From Pseudomonadota bacterium (GTDB taxonomy: Bacteria > SZUA-182 > DTGQ01): a DNA stretch of 45,919 nt. Both the position numbers and the translations under genes were made by a program. Position 1 is the stretch's first letter. Each line of letters starts with the position of its first letter. The notes beneath the pieces are model-generated. The model saw only the letters and a program-made list of their open reading frames with translations, had not been told where the DNA came from and ran no database searches. The stretch spans positions 1 to 45,919 of the forward strand of contig DAOURK010000019.1 in assembly GCA_030625085.1 (NCBI GenBank), read 5' to 3'. This document shows, piece after piece, positions 1 to 45,919 of the stretch.

Positions 1-221
1 TTGCTAGTTAAAATACAATAATGGCCTGACTTTTGTCGTCTTTAGGTATTTAATTTGCCATATCCCGTGGAGGCTACTACTTTAATACTTAATTAAATTA
101 TAATTTTTATTTTCCTCGGATTCCATAATTAGAACTGCTGAATAAGAATATAGTGGTAAAGGTGATTATTTTGTTTTTTAGACTTAAATGCATAATTCTT
201 ATCTCAGTTCCTCACGCTTTT

Positions 222-497
222 TTATGAATGGTTTTCCGATTTTTTCAGGCACGGCTTGCCGCAAGATTTCCTAATTGCCCCTGCGATTTGCTGCTGTGAT
301 TCGACAACTTTTTTATTCTTGAACCGTTGGTTATAATATCGGGCAGTAAAGACAAGTATGATTATTACAGAAATAGTGAAAATAACTTTTGTTGCGGGTT
401 TCCAGACGTCTTTTACCAGATCTGTAAATTTTTTTACAGATTTTCTTTGCAGATTTTGATAGGTTTTCTTTTCATGCTTCTTTTTATTCATTTTCAT
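222..497 (-). CDS. Small single-pass membrane protein, hypothetical; may be an artefact of a decayed gene
   Basis: About 91 residues from the ATG at 497. The open frame extends to a TTG at 527, but that extension reads as a receiver-domain remnant (SIITIETLAMK). The N-terminal half is strongly basic, followed by one hydrophobic segment (KVIFTISVIIILVF) and a basic C-terminus with two Cys. No clear Shine-Dalgarno lies before either start. It belongs to no family I recognise. Because it begins inside a duplicated piece of a broken response regulator, it may be a chance open frame or a chimera. Confidence 0.3.
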   Translation of the reverse strand: MKMNKKKHEKKTYQNLQRKSVKKFTDLVKDVWKPATKVIFTISVIIILVFTARYYNQRFKNKKVVESQQQIAGAIRKSCGKPCLKKSENHS

Positions 498-504
498 AGC
501 TAGG

Positions 505-614
505 GTCTCTATGGTAATTATCGACAATTTATGATCTTCATCTTTTTGATCCAGACTACTCCCTCAAGATCGGCGCTGTCTCTATGGTAATTATCGGCAA
601 TTTATGATCTTCAT
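505..614. repeat. 37-bp direct repeat (505-541 and 578-614)
   Basis: Two copies of a 37-bp segment beginning GTCTCTATGGTAATTATC lie 73 bp apart with one mismatch (CGAC against CGGC). On the minus strand both encode the same receiver-domain strand (DHKL-S/P-IITIET), so this looks like a local duplication inside the decayed response regulator. Confidence 0.75.
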
Positions 615-800
615 TCGTTTTATCAGGGTTTCAAATGCTTTTTTTAAAAATTTGCTGATTTATAGCCTTATCATCTACAACAAGGATACGTTTTCGCCTT
701 ATTTGCTCAAAGACACCTTCAATTTTTTGCCCATCTTCGGGCTGTCTGTTCATTCATATATTCTTTCCGGATACCGATGCCTACTATGTCGGAGATAAAA
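541..800 (-). pseudogene. Remnant of a receiver (response regulator) domain, probably from a hybrid sensor kinase
   Basis: The minus strand of 602-720 reads RILVVDDKAINQQIFKKSI, the classic N-terminus of a CheY-like receiver with its acidic pair. A stop follows, and in the same frame comes DHKLPIITIETA, which resembles the strand around the conserved Thr (LPIIAMTA). The phospho-accepting Asp region between them is missing, so there is an internal deletion. Further upstream on the minus strand, near 760-800, ISDIVGIGIRKEY recalls the end of a PAS domain, so the parent may have been a PAS/receiver hybrid kinase. The plus-strand open frame over this stretch is only its shadow. Confidence 0.6.
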
Positions 801-822
801 AAATAACAAATTTGCCAAACAT

Positions 823-948
823 GATGGTCTCGTAAAAAGTCCAAAATGGGGATATATGTACAACATAACTCCTTGAATTTATGTAACCCAAATTTTCTAA
901 AAACGACTTTTTACGAATGCATCAAACATGACTTTTTACGAGACCATC
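823..948. repeat. Palindromic MITE-like element, family A, copy 1
   Basis: Perfect 19-bp terminal inverted repeats: GATGGTCTCGTAAAAAGTC at 823-841 and its complement at 930-948. An additional, less perfect right arm ends near 922, so this copy may be a nested or extended version of the 101-bp form seen at 12148, 30479 and 36335. The middle shares the GTACAACATAACT/TTGAATTTATGTAA block, inverted relative to the other copies. The rest of 528-1139 holds only the receiver remnant and AT-rich sequence. Confidence 0.85.
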
Positions 949-1139
949 ACTTTATCAAATGCTATAAGTTTTAATCTTACCGCTTCCTTTTCACTGCTTA
1001 CTTTTTATCAGACTATAATATTTCAAATATTAAATTTTCACCTGTCCTCCTTTTTACTATAAGTAATTGTGGAACTATCTGCCGATAGAAGTCCATACTA
1101 TTTTTTATCTTATGATTAACAGGATATAAGGAGAAAATT

Positions 1140-1502
1140 ATGGAAGAAGTAGGAGGAGGAAACGCTTTTGTATTACCCAATTCAAAAATGACCTTCACCT
1201 TTACTGAGTCATATTCCCATGAAGCCTTGGCTGACCTGACTCGTGAAGCGGTAAAAAATCCCGACCTGGCGAAAAGGTTCAGAGAAAATGTTCAAGATGA
1301 ACTGGCCCGAGTAGGCATTCAAGTCACTAATGTGGAGAAGGGAAGGATCAGTGATGAGGATGTCCTCGTGGCCTTGGGGCATCGCGGTGCCGATCTGCAA
1401 TCAATTACCGGTGAGCTGAATAATGTACATGGACAGGCGCCTTTGGTAGCTGTAATTGTAATAATAGCGGTCTTTGGAGGATCGAGTAATCTGGTTGACT
1501 AA
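1140..1502 (+). CDS. RiPP-like precursor peptide candidate with hydrophobic Val/Ile-rich tail
   Basis: 120 residues, preceded by a good Shine-Dalgarno (AAGGAG, 7 bases before the ATG). The first two thirds are an acidic, helical leader-like region (ADLTREAVKNPDLAKRF..DELARVGIQV) resembling Nif11/nitrile-hydratase-type leaders, in which a DPEF/DPDL-like stretch precedes an ALAEAGIEV-like stretch. The last about 21 residues switch to a strongly hydrophobic tail, APLVAVIVIIAVFGGSSN. There is no Cys and little Ser/Thr, so lanthionine or azoline chemistry is unlikely. A B12-binding radical SAM gene follows 230 bp downstream with a repeat between them. The leader type and RiPP role are inference; a short membrane-active peptide is the alternative. 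Confidence 0.5.
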   Translation: MEEVGGGNAFVLPNSKMTFTFTESYSHEALADLTREAVKNPDLAKRFRENVQDELARVGIQVTNVEKGRISDEDVLVALGHRGADLQSITGELNNVHGQAPLVAVIVIIAVFGGSSNLVD

Positions 1503-1542
1503 GGTAATAAAGTTGAGCGAAGTTTTTTATTCTTAAAAGCGA

Positions 1543-1700
1543 TGGGCGGACGCGCTATAGATTTTCAGATATTACATTTCATCCTGTAGCGCAGGGCTTT
1601 AGCCCTGCCAAAATGCAGGGCTAAAGACCTGCGCTACTTCTGCCTGAATATGGATTATGAAATTATTTTTCTAAAAATCTATAGAGGTACGTCCGCTTGA
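1543..1700. repeat. Composite palindromic element, family B, copy 1 (core 1586-1637)
   Basis: The core is GTAGCGCAGGGCTTTAGCCC facing its complement (GGGCTAAAGACCTGCGCTAC). It is nested in a longer imperfect inverted repeat: GCGGACGCGCTATAGATTTT near 1544 pairs with ATCTATAGAGGTACGTCCGC near 1679-1698. The arms (TAGATTTT..ATTTCATAATC) recur next to the core copy at 23005, so the mobile unit is probably the full composite of about 157 bp. It sits between the precursor-like gene and the radical SAM gene. Confidence 0.8.
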
Positions 1701-1731
1701 TTTTATTTAAGGAAAAGGCCACAGTAAAGAG

Positions 1732-2385
1732 ATGACTACAGAATCATGCGTGTTTGTAAGCTGTCCGGTGATGGATGTGATTAATAATAAATTTATCCCG
1801 GTGATGCAAGATGCCTACCGAGACAGTCCGGCCCTTGGAGTATATCTTCTGGCAGCCCAACTTCGGCGTAAAGGTTATTCATGTGAAGTATTTGATTGGG
1901 TGGCTAATCCTCAGATCTCATCTGAAGAAGTGATAAAAAAACTTCTCGAATACAGGGTAGTATTTTTTAGCGCCAATTCATTAAATTGGGCCATTATCCG
2001 AATCCTGGCTCAGCGCCTAAAACAAAATAATCCTCAGATCAAGACCTGTGTGGGCGGCCCTCACGCAACCTATTATCCCGATTCAGTAATTGCCAGTGGA
2101 GGTTTTGATAGTTTTTTTAGAGGAGAGGCTGATAGGTACATCCATCTCATCTATGAAATATTGGCTTTAGGCAAACATCACTCTATCCCCGGGTTCTTCT
2201 GTAAAGAGATAAAAGGGTCTGTGACAAAGGTTCAGGTCAGCACCGAGGATGACCTTGAACAATTTGACTGGCATCCGGCCTATGATCTGATCCCGGCATC
2301 CCAGTACTGTACTATGCCGGTTTTAACCTCTCGGGGATGCAAATATCATTGTACCTTCTGTTCAATTACCGGAAAGAAAAACTGA
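1732..2385 (+). CDS. B12-binding radical SAM protein, N-terminal part, ended by an in-frame TGA
   Basis: 217 residues. The N-terminal about 150 residues form a cobalamin-binding fold (PALGVYLLAAQLRRKGY; later VGGPHATYYPD and FFRGEAD, typical of B12-binding radical SAM enzymes). The [4Fe-4S] motif CKYHCTFC (CxxxCxxC) lies at about residues 203-210, just before the stop. The frame stays open after the TGA at 2383-2385 through to 3120, so the complete enzyme would have about 462 codons, a normal length for the class. Such enzymes perform radical methylations and related chemistry on peptides or lipids; the substrate here is unknown. The upstream precursor-like gene suggests a peptide. It is either a nonsense-mutated pseudogene or a recoded gene. 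Confidence 0.75.
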   Translation: MTTESCVFVSCPVMDVINNKFIPVMQDAYRDSPALGVYLLAAQLRRKGYSCEVFDWVANPQISSEEVIKKLLEYRVVFFSANSLNWAIIRILAQRLKQNNPQIKTCVGGPHATYYPDSVIASGGFDSFFRGEADRYIHLIYEILALGKHHSIPGFFCKEIKGSVTKVQVSTEDDLEQFDWHPAYDLIPASQYCTMPVLTSRGCKYHCTFCSITGKKN

Positions 2386-3120
2386 CGATCCTATTCGGCA
2401 GAAACAACTATAGAACAACTGAGCTTCGCCCTTCCCTACTGTCAAAAAACACGAACAAAAATAATCAATATTGTAGATAATTCTTTTACTACCAACCATA
2501 GCCGGATCGTTGATATATGCAAAGCCTTGCCGGAGGATACATTTCGTCGCAGATTAACCTATGATTCAACCGTAGCGGATCTGCAGAATCCGGAACTTAT
2601 AGAAGCTTTGGAACCCTTTACCAGTGATCTGCTGGTTGGTGCGGAAGTAGTTAATAAAACTGAAGCCAAAAAAATTCATAAACCTGTTTCTCCCGAACTT
2701 ATCAAGGGTGCTGCGCAAAATCTTCAAAGGTTCAATATGAGCAAAAGAACTGACTTTAGCTTTATTATCGGCTTTCCCTGGCATACAAAGGAATATTGTC
2801 TTGAGGCTTTAGATTTTATTACGAATCTCATTCTTGATTATGGGGTAAGGGTCTATCTTCAATGGTATTGGCCAATACCAGGCTCTGTTATTTGGAATAA
2901 TCTTGAAAAGGAGCACAAGGTTAATATTAAAATGGTAGATATTCCCGGATTTTTTCGAAACAGTGATTGGTTTTATCAAATTAGAAATATGGATTCTGAA
3001 GACGCTCGAATAGTAGATGAGAGGATACGGCCTGTTCAGATGCTCCTCACCTTACGCCATGGCTCTCAGGAGCGCCGCCCCTTTGAATATGCTCCCCCTT
3101 TAGTAGAAACGCGGGAATGA
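2386..3120 (+). pseudogene. B12-binding radical SAM protein, C-terminal part in frame after TGA
   Basis: This continues the frame of the preceding fragment. The TGA sits between GKKN and RSYSAETTIEQL, where homologues usually read G-R-R-x-R-x-R-S-P-E. A single base change from CGA (Arg) or TGG (Trp) would restore it. The part contains IVDNSFTTN, which resembles the post-cluster strand, and IIGFPWHTKEYCLEALDFI, the conserved GFPGET-like turn. The tail is diverged. Independent translation could start at a TTG at 2527, but it would lack the FeS motif, so it would not be a radical SAM enzyme alone. Confidence 0.7.
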
Positions 3121-3380
3121 CACCTACCATTTCCCACAAATCAGGGACCTTCTATGTTATGCCCAAAGCCGATATACACCCTGCCCGGGATATAAGACGG
3201 CCTCTTACTGAGCATATTTCTATCAGTCTATTTGACATTAATGTTGAGTCTATTTTATGATTTGGTGAGAGCGTGGAAGGTATCTTTGGATAAACTTAAT
3301 ATTCTTAATTAAGTTTTAAAGTTTGTCTGATTTATTAGCCCAAGATCTTAAATAGCTGAGATGTTTGAGGGGAATACAGC

Positions 3381-3734
3381 ATGAAAAATGGTGCCATTAA
3401 AGAGCAAAAAGCAGGAGAAGTAATCCCTGTCCAAACAATTGAAGCTATTATTCGTACCATTGCTGAAAATTTTTCACCTCAAAAAATAATACTTTTTGGT
3501 TCTTACGCTACAGATCATCCCACACCAGATAGCGACCTTGACCTTTTAATTATCATGAAAACCAAGCTACCGCGGCATAAGAGAGCTGTCCCTCTACGGC
3601 TTTTTTTCCATCCAGTACCTTGCGCTATGGATATTTTTGTGTACACCCCGGAGGAAGTAGCCTATTGGAACGGAGTGGTAAATCATATAGTAACCGAGGC
3701 CTTTCGGAGAGGAAAAGTTGCCTATGAAGAATAA
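3381..3734 (+). CDS. MntA-type minimal nucleotidyltransferase (antitoxin-like)
   Basis: 117 residues with a GAGGGGAA Shine-Dalgarno. The nucleotidyltransferase signature is at about residues 40-60: LFGSYATDHPTPDSDLDLLI, with the GS and paired Asp; a third acidic position is likely the Asp in CAMDIFVYTPEE. In the MntA/HepT family this enzyme adds nucleotides to, and so silences, a HEPN ribonuclease encoded directly downstream. Here the stop overlaps an ATG at 3724 that begins a HEPN-like start, but that partner is destroyed. The antitoxin thus looks orphaned. The family call is firm; its present function is uncertain. Confidence 0.85.
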   Translation: MKNGAIKEQKAGEVIPVQTIEAIIRTIAENFSPQKIILFGSYATDHPTPDSDLDLLIIMKTKLPRHKRAVPLRLFFHPVPCAMDIFVYTPEEVAYWNGVVNHIVTEAFRRGKVAYEE

Positions 3735-3830
3735 GAGTATTGAATTAGCCCTCCAAAAATTCATGGCTTGGTAAGACTTCTTGATATAATTACTCCTACA
3801 TTTCCGGCTATGGGAAGTTACAGAAATTAG
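3724..3830 (+). pseudogene. Residual HEPN (HepT-like) toxin gene with internal deletion
   Basis: The ATG at 3724 overlaps the nucleotidyltransferase stop and reads MKNKSIELALQ, as HEPN partners often begin. A shifted frame from about 3754 then reads PKIHGLVRLLDIITPTFP, resembling the C-terminal KTHDLVxLL helix of HEPN proteins, and stops near 3830. The middle, including the RxxxxH catalytic motif, is absent. Most of the toxin has therefore been lost in a deletion that left both ends. The fragments are short, so the call rests mainly on the match and the position. Confidence 0.5.
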
Positions 3831-4180
3831 ACAGATGCACAAAAATATTTAACGTCTTCTTCATCTCTTTAAGGGGCAAAGCTGCTCTTAAACAGGCCAC
3901 TTTTTTCTTCCATCGCTTACACCAGTACTGAAGGCGCTGATAGGAAAAATCTGTCCGACCGATTGCCTCCACGACTCCCTATAACTTTTGCCTTGGTGTC
4001 AAAATGATAAACAATGCCCTCTACTACTTGCAAAGTCTCACCAATACCCCGGCATAAAAACGAAGGCAATAGACTGAATGTTCCGCCGCAACTCTTACAA
4101 AAATAACGGCTTACCCAAATCATCCATTGCTGACACCATCGACTATAATAGCCATATCCAATAACATTACCCACTTTCAC
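3808..4180 (-). pseudogene. Transposase-like zinc-ribbon fragment, frameshifted
   Basis: The minus strand carries a Cys-pair ribbon, RYFCKSCGGTFSLLPSFL, with an earlier Cys in RWCQQW. This pattern is typical of N-terminal domains of some transposases (RCRxCGKTFSLLPxFL). In another frame downstream it reads DFSYQRLQYWCKRWKKKV, as in helix-rich transposase continuations, ending at a TAG at 3808. There is at least one frameshift and no catalytic DDE core, so it is a decayed fragment. I see no terminal inverted repeats or target duplication. Assignment to a particular IS family is not possible. Confidence 0.45.
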
Positions 4181-4221
4181 CAGCGCAGATAAATTTCGGA
4201 GATGATGAGGAATCTGGTTTT

Positions 4222-4616
4222 ATGGCCTTTTCCTTTTTGGCAATTGCTATGTGCATGCAAGATAGTGATAAAACTGCCCGAAAGGTTGCCAAATGGATTA
4301 TGCAGATTGCGCAGATGGTGGGATTAAGCCGGAACAGAATATCAAAAATTATCGGAAATACCAATTTTAGTGAAATCGATAATTTACTCTCTCAGGACCG
4401 GGCCATGGACTACATAGCCGAACATTACCACCTGGATCTTGCCCTGGATCGGTCCTTGAGTTGGAAGGAAAGGCAAACCAGGAGAAGTTCAAAGAGCTTG
4501 GCTGGGGGCTTCGCACCCAGAGTTGTTTTGATGGCATAGCCAACAATGGAATTGTACGTTTGGGCCTTCATGAAAATTACTTTATAAATTATGGGTATAT
4601 TTCGCCCATTATATAG
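4222..4616 (+). pseudogene. ParB-like helix-turn-helix protein remnant, frameshifted
   Basis: The first frame (to about 4455) reads IAQMVGLSRNRISKIIGNT, a clear helix-turn-helix, then FSEIDNLLSQDRAMDYIAEH. After a frameshift near 4455-4461 the sequence continues as LEGKANQEKFKELGWGLRTQ in another frame, ending in TAG at 4614-4616. I recall the KELGWGLRT phrase from proteins that carry a ParB-like domain and occur near DNA methylases. The N-terminal ParB nuclease-like domain is missing. This is a 5'-truncated, frameshifted relic. The family name is from memory and moderately sure; the HTH is visible. Confidence 0.45.
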
Positions 4617-4679
4617 ATATTTTATGGGTTTGTTTTATAGGTATTGAATATTTTAAGGGTATATGTTAAAATCTGTAGT

Positions 4680-6062
4680 ATGAAAAGATTAGATGAAGAA
4701 ATAATACTGGAATGGTTCAAGAGAGAAATACATAAGCCTTTAGTGGTGAGGGGGGCAATGCAGGTTGGGAAATCCACACTGGTGCGGCAATTTGCAAAAA
4801 ATAATAATATCAATTTACATGAAATTAATTTAGAAAAAAATCCACAGCTTGATCCGGTTTTTAAAAGACAGAATATTAACGAAATTATAAACGAAATTGA
4901 ATTTATTACTCAAAAGGGAAAAATAACTACAGATCAAAGTATTTTATTTCTTGATGAAATCCAATCAATTCCAAGCGCAATACAAAGCCTTAGGTATTTT
5001 TATGAAGAGATGCCTGAATTGCATGTAATAGCTGCAGGTTCACTTCTCGAATTTACGCTTGCCAAACATTCTTTTTCTATGCCAGTAGGAAGGATTGAAT
5101 ATTTATATCTTTATCCTGTTACCTTTTTTGAATACTTAAATGCCGGCGGTGAAAAACCGCTATTAGATATTTTGAAAAATTATAAACTTGACGATTATTT
5201 CCCAATTTCCGCTCATGAAAAACTTCTCAATTATCAACGCAATTATATTTTAGCCGGAGGAATGCCTGAAGCGCTGCAAATATTAGTTTCTGAAAATAAT
5301 TTAGAAAAGGTTTTTAGCATTCAATCTCAAATATTAGAAACATACCGGGATGACTTTGCCAAATATGCCTCAGGAAATGATTTAATAAGAATCCAAAGAA
5401 TTTATGATTTCATTCCTGCTGCTATTGGAGAAAAAATTAAATATGTAAACTTTGATCCCCATACTAAGGCAAGGGAATTAAAGAAGGCTTATGATTTGTT
5501 GGTAAAGGCCGGATTAATTATACCGGCATATCATTCAGATGCTTCAGGAATTCCATTGAACGCGACAAAAAATGAAAAAATATATAAGTCGTTTTTCCTT
5601 GACATTGGTCTTGTTAACAGATCCTGCGGTTTAGAGTATATTTCTTTAGATCATTTAAAAAGCATTAAGTTTATAAATGAGGGAAAACTTGCAGAACAAT
5701 TTATTGCTCAGCACTTATTAGCCATTGGAAGGAAAAATGAAAAACAACATCTATTCTACTGGCTCAGAGAAGGAAGAAGCTCAAATGCAGAAGTAGACTT
5801 TCTTATTCAAAAAAATTCAAAAATAATTCCACTAGAAGTTAAAGCGGGTAAAACCGGCACACTAAAGTCAATTCATCAATTCATATTTCAAAAGGGAAGC
5901 GATTTGGCCATCCGTTTCGATCTTAATCCGCCAAGACTGGAATCAGTTGAAGTAAAAATTAAGCAAGGTAAAGATTTTAAAAGGGTCAGATTTAAATTAT
6001 TATCATTACCTCTTTATATGATAGAAATCCTCCCAAGACTTCTATCACCTTTGATTACTTAA
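4680..6062 (+). CDS. AAA_14/DUF4143-family ATPase
   Basis: 460 residues from the ATG at 4680 (MKRLDEE); an upstream ATG at 4644 adds 12 residues that do not look conserved. Walker A is GAMQVGKS at about residues 26-33; Walker B is ILFLDEIQ near 90, followed by GSLLEF (sensor region). The DUF4143 part includes YLYPVTFFEYL, YILAGGMPEAL and a C-terminal restriction-nuclease-like fold, EVDFLI..IIPLEVKAG. These proteins are widespread in bacteria and archaea, often in many copies, with no settled role; toxin-antitoxin or mobile-element links have been proposed. Reading is intact here. A decayed relative lies at 44761-45059. Confidence 0.9.
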   Translation: MKRLDEEIILEWFKREIHKPLVVRGAMQVGKSTLVRQFAKNNNINLHEINLEKNPQLDPVFKRQNINEIINEIEFITQKGKITTDQSILFLDEIQSIPSAIQSLRYFYEEMPELHVIAAGSLLEFTLAKHSFSMPVGRIEYLYLYPVTFFEYLNAGGEKPLLDILKNYKLDDYFPISAHEKLLNYQRNYILAGGMPEALQILVSENNLEKVFSIQSQILETYRDDFAKYASGNDLIRIQRIYDFIPAAIGEKIKYVNFDPHTKARELKKAYDLLVKAGLIIPAYHSDASGIPLNATKNEKIYKSFFLDIGLVNRSCGLEYISLDHLKSIKFINEGKLAEQFIAQHLLAIGRKNEKQHLFYWLREGRSSNAEVDFLIQKNSKIIPLEVKAGKTGTLKSIHQFIFQKGSDLAIRFDLNPPRLESVEVKIKQGKDFKRVRFKLLSLPLYMIEILPRLLSPLIT

Positions 6063-6105
6063 AAACGCTGACTTTATTTTGTTGTATTTTATTAGTATCT
6101 TAACC

Positions 6106-6174
6106 GTAAAATTTGTGTTTTTTGTGGTAGAAAATTTTTAAAACCTTTTTGGTTCCGGCTTGTCCGGGTTAGGT
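6106..6174 (+). repeat. Dispersed roughly 80-bp repeat, family C, copy 1
   Basis: Shares AAAACCTTTTTGGTTCCGGC and CTTGTCCGGGTTAGG with copies at 11541, 14151 and 27756 on this strand, and at 36166 and 42232 on the other. It lies in the gap between the DUF4143 ATPase and the coiled-coil gene. Confidence 0.8.
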
Positions 6175-6272
6175 TGTTCAAAAAGCAATTACTTGTCTCG
6201 GGCCACCCCGATTTCTTGCTTGAAATATCTACTCAATCTGTTATACTAAATAGTTTTGGAGGCTTATTATAT

Positions 6273-7130
6273 ATGTCATCTACATATCAGGAATTGCGTA
6301 AAATAATAAATCAGAATAAGCGAGAGCTGGGAGAAATAGAAAAGTTTCTTAAGGAAGGAGAAAATTTAGAAAAGGACATAGATAAAAATGCCTATCAAAT
6401 TGAAGATAGACTGAAAAAGGTGGAGGAAAAATTAGGGAAACTTAAAGACTTGGAAGAGTTGCGTGATAATTTAAAAGAAATAAAAGAGTTTGTCGGCGAA
6501 AGAAAAAGACCTCTGGAGCATCCTAAACAAAAACTTAAAAATTATCTGGGGGCAGAGCTGGATCGCAGGTTTAGAGAAATGGGGCGGCATGTTGAAGGCA
6601 ATTTACCAGAGTTGAGAGTAGAATTATTGACCCTGGAGTTTCTCTTATCCCAGAGCCAGGTAAAAATCTGGTATGGACCAAAGATAGAATTGCTGGAGCG
6701 GTCTAAACTGATAGTTGATGACATAGCTAATGCAGTAACAAACATTTATAAGTCTTTGGATAAGGCCGGCTTTGAGGATGAGCAAAGTTTCCTTAAACTC
6801 CTTTTTGAGGCTTATAGCAATTTGATAAAAAAAGAGGGATTGGATCTTGGGGCTAATGTCTCTGTTATTCATTGGCTTGGAGAAGTAGCCTGGCTAAAGC
6901 AGGACAAAAAATTTCTGGCCGACCCCCGACGAGAGCACTTTAAAAACTATAGCCGCACGCAAATGAGCTATGATTTATCCTGCCTTAAACAACGTGAATA
7001 CGACTCCTGCCAATTGCGGTTAGGGATTGCCAGCAGGGAACAGACCAAAAAAAAGGAAGATAATCTCTGGATACCGACGAATCAAAAAGGCGATGGTACT
7101 CATTTTTCCTCAATATGCTTCCGAAAGTAA
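6273..7130 (+). CDS. Coiled-coil protein heading the double-ATPase cassette, unknown function
   Basis: 285 residues from the ATG at 6273, preceded by GGAGG at 6257-6261; an upstream in-frame ATG at 6174 begins inside a dispersed repeat and is rejected. Residues 1-85 are a highly charged heptad-rich coiled coil (ELGEIEKFLKEGENLEKD, RLKKVEEKLGKLKDLEELR). The middle (ELRVELLTLEFLLSQSQVKI) is alpha-helical. The C-terminus is basic and polar. No catalytic motif or membrane segment is visible. It lies immediately before two P-loop ATPases, so it could be a scaffold, DNA-binding or effector partner. That is inference from position. I recognise no family. Confidence 0.75.
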   Translation: MSSTYQELRKIINQNKRELGEIEKFLKEGENLEKDIDKNAYQIEDRLKKVEEKLGKLKDLEELRDNLKEIKEFVGERKRPLEHPKQKLKNYLGAELDRRFREMGRHVEGNLPELRVELLTLEFLLSQSQVKIWYGPKIELLERSKLIVDDIANAVTNIYKSLDKAGFEDEQSFLKLLFEAYSNLIKKEGLDLGANVSVIHWLGEVAWLKQDKKFLADPRREHFKNYSRTQMSYDLSCLKQREYDSCQLRLGIASREQTKKKEDNLWIPTNQKGDGTHFSSICFRK

Positions 7131-7152
7131 AAAAAATAGGATAAAAAATTAC

Positions 7153-8400
7153 ATGAATCATTTGGAAAGAAAAATCGCTCGACGAATCATTGAAACAGTA
7201 GGCTCTTTCGGCACACCCCCCGAATGGGGATTTCAGTATTTTACCGTGGGATTGGAGGATTATCTTAATCTTATTGAGGAAGAATACTTAAAAACCTTTA
7301 TTAAAGAAGACGGCGGCTCAACCTTCAAATTGGTCATAGGCGCGTATGGGGGCGGAAAAACCCATTTTCTCTATAATGTCCGAGAACTGGCCTGGAAGGA
7401 AAATTTTGTAGTCAGCTATGTCAACTTGAGCCAGGAAGAAGCGCCCTTTCATCGACTGGAGCTGGTATACCGGGCTATTATTAATGATCTTATGCATCCT
7501 ATGGGTGTTGAGGATCTCTTGAAAGGCTTAGAAAAAGGGATTGAACCCTTTATAACCAATTGGTATAAAAGGCAGGCTGAAATCTTCCGAAAAGCAGGAC
7601 TTAAGGGCGAGGCCCTGGACCAAAAATTTTCTGACTATGCCAAGGCCATTCAAAGGAATATTGAAAATGTTAATTTTTCCAAAGCTGTTGCCCAGGCATT
7701 TCTTTTCCTACACCAGAAACGCGAAGAGGACTTTCGCAACATTATTCAATGGCTGCGCTTAGAAGGCTATGAGCGAAATGTTCATCGGGAATATGGCTTG
7801 CTGCATCCCATTGATCGAAGCAATTCCTTTTCCATGATCCGCTCGCTCATTCAATGGGTAAGAAATATTGGCTATTCGGGTTTAGTTATTCTCTTTGACG
7901 AGGCAGAGCAAGTACCCAGTCTCAGCAGCAAGCAGCGGGAAATGATGCTCAGCAACTTGCGGGAGATGATCGATGAATGCGGTCACGCCTCTTTCAAGAA
8001 TGTAATGATCTTTTATGCCTTGCCTGATGAAAAAATCTTTGAAGGGGCCTCTAATGTTTATGAGGCCTTGAAACAGCGTATCTCCAGCGTATTTGATTTT
8101 TATAATCCGGCCGGGGTAAAAATCAATCTGGAAGCTATGGATCATGAGCCTATAGGTTTGCTGGAGCAAATTGGTCAAAAGCTCAAAGTTATCTATGAAG
8201 AAGCCTATGAATACTCTTTTAATGGTGATCTCACCCCAATTATTCACCGCCTCGCTCAAGAAGCATATGAGCGCCGATTCGGTGATATAGGTTACATAAG
8301 GCTCTTTGTTCAGGGTATTATAAAGGCCTTTTATCTTATGAGGAAAGAACCAAAGAGAACGATTAATGAAGATCTAACCATAAAACTCCTGGAAGGATAA
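7153..8400 (+). CDS. BrxD/DUF2791-like P-loop ATPase (first of two)
   Basis: 415 residues from the ATG at 7153 (MNHLERKIARRIIETVG); the longer open frame from 7027 overlaps the upstream gene by 100 bases and adds a non-conserved basic tract. Walker A is GAYGGGKTH near residue 62; Walker B is LVILFDEAEQ near 250. A conserved-looking GDIGYIRLFVQGII occurs near the end. This matches the ATP-binding family annotated as BREX-system BrxD (DUF2791), which also occurs outside BREX loci. No pglX methylase, pglZ phosphatase or brxC is visible in this window. It is followed after 11 bp by a second ATPase of the same class, which suggests the two work as a pair. Family call fairly sure, defence role inferred. 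Confidence 0.8.
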   Translation: MNHLERKIARRIIETVGSFGTPPEWGFQYFTVGLEDYLNLIEEEYLKTFIKEDGGSTFKLVIGAYGGGKTHFLYNVRELAWKENFVVSYVNLSQEEAPFHRLELVYRAIINDLMHPMGVEDLLKGLEKGIEPFITNWYKRQAEIFRKAGLKGEALDQKFSDYAKAIQRNIENVNFSKAVAQAFLFLHQKREEDFRNIIQWLRLEGYERNVHREYGLLHPIDRSNSFSMIRSLIQWVRNIGYSGLVILFDEAEQVPSLSSKQREMMLSNLREMIDECGHASFKNVMIFYALPDEKIFEGASNVYEALKQRISSVFDFYNPAGVKINLEAMDHEPIGLLEQIGQKLKVIYEEAYEYSFNGDLTPIIHRLAQEAYERRFGDIGYIRLFVQGIIKAFYLMRKEPKRTINEDLTIKLLEG

Positions 8401-8411
8401 AGGCGCTTATC

Positions 8412-9602
8412 TTGGCTAAACAACCATCAAAGACCAGCCGATTAACAAAAAAAATAGCCCATTTAACCCAACCTCCGAAAGATGCTCGATCGGTTATTGA
8501 GGCCTTCCGTTTGGGGATTGTTCCCATACAGGCTATAAAAGATTGGACCATAGGCCGATCCCATGAAGTGGACACTGTCCGGCGGTGGCTTCAGGATGAA
8601 TCTTCCGGCACTATGGTCATTCGCGGTGAATATGGAAGTGGGAAAAGTCACTTGATTGAGTATCTTCATGCCGGCGGCTTTGAACTCAATTATGCCGTCA
8701 GCCTCGTTGGGATCGACCCTACTGATGCTCAACCGGCCTTCCCTAAGAGGGTTTATCGCCACCTGATCCGCAACCTCTTGTTCCCCTATAAAAACCAACA
8801 TTATACCTTTGCCGAATTATTAACCATGTTGGCTAAAAAACGCAAAAAAAATCCCTTGCCAAACCACCGATTTTTGGGGGGAATCTTAGAAAAAATAAAA
8901 AACAATAAGGACACTCCCGAGATGTGGGCCTGGATAGAAGGCCAGGAGTCAACCTATCGAGAGCAAGGTTGCCTCTACGACCACACTACTGCAGCCAATA
9001 TATACTGTAATATCCTCAGTGGTATAGGTATGCTGGCAGTAAAAGAATTAGGCCTTAAAGGTGTAATGCTTATGTTTGATGAGGCGGAAACATCACGCAC
9101 CTATCGCTATTATTATGAATGGAGCCGAGCGCTTAATTTTTTTAATGCCTTGTCTATGGTAGCCAATGACGAACCGGAATTAACAGATGAAAAGGTGGTA
9201 AAGGGAGAATATTGTTACTCCGGCAAAGAGACCGGGCTGATATATTCCGGCCATTGCCCTATCCCTTACCTGTATGAGATACCAAGCTTTCTGAAAATAG
9301 TTTTTGCCTTCACCCCTGACTATAAGCTCAGTCTTTTGGAAGATTATAATATTTATGAGATAGAATTAGAATCATTGCCGCCCCAGGAGACGAAATATCT
9401 TTTTTACAAATTCATAGATTTATATGAGAAGGTATATCAAATAAAAATACATCCGGTGTACCGGCGGCGATTCTTTGAATTGATAAAGACTAACAGCAAT
9501 CAGTCTACGCGAAAATTTATCAAGGCCATGGTAGAAAGCCTTGATTTTTATCGCTTTTATCCCACCAAAAACCCTGATAGCATCTTATCCCCTATCTACT
9601 AA
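8412..9602 (+). CDS. BrxD/DUF2791-like P-loop ATPase (second of two)
   Basis: 396 residues. The start is a TTG at 8412, placed just after the upstream stop with AAAGGCG as a plausible ribosome site; no in-frame ATG lies nearby. Walker A is GEYGSGKSH at about residue 73; Walker B is GVMLMFDEAE near 218. It has GRSHEVDTVRRWL before the P-loop, as in BREX-type ATP-binding proteins, and a region between Walker B and the sensor part (SRTYRYYYEWSRALNFF onward) that the first ATPase lacks. It is translationally close-coupled to the first ATPase. Its stop abuts the stop of the convergent minus-strand gene with no spacer, so any further cassette gene on this side is absent or was lost. Confidence 0.8.
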   Translation: MAKQPSKTSRLTKKIAHLTQPPKDARSVIEAFRLGIVPIQAIKDWTIGRSHEVDTVRRWLQDESSGTMVIRGEYGSGKSHLIEYLHAGGFELNYAVSLVGIDPTDAQPAFPKRVYRHLIRNLLFPYKNQHYTFAELLTMLAKKRKKNPLPNHRFLGGILEKIKNNKDTPEMWAWIEGQESTYREQGCLYDHTTAANIYCNILSGIGMLAVKELGLKGVMLMFDEAETSRTYRYYYEWSRALNFFNALSMVANDEPELTDEKVVKGEYCYSGKETGLIYSGHCPIPYLYEIPSFLKIVFAFTPDYKLSLLEDYNIYEIELESLPPQETKYLFYKFIDLYEKVYQIKIHPVYRRRFFELIKTNSNQSTRKFIKAMVESLDFYRFYPTKNPDSILSPIY

Positions 9603-11156
9603 CTAAAAGACATAATTAATGGATAGCGATAAGGCATTTTCATCCATCAACCTGAACTCTCCGGAGAGGATGAGATTCTTTTGCCAATTATACCCTGTGC
9701 CGATTCTACATCCAATACTGTCTTTCCCATCAAAATCCAGGGGATTAGCTCCAGATGATTCAAAACTCCCGGAGGTTTGGGCATATAAAAGTCCGAAATA
9801 GGGTGAAAATTTATTAAAGCCTTTATAAATTGTATCTGCCGCCAGTTGCAATTCTGTTATATCAACAGTGGCAGTTCCTTTCTGGTTTCCAATGGGAACA
9901 TCAAATTCGGGAGCATAATGCAAAAAACCCAAATTGACATTAACCCCTAGATTATAGGCAGATAAATTATATACATTCGAACTGACTCCGGCGCCGTATG
10001 CAAGAGACATAGCCTTTTCAACTTGATAATCATAAGATCCCGCATTTACAAGATTATCAAATCCCATACTGATTGATCCAAGATTTACATACATTTGAGT
10101 ATCTTTTAGATTAAAAACATTCAAAAAATCAGGGGCATAACCAATCTGGGCAATTGCCCTTTTGGAGGTTATTTTGTTATCCACCCCATTCTCTTCAAAG
10201 GAAACATCTTTTTGCGTAACAAATTTACTATCAAGTCCAAACCGAAATTTTTCAATAAACTCGACCGGCCCTTTTTCTGAAGCTTTCGGTTCTTTATCGG
10301 ATCGAAAAACTTTCTTTGGTAAAGAAACTACCTTGGCCAAAGCAACTTTGGGCATCTTTAACCATTTTTTCAATTTCCCTTCTTTGGGTTGAGACTGTTC
10401 CGACGGTTGGGTTGGCTGCGGGGCTCTTTCAACTTTGGTGATTTCTGTTCGCTCCCTTTCTCTAGAGGAAAGCTCTTCCAATTTCCTTTTGGCAATTTGC
10501 GAATCAGGATCTACTTTCAAAACCTTTCTATATTCACCCATTGCCTCTGAAGGCCTTTCCAGCAACTCGTAAAGAACAGCTAACCGCATATAGGCGTCTA
10601 CCATATTGGGCTGTAATTGGGAGGCTTTTTTATATCCGGCTATAGCTTTGCCTTTTTCCCCCATTTGATCATAGCTGAATGCCATATTGTAATGCAGATC
10701 AGCATCCTCAGGGTATATCTCCAAGGCTTTTTTGAATTGTTTCAAGGCCAAATTATATTCTTTTCGGACACCATAAATTGTCGCCAAATTAAACCGCGCT
10801 TCATAGAATAAAGGATCATTTCTAAGGGCCGCCTGATAACTCTCTATTGCGTCACCCAGGTACCCCATTCGCTGCTCAGCCACTGCGAGATAATAATAAG
10901 CATCGATGCTTCCAGGGTCTAAAATCAAGGCCTTTTTTAGCTCAATAATGGCAGACTTATTTTCCTGATTGCGCAGTTTTTCAATTCCGGCTGAAAGATA
11001 GGATTCAGTATCTGCACCTTCCTCTAATATCTCCTCATGTTCAGGATTGGGCTCTTCACCCATCGGGTTTTTAGAAATAAAAATATTTTTTCCTAATGCA
11101 CAAGAAACAAAGAACAGAGAAATTAAAATTAATGTCATCAATTTTACGTTTTTCAT
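9603..11156 (-). CDS. TPR lipoprotein with C-terminal outer-membrane beta-barrel-like domain
   Basis: 517 residues. A lipoprotein signal peptide ends in the lipobox FVSC-A at about residue 19. Residues about 50-235 contain five or more TPR units (for example AIIELKKALILDPGSIDAYY, ALKQFKKALEIYPEDADLHY). A Pro/Lys-rich linker (about 235-290) leads to about 220 residues of alternating hydrophobic strands ending LSLSINYVF, with the terminal Phe expected for Bam-inserted barrels. It therefore appears to be an outer-membrane-anchored periplasmic TPR scaffold joined to a small barrel. It stands alone with nothing co-directional nearby, and ends back to back with the ATPase cassette. Specific function unknown. 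Confidence 0.75.
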   Translation of the reverse strand: MKNVKLMTLILISLFFVSCALGKNIFISKNPMGEEPNPEHEEILEEGADTESYLSAGIEKLRNQENKSAIIELKKALILDPGSIDAYYYLAVAEQRMGYLGDAIESYQAALRNDPLFYEARFNLATIYGVRKEYNLALKQFKKALEIYPEDADLHYNMAFSYDQMGEKGKAIAGYKKASQLQPNMVDAYMRLAVLYELLERPSEAMGEYRKVLKVDPDSQIAKRKLEELSSRERERTEITKVERAPQPTQPSEQSQPKEGKLKKWLKMPKVALAKVVSLPKKVFRSDKEPKASEKGPVEFIEKFRFGLDSKFVTQKDVSFEENGVDNKITSKRAIAQIGYAPDFLNVFNLKDTQMYVNLGSISMGFDNLVNAGSYDYQVEKAMSLAYGAGVSSNVYNLSAYNLGVNVNLGFLHYAPEFDVPIGNQKGTATVDITELQLAADTIYKGFNKFSPYFGLLYAQTSGSFESSGANPLDFDGKDSIGCRIGTGYNWQKNLILSGEFRLMDENALSLSINYVF

Positions 11157-11602
11157 AAAATCCCCCTCAAGGATATTAATCTGGCTAAGGGTTTAACGAT
11201 AAATATTTAGTAGATAAAAGCGCGAAGATCAAATTATTTTGCCTATATTCTATTATTTTTTAACCCTTTTATCAAGGACAAATATAAATATAAATGCTAT
11301 TTCAAAAAAAAGGCATTATAATTCAATTTTATCCAAATAATACAGATTGTCAATGTACACTTAGCAATTCTCATTTTGACCCATATTGAAGTTGGTAAAT
11401 GTTCGCTGAAGCCATATAGGGAAGCCAATTCCTATGCTTTTCATTGACGTCTCTTAAAAAAGATGTTATAAATTTTACATATATAAAAAAATTATTAACA
11501 AATTGATTATTTTTCTTAAATCCAGCCTAATTTTTCAGGCGCTTAGTTCTAAATTTTGTGTTTTTTTCGTTCCGGCTTGACCGGATTAGGGTAGGACAAA
11601 AA
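11157..11602. other. Intergenic gap, divergent promoter region with family C repeat
   Basis: 446 bp between the divergent TPR lipoprotein and YjbQ genes, so it should hold promoters for both. It is AT-rich. A motif GCAATTCTCATTTTGAC at 11364-11380 recurs with one change at 16862-16878. The shortened family C copy occupies 11541-11590. I see no ORF with coding character. Confidence 0.5.
11541..11590 (+). repeat. Dispersed repeat, family C, copy 2 (internally deleted)
   Basis: GCTTAGTTCTAAATTTTGTG joined directly to GTTCCGGCTTGACCGGATTA. The central GATAGAAAATTTTAAAACC segment of the other copies is missing. It ends 13 bp before the YjbQ start codon, and the bases just after it (AGGAC) may serve as ribosome site. 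Confidence 0.75.
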
Positions 11603-12022
11603 ATGCCAGTTATTACCAAAAATTTTACTATTGAAACACAAGGTCATTCACAAATTCTGGATATTACTAAACAGGTTAAAAGCCAAATTCTCAATATATC
11701 TATATCTTCCGGAATAGCTGTAGTCTTTATCCCCGGATCAACAGCAGGAATTACCAGTATTGAATATGAATCAGGAGTCATGCAAGACCTGGCCGCTGCT
11801 ATTGAACGACTTGCCCCCAAATCAATTCATTACAACCATGATGCACGATGGGGTGATGGTAACGGCTATGCACATGTCAGAGCTGCCTTGATTGGAGCTT
11901 CCTTTACAATTCCTTTACAGGATAAGCAGCTCCTTCTGGGAACTTGGCAACAAATTGTACTCATTGATTTTGATAACCGCCCTCGTACCCGCAAAGTTAT
12001 TCTTCAATTGATTGGCGAGTAA
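11603..12022 (+). CDS. YjbQ/UPF0047 family protein
   Basis: 139 residues from the ATG at 11603 (MPVITKNFTIET); the open frame extends back to 11558 but the first 15 codons lie in the dispersed repeat. Family signatures are clear: STAGITSIEYESG, then HYNHDARWGDGNGYAHVRAA, then LGTWQQIVLIDFDNRPRTR. Some members show weak thiamin-phosphate synthase activity, but the physiological role is unsettled. Length is usual for the family. It is monocistronic: a heptamer tandem and a palindromic element follow before the next gene. Confidence 0.9.
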   Translation: MPVITKNFTIETQGHSQILDITKQVKSQILNISISSGIAVVFIPGSTAGITSIEYESGVMQDLAAAIERLAPKSIHYNHDARWGDGNGYAHVRAALIGASFTIPLQDKQLLLGTWQQIVLIDFDNRPRTRKVILQLIGE

Positions 12023-12027
12023 AATTT

Positions 12028-12107
12028 AATTACGAATTACGAATTACGAATTACGAATTACGAATTATGAATTATGAATTATGAATTATGAATTATGAAT
12101 TATGAAT
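12028..12107. repeat. Heptanucleotide tandem repeat (AATTACG, then AATTATG)
   Basis: About eleven 7-bp units directly after the yjbQ stop: about five of AATTACG followed by about six of AATTATG. The clean switch of one base halfway suggests two rounds of slippage expansion. A relative with AATTACA then AATTATG lies at 38966-39020. Confidence 0.9.
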
Positions 12108-12147
12108 AAGTGCTCAACTGGCGAGCTTTATAAATAAAATAAAAATT

Positions 12148-12248
12148 GATGAATTCGTAAAAAGTCATTTTTACAAAATTTGATTTACATAAATTCAATA
12201 AGTTATGTTGTGCGGAGCCCTTAATTTTGGACTTTTTACGAGGCCATC
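12148..12248. repeat. Palindromic MITE-like element, family A, copy 2
   Basis: 101 bp with ends GATGAATTCGTAAAAAGTC (12148-12166) and GACTTTTTACGAGGCCATC (12230-12248). The interior is nearly identical to the 36335 copy, including AAATTCAATAAGTTATGTTG. It ends 36 bp before the start of the peptidase gene. Confidence 0.9.
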
Positions 12249-12284
12249 AAAATTCCTAAAAAATTAAATTTATAAGTAATTAAG

Positions 12285-13385
12285 ATGAGCCAAGAACAAA
12301 AGGCTAAAGAATATAATCGAAAAAAAATAGTTATTGAGATCACAGAAACTATTCTCTTGATAATTTTTCTGACGTTCTTTATGGCTTTTGGGTGGTCTTT
12401 ATCAATAAAGAATTTTTTATCTGCTTTCACCTCATCCTTTTGGCTCTTAAACGGCCTCTACTGCTTGACTTTGCTAGTTATGATTACTCTTTTATCATCT
12501 CCTTTTGACTATTATTCCGGTTTTTATTTAGAACATAGATATGAATTATCCACGCAAAACTTTGCTTCATGGATCATTGATCAATTAAAAGGCTTGGCGC
12601 TAACCCTGGTTTTCGGCCTGATTATTGTAGAAATTATTTACGGCTTGATTCGCAGTTTCCCCTCTTTTTGGTGGCTGATTACTGCCGGCATTCTGAGTGG
12701 CATTTTTATTATCTTAACGAAATTGGCGCCTGTTTTGCTCATGCCCATCTTCTTTAAATTTCGCCCTCTTTCAGATTCGGACCTTGAAGCCAGAATCCTG
12801 GAATTAACAAAAAAATTAAACACGAAAATTAGCGGTATTTTTGAAATGGATCTGAGTAAAAAATCCAAAACAGCCAATGCAGCTCTGGCAGGAATCGGCA
12901 AAACCCGCCGTATTGTTCTATCCGACACTCTTCTCAACAATTATGATCATGATGAAATTGAAGTTATTATGGCCCACGAATTGGGGCATCATATTTATAA
13001 TCATTTATGGAAGGGGATCTTCATTCAAAGCATACTCATTTTAGCCCTCCTTTTTATCATATCTTTAAGCTTGAATAGTGGAGTAACCTGGTTTCACCTG
13101 AAGGGAATCTATGATATTGCCGGCCTGCCCTATTTAATTTTTATCAGTATGATATTTTCTCTCATCTTACTTCCCTTTGTTAATCTTTATTTACGACGTT
13201 TAGAATATCAGGCAGATCAATTCGGAGTATCCCTCACAGGAAAAAAAGAGGCCTTTATCAGGGCCCTGGAAAAATTATCACAACAAAATCTTAGTGAAAA
13301 AGAACCAAACCCGATTATAGAATTTATTTTTCATAGCCACCCTTCAATTTCTAAAAGAATAAATCGATTATTAAACAATTATTAA
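12285..13385 (+). CDS. M48-family (Ste24/CAAX-protease-like) membrane metalloprotease
   Basis: 366 residues. N-terminal and central hydrophobic helices (ETILLIIFLTFFMAFGW, ALTLVFGLIIVEIIYGLI, FWWLITAGILSGIFIILT) precede the zinc site HELGHH at about residues 229-234. The third ligand is probably the Glu in RRLEYQADQFG (about 307). DLSKKSKTANAALAGIGKTR before the site is characteristic of Ste24-type M48A proteases. The C-terminal HSHPSISKRI is also family-typical. It sits in the inner membrane. Bacterial members have a general membrane-protein quality role by analogy with HtpX; bacteria lack classic CAAX prenylation. The downstream DUF4416 gene starts 3 bp after the stop, so they are co-transcribed. 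Confidence 0.92.
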   Translation: MSQEQKAKEYNRKKIVIEITETILLIIFLTFFMAFGWSLSIKNFLSAFTSSFWLLNGLYCLTLLVMITLLSSPFDYYSGFYLEHRYELSTQNFASWIIDQLKGLALTLVFGLIIVEIIYGLIRSFPSFWWLITAGILSGIFIILTKLAPVLLMPIFFKFRPLSDSDLEARILELTKKLNTKISGIFEMDLSKKSKTANAALAGIGKTRRIVLSDTLLNNYDHDEIEVIMAHELGHHIYNHLWKGIFIQSILILALLFIISLSLNSGVTWFHLKGIYDIAGLPYLIFISMIFSLILLPFVNLYLRRLEYQADQFGVSLTGKKEAFIRALEKLSQQNLSEKEPNPIIEFIFHSHPSISKRINRLLNNY

Positions 13386-13388
13386 ACA

Positions 13389-13946
13389 ATGAGTAAAATT
13401 AATCCCCCCAAAAAGGTTAAACCCTTTGTCGGCTTATTATTATCCGAACTGTCGCTGTTAGAAAAATGCAAAAAGGCCCTGGAGCTTTCTTTTGGTCCAT
13501 CTGATATACAAAGCCATATCATCCCTTTTTCCCATTCCGACTATTATGATGCGGAGATGGGAAACAAGATTTCCCGCCTGTGGATTAGTTTTTCTCAATT
13601 ACAAGATCCCGGGAACCTGGCTGATTGGAAAATTAACTCAAATACCCTAGAAGATATATGGACAATAAACAGTACCGGAAAAAAGCTTCGACAGATCAAT
13701 ATTGACCCGGGATATTTAAGTGAAGCAAAAATTGTTTTAGCTTCAACAAAAAACTTTAGCCACCGAATTTACTTAGGTTCCGGAATTTATGCAGAGGTAA
13801 CCTTAACCTATCGAAAAAGCATAGGCTGGCAATCCTTTGAGTGGACTTACCCCGATTATAAAGAGACTGCTGCAGTGAATTTCTTTACCCGGCTCAGGAA
13901 TAAATACCGACAACAATGCAGGGAAACAACTCCTCGAGCTACATAA
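13389..13946 (+). CDS. DUF4416 family protein
   Basis: 185 residues. Family landmarks are all present: an N-terminal PPKKVKPFVGLL, then FSHSDYYDAEMG, then NIDPGYLSEAKIVLASTKN, then FSHRIYLGSGIYAEVTLTYR and WTYPDYK. The function is unknown, although the family is widespread in Desulfobacterota and some candidate phyla. It starts 3 bp after the peptidase and is therefore co-transcribed with it. The next genes, nadK and recN, lie 288 bp downstream on the same strand. Confidence 0.9.
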   Translation: MSKINPPKKVKPFVGLLLSELSLLEKCKKALELSFGPSDIQSHIIPFSHSDYYDAEMGNKISRLWISFSQLQDPGNLADWKINSNTLEDIWTINSTGKKLRQINIDPGYLSEAKIVLASTKNFSHRIYLGSGIYAEVTLTYRKSIGWQSFEWTYPDYKETAAVNFFTRLRNKYRQQCRETTPRAT

Positions 13947-14150
13947 TTTTGTTTACAGCAATTCTGATTATAAGAATTACTATCTTACTGATTGCTGAAC
14001 TTGACATTTTTTGAGCAATGGGTAAAATGGAAGGGAGTTTATACCATACAACTCATAACTCATGAGCAATAATTCGGAACAGAGAAATTATTCCCTTTAG
14101 TTTTCTATTTTAATTTTTTACTTTTACCTTTTCACAGAAAAAGCATAGGT

Positions 14151-14225
14151 GCTTAGTTCTGAATTTCGTGATTTTTATGATAGAAAATTTTAAAACCTTT
14201 TTGGTTCCGGCTTGTCCGAGTTAGG
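14151..14225 (+). repeat. Dispersed roughly 80-bp repeat, family C, copy 3
   Basis: Full-length copy: GCTTAGTTCTGAATTTCGTG, then TGATAGAAAATTTTAAAACC, then GGTTCCGGCTTGTCCGAGTT. It ends about 10 bp before the nadK start codon, so it is part of the nadK leader RNA. The rest of the 13947-14234 gap is AT-rich without features. Confidence 0.85.
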
Positions 14226-14234
14226 TTATCATCT

Positions 14235-15098
14235 ATGAAAAATATCGGGATCTTTTGTAAACCGGATAAGGAACGTTCTCCCAAAATATTATCCAACCTA
14301 GTTTCCTGGATTTTTTCAAAAAATCTGAATCCATTTCTTGAATATACTACAGCACAACTTATTTCTTTCCAGAATACTGATAATATCTTGCCCATGGCTG
14401 ACCTGCCGGCTAAGATCGACACATTAATTGTCTTAGGTGGAGACGGCACACTTTTAAGGGCCGCTCATTTTATAAAAGAAAGGAACATTCCTATTTTAGG
14501 AGTCAATTTAGGCAGCCTCGGCTTTTTGACCGAAATCACCATTCAAGAACTTATTCCGGTTTTAGAACTAATTCATAAAAAGGGCTATTCGATAGATGAA
14601 CGTATGACCTTGACAACATTACTTTTCTCAAACGGATTAAAAGAAAAAAGTATTTCCGCCCTTAATGATGTCACCTTTACCAATGCATCACAGGGAAGCC
14701 GCCTCCTCAAATTATGCGTTAAAGCTGACAATACATGGATCAATACTTTTCTGGCTGATGGCCTCATTATCAGTACTCCAACAGGTTCCACCGCCTATTC
14801 CCTTTCTGCCGGAGGGCCTATCATTCATCCTTCAATGCATGCCATTCTTGTTACCCCTATTTGTCCTCATATGCTAACCAATAGACCTATTGTTATACCG
14901 GATACACAAATTCTCGAAGTAATTTCAAAGACAAAAGAAGACATCCTTTTAACTATTGATGGAATATTCATTAAAAAGATTTCCTATGAAGAAGAGGTTT
15001 ACATTAAAAAAGCAAAAAATAAAATCAGTTTGATTCAGGCCCCCGATAAGGATTATTATCAAGTGCTCAGATCAAAATTAAATTGGGGGAAACGATGA
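14235..15098 (+). CDS. nadK: NAD kinase (ATP/polyphosphate-dependent)
   Basis: 287 residues, normal length. It phosphorylates NAD to NADP in the cytosol. Diagnostic motifs are [14 protein letters not shown] at about residues 73-86 (catalytic Asp in GGDGT), [16 protein letters not shown] (usual LNEV/LNDV), and [20 protein letters not shown]. The start ATG is fixed by the repeat ending just upstream, and [12 protein letters not shown] is a typical first strand. It overlaps the next start by four bases (ATGA at 15095-15098), so translation of recN is coupled. Confidence 0.96.
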
Positions 15099-16858
15099 TC
15101 AAGACTATACATATTGAAAATTTCGCTATCATCGATCAACTAACGATTGATTTTTCCCCTGGATTTCTTGTTTTCTCAGGAGAAACCGGAGCAGGTAAAT
15201 CTATTTTAATTACCGCCTTAAATCTCCTTCTTGGAGGTAGGGCCTTTACAGAGTACATTCAATCAGGAAAAGAAAACGCCAAGGTTGAAGGTGTTTTTAA
15301 AATTCATAAAAACAGTTCTGTCCTTAATTTTATGGAGGAAAGGGGCTTTGATCTCCTGGATGACCAAGAAATCCTAATTAAACGAAAAATCTATCGCACT
15401 GAAAAAAGCAATCGTTGCTATATCAATCATCAACCATGCCCCTTATCGTTACTGTCTGAAATGGGGAAATGGCTGGTTGATATTCATGGACAGCATGAGC
15501 ATCAATTTCTGTTAATTCCGGAAAGACACATTGACCTTTTAGATGCCTTTGGAAATTTAAAAGAATTAAGGGAGCAATTTACTGATTTATATGAAAAATA
15601 TAAAAAGAAATGTGACCAACTCCATTCTCTATTTCAAAAAAAACAGACAGATGAGAAAGAGCGTGAATTATTACAATTTCAGATGCTCGAAATCGACCAG
15701 GCAAATTTAAAACCTGGGGAAGAGCAAGAGATTGAAGTCCGAAAACGACAATTGCAAAATGCGGAAAAATTATTTCAAGAATCAACCATTGCGGCTCAAG
15801 AGCTTTATGAAAGAGAAGGGGCTGTCCATGAGCAATTAAGTAAGATCGCCGGTCGGTTAAAACAACTGAGTAAAATCGATGATTTTTTTTCTCCTCTGGC
15901 GGATTCTCTTAATAATTCCAGCTACCTCATAGAAGACATTGCCTCCCAGTGCAGGGTTTACAGCCAAGAAATAAAATCTGATCCCCATTTGTTGGACGAA
16001 TGTGAAACACGATCCATAGAGATTCAAAAACTAAAACGCAAATATGGAGACAGCATTGAACAAATTCTGGAACAAAGAACCAAAATGGAAAAAAAATGGC
16101 AATCAATGCGCGAGGCTAAAGATGAAATAGAACAGCTTCAAAAAAAAATCCGGCATTTGATTGAAAAAGCAATAATATTAGCCGATAAACTATCTTTAGA
16201 AAGAAAAAAAACTGCCTCAAGCATTGAGCGGCAAATTAAAAAAGAATTGGAAGATCTTCACATGCCCAAGGCGCAGTTTAAAGTTGCGCAACGAAAAAAA
16301 AAGAGTGAGCCCTCTGAATCATCTATGGCAATGGGTCCTTCACTCTTACCCTCCTTCCCCTATAGAACTACGGCCAAAGGCATCGATATAATTGAATTTC
16401 TTTTTTCAGCCAATCAGGGAGAAGAGCTCAAAGCACTGTCTCGCATTGCTTCGGGAGGAGAAATTTCCCGAATTATGTTGGCCCTTAAAACTCTATTGAG
16501 AGCAGCAGACGAAATACCGGCCCTTGTTTTTGACGAATTAGACATAGGTATCGGCGGCGATATTTCCAAAATTGTAGGTAAAAAATTAAAAGCATTGGCC
16601 AGCAAAAAGCAGATCCTTTGCATTACTCATTCGCCACAAATCGCTTCAATGGCGGACCATCATTACGTAGTAAAAAAAGTAATCAACAAAAATCGCACCA
16701 ATACGCTGGTAGAAAAGCTAAAGACCGGCCAACGAATTGAAGAATTATCCAGGATGCTGGGAGGGGGAAGCCTCGATTCGACAATCACCACCAAACACGC
16801 CCAAGAATTAATGAAACTTCACACAAATTCTTCAACCTATCCTCAGCAACGATTATAG
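15095..16858 (+). CDS. recN: DNA repair ATPase RecN
   Basis: 587 residues from the ATG at 15095 (the open frame reaches back four codons, but the GGGGGA site and ATGA overlap favour this start). This SMC-like protein handles double-strand breaks. Walker A is GETGAGKSI at about residue 30; GQHEHQFLL is the RecN Q-loop region. Long central coiled coils (for example [15 protein letters not shown]) flank a hinge. The signature [18 protein letters not shown] and Walker [12 protein letters not shown] come near residues 445-490, then [16 protein letters not shown]. All parts are intact. The nadK-recN order is common in Desulfobacterota. Confidence 0.96.
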
Positions 16859-16873
16859 CCAGTAATTCTCATT

Positions 16874-16902
16874 TTGACATCTTAAAATTACTATACTATA
16901 AA
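16874..16902 (+). promoter_or_regulatory. Candidate sigma-70 promoter upstream of the sensor kinase operon
   Basis: TTGACA (16874-16879), a 17-bp spacer, and TATAAA (16897-16902). It matches consensus well and lies about 320 bp before the kinase start, with a family B palindrome between. CATTTTGACAT here is mirrored by ATTGTCAAAATG near 17032-17043, so the hexamer may instead belong to a larger repeat. Confidence 0.35.
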
Positions 16903-16917
16903 TTTATAATGTTACTT

Positions 16918-16988
16918 TAGCGCAGGGCTTAGCCCTGCCGAACTCCCATAAAAAATGTATTTTTCGCAGGGCTAAAGCCCTGCGCTAC
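16918..16988. repeat. Family B palindrome, copy 2
   Basis: TAGCGCAGGGCTTAGCCCTG facing CAGGGCTAAAGCCCTGCGCT about 30 bp apart. It occupies the 16859-17224 gap between recN and the kinase operon. The gap holds no ORF of its own. Confidence 0.9.
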
Positions 16989-17224
16989 AGTTTATTCTTT
17001 GGGCTAGATCTACGCTCTATCAGTACTGAAATTGTCAAAATGTTCACCAACAAACCTTTTAAATTTAAAAATTAGAATTTACGGCGATTATATTTATACC
17101 TGTTGCATTACTCCCATAGGTATAGTATATTTTATGGCATGGGTTGAAAGATAATCAAAATCAAAATATTTCATGATTATACATATAAAAAAGGCATTTT
17201 TTTTGGGAGAATACGGAAAATACT

Positions 17225-17791
17225 ATGCACACCAAAAAAGAAGCGAGCCATTTTTCTGAGGATAAAGGATTCAAACCCTATTCAAAGGGATTTGGAATTA
17301 CGCTCCGATTATTCATCCTTATTCTGACTTTACTGCTTTTGATGGTAGTAAGTCATCTGATCTCCTACCGGCAAAATGTTACAGTCACCAGATCTTTTGA
17401 AAATATTCTTGAAGAAATCCCCCACCAAAAATCTATCTATGAAATCCAAACAGCGATAACCGATTATATCATGCCGGCCCATGATATTTTGATTACCGGA
17501 TATCCTGCAGAACATGAAATAGCCATCGCTCTGGAAAAAAAAGTTTTAACAGCCTTTGATTACTGCTATCACTTAGCCAGGCCTATAGAACGACCTTTTA
17601 TTGATAAAATCAGAAAAGACTTTGATCAAATACGCTCTTTATCAAATCAGATTATGTCTTCCAATCTTTCTCAGCGTGAGGAGGCCGGAAGGATAATGAA
17701 AAAAAATGGATCAACTGGCTGTCTCTTCCAGAGATCACGTACAAGAACTCGTAAAATTACACGATCAGCTCATGAAAAAATCACACATTGA
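17225..17791 (+). CDS. Sensor histidine kinase, N-terminal fragment before a frameshift
   Basis: Residues about 25-47 form a membrane helix (LRLFILILTLLLLMVVSHLI). A periplasmic all-helical sensor follows (QKSIYEIQTAITDYIMPAHD, then RKDFDQIRSLSNQIM), resembling the four-helix-bundle domains before HAMP kinases. The true frame continues to about 17700, where a run of eight A leads into the +1 frame. After that run the reading here (GSTGCLFQRSR) is meaningless. With one A fewer, this part would join the next entry into a single kinase of about 630 residues. Confidence 0.8.
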   Translation: MHTKKEASHFSEDKGFKPYSKGFGITLRLFILILTLLLLMVVSHLISYRQNVTVTRSFENILEEIPHQKSIYEIQTAITDYIMPAHDILITGYPAEHEIAIALEKKVLTAFDYCYHLARPIERPFIDKIRKDFDQIRSLSNQIMSSNLSQREEAGRIMKKNGSTGCLFQRSRTRTRKITRSAHEKITH

Positions 17792-19115
17792 TGCTAAAGA
17801 TGCCTGGCATTCATCTCATCTTTGGATGGTTGCCATCTTTATCATGGCTACTATCTTAGGTTTAACCATAGCCACCTCCATCTCCATATCCATTTTACGC
17901 CCCTTAAAGCTGCTGGACGATTCAGCTAAACTGATAGCCGGCGGGAATTTAAAAGAACTGCTTTATATTCAAAAAAAGGGAGAAATTACCAGCCTGGCCA
18001 ATTCCTTTAATCAAATGATTCTTTCTCTTCGTCATCAAATCAGGACCAGTAAAACCATTCTTGAGGCAATTGCCGATCCGATCTTTACTGTCGATATGGC
18101 CATGAACCTTACTTACTTTAGTCCTGCATGTGAAAAATTGAGCGGATATACCAGTAAAGAAGTAATCGGAAAAAAATGTTATGAAATCTTCAAAAGTGAT
18201 ATCTGTGAAAAACAATGTGCTGTAAAATCTTCAGCCAAAAACGGCACCCCCACCTATAATGTGGAAGTGCAAATGAAAACCAAGGATCAAAAAAGTATCC
18301 CTATTATGGCCAGCGCTTCTTCAATCAAGGATGAGCAAGGCAATATCATGGGAGGATGCGAGGTATTTCGTAATATTTCGGAACAAAAAAGGATGCTCAG
18401 AGAACTCAAAGAAGCGGAAGAACAGCTTATCATTTCCGAGAAAATGGCTGCCCTTGGCCGCCTGGCTTCCTGTGTGAGTCATGAATTGCGTAATCCCTTA
18501 GCTATAATCCAAAATTCAGCCTATTATCTAAAACATAAGTTCACTGACCAGGATGCCAAATTACACAAACACCTTGGCATTATCGAAAATGAAATTATAA
18601 GTTCTAATAAAATTATTGATGAACTTTTGGGGTTTTGTCGAACGACAAAATCTGAATTGGCCTCAAATGATATTAATAAAGTGATTGAGCTGTCTATATC
18701 CCGGATCCAACTAAAACCCAATATAACTATTGAAAAAAATCTGGCTCCGGAATTACCTCCTGTTCCCCTTGATAAAGAACAAATTCATCAGGTATTTGTT
18801 AATTTAATCAGCAATGCCGAATACAGCATGTTAAATAATGGCGGTAAAATATCTATTACAAGTCGCCAAAATAAGGGGATGGTTGAGATAGAAATAGGGG
18901 ACCAGGGATGCGGTATCCCATCATCAGACCTTAAAAAACTCTTTGACCCCTTTTTCACCACTAAAATTAAAGGAATTGGCCTTGGTTTGGCTATAACCAA
19001 ATCTATTATTCAAAATCATCACGCCAATATTTCTGTGAATAGTGTAGTTGGAGAGGGAACCTCTTTTTTTATTTCACTTCCGATTGCTAAAGAATACTCC
19101 AAAACTGTATCATGA
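17706..19115 (+). CDS. Sensor histidine kinase, HAMP-PAS-kinase part after the frameshift
   Basis: 469 residues. It continues the sensor bundle (MDQLAVSSRDHVQELVKLHD), then a second membrane helix (MVAIFIMATILGLTIATSIS), HAMP (ILRPLKLLDDSAKLIAGGN) and a PAS domain at about 115-225. HisKA has SHELRNPLAI with the phosphorylated His. The ATPase part has N-box NLISNAEYSML, G1 GDQGCGIP, F-box LFDPFFTT and G2 GIGLGLAITKS. The PAS carries Cys residues (DICEKQCA), which might bind a metal or cluster, but that is speculation. It overlaps the following receiver gene by four bases. Expression of the whole kinase requires a slip at A8, unless this is a sequence error. Confidence 0.88.
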   Translation: MDQLAVSSRDHVQELVKLHDQLMKKSHIDAKDAWHSSHLWMVAIFIMATILGLTIATSISISILRPLKLLDDSAKLIAGGNLKELLYIQKKGEITSLANSFNQMILSLRHQIRTSKTILEAIADPIFTVDMAMNLTYFSPACEKLSGYTSKEVIGKKCYEIFKSDICEKQCAVKSSAKNGTPTYNVEVQMKTKDQKSIPIMASASSIKDEQGNIMGGCEVFRNISEQKRMLRELKEAEEQLIISEKMAALGRLASCVSHELRNPLAIIQNSAYYLKHKFTDQDAKLHKHLGIIENEIISSNKIIDELLGFCRTTKSELASNDINKVIELSISRIQLKPNITIEKNLAPELPPVPLDKEQIHQVFVNLISNAEYSMLNNGGKISITSRQNKGMVEIEIGDQGCGIPSSDLKKLFDPFFTTKIKGIGLGLAITKSIIQNHHANISVNSVVGEGTSFFISLPIAKEYSKTVS

Positions 19116-19543
19116 TGAATGGTAAAACTATCAAAAAAAGTGGGGAAACTATCGAAAAAAGGGAAAAATTGAAAATTTTAGTTGTAGACGATCAATCAGG
19201 AATGCGGGAAACCCTCAGCGATATATTGCAAGATGCGGGGTATGTGGTAGAAGCGGCCGTTGATGGGTACTGCGCTATCAAAAAAGCAGGCAAGCAATTT
19301 TTTGACATCATTTTAATGGACGTTATTATGCCTGGTATTAATGGCGTAGAGGCAATCAAAGAAATTAAAAAATTAAACAGCCAAACAAAATTTATCTTAA
19401 TGACTGCTTATTCTGCGGAAACCCTTATTAATGAAGCTGTTAAGCTCGGAATTTATCAATATATCAATAAACCTTTCCCTCCTGAACAAATTATTTCTAT
19501 TTTAGAAAATATTAATAAAAATAAAACAAAGAATGATGAATAA
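19112..19543 (+). CDS. Single-domain response regulator (CheY-like)
   Basis: 143 residues; only a receiver domain after a short polar N-terminus. Key residues are visible: the acidic pair in LVVDDQSGM, phospho-Asp in ILMDVIMPG, Thr in LMTAYS and Lys in NKPFPP. No output domain is present, so it works by protein contact or as a phosphorelay intermediate. It overlaps the kinase upstream (ATGA, 19112-19115) and the receiver-kinase downstream (19533), so the three are translationally coupled and probably form one pathway: the HAMP-PAS kinase passes phosphate to this receiver. Confidence 0.93.
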   Translation: MMNGKTIKKSGETIEKREKLKILVVDDQSGMRETLSDILQDAGYVVEAAVDGYCAIKKAGKQFFDIILMDVIMPGINGVEAIKEIKKLNSQTKFILMTAYSAETLINEAVKLGIYQYINKPFPPEQIISILENINKNKTKNDE

Positions 19544-21170
19544 AATTTTACCCTCCAAAGCAAATATCCTGATTGTTGATGACGAAATTGGGGTCTGCCA
19601 GACTATTAAAGATATTCTGGAAGATGAGGGATACCAAGTAGATCAAGCTCAAAATGGGGTGGATGCTATTGAAAAAATTCGGGAAAAGCCCTTCAATGTA
19701 AGTATTATTGATATCAATTTACCCGATATAAGCGGCCTGGATATATTAAAAGCAATCCGCACCATGAACCAAGATCTATACTCCATCATGCTTACTGCGG
19801 CGGCCACCATTGAAAACTCAATTAAAGCCTTGAATCAAGGCGCTTATGCTTATATTGTCAAGCCCTTTGAGGTTGAAAAATTAATAGAAATCGTTAAAAA
19901 AGCCGCCGATGAGCAACGTCTGGTTTCTGAAAATAAAAAATTGCTCCAAGAACTACAAATTTCCAACGCTGCCCTCAAAGAAGCCAAAACTAGAGTAGAT
20001 GATCTTAATCGAGAACTGGAAACTAAAATAGAGCAGCGGACACATGAACTTCTCGAACAAAAAGATCGTACTGTAGCCATAATTGCAAGCTTAGCTGACG
20101 GTCTCTGTACGGTGGATGAAAATTGGAAAATTACCTCTTTTAATCTTCAGGCTGAAAAAATTACGGGTTACAAGGCGTATGAAGTAATTGGGAAATCCCA
20201 TGATGAAGTTTTTAAAAGCCCAAATTCACATTATACAAAACAATTAATAGAGAACCTAAAAAATAATGAAACCATTGCTCATATGGAAGTATATATTCAA
20301 AATGCAAAAAACCAACTTATTCCTCTTCGAGTGAGCGCTGCTGTTTTAAAAGATAAAAACGCACGAATTACCGGAGCTGTTCAAAATTTTCGAGACATCA
20401 CCGAGCAAAAGCAATTACAAGAGCAACTCATTCAAAACCAAAAGCTCGCTACTATGGGAGAGTTATTGACTAATTTTACTCATGAGATCAAAAATCCATT
20501 AAATGGCATGTTGCTCTTTGCCACTCTCATTCAAACGGAAATTAAAGATAAAAACAATGATATCGCTGATTATGCTGAGCGAATCTTACAGGAAGGCACC
20601 CGCATTGGAAAAATTGCCAGCGATATTTTAACTTTTTCTCGTCAAACCCGGCAGGAGTATCAGCGCGCTGACATCATAGAAATCATTGAAACCACGTTAG
20701 CCCTTACGGAACATCAATTGCAGCTTGATGGTATAAAAGTTGTTAGGGAATTTGAGTCCTTTTTACCGCAAATTGCCGTCAATAGCGGAAGACTTCAACA
20801 AGTCTTCCTCAATCTTATCAATAATGCTCAATATGCTCTCAATAAAAAATTTCAAAACAGCACAGATAAACATTTAAAAATCCTTCGAATCAGTATACAT
20901 AAGATTGAAAAAGATAAAAACGAATATATTCAAATAAAATTTTATGATAATGGCACAGGGATTTCAGAAAAAAATTGTAACCGGTTATTCGACCCCTTTT
21001 TTACTACCAAACCAGTAGGCCAGGGAACCGGCCTGGGTTTAAGTGTTAGCTATGGTATTATACAAGATCATAAGGGAACAATTGAGATTGAAAGTAAGGT
21101 TAATGAATACACTATATTTACCATAGATTTTCCCATTTCTTATTCAGACAAGACCCTATCTAAAGTTTGA
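19533..21170 (+). CDS. Receiver-PAS-histidine kinase
   Basis: 545 residues, no membrane segment, so cytosolic. Domain order: receiver (about 10-125; DDEIGV, IIDINLPD, LTAAAT, VKPFEV), a coiled coil (about 130-178), PAS (about 180-300), HisKA with FTHEIKNPLNGM, and HATPase with NLINNAQYAL, YDNGTGIS, LFDPFFTTKP and GTGLGLSVSYG. A kinase whose own input is a receiver often acts downstream of another kinase; here the partner is presumably the HAMP-PAS kinase two genes upstream. The output regulator is not in this window. Confidence 0.93.
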   Translation: MMNKILPSKANILIVDDEIGVCQTIKDILEDEGYQVDQAQNGVDAIEKIREKPFNVSIIDINLPDISGLDILKAIRTMNQDLYSIMLTAAATIENSIKALNQGAYAYIVKPFEVEKLIEIVKKAADEQRLVSENKKLLQELQISNAALKEAKTRVDDLNRELETKIEQRTHELLEQKDRTVAIIASLADGLCTVDENWKITSFNLQAEKITGYKAYEVIGKSHDEVFKSPNSHYTKQLIENLKNNETIAHMEVYIQNAKNQLIPLRVSAAVLKDKNARITGAVQNFRDITEQKQLQEQLIQNQKLATMGELLTNFTHEIKNPLNGMLLFATLIQTEIKDKNNDIADYAERILQEGTRIGKIASDILTFSRQTRQEYQRADIIEIIETTLALTEHQLQLDGIKVVREFESFLPQIAVNSGRLQQVFLNLINNAQYALNKKFQNSTDKHLKILRISIHKIEKDKNEYIQIKFYDNGTGISEKNCNRLFDPFFTTKPVGQGTGLGLSVSYGIIQDHKGTIEIESKVNEYTIFTIDFPISYSDKTLSKV

Positions 21171-21213
21171 TCAAAAATCTAGTGAAATCCCCTGTGAAAA
21201 AAAAATAATGCAT

Positions 21214-21274
21214 TAGACAGGATTAACAGGACCAACCAGATTTTTTTATCCTGTCCATCCTTTCAATCCTGTTA
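21214..21274. repeat. Dispersed ACAGGATTAACAGGAT element, family D, copy 1
   Basis: TTAGACAGGATTAACAGGAC, then TTTTTTTATCCTGTCCATCC and AATCCTGTTAA. This is an imperfect palindrome that recurs at 29598, 37440 and 42204. Confidence 0.8.
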
Positions 21275-21334
21275 AAAAAGTAAAAAAATTGCGGTGTTAT
21301 GATATTTTAAGGGGCAGGGCCCTTTTATTTGTGA

Positions 21335-21358
21335 CCAGGCCCTGAGGGCTTGGTTTTA
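21335..21358 (+). terminator. Possible Rho-independent terminator after the two-component operon
   Basis: Stem CCAGGCCC / GGGCTTGG with a TGA loop, followed by TTTT. It lies 165 bp after the kinase stop and 74 bp before the ferredoxin gene, so it would separate the two operons. The T tract is short. Confidence 0.4.
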
Positions 21359-21431
21359 AAATCTGAATAAAGAGAGCTTACCTACCACTGATAGAAAAAT
21401 AAGGGGAATAGATAAAGATTGATGGTGATTC

Positions 21432-21635
21432 ATGGCCAAAATTGAAATCAATATTCAAAGGTGCAAAGGATGTGAATTATGTATTTCCGTATGTCCCCAA
21501 AATATTATTGCCATTGGAAATACTTTAAACCAACAAGGATATTATGTTGCCGCAGTTCAGCATTTGGAGCAATGTACCGGCTGTGCTTTATGCGCAGAAA
21601 CCTGCCCCGACATTGCCATCACTGTATTTAAATAA
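21432..21635 (+). CDS. korD: 2-oxoacid:ferredoxin oxidoreductase, delta (ferredoxin-like) subunit
   Basis: 67 residues with two 4Fe-4S motifs: CKGCELCISVCP and CTGCALCAETCP. This small subunit relays electrons in KorABCD/VorABCD-type enzymes, which oxidise 2-oxoglutarate or branched-chain 2-oxoacids to acyl-CoA, reducing ferredoxin, and can run in the reductive direction in anaerobes. It comes first in a same-strand operon with alpha, beta and gamma subunits. The separate small delta subunit is the usual arrangement for the 2-oxoglutarate or 2-oxoisovalerate enzymes; substrate cannot be settled from sequence. Confidence 0.88.
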   Translation: MAKIEINIQRCKGCELCISVCPQNIIAIGNTLNQQGYYVAAVQHLEQCTGCALCAETCPDIAITVFK

Positions 21636-21721
21636 AATTGTAATCCCTTTTTTAAATTCTGTGTAACTTTAAGGAAAATAACAAATACAAGAATTATAAA
21701 AAGAGTAGGTTGGGAGTCTTC

Positions 21722-22786
21722 GTGAGTGAAAAATCAAAAAAAATCCTAATAACAGGAAATGAAGCTATAACCGAAGGGGCTATTGCGGCAGGGTGCCTAT
21801 TTTATTTTGGCTATCCGATTACCCCGCAAAATGAAATCCCGGCCTTTATGGCTAAAAAATTACCAATGATTGGCGGATGCTTTATACAAGCAGAAAGTGA
21901 GATTGCAGCCATAAATATGGTTTATGGCGCGGCAGCCGCAGGGGTCAGGAGCATGACTACATCTTCCAGCCCCGGCATCAGTCTTAAACAGGAAGGAATT
22001 TCCTTCCTTGCAGGAGCGGAATTACCTGCAGTTATCGTTAATATCTGTCGCGGTGGCCCTGGCTTAGGCAACATTGCAGGTTCTCAGGGAGATTATTTTC
22101 AGGCCACAAAAGGTGGCGGCCATGGGGATTATCGTACCATAGTTCTCGGTCCATCTTCAATACAAGAGCTATATGATCTAACCTTTCTGGCTTTTGATCT
22201 GGCTGACATATATCGGACCCCTGTTCTAATTTTAGCTGATGGCGTTTTAGGGCAGATGATGGAACCCCTCGCTTTTGAAAACGGTCAAAAACCTAAAATG
22301 AATTTACCTGAAAAAACCTGGGCCTTGACTGGAGCTAAAAATCGCCCTCCGAATATAATTAAGTCTCTTTATATGGGAGAAGGGGAACTGGAAGAAAAAA
22401 ATTGGCTTTTATACCAAAAATATCAAAAAATTCAAAACAATGAAATTAGGTACAAAGAATACCATGCTCAAGATGCCGAACTCCTTTTGGTGGCTTATGG
22501 CCTTTCGGCAAGAATTTGTAAGGGAGTTGTCAATAAGGCCAGAAAGCAGGGTATTGCCCTGGGACTCTTTCAACCAGTCACCCTCTATCCATTCCCTTCT
22601 TCCGCCCTGGCATTCAGAGCCGGTAAAATTGGTAAAGTTCTTACCATTGAAATGAATATGGGACAAATGGTTGAGGATGTCAAATTGGCAACAGGGTCAA
22701 GCAGTGAAAATTTTTTTTATGGTCGGCCGGGAGGTGGAATTCCTTCTGATGAAGAAATTTTTCAATCCTGTCGGAAATTGTTATAA
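21722..22786 (+). CDS. korA: 2-oxoacid:ferredoxin oxidoreductase, alpha subunit
   Basis: 354 residues from a GTG at 21722, with GGGAG placed about seven bases before it; an upstream TTG at 21710 is less well placed. Family landmarks: GNEAITEGAIAAGCLFYFGYPITPQNEI, where YPITP is diagnostic, then QAESEIAAINMVYGAAAAGV, TTSSSPGISLKQEG, NICRGGPGLGNI and a C-terminal EMNMGQMVEDVKLA. It pairs with the TPP-binding beta subunit. It is not fused to the gamma subunit, which has its own gene. A 354-bp non-coding gap with repeats separates it from korB, which is unusual inside this operon. Confidence 0.92.
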   Translation: MSEKSKKILITGNEAITEGAIAAGCLFYFGYPITPQNEIPAFMAKKLPMIGGCFIQAESEIAAINMVYGAAAAGVRSMTTSSSPGISLKQEGISFLAGAELPAVIVNICRGGPGLGNIAGSQGDYFQATKGGGHGDYRTIVLGPSSIQELYDLTFLAFDLADIYRTPVLILADGVLGQMMEPLAFENGQKPKMNLPEKTWALTGAKNRPPNIIKSLYMGEGELEEKNWLLYQKYQKIQNNEIRYKEYHAQDAELLLVAYGLSARICKGVVNKARKQGIALGLFQPVTLYPFPSSALAFRAGKIGKVLTIEMNMGQMVEDVKLATGSSSENFFYGRPGGGIPSDEEIFQSCRKLL

Positions 22787-22842
22787 TTAATTGTGTAAGC
22801 GTTCAGACCCCATAGGCCAGCTCTAAATCAAGGAATTATATT

Positions 22843-23093
22843 TGAACCACAAAGACACAAAGATCACAGAGAGAGAAAATATTTTTTTCTAACCCTCTAT
22901 TTTTTTTATCATTTTGTCTTTTTTGTATTTTGTGGTTTACTATAAGGGTCTGAATAATTACCATAGATTTTCAGTTAATTATTTCATAATCAATTCATGC
23001 AATATAGCGCAGGGCTTTAGCCTTTAAAAAACTAAAAAATTTATTTTTCATGTGTGTGCTTTTCTTTGTGATCTTTGTGTCTTTGTGGTTCAA
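22843..23093. repeat. Inverted ACCACAAAGACACAAAGATC repeats with a family B half-copy inside korA-korB gap
   Basis: GAACCACAAAGACACAAAGA at 22842-22861 pairs with TCTTTGTGTCTTTGTGGTTC at 23074-23093. Between them are TTTGTATTTTGTGGTTTACT near 22922-22941, a partial arm of composite family B (TAGATTTTCAG..ATTTCATAATC), and half of its core (TAGCGCAGGGCTTTAGCC, 23005-23022). The gap 22787-23140 therefore consists almost wholly of repeats. No ORF with coding character is seen. Confidence 0.85.
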
Positions 23094-23140
23094 TATAGTT
23101 TTACAAAAAAAATCAGAGAGAGGTTAGGGAGAATTTTTAG

Positions 23141-23881
23141 TTGAAAGAGATCTTTTCCAGACCAAAATCACTCAAAAATGTTCCATTCAGATATTGCCCC
23201 GGTTGCCATCATGGTTTAATTCACCGATTAATCGGCGAGACAATCGATTTTTTCGATATTCAGGATAAAACTATCGGCGTTGCTCCGGTTGGTTGTGCAG
23301 TATTTGCCTATGACTATTTTAATATCGATATGCTTGAAGTTGCCCATGGTCGACCTCCTGCAGCTGTTACCGGAATGAAACGAGCCAGGCCTGAAAATAT
23401 TATCTTTAGCTATCAAGGAGATGGAGATCTTGCCTCTATTGGAATAGCTGAAATCATTCATACAGCGAATCGTGGAGAAAACATTACTGTTATTTTTGTT
23501 AATAATGCTGTTTACGGAATGACTGGAGGCCAAATGGCGCCCACCACCCTAACTGGTCAGGTGACGAAAACAACTCCTTATGGACGTGATAATCGTGTTG
23601 ATGGATTCCCTTTACGAATATGCGAACTGTTGGCAACTCTGGACGGGCCTGCCTATATTGAACGAGTTGCCGTTAATAATCCTAAAAATATTAAAAAAGC
23701 TGCAAGAGCCATCCGAAAAGCTTTTCAAGCGCAGATAGATAATCTTGGATTCAGTCTGGTAGAAGTTTTATCCGCCTGTCCAACTAACTGGAAAATGTCC
23801 CCCCTTGAGTCGAATCAGTGGATCGAAGATACCATGAGTAATACATTTCCATTAGGGGTATATAAGAATATTTCATCATAA
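23141..23881 (+). CDS. korB: 2-oxoacid:ferredoxin oxidoreductase, beta (TPP-binding) subunit
   Basis: 246 residues from a TTG at 23141 with an AGGGAG site about 11 bases before. CPGCHHGLIHRLI is the family N-terminal Cys motif. The thiamin diphosphate site is GDGDLASIGIAEIIH through VIFVNNAVYGMTGGQ (GDGx..NN pattern). APVGCAVF and HGRPPAAVTGMKRA are also typical. Together with korA, korC and korD it makes an anaerobic 2-oxoacid oxidoreductase that links central carbon to ferredoxin. A short C-terminal extension is normal. The gamma subunit follows after 38 bp. Confidence 0.93.
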   Translation: MKEIFSRPKSLKNVPFRYCPGCHHGLIHRLIGETIDFFDIQDKTIGVAPVGCAVFAYDYFNIDMLEVAHGRPPAAVTGMKRARPENIIFSYQGDGDLASIGIAEIIHTANRGENITVIFVNNAVYGMTGGQMAPTTLTGQVTKTTPYGRDNRVDGFPLRICELLATLDGPAYIERVAVNNPKNIKKAARAIRKAFQAQIDNLGFSLVEVLSACPTNWKMSPLESNQWIEDTMSNTFPLGVYKNISS

Positions 23882-23919
23882 GCCAATTACCATACTTTAT
23901 TGGCTTAACCGAGGTTTAG

Positions 23920-24483
23920 ATGGCTGAAAAAAAAATATGTATAGCCGGTTCCGGTGGACAAGGAGTATTACTCCTGAGTAAAATTTTGGCCACTGCCGGT
24001 ATGCTGGATAAAAAAAATGTGACCTTGATTTCCTCTTATGGCGCCGAAATGCGAGGAGGAGTAATTAACTGTACGGTTATCATATCCGATGAAGACATTG
24101 GTTCTCCTATTGCAAAAAACCCGGATATCCTCATTGCTATGAATAATTATGCTTTACAAAAATATGGTCCAAAGATTATCTCCGGAGGATTACTCATTGC
24201 CAATGAGTCTTTAATTCATGATTCTCAATTTTTTGGTAACAATATAAAAGCTTCTTTTCTGCCGGCTACAGAAATCGCCAAAACATCATCCGGCCATACT
24301 AAATCGACCAATATGATCATGCTGGGAGCTTTTTTACATAAAACAAAACTTTTGTCCTTACAAAACATCCAAGAGAGTATTAAATTACTTCTCCCTGCAA
24401 AAAATCAAAATCTCATTTCCTTAAATCTTGAAGCCTTACATGAAGGAATGGGGTATTTTAAAGAGGAAATATTCTATGATTAG
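23920..24483 (+). CDS. korC: 2-oxoacid:ferredoxin oxidoreductase, gamma subunit
   Basis: 187 residues. The family begins with GSGGQGVLLLSKILATAGM at about residues 9-27, followed by SSYGAEMRGG and VIISDEDIGSP; PDILIAMNNYALQKY is typical mid-protein. This subunit binds near the CoA site and completes the enzyme with korA, korB and korD. The ATG of the next gene lies inside its last codons (24476), so the acetyltransferase is translationally coupled. Confidence 0.92.
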   Translation: MAEKKICIAGSGGQGVLLLSKILATAGMLDKKNVTLISSYGAEMRGGVINCTVIISDEDIGSPIAKNPDILIAMNNYALQKYGPKIISGGLLIANESLIHDSQFFGNNIKASFLPATEIAKTSSGHTKSTNMIMLGAFLHKTKLLSLQNIQESIKLLLPAKNQNLISLNLEALHEGMGYFKEEIFYD

Positions 24484-24922
24484 TCGACCTAAAGCCGGCG
24501 AAGCAAAATCAATTCAAAAGTTAATAAATTTATATGCAAACAATGGCTTACTCCCACTTTCCTTACACGAAATCTATGAAAGAATTCGGGATTTTTTTAT
24601 CTATAAAATCGAATCAAAAATTGTAGGAGCTGCTTCACTTCATATAATTTGGGAAGATCTTGCTGAATTTCGTTCTCTGGCAGTTCAAGCCGATTATCGA
24701 CATCAAGGGATCGGTAAAGCTCTTGTCATGAGCGCCTTGGATGAAGCTAGAGATTTACAGCTTAAAAAAGTGTTTCTTCTTACCAATCAAAAAGAATATT
24801 TCGAAAAAATGGGGTTTCAATTGATTGATAAATCAGAACTTCCTCATAAAGTTTGGTCTGACTGCATCAAATGTATTAAATTCCCGGACTGTGATGAAGT
24901 AGCTATGATTTTAAAGCTCTGA
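24476..24922 (+). CDS. Short ArgA-like GNAT N-acetyltransferase
   Basis: 148 residues from the ATG at 24476 (GAGGAAA just before); a longer frame from 24428 lies inside korC. GNAT motif A is LAVQADYRHQGIGKALV at about residues 68-84 (Q-x-x-G-x-A). The C-terminal YFEKMGFQLIDKSELPHKVW, then SDCIKCIKFPDCDEVAMI, matches short N-acetylglutamate synthases known from anaerobes, which begin arginine synthesis from glutamate and acetyl-CoA. The kor neighbour would supply the acyl-CoA/2-oxoglutarate link; that is inference. The Cys cluster CIKC..C may bind metal. Confidence 0.8.
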   Translation: MISRPKAGEAKSIQKLINLYANNGLLPLSLHEIYERIRDFFIYKIESKIVGAASLHIIWEDLAEFRSLAVQADYRHQGIGKALVMSALDEARDLQLKKVFLLTNQKEYFEKMGFQLIDKSELPHKVWSDCIKCIKFPDCDEVAMILKL

Positions 24923-25169
24923 AGACTTTTGACTCTTGAGTCAGTAATGCATGTAATACCCCACATGCAAGGTAGCTATGATTTAAAAATTTAAAAAACT
25001 TTCGATTCCCCTCTAAAATTGCCATTCTGCAAATATGTTTGAAAAAATGCAGTAACTCTGCCTAATTTTCTTATTAAAAACGATCGGCTGAAAATGACTG
25101 CTATTCTTACTTGCCGCCATCTTTTTTATTTCCTTATTTCAGTTTAATTATATATTTATAGAATAGACA

Positions 25170-25207
25170 CAAATACCCTTTTGCATTAATGCAAAAGGGT
25201 ATTTTGT
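25170..25207. terminator. Strong bidirectional-looking terminator hairpin
   Basis: A near-perfect palindrome: ATACCCTTTTGCAT at 25174-25187 pairs with ATGCAAAAGGGTAT at 25190-25203, with A-rich and T-rich flanks (AAATACCC..GGGTATTT). It is about 250 bp after the acetyltransferase and may end the kor operon. Nearby gap sequence carries two possible small ORFs and a family B repeat. Confidence 0.7.
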
Positions 25208-25276
25208 ATATTAAAATTTTTAAATAATAAATATAATAAATTTGTTAATTTACCTCTTAATTTATTGGCAAGAAAT

Positions 25277-25426
25277 ATGCGTATACATATTATTAAAAGA
25301 AAAATAGAGCAGAGGTTCGTGTCGAGGCTTATCCACCAATTAATGCAACGCAGAGATGATAAAGTAATTAGTTGCGAAGCTATAAATATAACAGGTAAAT
25401 CATATACTATTACTATTAAACCATAA
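25277..25426 (+). CDS. Possible small basic protein of 49 residues
   Basis: An ATG at 25277 opens a 49-codon frame (MRIHIIKRKIEQRFVSRLIH..) ending KSYTITIKP. It has a basic amphipathic N-terminus and a polar, strand-like tail. An AGAAAT stretch is a weak ribosome site. It follows the terminator hairpin, so it would need its own promoter. I recognise no family; chance occurrence is possible. Confidence 0.3.
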   Translation: MRIHIIKRKIEQRFVSRLIHQLMQRRDDKVISCEAINITGKSYTITIKP

Positions 25427-25463
25427 TTACTAAATTTTTATACAAGAAAAGGCAGGTGTGGTT

Positions 25464-25580
25464 ATGATGAGATTGAAAAAGATGTATGGGGAAATGGAAG
25501 ATTTTGAGAAATATATTATCTGGGGGTGTCTTTCCTTTAGTTTCTATATGTTAACCCTGATTGTCTGTAACATAGCGTAA
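25464..25580 (+). CDS. Possible small membrane peptide of 38 residues
   Basis: An ATG at 25464 after GGCAGGTGTGGT opens 38 codons: a polar, charged N-terminus (RLKKMYGEMEDFEKY) then one hydrophobic helix (IIWGCLSFSFYMLTLIVC). The layout is typical of small membrane regulators. It lies 38 bp after the 49-residue ORF. No homologue is known to me. Confidence 0.4.
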   Translation: MMRLKKMYGEMEDFEKYIIWGCLSFSFYMLTLIVCNIA

Positions 25581-25654
25581 AATATCAAATTTTTTATTTC
25601 TTCTATAGTTTTCCCATAAACTTAATTTCACAACCGATATTCAAACAGAATTCA

Positions 25655-25722
25655 CGTAGGGCTTAAACCCTGCAAAAAATCTTTTTTCTGGAGCATTAAG
25701 CAGGGTTAAAGCCCTGCACTAC
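25655..25722. repeat. Family B palindrome, copy 4
   Basis: CGTAGGGCTTAAACCCTGC facing GCAGGGTTAAAGCCCTGCAC. The upstream flank (TATAGTTTTCCC..ATTTCACA) resembles the arm of the composite at 1543-1700. It lies between the small ORFs and the convergent end of the hybrid kinase gene. Confidence 0.8.
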
Positions 25723-25761
25723 AGTGAATATTTTAGATTTTTTCTTATCGATTTTTACTAT

Positions 25762-27672
25762 CTACTGATTGGAGGGATTCTGAAAAATCTTTTCTTTTTC
25801 TTTCAGGACGTTATGTAATAAGTCACTTAATTTTTCAATTTTATACGGCTTGGCAATTACTCCCACAAAACCATATTTCTTATATTCAGACATTATCGGA
25901 TGTTTGGAATAAGCGCTGGAAACAATTCCTTTGACCTGAGGATCTATTTCAAGCAATTTCTGAATAGCTTCTTCACCTCCCATACCACCCGGTATGGTTA
26001 AATCTAATATAACAACATCAAAGTCCCGGTCCAACGTTTTTGCCTTTTTATATAATTCTATTGCTTCCTCTCCATTGCCGGTAAACTCAACCTCGTATCC
26101 AAGACGCGCCAATACCCGGCCAATAATAGTTCGTATACCTTTTTGGTCATCCATAAATAAAATTTTTCCCTTACCGGAACATAACTTTTCCTCTACAACC
26201 TCTTTAACCACAAAGACTTCCTTCACTGTAGCAGGAAGATATATATGGAAACTTGTTCCCACTCCTACTTCAGATTCCGCTGTAATATATCCATCATGTT
26301 TTTTTACAATTGAATAACCAATAGATAAACCCAAACCACTACCTTCTTGTTTGGTGGTAAAATAAGGTTCGAATATATGATGAAGAAATTTTTCCGAAAT
26401 TCCAATTCCCTGATCTTTGATAGTTATCTTGACAAATTTTCCGCCCTTCAGCAGTAAAGCATCTTTCAACAGCAAGGAATCATCTGTTCTATTTAAATTC
26501 TCAGCACTCACTCTGATTATTCCGCCCTTAGGCATGGCCTGGTCGGCATTCATAATCAAATTATTTATAACTTGAATGATCTGCCCTTCATCGATTTCAG
26601 CACACCAAAGATCATCGGGTAGAGACAAATCACATTTTGTCTTAGAACCGCTTAAGGTAAAGCTTACTGTATCTCTCAATAATTTTGAGACAGAAACGAC
26701 TTCCTTAATAGGCTCTTTGCCCTTGGAAAAGGTGAGTAATTGTTGAGTCAGCTTCTGAGCCTGATTAGACGCTCTTTCCGCTTCAGTTAAAACTTCACAT
26801 ACTTTGTCATCGGACTTTGCGTAAATTTTCCCAAGAGAGAGATTGGCAATAATAGTAGTTAATAAATTGCCGAAATCATGAGCAATACCACCGGCAAGAA
26901 TACCGATAGATTCAAGCTTTTCAATTTCTTGTAACTCTTCCTCCATCTTTTTACGTTCTGTAATGTCGCGTATTATTCCCATACGAGCATTTTCTCCATT
27001 AAATTTAATGATCGCATCAGATATTTCCGCATCCTTTATGACGCCATCTTTACACTGAATTTTCCCTTCATAGAAAAAAGGAAAAATTTCATCCACCATA
27101 TCTAATTTTTTCTTAGAGGAAGATGGATTGCTATATTCAGACAGTATTATATCTGAATAAGATTTTTCCACCAATTCTTCAACAGAATAGCCTGTAATTT
27201 TTGCCATGGCCATATTAACGAATTTAAAAATATTGTCTTGTACAACAATCACCCCATCCTTGGCTTGCTCTACCAAAGTCGAATACTTTGCTTCTGATTC
27301 TCTTAGCAATTCCGCCATTCGTTTATGCTCAATAATTTTTTGTTGAAGTTTTTCATTAGCAGCGGATAATTCGGCGGTACGTTCTTCTACCAACCCTTTT
27401 AGGTGTAAACGATATTCCCTTAATTCCTGCATTGTTCGCTTATTCCTGGAAACCATAAATTGAGCATAGATACCAAGCATAAGAAAAAGGAAAATAACCA
27501 TCAAACGCATCCAGGTCTCATGAACGTTTGGGGTAAATAGTTCCTCAATAAGGCCGGCGTCATGAAAAATAAAAGTATGTATGAAGGATTCAAAAATCCA
27601 AAAAAATATTCCTAGACCAATCCCAAATAATATATAATTATCTGTTATCTTAAAAAATGTTATTCTTTTCAT
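25762..27672 (-). CDS. Membrane hybrid histidine kinase (PAS-kinase-receiver)
   Basis: 636 residues. Two N-terminal membrane helices (ILFGIGLGIFFWIFESFIHT; LMVIFLFLMLGIYAQF) are joined by a short periplasmic loop. A coiled coil follows (about 80-125), then PAS (about 128-240), HisKA with GGIAHDFGNLLTTI, HATPase with NLIMNADQAMP, KDQGIGIS, FEPYFTTKQ and GSGLGLSIGYS, and a C-terminal receiver (MDDQKGIR, VILDLTIPGG, SSAYSK, AKPYKI). The H-D-F-N-N of this kinase class here reads H-D-F-G-N. The receiver ends in an aromatic-rich region and carries no output domain. It is monocistronic. The signal is unknown. Confidence 0.94.
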   Translation of the reverse strand: MKRITFFKITDNYILFGIGLGIFFWIFESFIHTFIFHDAGLIEELFTPNVHETWMRLMVIFLFLMLGIYAQFMVSRNKRTMQELREYRLHLKGLVEERTAELSAANEKLQQKIIEHKRMAELLRESEAKYSTLVEQAKDGVIVVQDNIFKFVNMAMAKITGYSVEELVEKSYSDIILSEYSNPSSSKKKLDMVDEIFPFFYEGKIQCKDGVIKDAEISDAIIKFNGENARMGIIRDITERKKMEEELQEIEKLESIGILAGGIAHDFGNLLTTIIANLSLGKIYAKSDDKVCEVLTEAERASNQAQKLTQQLLTFSKGKEPIKEVVSVSKLLRDTVSFTLSGSKTKCDLSLPDDLWCAEIDEGQIIQVINNLIMNADQAMPKGGIIRVSAENLNRTDDSLLLKDALLLKGGKFVKITIKDQGIGISEKFLHHIFEPYFTTKQEGSGLGLSIGYSIVKKHDGYITAESEVGVGTSFHIYLPATVKEVFVVKEVVEEKLCSGKGKILFMDDQKGIRTIIGRVLARLGYEVEFTGNGEEAIELYKKAKTLDRDFDVVILDLTIPGGMGGEEAIQKLLEIDPQVKGIVSSAYSKHPIMSEYKKYGFVGVIAKPYKIEKLSDLLHNVLKEKEKIFQNPSNQ

Positions 27673-27755
27673 CTAACAACACTCCCCGCATCTATAACCT
27701 CCCCCTAATATATACTATCTTCCCTCCTGTAACTCTCCCATCAAGAAGAAATTAG

Positions 27756-27835
27756 GCACTTAGTTTTGAATTTCGTGATTTTTTTTGATAGAAAATTTCA
27801 AAACCTTTTTTGTTCCGGCTTGTGTCCGGGTTAGG
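27756..27835 (+). repeat. Dispersed roughly 80-bp repeat, family C, copy 4
   Basis: Full-length: GCACTTAGTTTTGAATTTCG, then TTGATAGAAAATTTCAAAAC, then GTTCCGGCTTGTGTCCGGGT. It lies in the divergent region 27673-28192 between the hybrid kinase and the outer-membrane barrel. The rest of that 520-bp gap is very AT-rich and shows no coding frame beyond a short shadow ORF. Confidence 0.85.
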
Positions 27836-28192
27836 TGGTAATTCATTAAATATACAATAAAAGAGTATAATTATAAAGGTGAATTTGTTAAAATTTATTT
27901 ATTGGGACCTATTGATTTTATAAAAAAAAATATCATTTTTTATTACTATTATATTTTAATATAAAAATTTATTTTTATCAAATCTATCATAATGTCCGGA
28001 CAGTACCTCAATAAAATATAACTTCTACTCTATTAAATTAACGCTTTCAATATAATGGTAATACTTATACTATAAAATGGTCGAAAAACAATAATATGCC
28101 AAAACAATTTCGACATTTAAAGTTCCCTAACTTAGGACAAGTTGGAACCAATAAATTAGTAATCATTAACACAAAAACCATAAAAAAAAATT

Positions 28193-29452
28193 ATGAGTCA
28201 TATTACAAAAGCCTGGTTGTTATTCTTATTCTCCTTAACTATTTTCTTCTTAATGATTTTGGGTTATGGAGAAGCCGCCTATAAATGGTCGCTTGGGGGA
28301 AATTTTCAATTGACCCTCGGGGGACACATAAAATCTCTAAACCTTGTCCAAAAAACACCTTTAGACGACTCCTATAAAGGCTTCACCGATACTCAGGTTC
28401 GACTTGATCTTAACTTAACCCTTTCAAATTCCATAAAAGCAGCCTATTCACAGAAAGCAGATCTCCTGGTAGGAGAGAACGACCAAATGTCTAGCAACAA
28501 AAGTCCCTTTGATCTGAAAAATCTGGATGCCACTCCTATTAATGAAAAGAATACTGTAATAAAAATGCGCCCTGATCGTTTATATCTCAACTGGGAATCA
28601 GGAAAATTATCAACCACTATTGGGAGGCAAGCCATTGGTTTTGGAAACCTCCTCGGTTTTTCTCCCTTAGATCTTATATCTCCTTTTCCTCCCTTGGATC
28701 TTGATAAAGATGTCCGGTCCGGTGTTGACGGAATAAAAGTCGAGTATTATCCTGAATCCTTAAGTACGATTACAGCCGTGGTCGTACTCCCGGAAAAATC
28801 TGAAATGCAAAGTTATCTGCTGCTCTATACTCTTATGGGTGAAAAGGGAGATTTTAATCTCTTACTTGGATATAACCAAAAAAAACCTGCCCTCGGATTA
28901 GGCTATTCCCAAGATGTGAAGGGCATGGGGATGCGAGCTGAAAGCCTGTTTTTCGGGGAAAAAAATGATGGGAATAATTCCGGTTATGCTCAAGCTGGTA
29001 TTGAAGTGGATTACCTTTTTAAGAATACTCTCTTGCGAAATGACCTTTATGTAGACCTTGAATTTTATTATAATGGCAATGGCGAGGGAGAGCCGGAAAA
29101 ATATAATATTCAAGATCCACTAATTTTATTTAAAGGTCGCTATTATGCCTTGCTCAATTCAAGTTATGAAGTCACTCCACTTTTCAAATTAAGCCTTGTA
29201 GCCATTGCTAATCTCCAGGACGAGTCCCAATTTATCTCTCCCAGATTCACTTATTCAATCTCGGACAATTCAGAAGTGCTTGCCTTTATTAATTTTGCCC
29301 TTGGCCGATCACCGACTTTGTATGGTAATGGGACAGAATGGCCGGATACATATAATCCACAAAATCTGCAAACATCTCTTAGTGGTACTATTCGCAGTGA
29401 ATATGGTTCTGCTGCTCATGGTGGCGGATTATTTCTTCGATTATTTTTTTAA
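28193..29452 (+). CDS. Outer-membrane beta-barrel porin-like protein
   Basis: 419 residues. A signal peptide (AWLLFLFSLTIFFLMILGYG) probably ends near EA-AYKW. The mature part is a run of amphipathic strands with aromatic girdles (WSLGGNFQLTLGGHI, TDTQVRLDLNLTLS, DRLYLNWESGKLSTTIGRQ), ending LFLRLFF with a terminal Phe. The TIGRQAIGFGNLLGFSPLDL segment resembles alginate-export-type or DUF1302-type barrels, in which a constriction region follows a GRQ strand. The substrate is unknown. The start ATG lacks a strong ribosome site. It is monocistronic, divergent from the hybrid kinase gene. Confidence 0.8.
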   Translation: MSHITKAWLLFLFSLTIFFLMILGYGEAAYKWSLGGNFQLTLGGHIKSLNLVQKTPLDDSYKGFTDTQVRLDLNLTLSNSIKAAYSQKADLLVGENDQMSSNKSPFDLKNLDATPINEKNTVIKMRPDRLYLNWESGKLSTTIGRQAIGFGNLLGFSPLDLISPFPPLDLDKDVRSGVDGIKVEYYPESLSTITAVVVLPEKSEMQSYLLLYTLMGEKGDFNLLLGYNQKKPALGLGYSQDVKGMGMRAESLFFGEKNDGNNSGYAQAGIEVDYLFKNTLLRNDLYVDLEFYYNGNGEGEPEKYNIQDPLILFKGRYYALLNSSYEVTPLFKLSLVAIANLQDESQFISPRFTYSISDNSEVLAFINFALGRSPTLYGNGTEWPDTYNPQNLQTSLSGTIRSEYGSAAHGGGLFLRLFF

Positions 29453-29934
29453 TTAAAAAAATCCCAGGAACAAAAAAGTAATATTTCCTTATCTAAATCG
29501 TCTTTAGAAGTAATCGGGGATAATTAATTAATTTAAACCAGCTTTATTTTCCCAACCCCATTAGTTTTGCAACATGCACCTTCTATCTATATTTAAATTA
29601 GACAGGATTAACAAGATTCTTTCTTTTTTATGTTGTGCAGCCTGAGTCCTGTGTTATCCCGTCTAAACGCTCATGAACGAGTTGTTCACCCCCGAAGATG
29701 AAATTTTTGACTTTTTCACTAAAGTCTATTTTTCAAAATGTTTTTTCATGGTAAAAAATAAACTGGAAAGCCGTATAAAAAAATGGAAATTCCGGTACTA
29801 TTAAATTTGTAAAAAATTATTGACTTTAATATATTTTTAATATATATCTTATATACTTTAACAGATTTTCAGTATCTATCTCTTAATCAGAAATTTATAA
29901 TTTATTGAAATCATTGATCTAAGAAAGGGTTCAG
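29453..29934. other. Intergenic gap with family D and a further short repeat
   Basis: It carries a family D copy (29598-29667) and a short element (29761-29801, CTGGAAAGCCGTATAAAAAA) that recurs at 39027-39068. The part next to the Tyr-rich gene is AT-rich and probably holds its promoter. No coding frame is seen. Confidence 0.6.
29598..29667. repeat. Family D element, copy 2 (diverged)
   Basis: Starts TTAGACAGGATTAACAAGAT and ends GTCCTGTGTTATCCCGTCTA; arms are complementary with mismatches. Confidence 0.65.
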
Positions 29935-30372
29935 ATGAAAAAATATCTTTTATTATTATGCATACTATTCGTATTAATTTTTAGCATATTTGTCTTTAAT
30001 AGCCAGGCACAATGGTTTCCCCCTCCATATACCTATTCACCTTCAATGCTCCTTCCAGTATATCCAATGTATTATAGCGGTTTAAATTATATATCAGGAT
30101 ATGGGACTTTACCTTTATTACCTTATGCCTTACTTAATGCTACCCGGTTTAGTAAAATTGCCGGATCACCCTCAAAGGCAGCGCCCACTACAGCCATTCC
30201 TTATTCATCATACTATTTTCCGGACACTATTCCAACCTTTACATTACCTACTTCCTATTTCCTATATAATGTAAATTATTATACAAGTATATATTATTTT
30301 CCTCCTACTACTACCTCTAGCTATGGATCATGGTCAGTACTTAATAGCGCCATTCCTTTTCCCTTCCCTTAA
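29935..30372 (+). CDS. Secreted Tyr/Pro-rich protein, unknown function
   Basis: 145 residues, with AAGAAAGGG before the ATG. A clear Sec signal peptide (KKYLLLLCILFVLIFSIFVF) ends NSQA-QW. The mature chain is dominated by Tyr, Pro, Ser and Thr (FPPPYTYSPSMLLPVYPMYY, YFPPTTTSSYGSWS) with no Cys and few charges, so it is probably exposed or unfolded at the cell surface. No domain is recognised. Similar composition occurs in the Gly/Tyr-rich relic at 35490-35615 and the repeat protein at 45491. The stretch from 30373 to 30741 holds only a family A repeat. Confidence 0.7.
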   Translation: MKKYLLLLCILFVLIFSIFVFNSQAQWFPPPYTYSPSMLLPVYPMYYSGLNYISGYGTLPLLPYALLNATRFSKIAGSPSKAAPTTAIPYSSYYFPDTIPTFTLPTSYFLYNVNYYTSIYYFPPTTTSSYGSWSVLNSAIPFPFP

Positions 30373-30478
30373 CATTTTGCCCAGGAAAATTCCATTAAAA
30401 AGCTTGAAGTCTGGAGGGAGTTAACCTTACAACGACATTTGTTTCATGAACCCTCGAAATTTAATACATAACAAAATT

Positions 30479-30579
30479 GATGCAACCGTAAAAAGTCATT
30501 TTTACAAAATTTGGGTTTCATAAATTCAACAAGTTATGTTGTATATATATCTCCATTTTGGACTTTTTACGATACCATC
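30479..30579. repeat. Palindromic MITE-like element, family A, copy 3
   Basis: 101 bp: GATGCAACCGTAAAAAGTC (30479-30497) and GACTTTTTACGATACCATC (30561-30579). The interior keeps AAATTCAACAAGTTATGTTG. It lies between converging genes. Confidence 0.9.
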
Positions 30580-30741
30580 AAAATTCATTAAAATAAGGTA
30601 AGCCAATTCCCTCAATGATCAAAAAAATAAGTGAGGTTGTAAGGTTAATTAGAAAGCGAATGCTGTGGCACTCTCTCTTATAGCTTATAAATGAATGATG
30701 ACGAAAAGGAAATTGTAAGGCCTATGGGTTCAATTTTTGTT

Positions 30742-32031
30742 TTATTTGTTCAGCTTGGATCTTTGATAGGCAATAAAGAAAAAAAGAAAGGAAATATATA
30801 ACAACATCTGAACCAACCATTTTTTTCTCTGTCTCATTTCCCGGTAGCGACCATCCACTTGTTGATTAAGTGAACGAGTATACTTATTAATTTTTTTTAC
30901 AATTTCCTGTACTGTCTGGATATCTTGTGAATGAATAGCGCTTTTTGCTTCACTTAGATAATCAAAAACATCACTCATCTTTTGATCAAAACCTGATATA
31001 TCAATATCAAGATCTTTCTTGACCCGGCTAATTTTACCCTGGCTTTTTTTTGCAGCAGCTCTAGCTTGTATAAGCAAAGTACGTATAGTCTGACCAGTTT
31101 GATATTCTTTTGAATCCAGTGAATGACAAGCCCCACAATGAAAATCATCTTGACCGACAAACATTTCCTCATCAGCTAAAGGAATATTATGATAACCATG
31201 GCAGTCTATGCATCGGGGAGGTTGATTTTCGTTCAGAACGAAACCATGAACGCTTTCCTGAAAATATCTTTTGGTCATGAGGTGGCAATTGTAACAGGCA
31301 TCCGCAACCCTGGCAACTCCCGAGGGTTTTCCTCCATGGATGCCATGACATCCAGGACAAGAAGGTACAAAGCGTGGATTTTTTTTCTTAATTTTTTGAT
31401 ACAAAATTTGGCCGTGATAGCTCTTTTTATATTGCACAAGTTGATCGGTAGGTACCCCGTATGGTCTCATAAGCTTATTATCTGCATGGCATTTAGCGCA
31501 TGTCCCGGCAATGAAAAAATGATTGACCCTTGACTTTAAGTCGTCAGTAATTTTAATATCGTGACTGCCGTGACAATTTACACAGTCAGCTACATCCATA
31601 TTTCCTTCTTTTAATAATCTTTGCCCATGTATACTGTCTTTATATTGGTTTTCCATATCAACCCGAATATTATATTTTTTCATATAACGTGGATTAGCAT
31701 GACAGCGATCACAAAAATAAGGGATCTTTCTTTTGACCGGAACGCCGATATAATCATTTTTCCCGATCTCGGGTCTGTAAGGAGAATTGGGATCTCCACC
31801 ATGGCAATCTTCACAGCAAACAGAGAATACAGCATGAACGCTGTCAGCCCATTGTTGGGCATAAAGAGCCAGATTCTCTTGTAGCCCCTGATGGCAGTTT
31901 ACACAGTTGTTTTGAATTGTAGCCGCTTGTGTTAATGAAGTCCGGCAAACTGAAATACCAACTATGATAAATATGAACAGAATCCTCTTGATATCAAGCC
32001 TCGAAAAGATATTCCCTTCATTCATCGGCAA
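30742..32031 (-). CDS. Membrane-anchored nonahaem cytochrome c
   Basis: 429 residues. A signal sequence (ILFIFIIVGISVC) is followed by nine CxxCH sites: CVNCH, CEDCH, CDRCH, CVNCH, CAKCH, CPGCH, CYNCH, CIDCH and CGACH. Extra His residues (SVHAVF, SIHGQR, SYHGQI, SVHGFV) are probable distal ligands. The C-terminal 110 residues carry a helical, lysine-rich stretch and a membrane helix (WLVQMLLYISFLFFFIAY), which would anchor it with the haems in the periplasm. Its start overlaps the end of the cytochrome b gene by ten bases. The two are thus a unit: cytochrome b oxidises quinol and the multihaem protein takes the electrons onward. The partner beyond is unknown. Confidence 0.93.
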   Translation of the reverse strand: MPMNEGNIFSRLDIKRILFIFIIVGISVCRTSLTQAATIQNNCVNCHQGLQENLALYAQQWADSVHAVFSVCCEDCHGGDPNSPYRPEIGKNDYIGVPVKRKIPYFCDRCHANPRYMKKYNIRVDMENQYKDSIHGQRLLKEGNMDVADCVNCHGSHDIKITDDLKSRVNHFFIAGTCAKCHADNKLMRPYGVPTDQLVQYKKSYHGQILYQKIKKKNPRFVPSCPGCHGIHGGKPSGVARVADACYNCHLMTKRYFQESVHGFVLNENQPPRCIDCHGYHNIPLADEEMFVGQDDFHCGACHSLDSKEYQTGQTIRTLLIQARAAAKKSQGKISRVKKDLDIDISGFDQKMSDVFDYLSEAKSAIHSQDIQTVQEIVKKINKYTRSLNQQVDGRYREMRQRKKWLVQMLLYISFLFFFIAYQRSKLNK

Positions 32032-32999
32032 TACCCTAACAGCGTCAAAGTCAACAAAATAAGGGTCCCGGAAATAGCCAGGGTAATATTTAATCGACGA
32101 TCTCGTAAAACCAAAGGAGCAAAAAAAGGGAATAATAAAAACAGTAAATAGAAGCCAAATTGAAAGAAAAAGGCCAGGATAGTCCCCACTCTGGGACCTG
32201 CAAGTCGAAAGCCGTTAAATAATTGAAAGGTTTCATATGAGCCAAGAAAATACCATTCCGGTTTAATATTTATGACCGTGTTGAAGGGATCAGCCTTTGG
32301 GTATATGCGAGGGGGAAAAAAGGTGGAAAGAGAAAAAAGGGCGGCGCTGAGAATCAAAAGGATCAATACATGAAAAAGAAGATCTCTGGGGATAAGAGAT
32401 TTTTTGGCTGAGAAGATATGAAATCCTACAAAAAACAGGAATAATAGGGGAATAATTAAGATATGAAAGGCAAAAAATCGTGAAAGAGTAAGTTGTGAGA
32501 TTTCATTTCCTCCCCTGGCCAAAAATTTAAGGTGTCTGCCAAAAAACGGTATAACTGTCGACATTTGGGTAATAAAAGTGGTTGTCCAGTAGGAGACTTG
32601 TGTCCAGGGCAATAAATTTCCGGTGGCTCCTGATAAGCCGATCAGGGTCATCATTCCGCCCCCCAAAATCCAGGTAATTTTGGGGGCGGATCGATAGCTT
32701 TGGTCAATAAATAAAATAATTATATGGAACAATAAAAAGATAATCAATAATTGCATGGCCCAGATATGTATACCCCGAATGAGCCATCCGTAATGAAGAG
32801 TATTAGTTATCTGTTGAATTGATTCATACGCTTGGGGTATGGTGGGACGATAATATAATAATAATAATGCACCGCTAATCCCCTGAATACAAAATAAATA
32901 CAGATTAATCCACCCTGAATATGCAGACCATTTAATAGGTTCAGGATTAAGATATTCCCTGCTTATCAGAGGCATGGAATTAAATGTGTACATCTTCAT
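32022..32999 (-). CDS. bc-type cytochrome b (b6/IV-fused-like) subunit
   Basis: 325 residues with about eight membrane helices. Helix B has YGWLIRGIHIWAMQL then FLLFHI, giving two haem His 14 apart; helix D has FFAFHILIIP then FVGFH, two His 15 apart, the b6f-like spacing. The Qo-site motif reads KPEWYFLGSYE. The length and C-terminal helices suggest a fused b6 plus subunit IV arrangement, shortened at the end. No Rieske iron-sulphur gene lies next to it; the multihaem cytochrome c downstream may replace Rieske and c1 as electron acceptor, as in some Desulfobacterota quinol oxidoreductases. That replacement is inference. Confidence 0.9.
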   Translation of the reverse strand: MKMYTFNSMPLISREYLNPEPIKWSAYSGWINLYLFCIQGISGALLLLYYRPTIPQAYESIQQITNTLHYGWLIRGIHIWAMQLLIIFLLFHIIILFIDQSYRSAPKITWILGGGMMTLIGLSGATGNLLPWTQVSYWTTTFITQMSTVIPFFGRHLKFLARGGNEISQLTLSRFFAFHILIIPLLFLFFVGFHIFSAKKSLIPRDLLFHVLILLILSAALFSLSTFFPPRIYPKADPFNTVINIKPEWYFLGSYETFQLFNGFRLAGPRVGTILAFFFQFGFYLLFLLFPFFAPLVLRDRRLNITLAISGTLILLTLTLLGYCR

Positions 33000-33149
33000 T
33001 ATATTTATACATTAAAGATTAATTTCCAGATTATTCAGATAATAAACAATCCCCCTACATAATATATCGATTATTTTAGCAATAAAATTCTGCTTTTAAT
33101 TAAAATTTTATATCAGACGGAATGAACAGAAATCTACCGAGACATTTCT

Positions 33150-33530
33150 TTATTCGGCAAATATTGAGGCTATTTCTTCAGGAATGCGGCAAATTTTACC
33201 TTCTCTGTTAATAAAGGCAAGTTTAACATCACCGGTTATCAGTAATTTACCCGATGAATTCTTTATGGTTGTACTAAAGGTTATGGAAGCAAATGATATT
33301 GACTTTATGATTGAATCAACATCCAGAAGGTCATCATATTTTGCCGATGCCTTATATTTAATATGAACCTCAGATACGATAAAAAGATACCCTTCTTTTT
33401 GAAGCAAAGAAAGATTTATACCTCTTTCCCGAAGCAACTCAGTTCTGCTACGCTCCATATATTTAAGATAATTCGCATAATAGACGACATTCCCGCAATC
33501 GGTATCTTCGTAATATACTCTGATTTTCAT
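33150..33530 (-). CDS. YbgC-type 4-hydroxybenzoyl-CoA thioesterase family acyl-CoA thioesterase
   Basis: 126 residues from the ATG at 33530, preceded by GGAGGA; an extended frame from 33551 begins upstream of that ribosome site. The hotdog signature is VYYEDTDCGNVVYYANYLKY, where the Asp of EDTD-x-x is catalytic in the family, then RSRTELLRERGI. The remainder, HIKYKASAKYDDLLDVDSII, then VKLAFINREGK, fits the family well. YbgC proteins hydrolyse short acyl-CoAs and often sit with tol-pal, which is absent here. It stands 150 bp upstream of the cytochrome b gene on the same strand. Confidence 0.9.
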   Translation of the reverse strand: MKIRVYYEDTDCGNVVYYANYLKYMERSRTELLRERGINLSLLQKEGYLFIVSEVHIKYKASAKYDDLLDVDSIIKSISFASITFSTTIKNSSGKLLITGDVKLAFINREGKICRIPEEIASIFAE

Positions 33531-33594
33531 AAAGTCTCTTTCCTCCTCCAAACCTAAGGTGATTTTGAACTGTCAGCCTTAAAATGCTCTCACT

Positions 33595-33617
33595 GTAGCG
33601 CAGGGCTTCAGCCCTGC
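33595..33617. repeat. Family B half-palindrome, copy 5
   Basis: GTAGCGCAGGGCTTCAGCCC only; the facing arm is absent. Confidence 0.75.
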
Positions 33618-33790
33618 AAAAAAATTATTTTTATTTGTAGTATTAGAATTATAAATGAAACCAGCGGCATCTATAAATATAAATAATAACCAATAAACAG
33701 GTTTGACTGTCTATTGTTAATAGAAACTCTTCTTAAATAATTTCTTTTCCCATCAAAAGTTTAAAGGCCGAAAAAAAGGAGGTAGAAATC

Positions 33791-33922
33791 ATGGAAATAT
33801 TCTATTGTTTCACACTTTTAATTGCTCTAGCTTATACCTGTGTTATTATAACCAACATAGACAAATTGATAGTAAAAGCTAAAATGTCTAAAAGCCACAG
33901 GAAAGTTAAAGTTAATGCTTAA
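33791..33922 (+). CDS. Small membrane peptide of 43 residues with a strong ribosome site
   Basis: AAAGGAGG is eight bases before the ATG. The chain is one hydrophobic helix (CFTLLIALAYTCVIIT) then a basic tail (KAKMSKSHRKVKVNA), inside-positive in layout. The last ten bases overlap the convergent end of the AICAR transformylase gene. The strong ribosome site makes this a better case than most short ORFs. Function unknown. Confidence 0.55.
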   Translation: MEIFYCFTLLIALAYTCVIITNIDKLIVKAKMSKSHRKVKVNA

Positions 33923-35198
33923 ATGTCCTCTGTCCGGTATAAACCATAGTAACCTTGGGCTCTGCCTCATTGCAGGCTTGAATGGATTCAAAATCCCGCA
34001 GGGAACCTCCAGGTTGCACGATAGCCTTAATGCCTTCCTTAATGGCAACATCAACACCATCTCGAAAAGGGAAAAAGGCATCGGAAATCATCACTGATCC
34101 GATCAAATTTCCCTTTTCCGCTTTTACCTTATGATCAATGCCTTCCTTTTCGTTGAAAGATCGCCTACCCTCGGCAATCTCCATCTCCAAGCTCTTATAG
34201 GGAAGGCCATGCTCTTGAAAACATAACGCATCTGCATATTTGGTATAGGCTTTATAAATAGCGATCTCGGCCACCCCTACCCTATCCTGCTCACCAGTGC
34301 CGATCCCGATAGTTACGCCACATTTAACATAAATGACTGAGTTAGAGGTAATCCCCTGCTCTACTCCCCAACCAAAAAGCATATCTTCATATTCCGGTTC
34401 CGTCGGTAGTCTTTCAATTTCATATTCTTTTCCCTTATAGGTCGAAAAGGCTGGCTTAAAATCATCTTTGGTATAAATTCTGTTCAATGGAGATTGTTGA
34501 GCTATGATACCCCCATCAATCAAACTTTTGAAATCTATAAAGCGCAAATCCCGATATTTTCCCAATTGATCAACCCGATCAAGGCGAACAATGCGCAAAT
34601 TCTTTCGCAGTTTTAAAATCTCCAGACTGCCCTCTTCATAATCGGGTGCAGCAACCACTTCCAGATAATTTCGACTGATCATTTCAGCTAAAGTTTTATC
34701 CACCGGCCGGTTAAAGGCTGCACAACCGCCAAAAGCGGCAATCCGATCGGCCATATTGGCCTTGTCATAGGCCTCGGAGATTGATGCGCCATAAGAAACC
34801 CCGCAAGGGTTATTATGCTTCATAATGCAGGCAACCGGCTTTCGATTAATATATCGCAAGATATTCAAAGCATTGTCAATGTCAGTAAGGTTAGTCTTTC
34901 CGGGGTGTTTACCGAATTGCAGCAAATTTTCTTCCTTTAATGAGCTGACCAGACCATTATGGGGATCAATAAACTTACAGCCTCCGAGGATTAGGTTCCC
35001 ATTTACCAATTCATACAAAGCCGCCTCCTGGCCGGGATTTTCTCCATATCGAAGGCCCTTTTCCACCAATCCTCCACCATCAGTAATCTTCCAGGTTCGC
35101 TTTTTGTAAATCAAGGTTTGGTCACCAAATTTGATGGTCATCTCTTCTGGAAAATGATCATCCATAATAGTTTTATATGCTTGCTTATAATCCGCCAT
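33912..35198 (-). CDS. purH: Phosphoribosylaminoimidazolecarboxamide (AICAR) formyltransferase, stand-alone
   Basis: 428 residues. It carries the transformylase half of PurH only: LRYGENPGQEAALY, then CIMKHNNPCGVSYG (catalytic Lys-His), AFGGCAAFNRPVD, and the C-terminal SDAFFPFRDGVDVA, then GIKAIVQPGGSLRD. The N-terminal MGS-like IMP cyclohydrolase domain is absent and no sign of it lies upstream, so cyclisation must be done by a separate protein elsewhere, a known arrangement in several anaerobes. It transfers a formyl group from 10-formyl-THF in purine synthesis. The fusion-type gene symbol is used loosely. Confidence 0.92.
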   Translation of the reverse strand: MADYKQAYKTIMDDHFPEEMTIKFGDQTLIYKKRTWKITDGGGLVEKGLRYGENPGQEAALYELVNGNLILGGCKFIDPHNGLVSSLKEENLLQFGKHPGKTNLTDIDNALNILRYINRKPVACIMKHNNPCGVSYGASISEAYDKANMADRIAAFGGCAAFNRPVDKTLAEMISRNYLEVVAAPDYEEGSLEILKLRKNLRIVRLDRVDQLGKYRDLRFIDFKSLIDGGIIAQQSPLNRIYTKDDFKPAFSTYKGKEYEIERLPTEPEYEDMLFGWGVEQGITSNSVIYVKCGVTIGIGTGEQDRVGVAEIAIYKAYTKYADALCFQEHGLPYKSLEMEIAEGRRSFNEKEGIDHKVKAEKGNLIGSVMISDAFFPFRDGVDVAIKEGIKAIVQPGGSLRDFESIQACNEAEPKVTMVYTGQRTFKH

Positions 35199-35419
35199 TG
35201 AGATCCATCCCCTTTCTAAGGTAGATTAAATATAACGATTCTTTCAGTCTGTCCCTAGCTGTCAAATTTTCTCTTTTTTAACCAGCAATTTTAATTATGA
35301 AAAGCAGAGGAACGTTTAAAAAACATAAGCAAAATATTAGTATTTGGATATACTAAAAAAAATAATATAATCTATCAGACTATATATGTCAATTAAAGAG
35401 TAAGCAATTTATTTTCTGC

Positions 35420-35640
35420 AATTCTCATTAACTTATAACTACTTCAAGGAATTCATTCAAAGAGAAAATCTAAAAGGGAAGGTAAGCCTCTACTTCGGCT
35501 TCTATGGCGGTGGGCTATATAGCGGAGGACTATATGGGGGATATTACTGCGCGGAACTCTACTGTGGCTCATATGGGGGTGGACCATATGAGGGATATTA
35601 CGGGGAGGGAGCAAGGCTAAAGCCTACTGTCCATTCGGTC
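35420..35640 (+). pseudogene. Gly/Tyr-rich open stretch, likely relic of a secreted repeat protein
   Basis: An open frame without any ATG in the usable region reads LYFGFYGGGLYSGGLYGGYY and then SYGGGPYEGYYGEG. The composition (Gly, Tyr) suggests a degenerated cousin of the Tyr-rich secreted proteins at 29935 and 45491. It has no start codon, no signal peptide and no ribosome site. The piece after it (AAGGCTAAAGCC, near 35612) looks like a worn family B half. The remaining part of the 35199-35736 gap is AT-rich without other features. Confidence 0.35.
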
Positions 35641-35678
35641 CTTGAAACGACAGCTAAAAATGACAACTGCTTTTTATC

Positions 35679-35736
35679 TTTGCTTTGCTTTGCTTTGGTT
35701 TGCTTTGGTTTGGTTTGGTTTGGTTTGGTTTGGTTT
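35679..35736. repeat. Pentanucleotide tandem repeat TTTGC/TTTGG
   Basis: About eleven 5-bp units, first mostly CTTTG-type then seven or so GGTTT-type, ending exactly at the stop codon of the minus-strand RNase H-like gene (stop at 35737-35739). A one-base switch in the unit again suggests stepwise expansion. Confidence 0.9.
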
Positions 35737-36090
35737 TTAAGCTACCACCTTAACTCTAACCTCCTCAAAATTATCGATCATATTGCTGATATCATCATAA
35801 AATCCATAATAATCCATAGAATCTTCTCTTAGACCATTTTCAATAATAGTTCCCAAAAATGAGTTATCAGTTAAAATTAAAATTCTTCTCAGTCCAAAAT
35901 TTTTCGCTTCTTTTAACCCAATGTACAACCCTGATAAATCCCGAAAATTTTTATCCTGCAACAAAGCATTCTCTTTAATTTTCTTGATTATCTTTCCTTC
36001 TTTATCCTTTAATGATACGCAGACATTAGATAGATTATTCTCTAATGACATATTGTTGATTGAAATAAAAAATTGCTGTAACTCGCTCAT
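35737..36090 (-). CDS. Small RNase H-like fold protein (RVT_3-like), probably inactive or divergent
   Basis: 117 residues from the ATG at 36090 (AAGGATGGG before it); four more codons are possible from 36102. FRDLSGLYIGLKEAKNFGLR, then RILILTDNSFLGTII, matches the AEYxALIxGLxxAxxxG..DS pattern of stand-alone RNase HI-like proteins. The N-terminal strand (CVSLKDKEGKII) lacks the first catalytic Asp, and the usual Glu in AEYxAL reads Asp in this chain. If the fold is right, catalysis may be lost or altered. I recognise this from pattern only. It is monocistronic and ends at a tandem repeat. Confidence 0.5.
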   Translation of the reverse strand: MSELQQFFISINNMSLENNLSNVCVSLKDKEGKIIKKIKENALLQDKNFRDLSGLYIGLKEAKNFGLRRILILTDNSFLGTIIENGLREDSMDYYGFYDDISNMIDNFEEVRVKVVA

Positions 36091-36165
36091 ATTTATACCC
36101 ATCCTTCGTTTATTCGACTAATGACTAAAAAAGTAGCGATTAATAAATCAAACCGGATAGATAAT

Positions 36166-36245
36166 CCTAACCCGGACAAGCCGAAATTAAAAAAGTTTTA
36201 AAGATTTTCTGCCATAAAAAACACGAATATTACAATTAAAAACCT
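36166..36245 (-). repeat. Dispersed roughly 80-bp repeat, family C, copy 5 (minus orientation)
   Basis: CCTAACCCGGACAAGCCG, then AAAGATTTTCTGCCATAAAA and ACACGAATATT: the reverse complement of the family. It lies about 75 bp upstream of the RNase H-like gene start, in the same relative orientation as the copies before nadK and yjbQ. Confidence 0.8.
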
Positions 36246-36334
36246 AAAACGTTAATTAGTTAGAGTACTATACTTATTAAATTTTCCCTTAATTTTATAA
36301 ATTTCGAAAAGCCATTTCCAATAAATCAAGATAT

Positions 36335-36435
36335 GATAAATTCGTAAAAAGTCATTTTTACAAAATTTGAGTTACATAAATTCAATAAGTTATGTTGTGC
36401 GAAGCCCCCAATTTTGGACTTTTTACGAAGCCATC
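36335..36435. repeat. Palindromic MITE-like element, family A, copy 4
   Basis: 101 bp: GATAAATTCGTAAAAAGTC and GACTTTTTACGAAGCCATC. The interior is nearly identical to the copy at 12148. Confidence 0.9.
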
Positions 36436-36559
36436 AAGATGTAAATAGTTATACACATTATTTATATCGGAAAATAAAATACTATTATAGGAGCCTAAAG
36501 AATAATTTTAACCAACAAAACTATAGTGTTGTTTGATCCTAAAATGTTACTATTTTATA

Positions 36560-36616
36560 TAGCGCAGGGTTCTAAGCCTTGCTAAAGAGGGCGAAGCAAG
36601 CTAAAGCCCTACGCTA
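36560..36616. repeat. Family B palindrome, copy 6
   Basis: TAGCGCAGGGTTCTAAGCCT facing AAGCTAAAGCCCTACGCTAC. The 36103-36716 gap holds families C, A and B in a row and no ORF. Confidence 0.8.
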
Positions 36617-36716
36617 CAGCAAGCAATATAAATGCTGTAAGAGAAACAAAATTAAAATTACCTACTGCTTACTTCAAAAGGTTGTTTAGTCCAAAAGGAT
36701 ACAGTAGAATAACGAT

Positions 36717-37442
36717 ATGTATCAACCAAGAGTATATCGGCGTATTTGTCAACCTGAAGATTTGATTTCTTTTTTGGTAGAAATAAAGGAAACAGATTTA
36801 TTCATTCTGGCAGAAAAAAATTTATCCACACAAGCAAAAAAAGCAGCCCAAAACTGTCGAGGAATTATCGAAAAATATATCAAACAAAAGCCTTCATTCC
36901 TTACCAACCTGGCCCCAATTCCTCATGATCCCTTTGCCCCTCCAATTATCGCTTCTATGATTTGGGCTGCTCAGAAAACAAATGTTGGTCCCATGGCTGC
37001 AGTTGCAGGTGCTGTAGCTGAATTTGTTGGCCGGGAACTATTAAAACATTGTTCACAGGTTATCATAGAAAATGGGGGAGACATTTTTTTAAAAAGCTCA
37101 AAAAAAAGAATTATCCGCATACAGGCTGGAAAATCTTCCTTTAATAATAAGATTGCCCTACAAATAGAAGCTGAACAATCTCCTTTAGGAATTTGCACCT
37201 CTTCCGGCACAGTAGGGCATTCCCTGAGTTTTGGCCGTGCTGATGCCGTAGTTGTTCTCTCCCCATATACAGCTTTAGCTGATGCCGCCGCAACTGCCAT
37301 TGGAAATATCATCCAAACAAAAGATGACATCAACCCGGCACTTGAAAAAGCTAAAACCATCAAGGGTGTAACAGGGATTATTCTTATTAAAGATGACCAA
37401 GCCGGGTTTTGGGGAGAGGTAAAAATAATTAAAACGAGTTAG
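36717..37442 (+). CDS. UPF0280 family protein (ApbE-like fold)
   Basis: 241 residues. Family pattern: MYQPRVYRRICQPEDLISF at the start, then GPMAAVAGAVAEFVGRELL, IIENGGDIFLKS, GICTSSGTVGHSLSFGRADA and ALADAAATAIGN. The last motifs resemble the FMN-transferase ApbE fold, which is thiamin/flavin related; the actual reaction is not known. Its stop is formed where a family D repeat begins. MnmA follows 229 bp downstream, also on plus. The family call is sure. Confidence 0.9.
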   Translation: MYQPRVYRRICQPEDLISFLVEIKETDLFILAEKNLSTQAKKAAQNCRGIIEKYIKQKPSFLTNLAPIPHDPFAPPIIASMIWAAQKTNVGPMAAVAGAVAEFVGRELLKHCSQVIIENGGDIFLKSSKKRIIRIQAGKSSFNNKIALQIEAEQSPLGICTSSGTVGHSLSFGRADAVVVLSPYTALADAAATAIGNIIQTKDDINPALEKAKTIKGVTGIILIKDDQAGFWGEVKIIKTS

Positions 37443-37490
37443 ACAGAATAACAGGATTTTACAGGATTTTTTTATCCTGTCCATCCTGTA
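37440..37490. repeat. Family D element, copy 3, supplying the UPF0280 stop codon
   Basis: TTAGACAGAATAACAGGATT, then TTTTTATCCTGTCCATCCTG. The TAG stop of the UPF0280 gene lies within its first bases, so the insertion may have set the C-terminus. Confidence 0.75.
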
Positions 37491-37670
37491 AATAAGTTGA
37501 AACGCTGTATAAGTAAATTAAAATTTCTGATAGTTTAATTAGTTCATTTCCCTGGTCGTGGCTTCGCGGCGTAAATTTTTTAATTACGAATTACTAACGG
37601 CTGGGAATGTCCATAAAAAAAATTTATGATATAAAAGCACCAAGCCGACAAAAGGGAACACAGATTATCC

Positions 37671-38804
37671 ATGGGGAAAAAACCAGAAATTCCTTTTACC
37701 AAAAAAGCAAAAGTGCTTGTTGCCATGAGCGGTGGCGTAGACTCCTCGGCAGCGGCTTATCTGCTGGCCGAACAAGGTTATAACTTGACAGGAGTATACA
37801 TGAAACTGCCGGTCTTCTCCTCCTCTTCAAACAAACTACAGACTGACCCTGATGAAATCAATCAGGGACTTGAAGATGTTCAAAAGGTTTGTCAAAAGCT
37901 GGATATTCCTCTATTAGTTATAGACTGCCGGCAGGAATTTCAAAAAGAAGTAATTGATGCTTTTTGCCGGGAATATATGGCAGGCAGAACACCTAATCCC
38001 TGCATAGTTTGCAATCAAAAAATAAAATTCGGTCTTCTTATGGAAAAGGCCAGGTCTTTAGGCTTTGATTCTTTAGCAACCGGCCATTACGTATCTTTGG
38101 ATCAAGATAGACAATCAAAGAATTTTTTTCTAAAACGGGCCAAGGATATCCACAAAGATCAGTCGTATTTTCTCTATACGCTCAGCCAATTACAACTGCG
38201 GCACATTCTTTTCCCTTTGGAAAATTATAATAAGACTGAGGTTAGAGCTATGGTAAAAAAACTTGCTTTGCCCATTCATGATAAATCGGAAAGTCAGGAG
38301 ATTTGTTTTATTCCAAAAGGAGATTACAGTGAATTTTTAAAAAACCGGACACTGAATCAAGCAAAAGAAAAGGGCCCAATTCTGAACCTTCAAGGAAAAG
38401 TGCTGGGTTATCATAAGGGGATATATTCTTATACCATTGGTCAGCGCCGTGGACTTGGGCTCTATAATCCCAGTCCTTTATATGTTCTCGCCATCGATCC
38501 GAAACAAAATGCCATTATTGTGGGCGAAGAATCCGAGACCTATCAGGACGAGTTAATTGCCACCCAATTGAATTGGATGTTGATCCCCTCTCTCAGGGCA
38601 CCTCTAAACGCTTATACGCAAATCCGATATCGCCACCAGCCTAAGTTGGCCACCATCTTCCCCTTGGGAAATGATCAAAAGACCGCACTCGTTCGCTTTC
38701 ATGAGCCGGTAAAATCTATTGCTCCGGGGCAATCAGTCGTCTTTTATCAGAAAAATCGAATCTTGGGTGGAGGCGTGATTGACAAGGCCGGCAGACAAAC
38801 CTAA
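37671..38804 (+). CDS. mnmA: tRNA-specific 2-thiouridylase
   Basis: 377 residues, normal size. It thiolates U34 of Lys, Glu and Gln tRNAs using ATP and sulphur from a Tus/IscS relay. The PP-loop reads MSGGVDSSAAAYLLAEQG at about residues 19-36. Catalytic Cys residues lie in NPCIVCNQKIKFG and in DKSESQEICFIPKGDY. GHYVSLDQD and the C-terminal GQRRGLGLY, then QSVVFYQKNRILGGG, are typical. No redox-sulphur partner lies nearby. Everything is intact. Confidence 0.96.
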   Translation: MGKKPEIPFTKKAKVLVAMSGGVDSSAAAYLLAEQGYNLTGVYMKLPVFSSSSNKLQTDPDEINQGLEDVQKVCQKLDIPLLVIDCRQEFQKEVIDAFCREYMAGRTPNPCIVCNQKIKFGLLMEKARSLGFDSLATGHYVSLDQDRQSKNFFLKRAKDIHKDQSYFLYTLSQLQLRHILFPLENYNKTEVRAMVKKLALPIHDKSESQEICFIPKGDYSEFLKNRTLNQAKEKGPILNLQGKVLGYHKGIYSYTIGQRRGLGLYNPSPLYVLAIDPKQNAIIVGEESETYQDELIATQLNWMLIPSLRAPLNAYTQIRYRHQPKLATIFPLGNDQKTALVRFHEPVKSIAPGQSVVFYQKNRILGGGVIDKAGRQT

Positions 38805-38839
38805 CCCTGCAATTCTAATTTTAGATCTTTAGATGTAAT

Positions 38840-38912
38840 GCGCAGGGCTTTATTAGCCCTGCAAAAAAAACGCCTTTTTGGGGGATTAAGCAAGGCTAAA
38901 GCCCTGCACTAC
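38840..38912. repeat. Family B palindrome, copy 7
   Basis: CGCAGGGCTTTATTAGCCCT facing AAGGCTAAAGCCCTGCACTA. The gap 38805-39173 also holds a heptamer tandem (38966-39020) and the short element at 39027-39068. Confidence 0.8.
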
Positions 38913-38965
38913 AGTTAGCATTTTAAACCTGACAAGTCAAAATTAATTGCCGAAGCTAACCCTTT

Positions 38966-39020
38966 AAATTACAAATTACAAATTACAAATTATGAATTAT
39001 GAATTATGAATTATGAATTA
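38966..39020. repeat. Heptanucleotide tandem (AATTACA then AATTATG)
   Basis: About three AATTACA units followed by four or five AATTATG units. It resembles the one at 12028-12107. Confidence 0.85.
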
Positions 39021-39173
39021 GTGATCAGCCGGGAAGCCGCATAAAAAAATGGGAATTTCTATGCTATAGTTTTTTAGATAATTAATTACTATTTTTTATT
39101 GTTGCAATCTTTTTAAAATTAAGGATTTCGAGAGAATATTTTTGTAATTAATTATCTGAACGTCTATATTTAA

Positions 39174-39413
39174 TCAATCCTCATCTTTCTCCTCTGGAGA
39201 TTCTTTCATAACCTGCTTTGGAGGTCCCTCAACCTTTTTAGGCATCTCTCTAATACCTGATTGAAAATTCTTAATCCCTTTTCCCAAAGCGCCACCTATT
39301 TCAGGTATTCTCTTGGCCCCAAAAATGAGGAAAGCGATAAACAAAATTATCAACATCTCAGACATGCCAGGATGAAACATCCCTGTAAATCCAGACAATC
39401 CTGAATAAAACAT
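39174..39413 (-). CDS. tatA: TatA/E-family twin-arginine translocase component
   Basis: 79 residues. One N-terminal membrane helix (MLIILFIAFLIFGA) then the hinge FGAKRIPEIGGALGKGIKNF, diagnostic for TatA, then an acidic tail. The N-terminus of about 19 residues before the helix is slightly long; ATGs at residues 12 and 17 are alternatives. TatA oligomers form the passage for folded proteins. No tatC is seen in this window. Confidence 0.88.
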   Translation of the reverse strand: MFYSGLSGFTGMFHPGMSEMLIILFIAFLIFGAKRIPEIGGALGKGIKNFQSGIREMPKKVEGPPKQVMKESPEEKDED

Positions 39414-39549
39414 ATTTCATTCTCCCTTCCTTTTCTCAATATGAAAACCTTATATTTACACCTTTTCCTTCTTTAACCCTCGTTAAACTCTCGACTTAGC
39501 TGCAACTAATCTAACTACTCATTAACTCGTTCTTAATTAATTGTCTTTT

Positions 39550-40362
39550 TTAATAATGGGTAAGGCTTCCGTCTCTCTTGGCCCGGTTTACGGCAAATCG
39601 AAAGCTTAAGATACTCAAAGGCACCATTACTAATGAAAATATCCCCAAGCCAAGGATATTAGGTCCCAGCGCCGTAAAGGAACATCCCATCAACAGCGCT
39701 CCTCGCATCCCTTCAAGAGAATAGGTAAGGGGAATAATATAAGAAAATTTTCTCAGCCAGGAGGGTAAAACGGTTATCGGATAATAGACCCCGCCCAAAA
39801 ATAAAGAAAGACCTGTAAAAAGGCTGGCTATAGGATCACCTTTTTTTAAAACCATGATAAAGCTGGCTGAAATAATGCCGATGCTGCTAAACGTGGTTAT
39901 GGTCAATAACAAAATCACCAAAGCACCCAATACATTGGCTTGACTGATATTTACATTAAACAGGAAAACACCGAGCAGCAAATACACAATTACATGAAAG
40001 GATGTCCAAATAAAACTATAAAAAGACGAGGAGATAATGATGGTGGGTATCTCCGTCTGAGTAACCAGAATAGCCTCCAGTGTCCCCATCATCTGAGCGT
40101 CTCTAATACTTTTGGAAAAACTTTGCAGAGATGTTTCCAGATAATTGGTAAAGGCAACACCTATTAATACAAAAGAAAAATAATCTCCGCCGTAAGGTTC
40201 CAGGTAAGAAACTACTGCACTACCAAATAATTTTGATAAAAAATAAAATACCAAAACAGAGATGAAGATTAAAAAAAATTGAAAGAAAAAATCAGCTTTA
40301 TAACTGGTTGCCTCAATAAAATCGCGATGGATAAAGGCAAAAGCCTTCCTTATAAAATTCAC
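39550..40362 (-). CDS. ABC-2 type exporter permease
   Basis: 270 residues with six membrane helices (for example FFLIFISVLVFYFLSKLF, FHVIVYLLLGVFLFNV, ALVILLLTITTFSSIGIISA). The family's FTNYLETSLQSFSKSIRDAQ cytoplasmic loop and the PITVLPSWLRKFSYIIPLTY motif are present. It forms the membrane half of an exporter with the ATPase encoded 25 bp upstream on the same strand. The substrate is unknown; ABC-2 partners export polysaccharides or drugs, and nearby fcl/gmd do not form one operon with it. Confidence 0.92.
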   Translation of the reverse strand: MNFIRKAFAFIHRDFIEATSYKADFFFQFFLIFISVLVFYFLSKLFGSAVVSYLEPYGGDYFSFVLIGVAFTNYLETSLQSFSKSIRDAQMMGTLEAILVTQTEIPTIIISSSFYSFIWTSFHVIVYLLLGVFLFNVNISQANVLGALVILLLTITTFSSIGIISASFIMVLKKGDPIASLFTGLSLFLGGVYYPITVLPSWLRKFSYIIPLTYSLEGMRGALLMGCSFTALGPNILGLGIFSLVMVPLSILSFRFAVNRAKRDGSLTHY

Positions 40363-40387
40363 TTATTTACCCCATAAATTTATATAT

Positions 40388-41413
40388 TTAATCGGATGTA
40401 TATTCACCGGTATATTTTGAATAAATTTCGTAAAGAGGTATCTCTTTCTTGAAGCAACTCTCTATTTTTCCGCCATTATTAATTATACAAGCTATAATTT
40501 CCGATATCCCAAGTTCCTTTTTTTTATTGATGGTAATTTCAATTTCACGCCCCTCTGCCTTTTGGCCAAGCGCTTTTATTTCAGCATCCTCTTTGAAGTG
40601 TTGCTGCACTTTTTCTAAAAAAAACAAAGGACCCGCTGCGTCCGTTTTTAAACAAACCACATAACGATCTGGCTCTTCAATAATATGGCTCAACTCACCT
40701 AACGTCCCACAAGCTTTAATCTTTCCCTCATGAATGAAAGCCATTCGATGCCCAATCTCTTCTACCTCTTTAAGGTTGTGCGTAGCTAAAAAAACAGTTT
40801 TCCCCTGCCGGCCGACAATATCATCATAAATAAACCGCCGTAAAAGATTGGCAGAAGTCGGATCCAGAGCACGTGTGGGTTCATCCATAAATAAAATTTG
40901 AGGTTCAGCTAAAAATGCCCTGGCAATAGCCAATTTTTGTTTCATACCCTGAGAAAAATCTTTAAACATAACGCCGCCCATTTTCTCCAAGCCAACCAAG
41001 CCCAGGGTCCTTTTAATTTTCTGCTTCAACTCCGAAGCACTCATATTATTTAACAGACCGAAGAATTTCAAATTTTGATAGGCATTCAATCGCCAATAAA
41101 AACTTCTTTCATCGCTGATGACATACCCAATCGCCCTTCTCACCTCTTTCGGATTTTTAACCACATCATGCCCATTTACCAAGGCCCTGCCGTGAGTCGG
41201 CAAGGCCAAAGTACACAGCACCTTAATCAAGGTGGTTTTACCTGCACCATTGGGCCCTAATAAACAAAATATTTCTCCCTTTTTAACCTTCAAAGAAACA
41301 TTATATAAAGCAGTATTTTTTTCTTTTGAAAATGGAGAAAATAATAAATCCCGAAATCGTTTATTCTGAGGGAATTCTTTGATTAGTTGGAAAGTCTCAA
41401 TAGCATAGGGCAT
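40388..41413 (-). CDS. ABC transporter ATP-binding protein
   Basis: 341 residues from the ATG at 41413; a GTG at 41428 would add five. Walker A is LLGPNGAGKTTLIKVL, signature FSQGMKQKLAIARAF, Walker B ILFMDEPTRALDP and the H-loop ATHNLKE. The long C-terminal extension (about 110 residues after the ATPase core) resembles substrate-related tails of ABC-2 exporters. It works with the downstream permease. The family is sure. Confidence 0.94.
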   Translation of the reverse strand: MPYAIETFQLIKEFPQNKRFRDLLFSPFSKEKNTALYNVSLKVKKGEIFCLLGPNGAGKTTLIKVLCTLALPTHGRALVNGHDVVKNPKEVRRAIGYVISDERSFYWRLNAYQNLKFFGLLNNMSASELKQKIKRTLGLVGLEKMGGVMFKDFSQGMKQKLAIARAFLAEPQILFMDEPTRALDPTSANLLRRFIYDDIVGRQGKTVFLATHNLKEVEEIGHRMAFIHEGKIKACGTLGELSHIIEEPDRYVVCLKTDAAGPLFFLEKVQQHFKEDAEIKALGQKAEGREIEITINKKKELGISEIIACIINNGGKIESCFKKEIPLYEIYSKYTGEYTSD

Positions 41414-41540
41414 AAAAAATATTCTCACATAATTTTTACAAATTTATTTTCTGATAAAAATGCCTAAACAGATGAACTTCCAATAATAAAAATTAAGGGC
41501 TAACAAATTAAAAAATTTGGGTTAAGCAATCCTCTTGCTC

Positions 41541-41732
41541 TTATTTTTCGAAGGTAATTGCATTTACAGGACAAATTTCAACTGCCTCATAACAGGCATT
41601 CGAAATCTTACCCATAGGTATCTCTTCACCAATAACGAGGGCTTTCTCATCACATACTTCAAATACCTCAGGACAAATTTCTTCACATTGCCCACAGCCT
41701 ATACACAACTCCTCATCTATAAAAGCCTTCAT
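41541..41732 (-). CDS. Small [4Fe-4S] ferredoxin
   Basis: 63 residues. CIGCGQCEEICP gives three cluster ligands and a fourth Cys, and CYEAVEICP near the end supplies the last ligand. The arrangement is that of Desulfovibrio-type single-cluster ferredoxins in which two Cys may form a disulphide. It is a probable electron carrier for enzymes such as the kor complex. It starts 22 bp after the cyclophilin-like stop, so they are probably co-transcribed. Confidence 0.9.
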   Translation of the reverse strand: MKAFIDEELCIGCGQCEEICPEVFEVCDEKALVIGEEIPMGKISNACYEAVEICPVNAITFEK

Positions 41733-41753
41733 TATTAATCAATCCCTTATTAA

Positions 41754-42137
41754 TCAATCCTTTTTTTGTGATAAAACAATAAAATCCCCGTCTTTAAAAT
41801 CTTTTAACTTTTTCGGATCATCGGTCAGGCGGCCTATTATATTGACTTCACCTGCCGGAACAATTTCATCATCACTCTCGCTCAAGGGCGTTGGCCCGAA
41901 AAAAATGCAAAAGGCCTTCCCAATTGGCCAGTAACCTATATCACCTAATCCCACTTTGTCGCTGAGATTTTCCTTGGATTCATTACTAATGGGAATAGAA
42001 AAATAAATCTCATTCCCCCACAAATTTCCGGATGACTCAATCGGCAATTTCTCCAAAATTAATTTCGCCATAGGAGAATCGTTCAATACCCCTTCTACTG
42101 TAATATCACCGGCTTTAATAAATATTTTCTGAGGCAT
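41754..42137 (-). CDS. Cyclophilin-like fold protein (TM1367/DUF369 type)
   Basis: 127 residues from the ATG at 42137, with GGGAG five bases before; a 42149 ATG would overlap that site. The chain shows IFIKAGDITVEGVLNDSP, then NLWGNEIYFSIPI, then VGLGDIGYWPIGKAFCIFFG and IIGRLTDDPK, the pattern of the small beta-barrel cyclophilin-like family of unknown role. The Trp/Gly in GDIGYWPIG is its hallmark. It precedes the ferredoxin on the same strand. Confidence 0.82.
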   Translation of the reverse strand: MPQKIFIKAGDITVEGVLNDSPMAKLILEKLPIESSGNLWGNEIYFSIPISNESKENLSDKVGLGDIGYWPIGKAFCIFFGPTPLSESDDEIVPAGEVNIIGRLTDDPKKLKDFKDGDFIVLSQKKD

Positions 42138-42149
42138 ATATACTCCCAT

Positions 42150-42644
42150 TCTTCATGACAAACATAAATAACAAATACAGTTGCTTAATTATCCTACTTT
42201 AATTTAGACACGATCAACAGGATTTTTTTTATCCTATCCCGGACAAGCCGGAGCAAAAAAAGGTTTTGAGATTTTCTATCATAAAAATCACGAAATTCAA
42301 AACTAATTGTCTAATATATCACTAAATCCTTTCTCCTAAAATGGTCTGCAACCGCATAAATAAAATAAAAATTCTCCTACTATCCATCTAGCGCATTTCA
42401 TTAATGATCGATACTACGATAAGAATATAACAATCTGATTCAGGCGATTTAATCAGCATCAATGACTTATGCTGTTAAGCACTAGTTAAAGCAGTATCGA
42501 ACTTTCTCAAAAAAAATATCCAAAAAAAATCCCAACTTTAATTTTAGAAAAACATTCACTAATTTTAGTAAGATCTGAAATATCATGAAACGATTTGCTT
42601 GTCAAATGTATTCTGAAGTTGTCATGTGAAACTATTTAGGCTTG
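42150..42644. other. Intergenic gap with family D and C repeats
   Basis: Family D copy 4 (42204-42237) runs into a minus-orientation family C copy (42232-42311). A short piece (42346-42380) resembles the element at 29761 and 39027. The rest is AT-rich without coding frame; the fcl gene ends at 42645. Confidence 0.6.
42204..42311 (-). repeat. Family D copy 4 fused to family C copy 6 (minus orientation)
   Basis: TTTAGACACGATCAACAGGA then TATCCCGGACAAGCCGGAGC and GAGATTTTCTATCATAAAAA. The two elements abut, so one may have inserted next to the other. The family C part lies upstream of the minus-strand cyclophilin-like gene, again in gene-start orientation. Confidence 0.75.
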
Positions 42645-43592
42645 CTATATAAGGTCGAGTGAATTTGATGAGCTTAATAACTGATAGGTGAGTTCAATGC
42701 CTTTGGAAAGAGAAATCCCGGCCGCCCATCCTATTTTCTTTAATTTAGATACATCCAAAAGTTTTTGCGGCGTGCCGTCAGGCTTATCCGGATTAAATCG
42801 CAACTGTCCCTCATAACCGACAATGTCTTTGATCAACAAGGCTAATTCGTGGATAGTAATGTCTTGACCGGAGCCGATATTAATAATTTCAGTATCATCA
42901 TAATTATTCATGAGAAATAAACAGGCATCCGCCATATCATCAACAAGTAAGAATTCCCGACGCGGCTTTCCCGTGCCCCAGATTTCTACAAAGGGTTTCT
43001 TCTGTATTTTGGCTTGATGAAATTTTTTAATCAAGGCGGCTAAAACGTGAGAATTCTCCGAATCAAAATTATCATTGGGGCCAAATAAATTGGTAGGCAT
43101 AACAGAAATAAAATTAGTGCTATATTGTTTATTGTAAGCTTGGCACATTTTGATACCGGCAATTTTAGCCACTGAATACCACTCATTGGTAGGTTCTAAT
43201 TTTCCATCCAAAAGATACTCCTCTTTGAGCGGCTGAGGAGCATGTTTCGGATAAATGCAGGAACTTCCCAGAAAAAGGAGTTTTTTTACTCCGGAAAGAT
43301 AGGCACTATGTATAATATTCGTTTGGATGGCTAAATTTTGATAGATAAAATCAGCCGGATAAGCGCTGTTAGCACCAATGCCGCCAACTTTAGCTGCCGC
43401 TAAAAAACAATATTCAGGGCGTTCCTGATCAAAAAAAGCCTCAACTGCCCCTTGTTGGGTAAGATCAAGTTCAGCGTGAGTTCGAAAAAGCAGGTTATGG
43501 AATCCTTCTTTTTTTAATCGCCGCAAAATGGCTGAACCCACCAACCCACGATGTCCGGCTACATAAATTTTCGAAGATGGTTGTAATTTCAT
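42645..43592 (-). CDS. fcl: GDP-L-fucose synthase
   Basis: 315 residues. An extended SDR epimerase/reductase: [19 protein letters not shown] (Rossmann GxxGxxG), [39 protein letters not shown], and the catalytic YSVAKIAG (YxxxK). It converts GDP-4-keto-6-deoxymannose to GDP-L-fucose with NADPH. It starts inside the stop of gmd (ATGA overlap at 43589-43592), so the pair is co-translated. Sugar products feed surface polysaccharide or glycans. Confidence 0.95.
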
Positions 43593-44620
43593 TTTTGCGC
43601 TGACTTAATAAGTGTTTTGACAACATCCTGGCAATGCTTCATCTCCTCAAGATCGCGAAGATCGGCTTCAACCATTATCTTTACTAATTCCTTAAAAGTC
43701 ACCTTTGGCTGCCAATCAAGAATTTTTTTTGATTTTGAAGCATCAGCCAATAAATAATTAACTTCCGTGGGGCGAAAATACTGGGGATCTATCTTTACAT
43801 ACTCTTCCCAATCGATGTCAAGGGCAGAAAAGGCTTCCTGAACAAATTCTTTTACTGTGTGCGATTCACCCGTTCCGATTACAAAATCATCAGGCTTATC
43901 CTGTTGAAGGATAGCCCACATAGCATCCACATATTCCGGGGCATATCCCCAATCACGTTTGGAATCTAAATTTCCCAAATACAATGTGGTTTGCAAACCA
44001 AGTTTAATTCTGGCTGCTGCCTTGGTAATCTTTTTGGTAACAAAGGTCTCTCCCCGGCGAGAAGATTCATGATTAAACAAAATGCCATTACAGGCAAAAA
44101 GACAATATGCCTCTCGATAATTTCTCACCATCCAGTAGGCGTAAACCTTGGCCGCAGCATAGGGGCTTCTTGGCTCAAATGGCGTTTGTTCATTTTGAGG
44201 CGCAGGAGCGCTTCCATACATTTCACTGGAAGAAGCCTGATAAAAGCGGGCTTTCACTCCTGATTTACGAATAGCCTCCAAAAGCCTTGTCGTTCCAATA
44301 GCAGTAATATCTCCCGTATATTCGGGCATCTCAAAACTCACCTTGACGTGACTTTGAGCGCCAAGATGGTAAACCTCATCGGGTTGAATGGTATAAATCA
44401 TTTCAGTTATGTGACCGGAAACGGATAAGTCGCCGTAATGAAGAAAAAGTCGAGGCTGGGGCTCATGAGGGTCCTGATAAATATGCTCAATGCGCTCGGT
44501 GTTGAAGGAACTGGACCGGCGAATGAGCCCATGAACTTCATAGCCTTTGTTTAATAGCAGCTCTGCCAGATAGGAACCATCCTGACCGGTGATGCCGGTG
44601 ATAAGGGCCTTTTTTCCCAT
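43589..44620 (-). CDS. gmd: GDP-mannose 4,6-dehydratase
   Basis: 343 residues. [20 protein letters not shown] is the NADP-binding start; [10 protein letters not shown] and ARGET-like [14 protein letters not shown] follow, and the catalytic [12 protein letters not shown] (YxxxK). [20 protein letters not shown] and the C-terminal [20 protein letters not shown] are also diagnostic. It makes the GDP-4-keto-6-deoxymannose used by fcl. The start ATG has GGGAAATAC before it. Confidence 0.96.
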
Positions 44621-44760
44621 GATGTATTTCCCTTTATATAGTTATATTATATGTGATGAATGGAAATATTATATCCTCTTTTACCTTAAAATACAATTTT
44701 AATTTTGATACCGGCCATTTTGAAGCATCTCGGATTTTAAGATAAAGAAGCCGAATACTA

Positions 44761-45059
44761 TTATTTTTTTGGCGCCAATTTAAGAACATAGGTATTCTCT
44801 AATAAAAAGAGATGTTTTTTTACCGTTTCTCTTGATAATCCGGAGGATAGGGCCAATTCCTGGTCTTTTACCAAATTGCCAATTTAAAGACAAAGCAAGT
44901 AGACAAGCTTTTTGTATGCTAAAACATCTTCTATCTGTCCAATATATTTAATATCACGCCTAATATATAAAAAATATATCCCCTGAAGATCTTTGTGTTT
45001 TATCAGCGAGTTTTCTTTCAAAGAAACGGCAGGATAACCGCATTGTTTTTTAGCTCTTC
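44761..45059 (-). pseudogene. Decayed AAA_14/DUF4143 ATPase, C-terminal fragment
   Basis: The minus strand from about 45059 reads CGYPAVSLKENSLIKHK, then YIRRDIKYIGQIEDVLAYKK, then a TAA, and in the same frame IGNLVKDQELALSSGLS, then RETVKKHLFLLENTYVL and a stop at 44761. This is the DUF4143 region (GGFPEV-, Y-x-x-R-D-, SRETVKRYL-LLE-). The TAA replaces a Cys/Gln-like position and the ATP-binding half is missing, so it is dead. It ends at a family A half element (45062-45080), which probably marks the deletion or insertion point. An intact relative is at 4680-6062. Confidence 0.75.
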
Positions 45060-45061
45060 AT

Positions 45062-45080
45062 GACTTTTTACGAATTCATC
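45062..45080. repeat. Family A terminal arm alone
   Basis: GACTTTTTACGAATTCATC, a single right arm with no left partner nearby, at the border of the DUF4143 relic. The rest of 44621-45490 holds that relic and AT-rich leader sequence for the next gene, with no other coding frame. Confidence 0.75.
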
Positions 45081-45490
45081 ATTTTTTGTTAGCTTCAATT
45101 GCGAAAAACTCGTGGACAATATTTGGTATCAAGGACTTAATGAACAATTGATGGTAGAAATTTTCCTCTTAGGCATTCTTTAAAGGGTTTGGCACCCTGC
45201 TTGCATCTATATATACCAAAATTAATGGGAAATCAAAATATTTTTTCTCTGCACTTAAAGGAAAAATGGTCATTAAAAAGATTAGATGCCTGGACGGAAG
45301 GACCGGGTAAAAATACGTTGTGATAATTATAACTATCTGTTTTATAAAAAATAATTTTTATGAATCTTGGTTAAAATCCATTAATCAAGATTAAGATCAA
45401 GAGGGGGAATTTGCAAATCAAAAATATTTTATCTTATACTTTTCACAATAATTTTTTGTCATAAAATTTTAACCGAAAGGGGAATGTATT

Positions 45491-45919
45491 ATGAAGTTAG
45501 ACCTTAAATGTGAAAAATTTTTCTTATATGTGACTTGTTTTATCATTTCCTGCCTCTTGGCTATACCCGCTCATGCCCAATATTTAAATCCTTATGGGCA
45601 GCAAGGGTATGGCACTTACGGGCAGTCAGGGTATAGTCCTTATGGGCAACAAAGTTATAGTCCTTATGGGCAGCAAAGTTATAGCCCTTATGGGCAACAA
45701 AGTTATAGTCCTTATGGGCAGCAAAGTTATAGTCCTTATGGGCAGCAAAGTTATAGCCCTTATGGGCAACAAAGTTATAGTCCTTATGGGCAGCAAAGTT
45801 ATAGCCCTTATGGGCAACAAAGTTATAGTCCTTATGGGCAACAAAGTTATAGTCCTTATGGGCAACAAAGTTATAGTCCTTATGGGCAACAAAGTTATAG
45901 TCCTTATGGGCAACAAAAT
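45491..45919 (+). CDS. Secreted Tyr/Gln-rich repeat protein, 3' end outside window
   Basis: An ATG at 45491, with AAAGGGGAATG before it, opens a plus-strand frame that runs to the window edge. Residues 1-30 are a Sec signal (FFLYVTCFIISCLLAIPAHA-QY). After it, an 8-residue unit YGQQSYSP repeats: two looser copies (QQGYGTYG, QSGYSPYG), then eleven uniform copies. Each is 24 bp, and CAGCAA/CAACAA and AGTCCT/AGCCCT variants alternate early on, giving a 48-bp higher-order period. The last visible residue begins a deviation (QQN). The minus-strand frame with the MLPIRTITL repeat is its shadow. No known domain; an extracellular, unstructured or fibrous role is likely. Confidence 0.85.
   Translation, partial: MKLDLKCEKFFLYVTCFIISCLLAIPAHAQYLNPYGQQGYGTYGQSGYSPYGQQSYSPYGQQSYSPYGQQSYSPYGQQSYSPYGQQSYSPYGQQSYSPYGQQSYSPYGQQSYSPYGQQSYSPYGQQSYSPYGQQSYSPYGQQN

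Follow-up and report, generated by a model that had tools for sequence, protein, structure and literature searches.

A probable two-gene RiPP cassette pairing an NHLP-like peptide gene with a B12-binding radical SAM gene

The DNA analysed here (the window, a stretch of 45,919 nucleotides) belongs to a 4.94-Mb source genome in 247 contigs and carries, close to its start, a gene for a 120-residue peptide (1140-1502, + strand) followed by a gene for a B12-binding radical SAM enzyme (1732-3120, + strand). We propose that the two genes constitute a minimal RiPP cassette, in which the peptide has an NHLP-like leader and the enzyme modifies its Val/Ile/Ala core, and we assign this reading a probability of about 0.7. 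The proposal is supported by the conservation of the pair in related genomes, by a parallel pair in another phylum (genome G063), and by a profile match between the leader of the peptide and leaders of the NHLP kind.

The peptide gene and its surroundings

The peptide gene opens with an ATG six bases downstream of a ribosome-binding site, AAGGAG (1128-1133, + strand), and shares a GGAGAA...ATG start context with its homologues in two related genomes, G003 and G001. Its product, much as the first-pass annotation had described it, comprises a conserved N-terminal segment, a helical, NHLP-like leader and a short hydrophobic tail (PLVAVIVIIAVFGG, also given as APLVAVIVIIAVFGG), and its C-terminal end reads ...HGQAPLVAVIVIIAVFGGSSNLVD. 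The putative core, A-P-LVAVIVIIAVF-GGSSNLVD (1437-1502, + strand), comes after a GQ[A/G] motif found in all relatives, and the hydrophobic stretch of the tail spans 11 residues. The acidic PAPEDEQ-type end of the close relatives is absent from the window peptide. No GG/GA-type cleavage motif was found ahead of the core in the window peptide, whose predicted fold is of low confidence (pLDDT 59) and matches nothing in the PDB. Codon-position patterns point to purifying selection on both the peptide and the enzyme genes, with the changes in the peptide gene concentrated at third codon positions, and every genome that carries the peptide gene has a single copy of it. Judged by its homologues, these third-position changes and its one copy per genome, the 1140-1502 frame is a genuine gene.

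Among 60 relatives searched, peptide homologues were found in two genomes, G003 (62% identity) and G001 (57% identity), both of the same family, and the fourth genome of this family, G002, lacks the peptide. A profile of the three sequences matched only the window genome, G003 and G001 among nine genomes of the phylum, and gave no further convincing homologue, only two extra weak matches, in 386 genomes. Of these two, the one in G275 was rejected as a chance match to a peptidyl-prolyl-isomerase-like protein. The G001 locus, which was the only one recovered when contigs were scanned with narrow patterns, lies on a metagenome-assembled record (JAILZY010000059.1, 'bacterium isolate HOT.CON.50'). 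Nothing was found when the peptide profile was compared with viral contigs or the peptide with plasmids, and the enzyme likewise found nothing in plasmids and only generic relatives (21-25%) in viral contigs.

G003 and G001 both have an intact orthologous B12-dependent radical SAM (B12-rSAM) gene directly after the peptide gene and in the same orientation, and the gap between the two genes, 229 bp in the window, is 168 and 274 bp in these two relatives. The G003 pair lies at L004:9627-10022 and 10191-11570. The first-pass annotation had reckoned with the possibility that homologues of the peptide never occur beside radical SAM genes; the two genes are adjacent in each of the three peptide-bearing genomes. 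The genome-neighbourhood comparison which it had proposed finds the pair kept in the window, G003 and G001 with mostly different flanks: nucleotidyltransferase and AAA genes in the window, arginine/lysine biosynthesis genes (argH/lysA/dap) in G001, and a NirJ1/AhbC-like heme gene together with oxoacid oxidoreductase genes in G003. The background is partly common, in that the oxoacid oxidoreductase genes of G003 have counterparts in the window at 21710-24922, about 19-22 kb downstream. The SPASM radical SAM gene adjoining the G003 cassette was considered as a second maturase and rejected, being NirJ1/AhbC-like and assigned to heme biosynthesis.

These observations bear on whether the two genes are chance neighbours, that is, a small membrane or stress protein gene lying by an unrelated radical SAM gene. 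The short hydrophobic segment of the peptide and its sub-threshold matches to Band_7 and TetR_C would fit such a reading, but 11 residues are short for a membrane span, the two matches are far under cut-off and place the peptide in no known membrane or stress family (a possibility the first-pass annotation had also allowed for), and the adjacency is kept in three genomes with a parallel pair in a fourth. We consider chance adjacency very improbable and already largely refuted.

Neither the downstream part of the window nor loci L004 and L005 showed a recognisable proteusin epimerase or other poy-type maturase; the upstream side is cut by the contig end in the window, where the contig starts 1,139 bp before the peptide gene, and in G001. 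Neither a linked protease nor an exporter was seen beside the cassette. The earlier statement that no epimerase, dehydratase or protease gene lies nearby holds on the downstream side, and on the upstream side it extends to the 1,139 bp present. The window genome (G000) and G063 yielded no C39 peptidase, and the C39 proteins of G001 and G003 are unlinked to the cassette and, where classified, of the general type I secretion type.

A palindromic repeat element of 154 bp (1544-1697; folding z = -9.6), which the first-pass annotation did not mention, lies between the two genes, with inverted arms at 1586-1608 and 1615-1637. The core of this dispersed repeat, GTAGCGCAGG..CCCTGC (also given as GTAGCGCAGGGCTTTAGCCCTGC), has six matches in the window where none is expected, located at 1586-1637, 16966-16988, 25700-25722, 33595-33617 and 38890-38912; a search of Rfam with positions 1-6000 gave no match. 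A second palindromic element (822-949), upstream of the peptide gene, has perfect 20-nt arms (TGATGGTCTCGTAAAAAGTC and GACTTTTTACGAGACCATCA) with 88 nt between them, and a 47-nt direct repeat pair, 89% identical and spaced 73 bp, is located near the contig start (505-624). Elsewhere in the window, two adjacent genes (7027-9602) encode PF10923 ATPase domains of the BrxC/BrxD type (E 2e-49 and 1.9e-19) and match the PADLOC models BrxD and SngB; the rest of a BREX system was not recognised nearby, and the two genes may be a small defence locus. At the other end of the window, the start of a secreted protein (45491-45919) with about 14 copies of the 8-residue SPYGQQSY, corresponding to a 24-bp tandem repeat with 91% matches, is truncated where the contig stops. 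Further secreted proteins rich in Tyr/Pro or Tyr/Gly are encoded at 29935-30372 of the window, L004:6117-7064 and L005:3793-4551. In the short tandem arrays at 12028-12107 and 35679-35736, AATTATG is repeated 11 times and TTTGG 11.6 times, respectively.

The leader and a second case in another phylum

The window peptide had no match in NCBIfam at E<=10 and passed no cut-off of the curated NHLP, Nif11 or TOMM leader models in HMM scans, so that the leader search suggested in the first-pass annotation returned only matches below curated cut-offs. The G003 homologue matches the NHLP-type peptide family TIGR04351 best in NCBIfam, weakly and under the cut-off (E 0.0064). When the three-sequence family alignment was compared by hhalign with an NHLP/Os17 profile, built from 12 NF038399-type leaders of which some are under the cut-off of that family, residues 28-70 (1221-1349, + strand) aligned in register with a score of 28.2. 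The best of 200 column shuffles scored 18.2 and the reversed alignment 14.2; the single family sequences scored 21.6, 26.0 and 23.9, and 135 chunks taken from other real proteins of these loci reached at most 18.2. Because the family scores exceed those of the shuffles and of the real protein chunks, a remote relationship of the window leader to NHLP/Os17 leaders is supported at the profile level.

A relative of the enzyme was found by profile in G063, a genome of another phylum (E 4e-80, 31% identity), and 45 bp downstream of it lies a gene for a 113-aa peptide (L024:1858-2199) with a Val/Ala-rich tail ending ...DGQAKKILAVATGASIVVAVSTPAFPKGEEDEKSQGKGK. The top NCBIfam match of this peptide is NF038399, 'Os1348 family NHLP clan protein' (E 3.1e-5), followed by PF14407 Frankia_peptide (0.001) and TIGR04509, an NHLP-related RiPP peptide family (0.01), with the curated cut-offs of all three left unpassed. 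Since it is the sole NF038399 match in the 3.7-Mb genome, its placement beside the enzyme by chance is unlikely. The direct comparison of the window peptide family (A1) with the single G063 peptide is weak taken alone. All four peptides (window, G003, G001 and G063) have a Cys-free tail of the Val/Ile/Ala type after the GQ[A/G] step. Counting against a RiPP cassette are the curated RiPP models that are not passed, a weaker enzyme relative in G048 (E 6e-49) which no such peptide adjoins, and the finding of only four cassettes; a search of the phyla to which G063 and G048 belong gave no more relatives of the enzyme. As a separate observation, a typical NHLP-like peptide gene in G249 (L061:1342-1623) overlaps a B12-rSAM-like open reading frame, an independent example of such pairing.

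Alternatively, the small protein might serve as partner to, or regulate, a B12-rSAM enzyme whose own substrate is a small molecule, a lipid or a protein. Its N-terminal part is highly conserved and its tail fairly so, and neither a cleavage site nor an exporter was found, all of which would agree with such a role. However, an NHLP-type leader followed by a variable hydrophobic tail, and the independent pairing of the enzyme with an NHLP-clan peptide in G063, argue for a precursor instead, and we regard a partner or regulator as decidedly unlikely.

The enzyme and its interrupted copy in the window

In the RiPP cassette that we favour, the second gene is, as the first-pass annotation had recognised, that of a B12-binding radical SAM enzyme. 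Residues 25-134 (1804-2133, + strand) are recognised by PF02310 as a B12-binding domain (E 5.8e-15), and the CxxxCxxC cysteines C203, C207 and C210 (2338-2361, + strand) are invariant in four proteins. The enzymes of G003 and G063 exceed the cut-offs of both PF02310 and PF04055, and the features of class B (B12-dependent) radical SAM enzymes, namely an N-terminal cobalamin domain, a radical SAM domain and CxxxCxxC, are all present. None of the NCBIfam cut-offs was reached by the enzyme from the window, G003 or G063. Against TIGR03975 (RiPP C-methyltransferase; cut-off 281.85 bits), the N-terminal part of the window enzyme scored 37.5 bits, the G003 enzyme 49.7 and the G063 enzyme 56.8, and the best model for the G003 enzyme was ApyD NF050148 (89 bits, cut-off 750), followed by HpnJ and TIGR04013.

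The structure predicted from a four-sequence alignment, with Trp at the position of the internal TGA (pLDDT 64.5), matches the folds of AprD4, OxsB, CysS, TokK and TsrM; the lowest E-value is that of AprD4, and CysS, TokK and TsrM are roughly as near. At the sequence level, similarity within the PDB was limited to AprD4 and a single radical SAM protein that carries no functional name. As far as the predicted model goes, the fold match identifies the enzyme as a B12-rSAM member and does not extend to its reaction.

The window gene is 66% identical to its intact G003 and G001 orthologues, and an in-frame TGA (2383-2385, + strand), located at a codon that specifies Trp in all relatives, cuts it after 217 codons, between the CxxxCxxC motif and most of the radical SAM domain. 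The frame then stays open through 3120. The first-pass annotation had called the locus minimal or degraded; degradation was right as a hint, with this TGA going unmentioned. A selenoprotein was rejected, as the site is Trp rather than Cys in the relatives, and so was recoding of TGA as Trp, as TGA ends 7 of the 27 long genes of the window and the other radical SAM genes lack an internal TGA. Since the TGA is the sole lesion of the gene and codon constraint is alike on both sides of it, the window copy looks either recently inactivated or affected by an assembly or sequencing error. We think that the window cassette is probably inactivated. A fully functional copy, with the TGA arising from a sequencing or assembly error or being read through, would be compatible with the RiPP reading, and the single lesion and the even codon constraint are in line with it; one error would be enough, given that 190 of the 4158 possible single changes in the gene create a stop. 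We nevertheless find it somewhat doubtful, as the 11 other B12-rSAM matches of the window genome have no internal stop, the ordinary use of TGA as a stop argues against general recoding, the repeat element parts the two genes, and the end of the precursor is shorter than in the relatives.

Proposed chemistry and comparison with known systems

If the two genes form a RiPP cassette, the peptide would presumably be the substrate of the enzyme, with the NHLP-like part of the 120-aa precursor serving as the leader and the short Val/Ile/Ala core being modified by the B12-rSAM enzyme. C-methylation would be the likeliest chemistry: methylcobalamin and a 5'-deoxyadenosyl radical would be used to methylate unactivated side-chain carbons of Val and Ile, yielding tert-leucine-like residues, and an unlinked protease would free a very hydrophobic, possibly membrane-active peptide.

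The cassette could also be a RiPP system with another B12-rSAM chemistry, such as crosslinking, desaturation or hydroxylation of the core. The enzyme falls outside TIGR03975 and far under all methyltransferase equivalog cut-offs, its only PDB sequence likenesses are those to AprD4 and the unnamed radical SAM protein, and among its fold matches the top one, AprD4, is a dehydratase, a non-methylating B12-rSAM member, and OxsB is not known as a peptide methyltransferase. Yet CysS, TokK and TsrM are about as near by fold, and thioether chemistry on Cys is excluded because the core has no Cys. Moreover, most B12-rSAM enzymes known to modify the side chains of RiPPs are C-methyltransferases (PMC11285071, PMC10635010): PoyC methylates Ile3 and Val5, 10 and 21 of polytheonamide at C-beta (PMC11285071), and ApyD methylates the C-beta of Tyr in another RiPP (PMC10635010). 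A different chemistry is therefore unlikely in our view. The C-methylated RiPP locus put forward in the first-pass annotation is correct in its broad lines and partly supported: it gains from the conserved pair and the NHLP-clan peptide of G063, and loses from the TIGR03975 scores (37-57 against 282 bits), the AprD4 fold and the nonsense codon.

More tentatively, and at slightly less than even odds, we suggest that these cassettes represent a hitherto undescribed two-gene RiPP class with an NHLP-like leader, a short, near-pure Val/Ile/Ala core, a single B12-rSAM enzyme from a subfamily outside TIGR03975, and a hydrophobic product rich in tert-leucine. The best-known examples of iterative C-methylation are found in large clusters that also introduce numerous further modifications. 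If the proposal is true, one peptide and one enzyme would make a very small system for iterative C-methylation of unactivated carbons, and poorly studied bacterial lineages would contribute an uncharacterised subfamily of B12-rSAM enzymes for which a candidate substrate is evident.

Among known systems, the B12-binding/radical SAM family TIGR04013, to which to our knowledge no function has been assigned, has a similar domain order, although the enzyme scores 72 bits against a cut-off of 251. ApyD of aminopyruvatide biosynthesis (NF050148) is the top NCBIfam model of the intact enzyme and is a precedent for C-beta methylation of a RiPP, but its 750-bit cut-off is not reached, and no MNIO, P450 or RRE protein gene was recognised beside the cassettes. 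The Os17/Os1348 family of the NHLP clan (NF038399, PF14407) shares the leader pattern, with the difference that the G063 peptide reaches 24 bits against a 40-bit cut-off and the window peptide is detected through profile-profile comparison alone and not by direct HMM. Polytheonamide-type proteusins (PoyA with PoyB/PoyC) differ in several respects: the window core has only about 20 residues; no epimerase, dehydratase or N-methyltransferase is seen here, with the upstream side cut by the contig end; the enzyme is far under TIGR03975; and the motif is CxxxCxxC in the window enzyme but Cx7Cx2C in the description of PoyC. What they have in common with the window cassette is an NHLP-type leader, a Val/Ile-rich core and a B12-dependent radical SAM partner.
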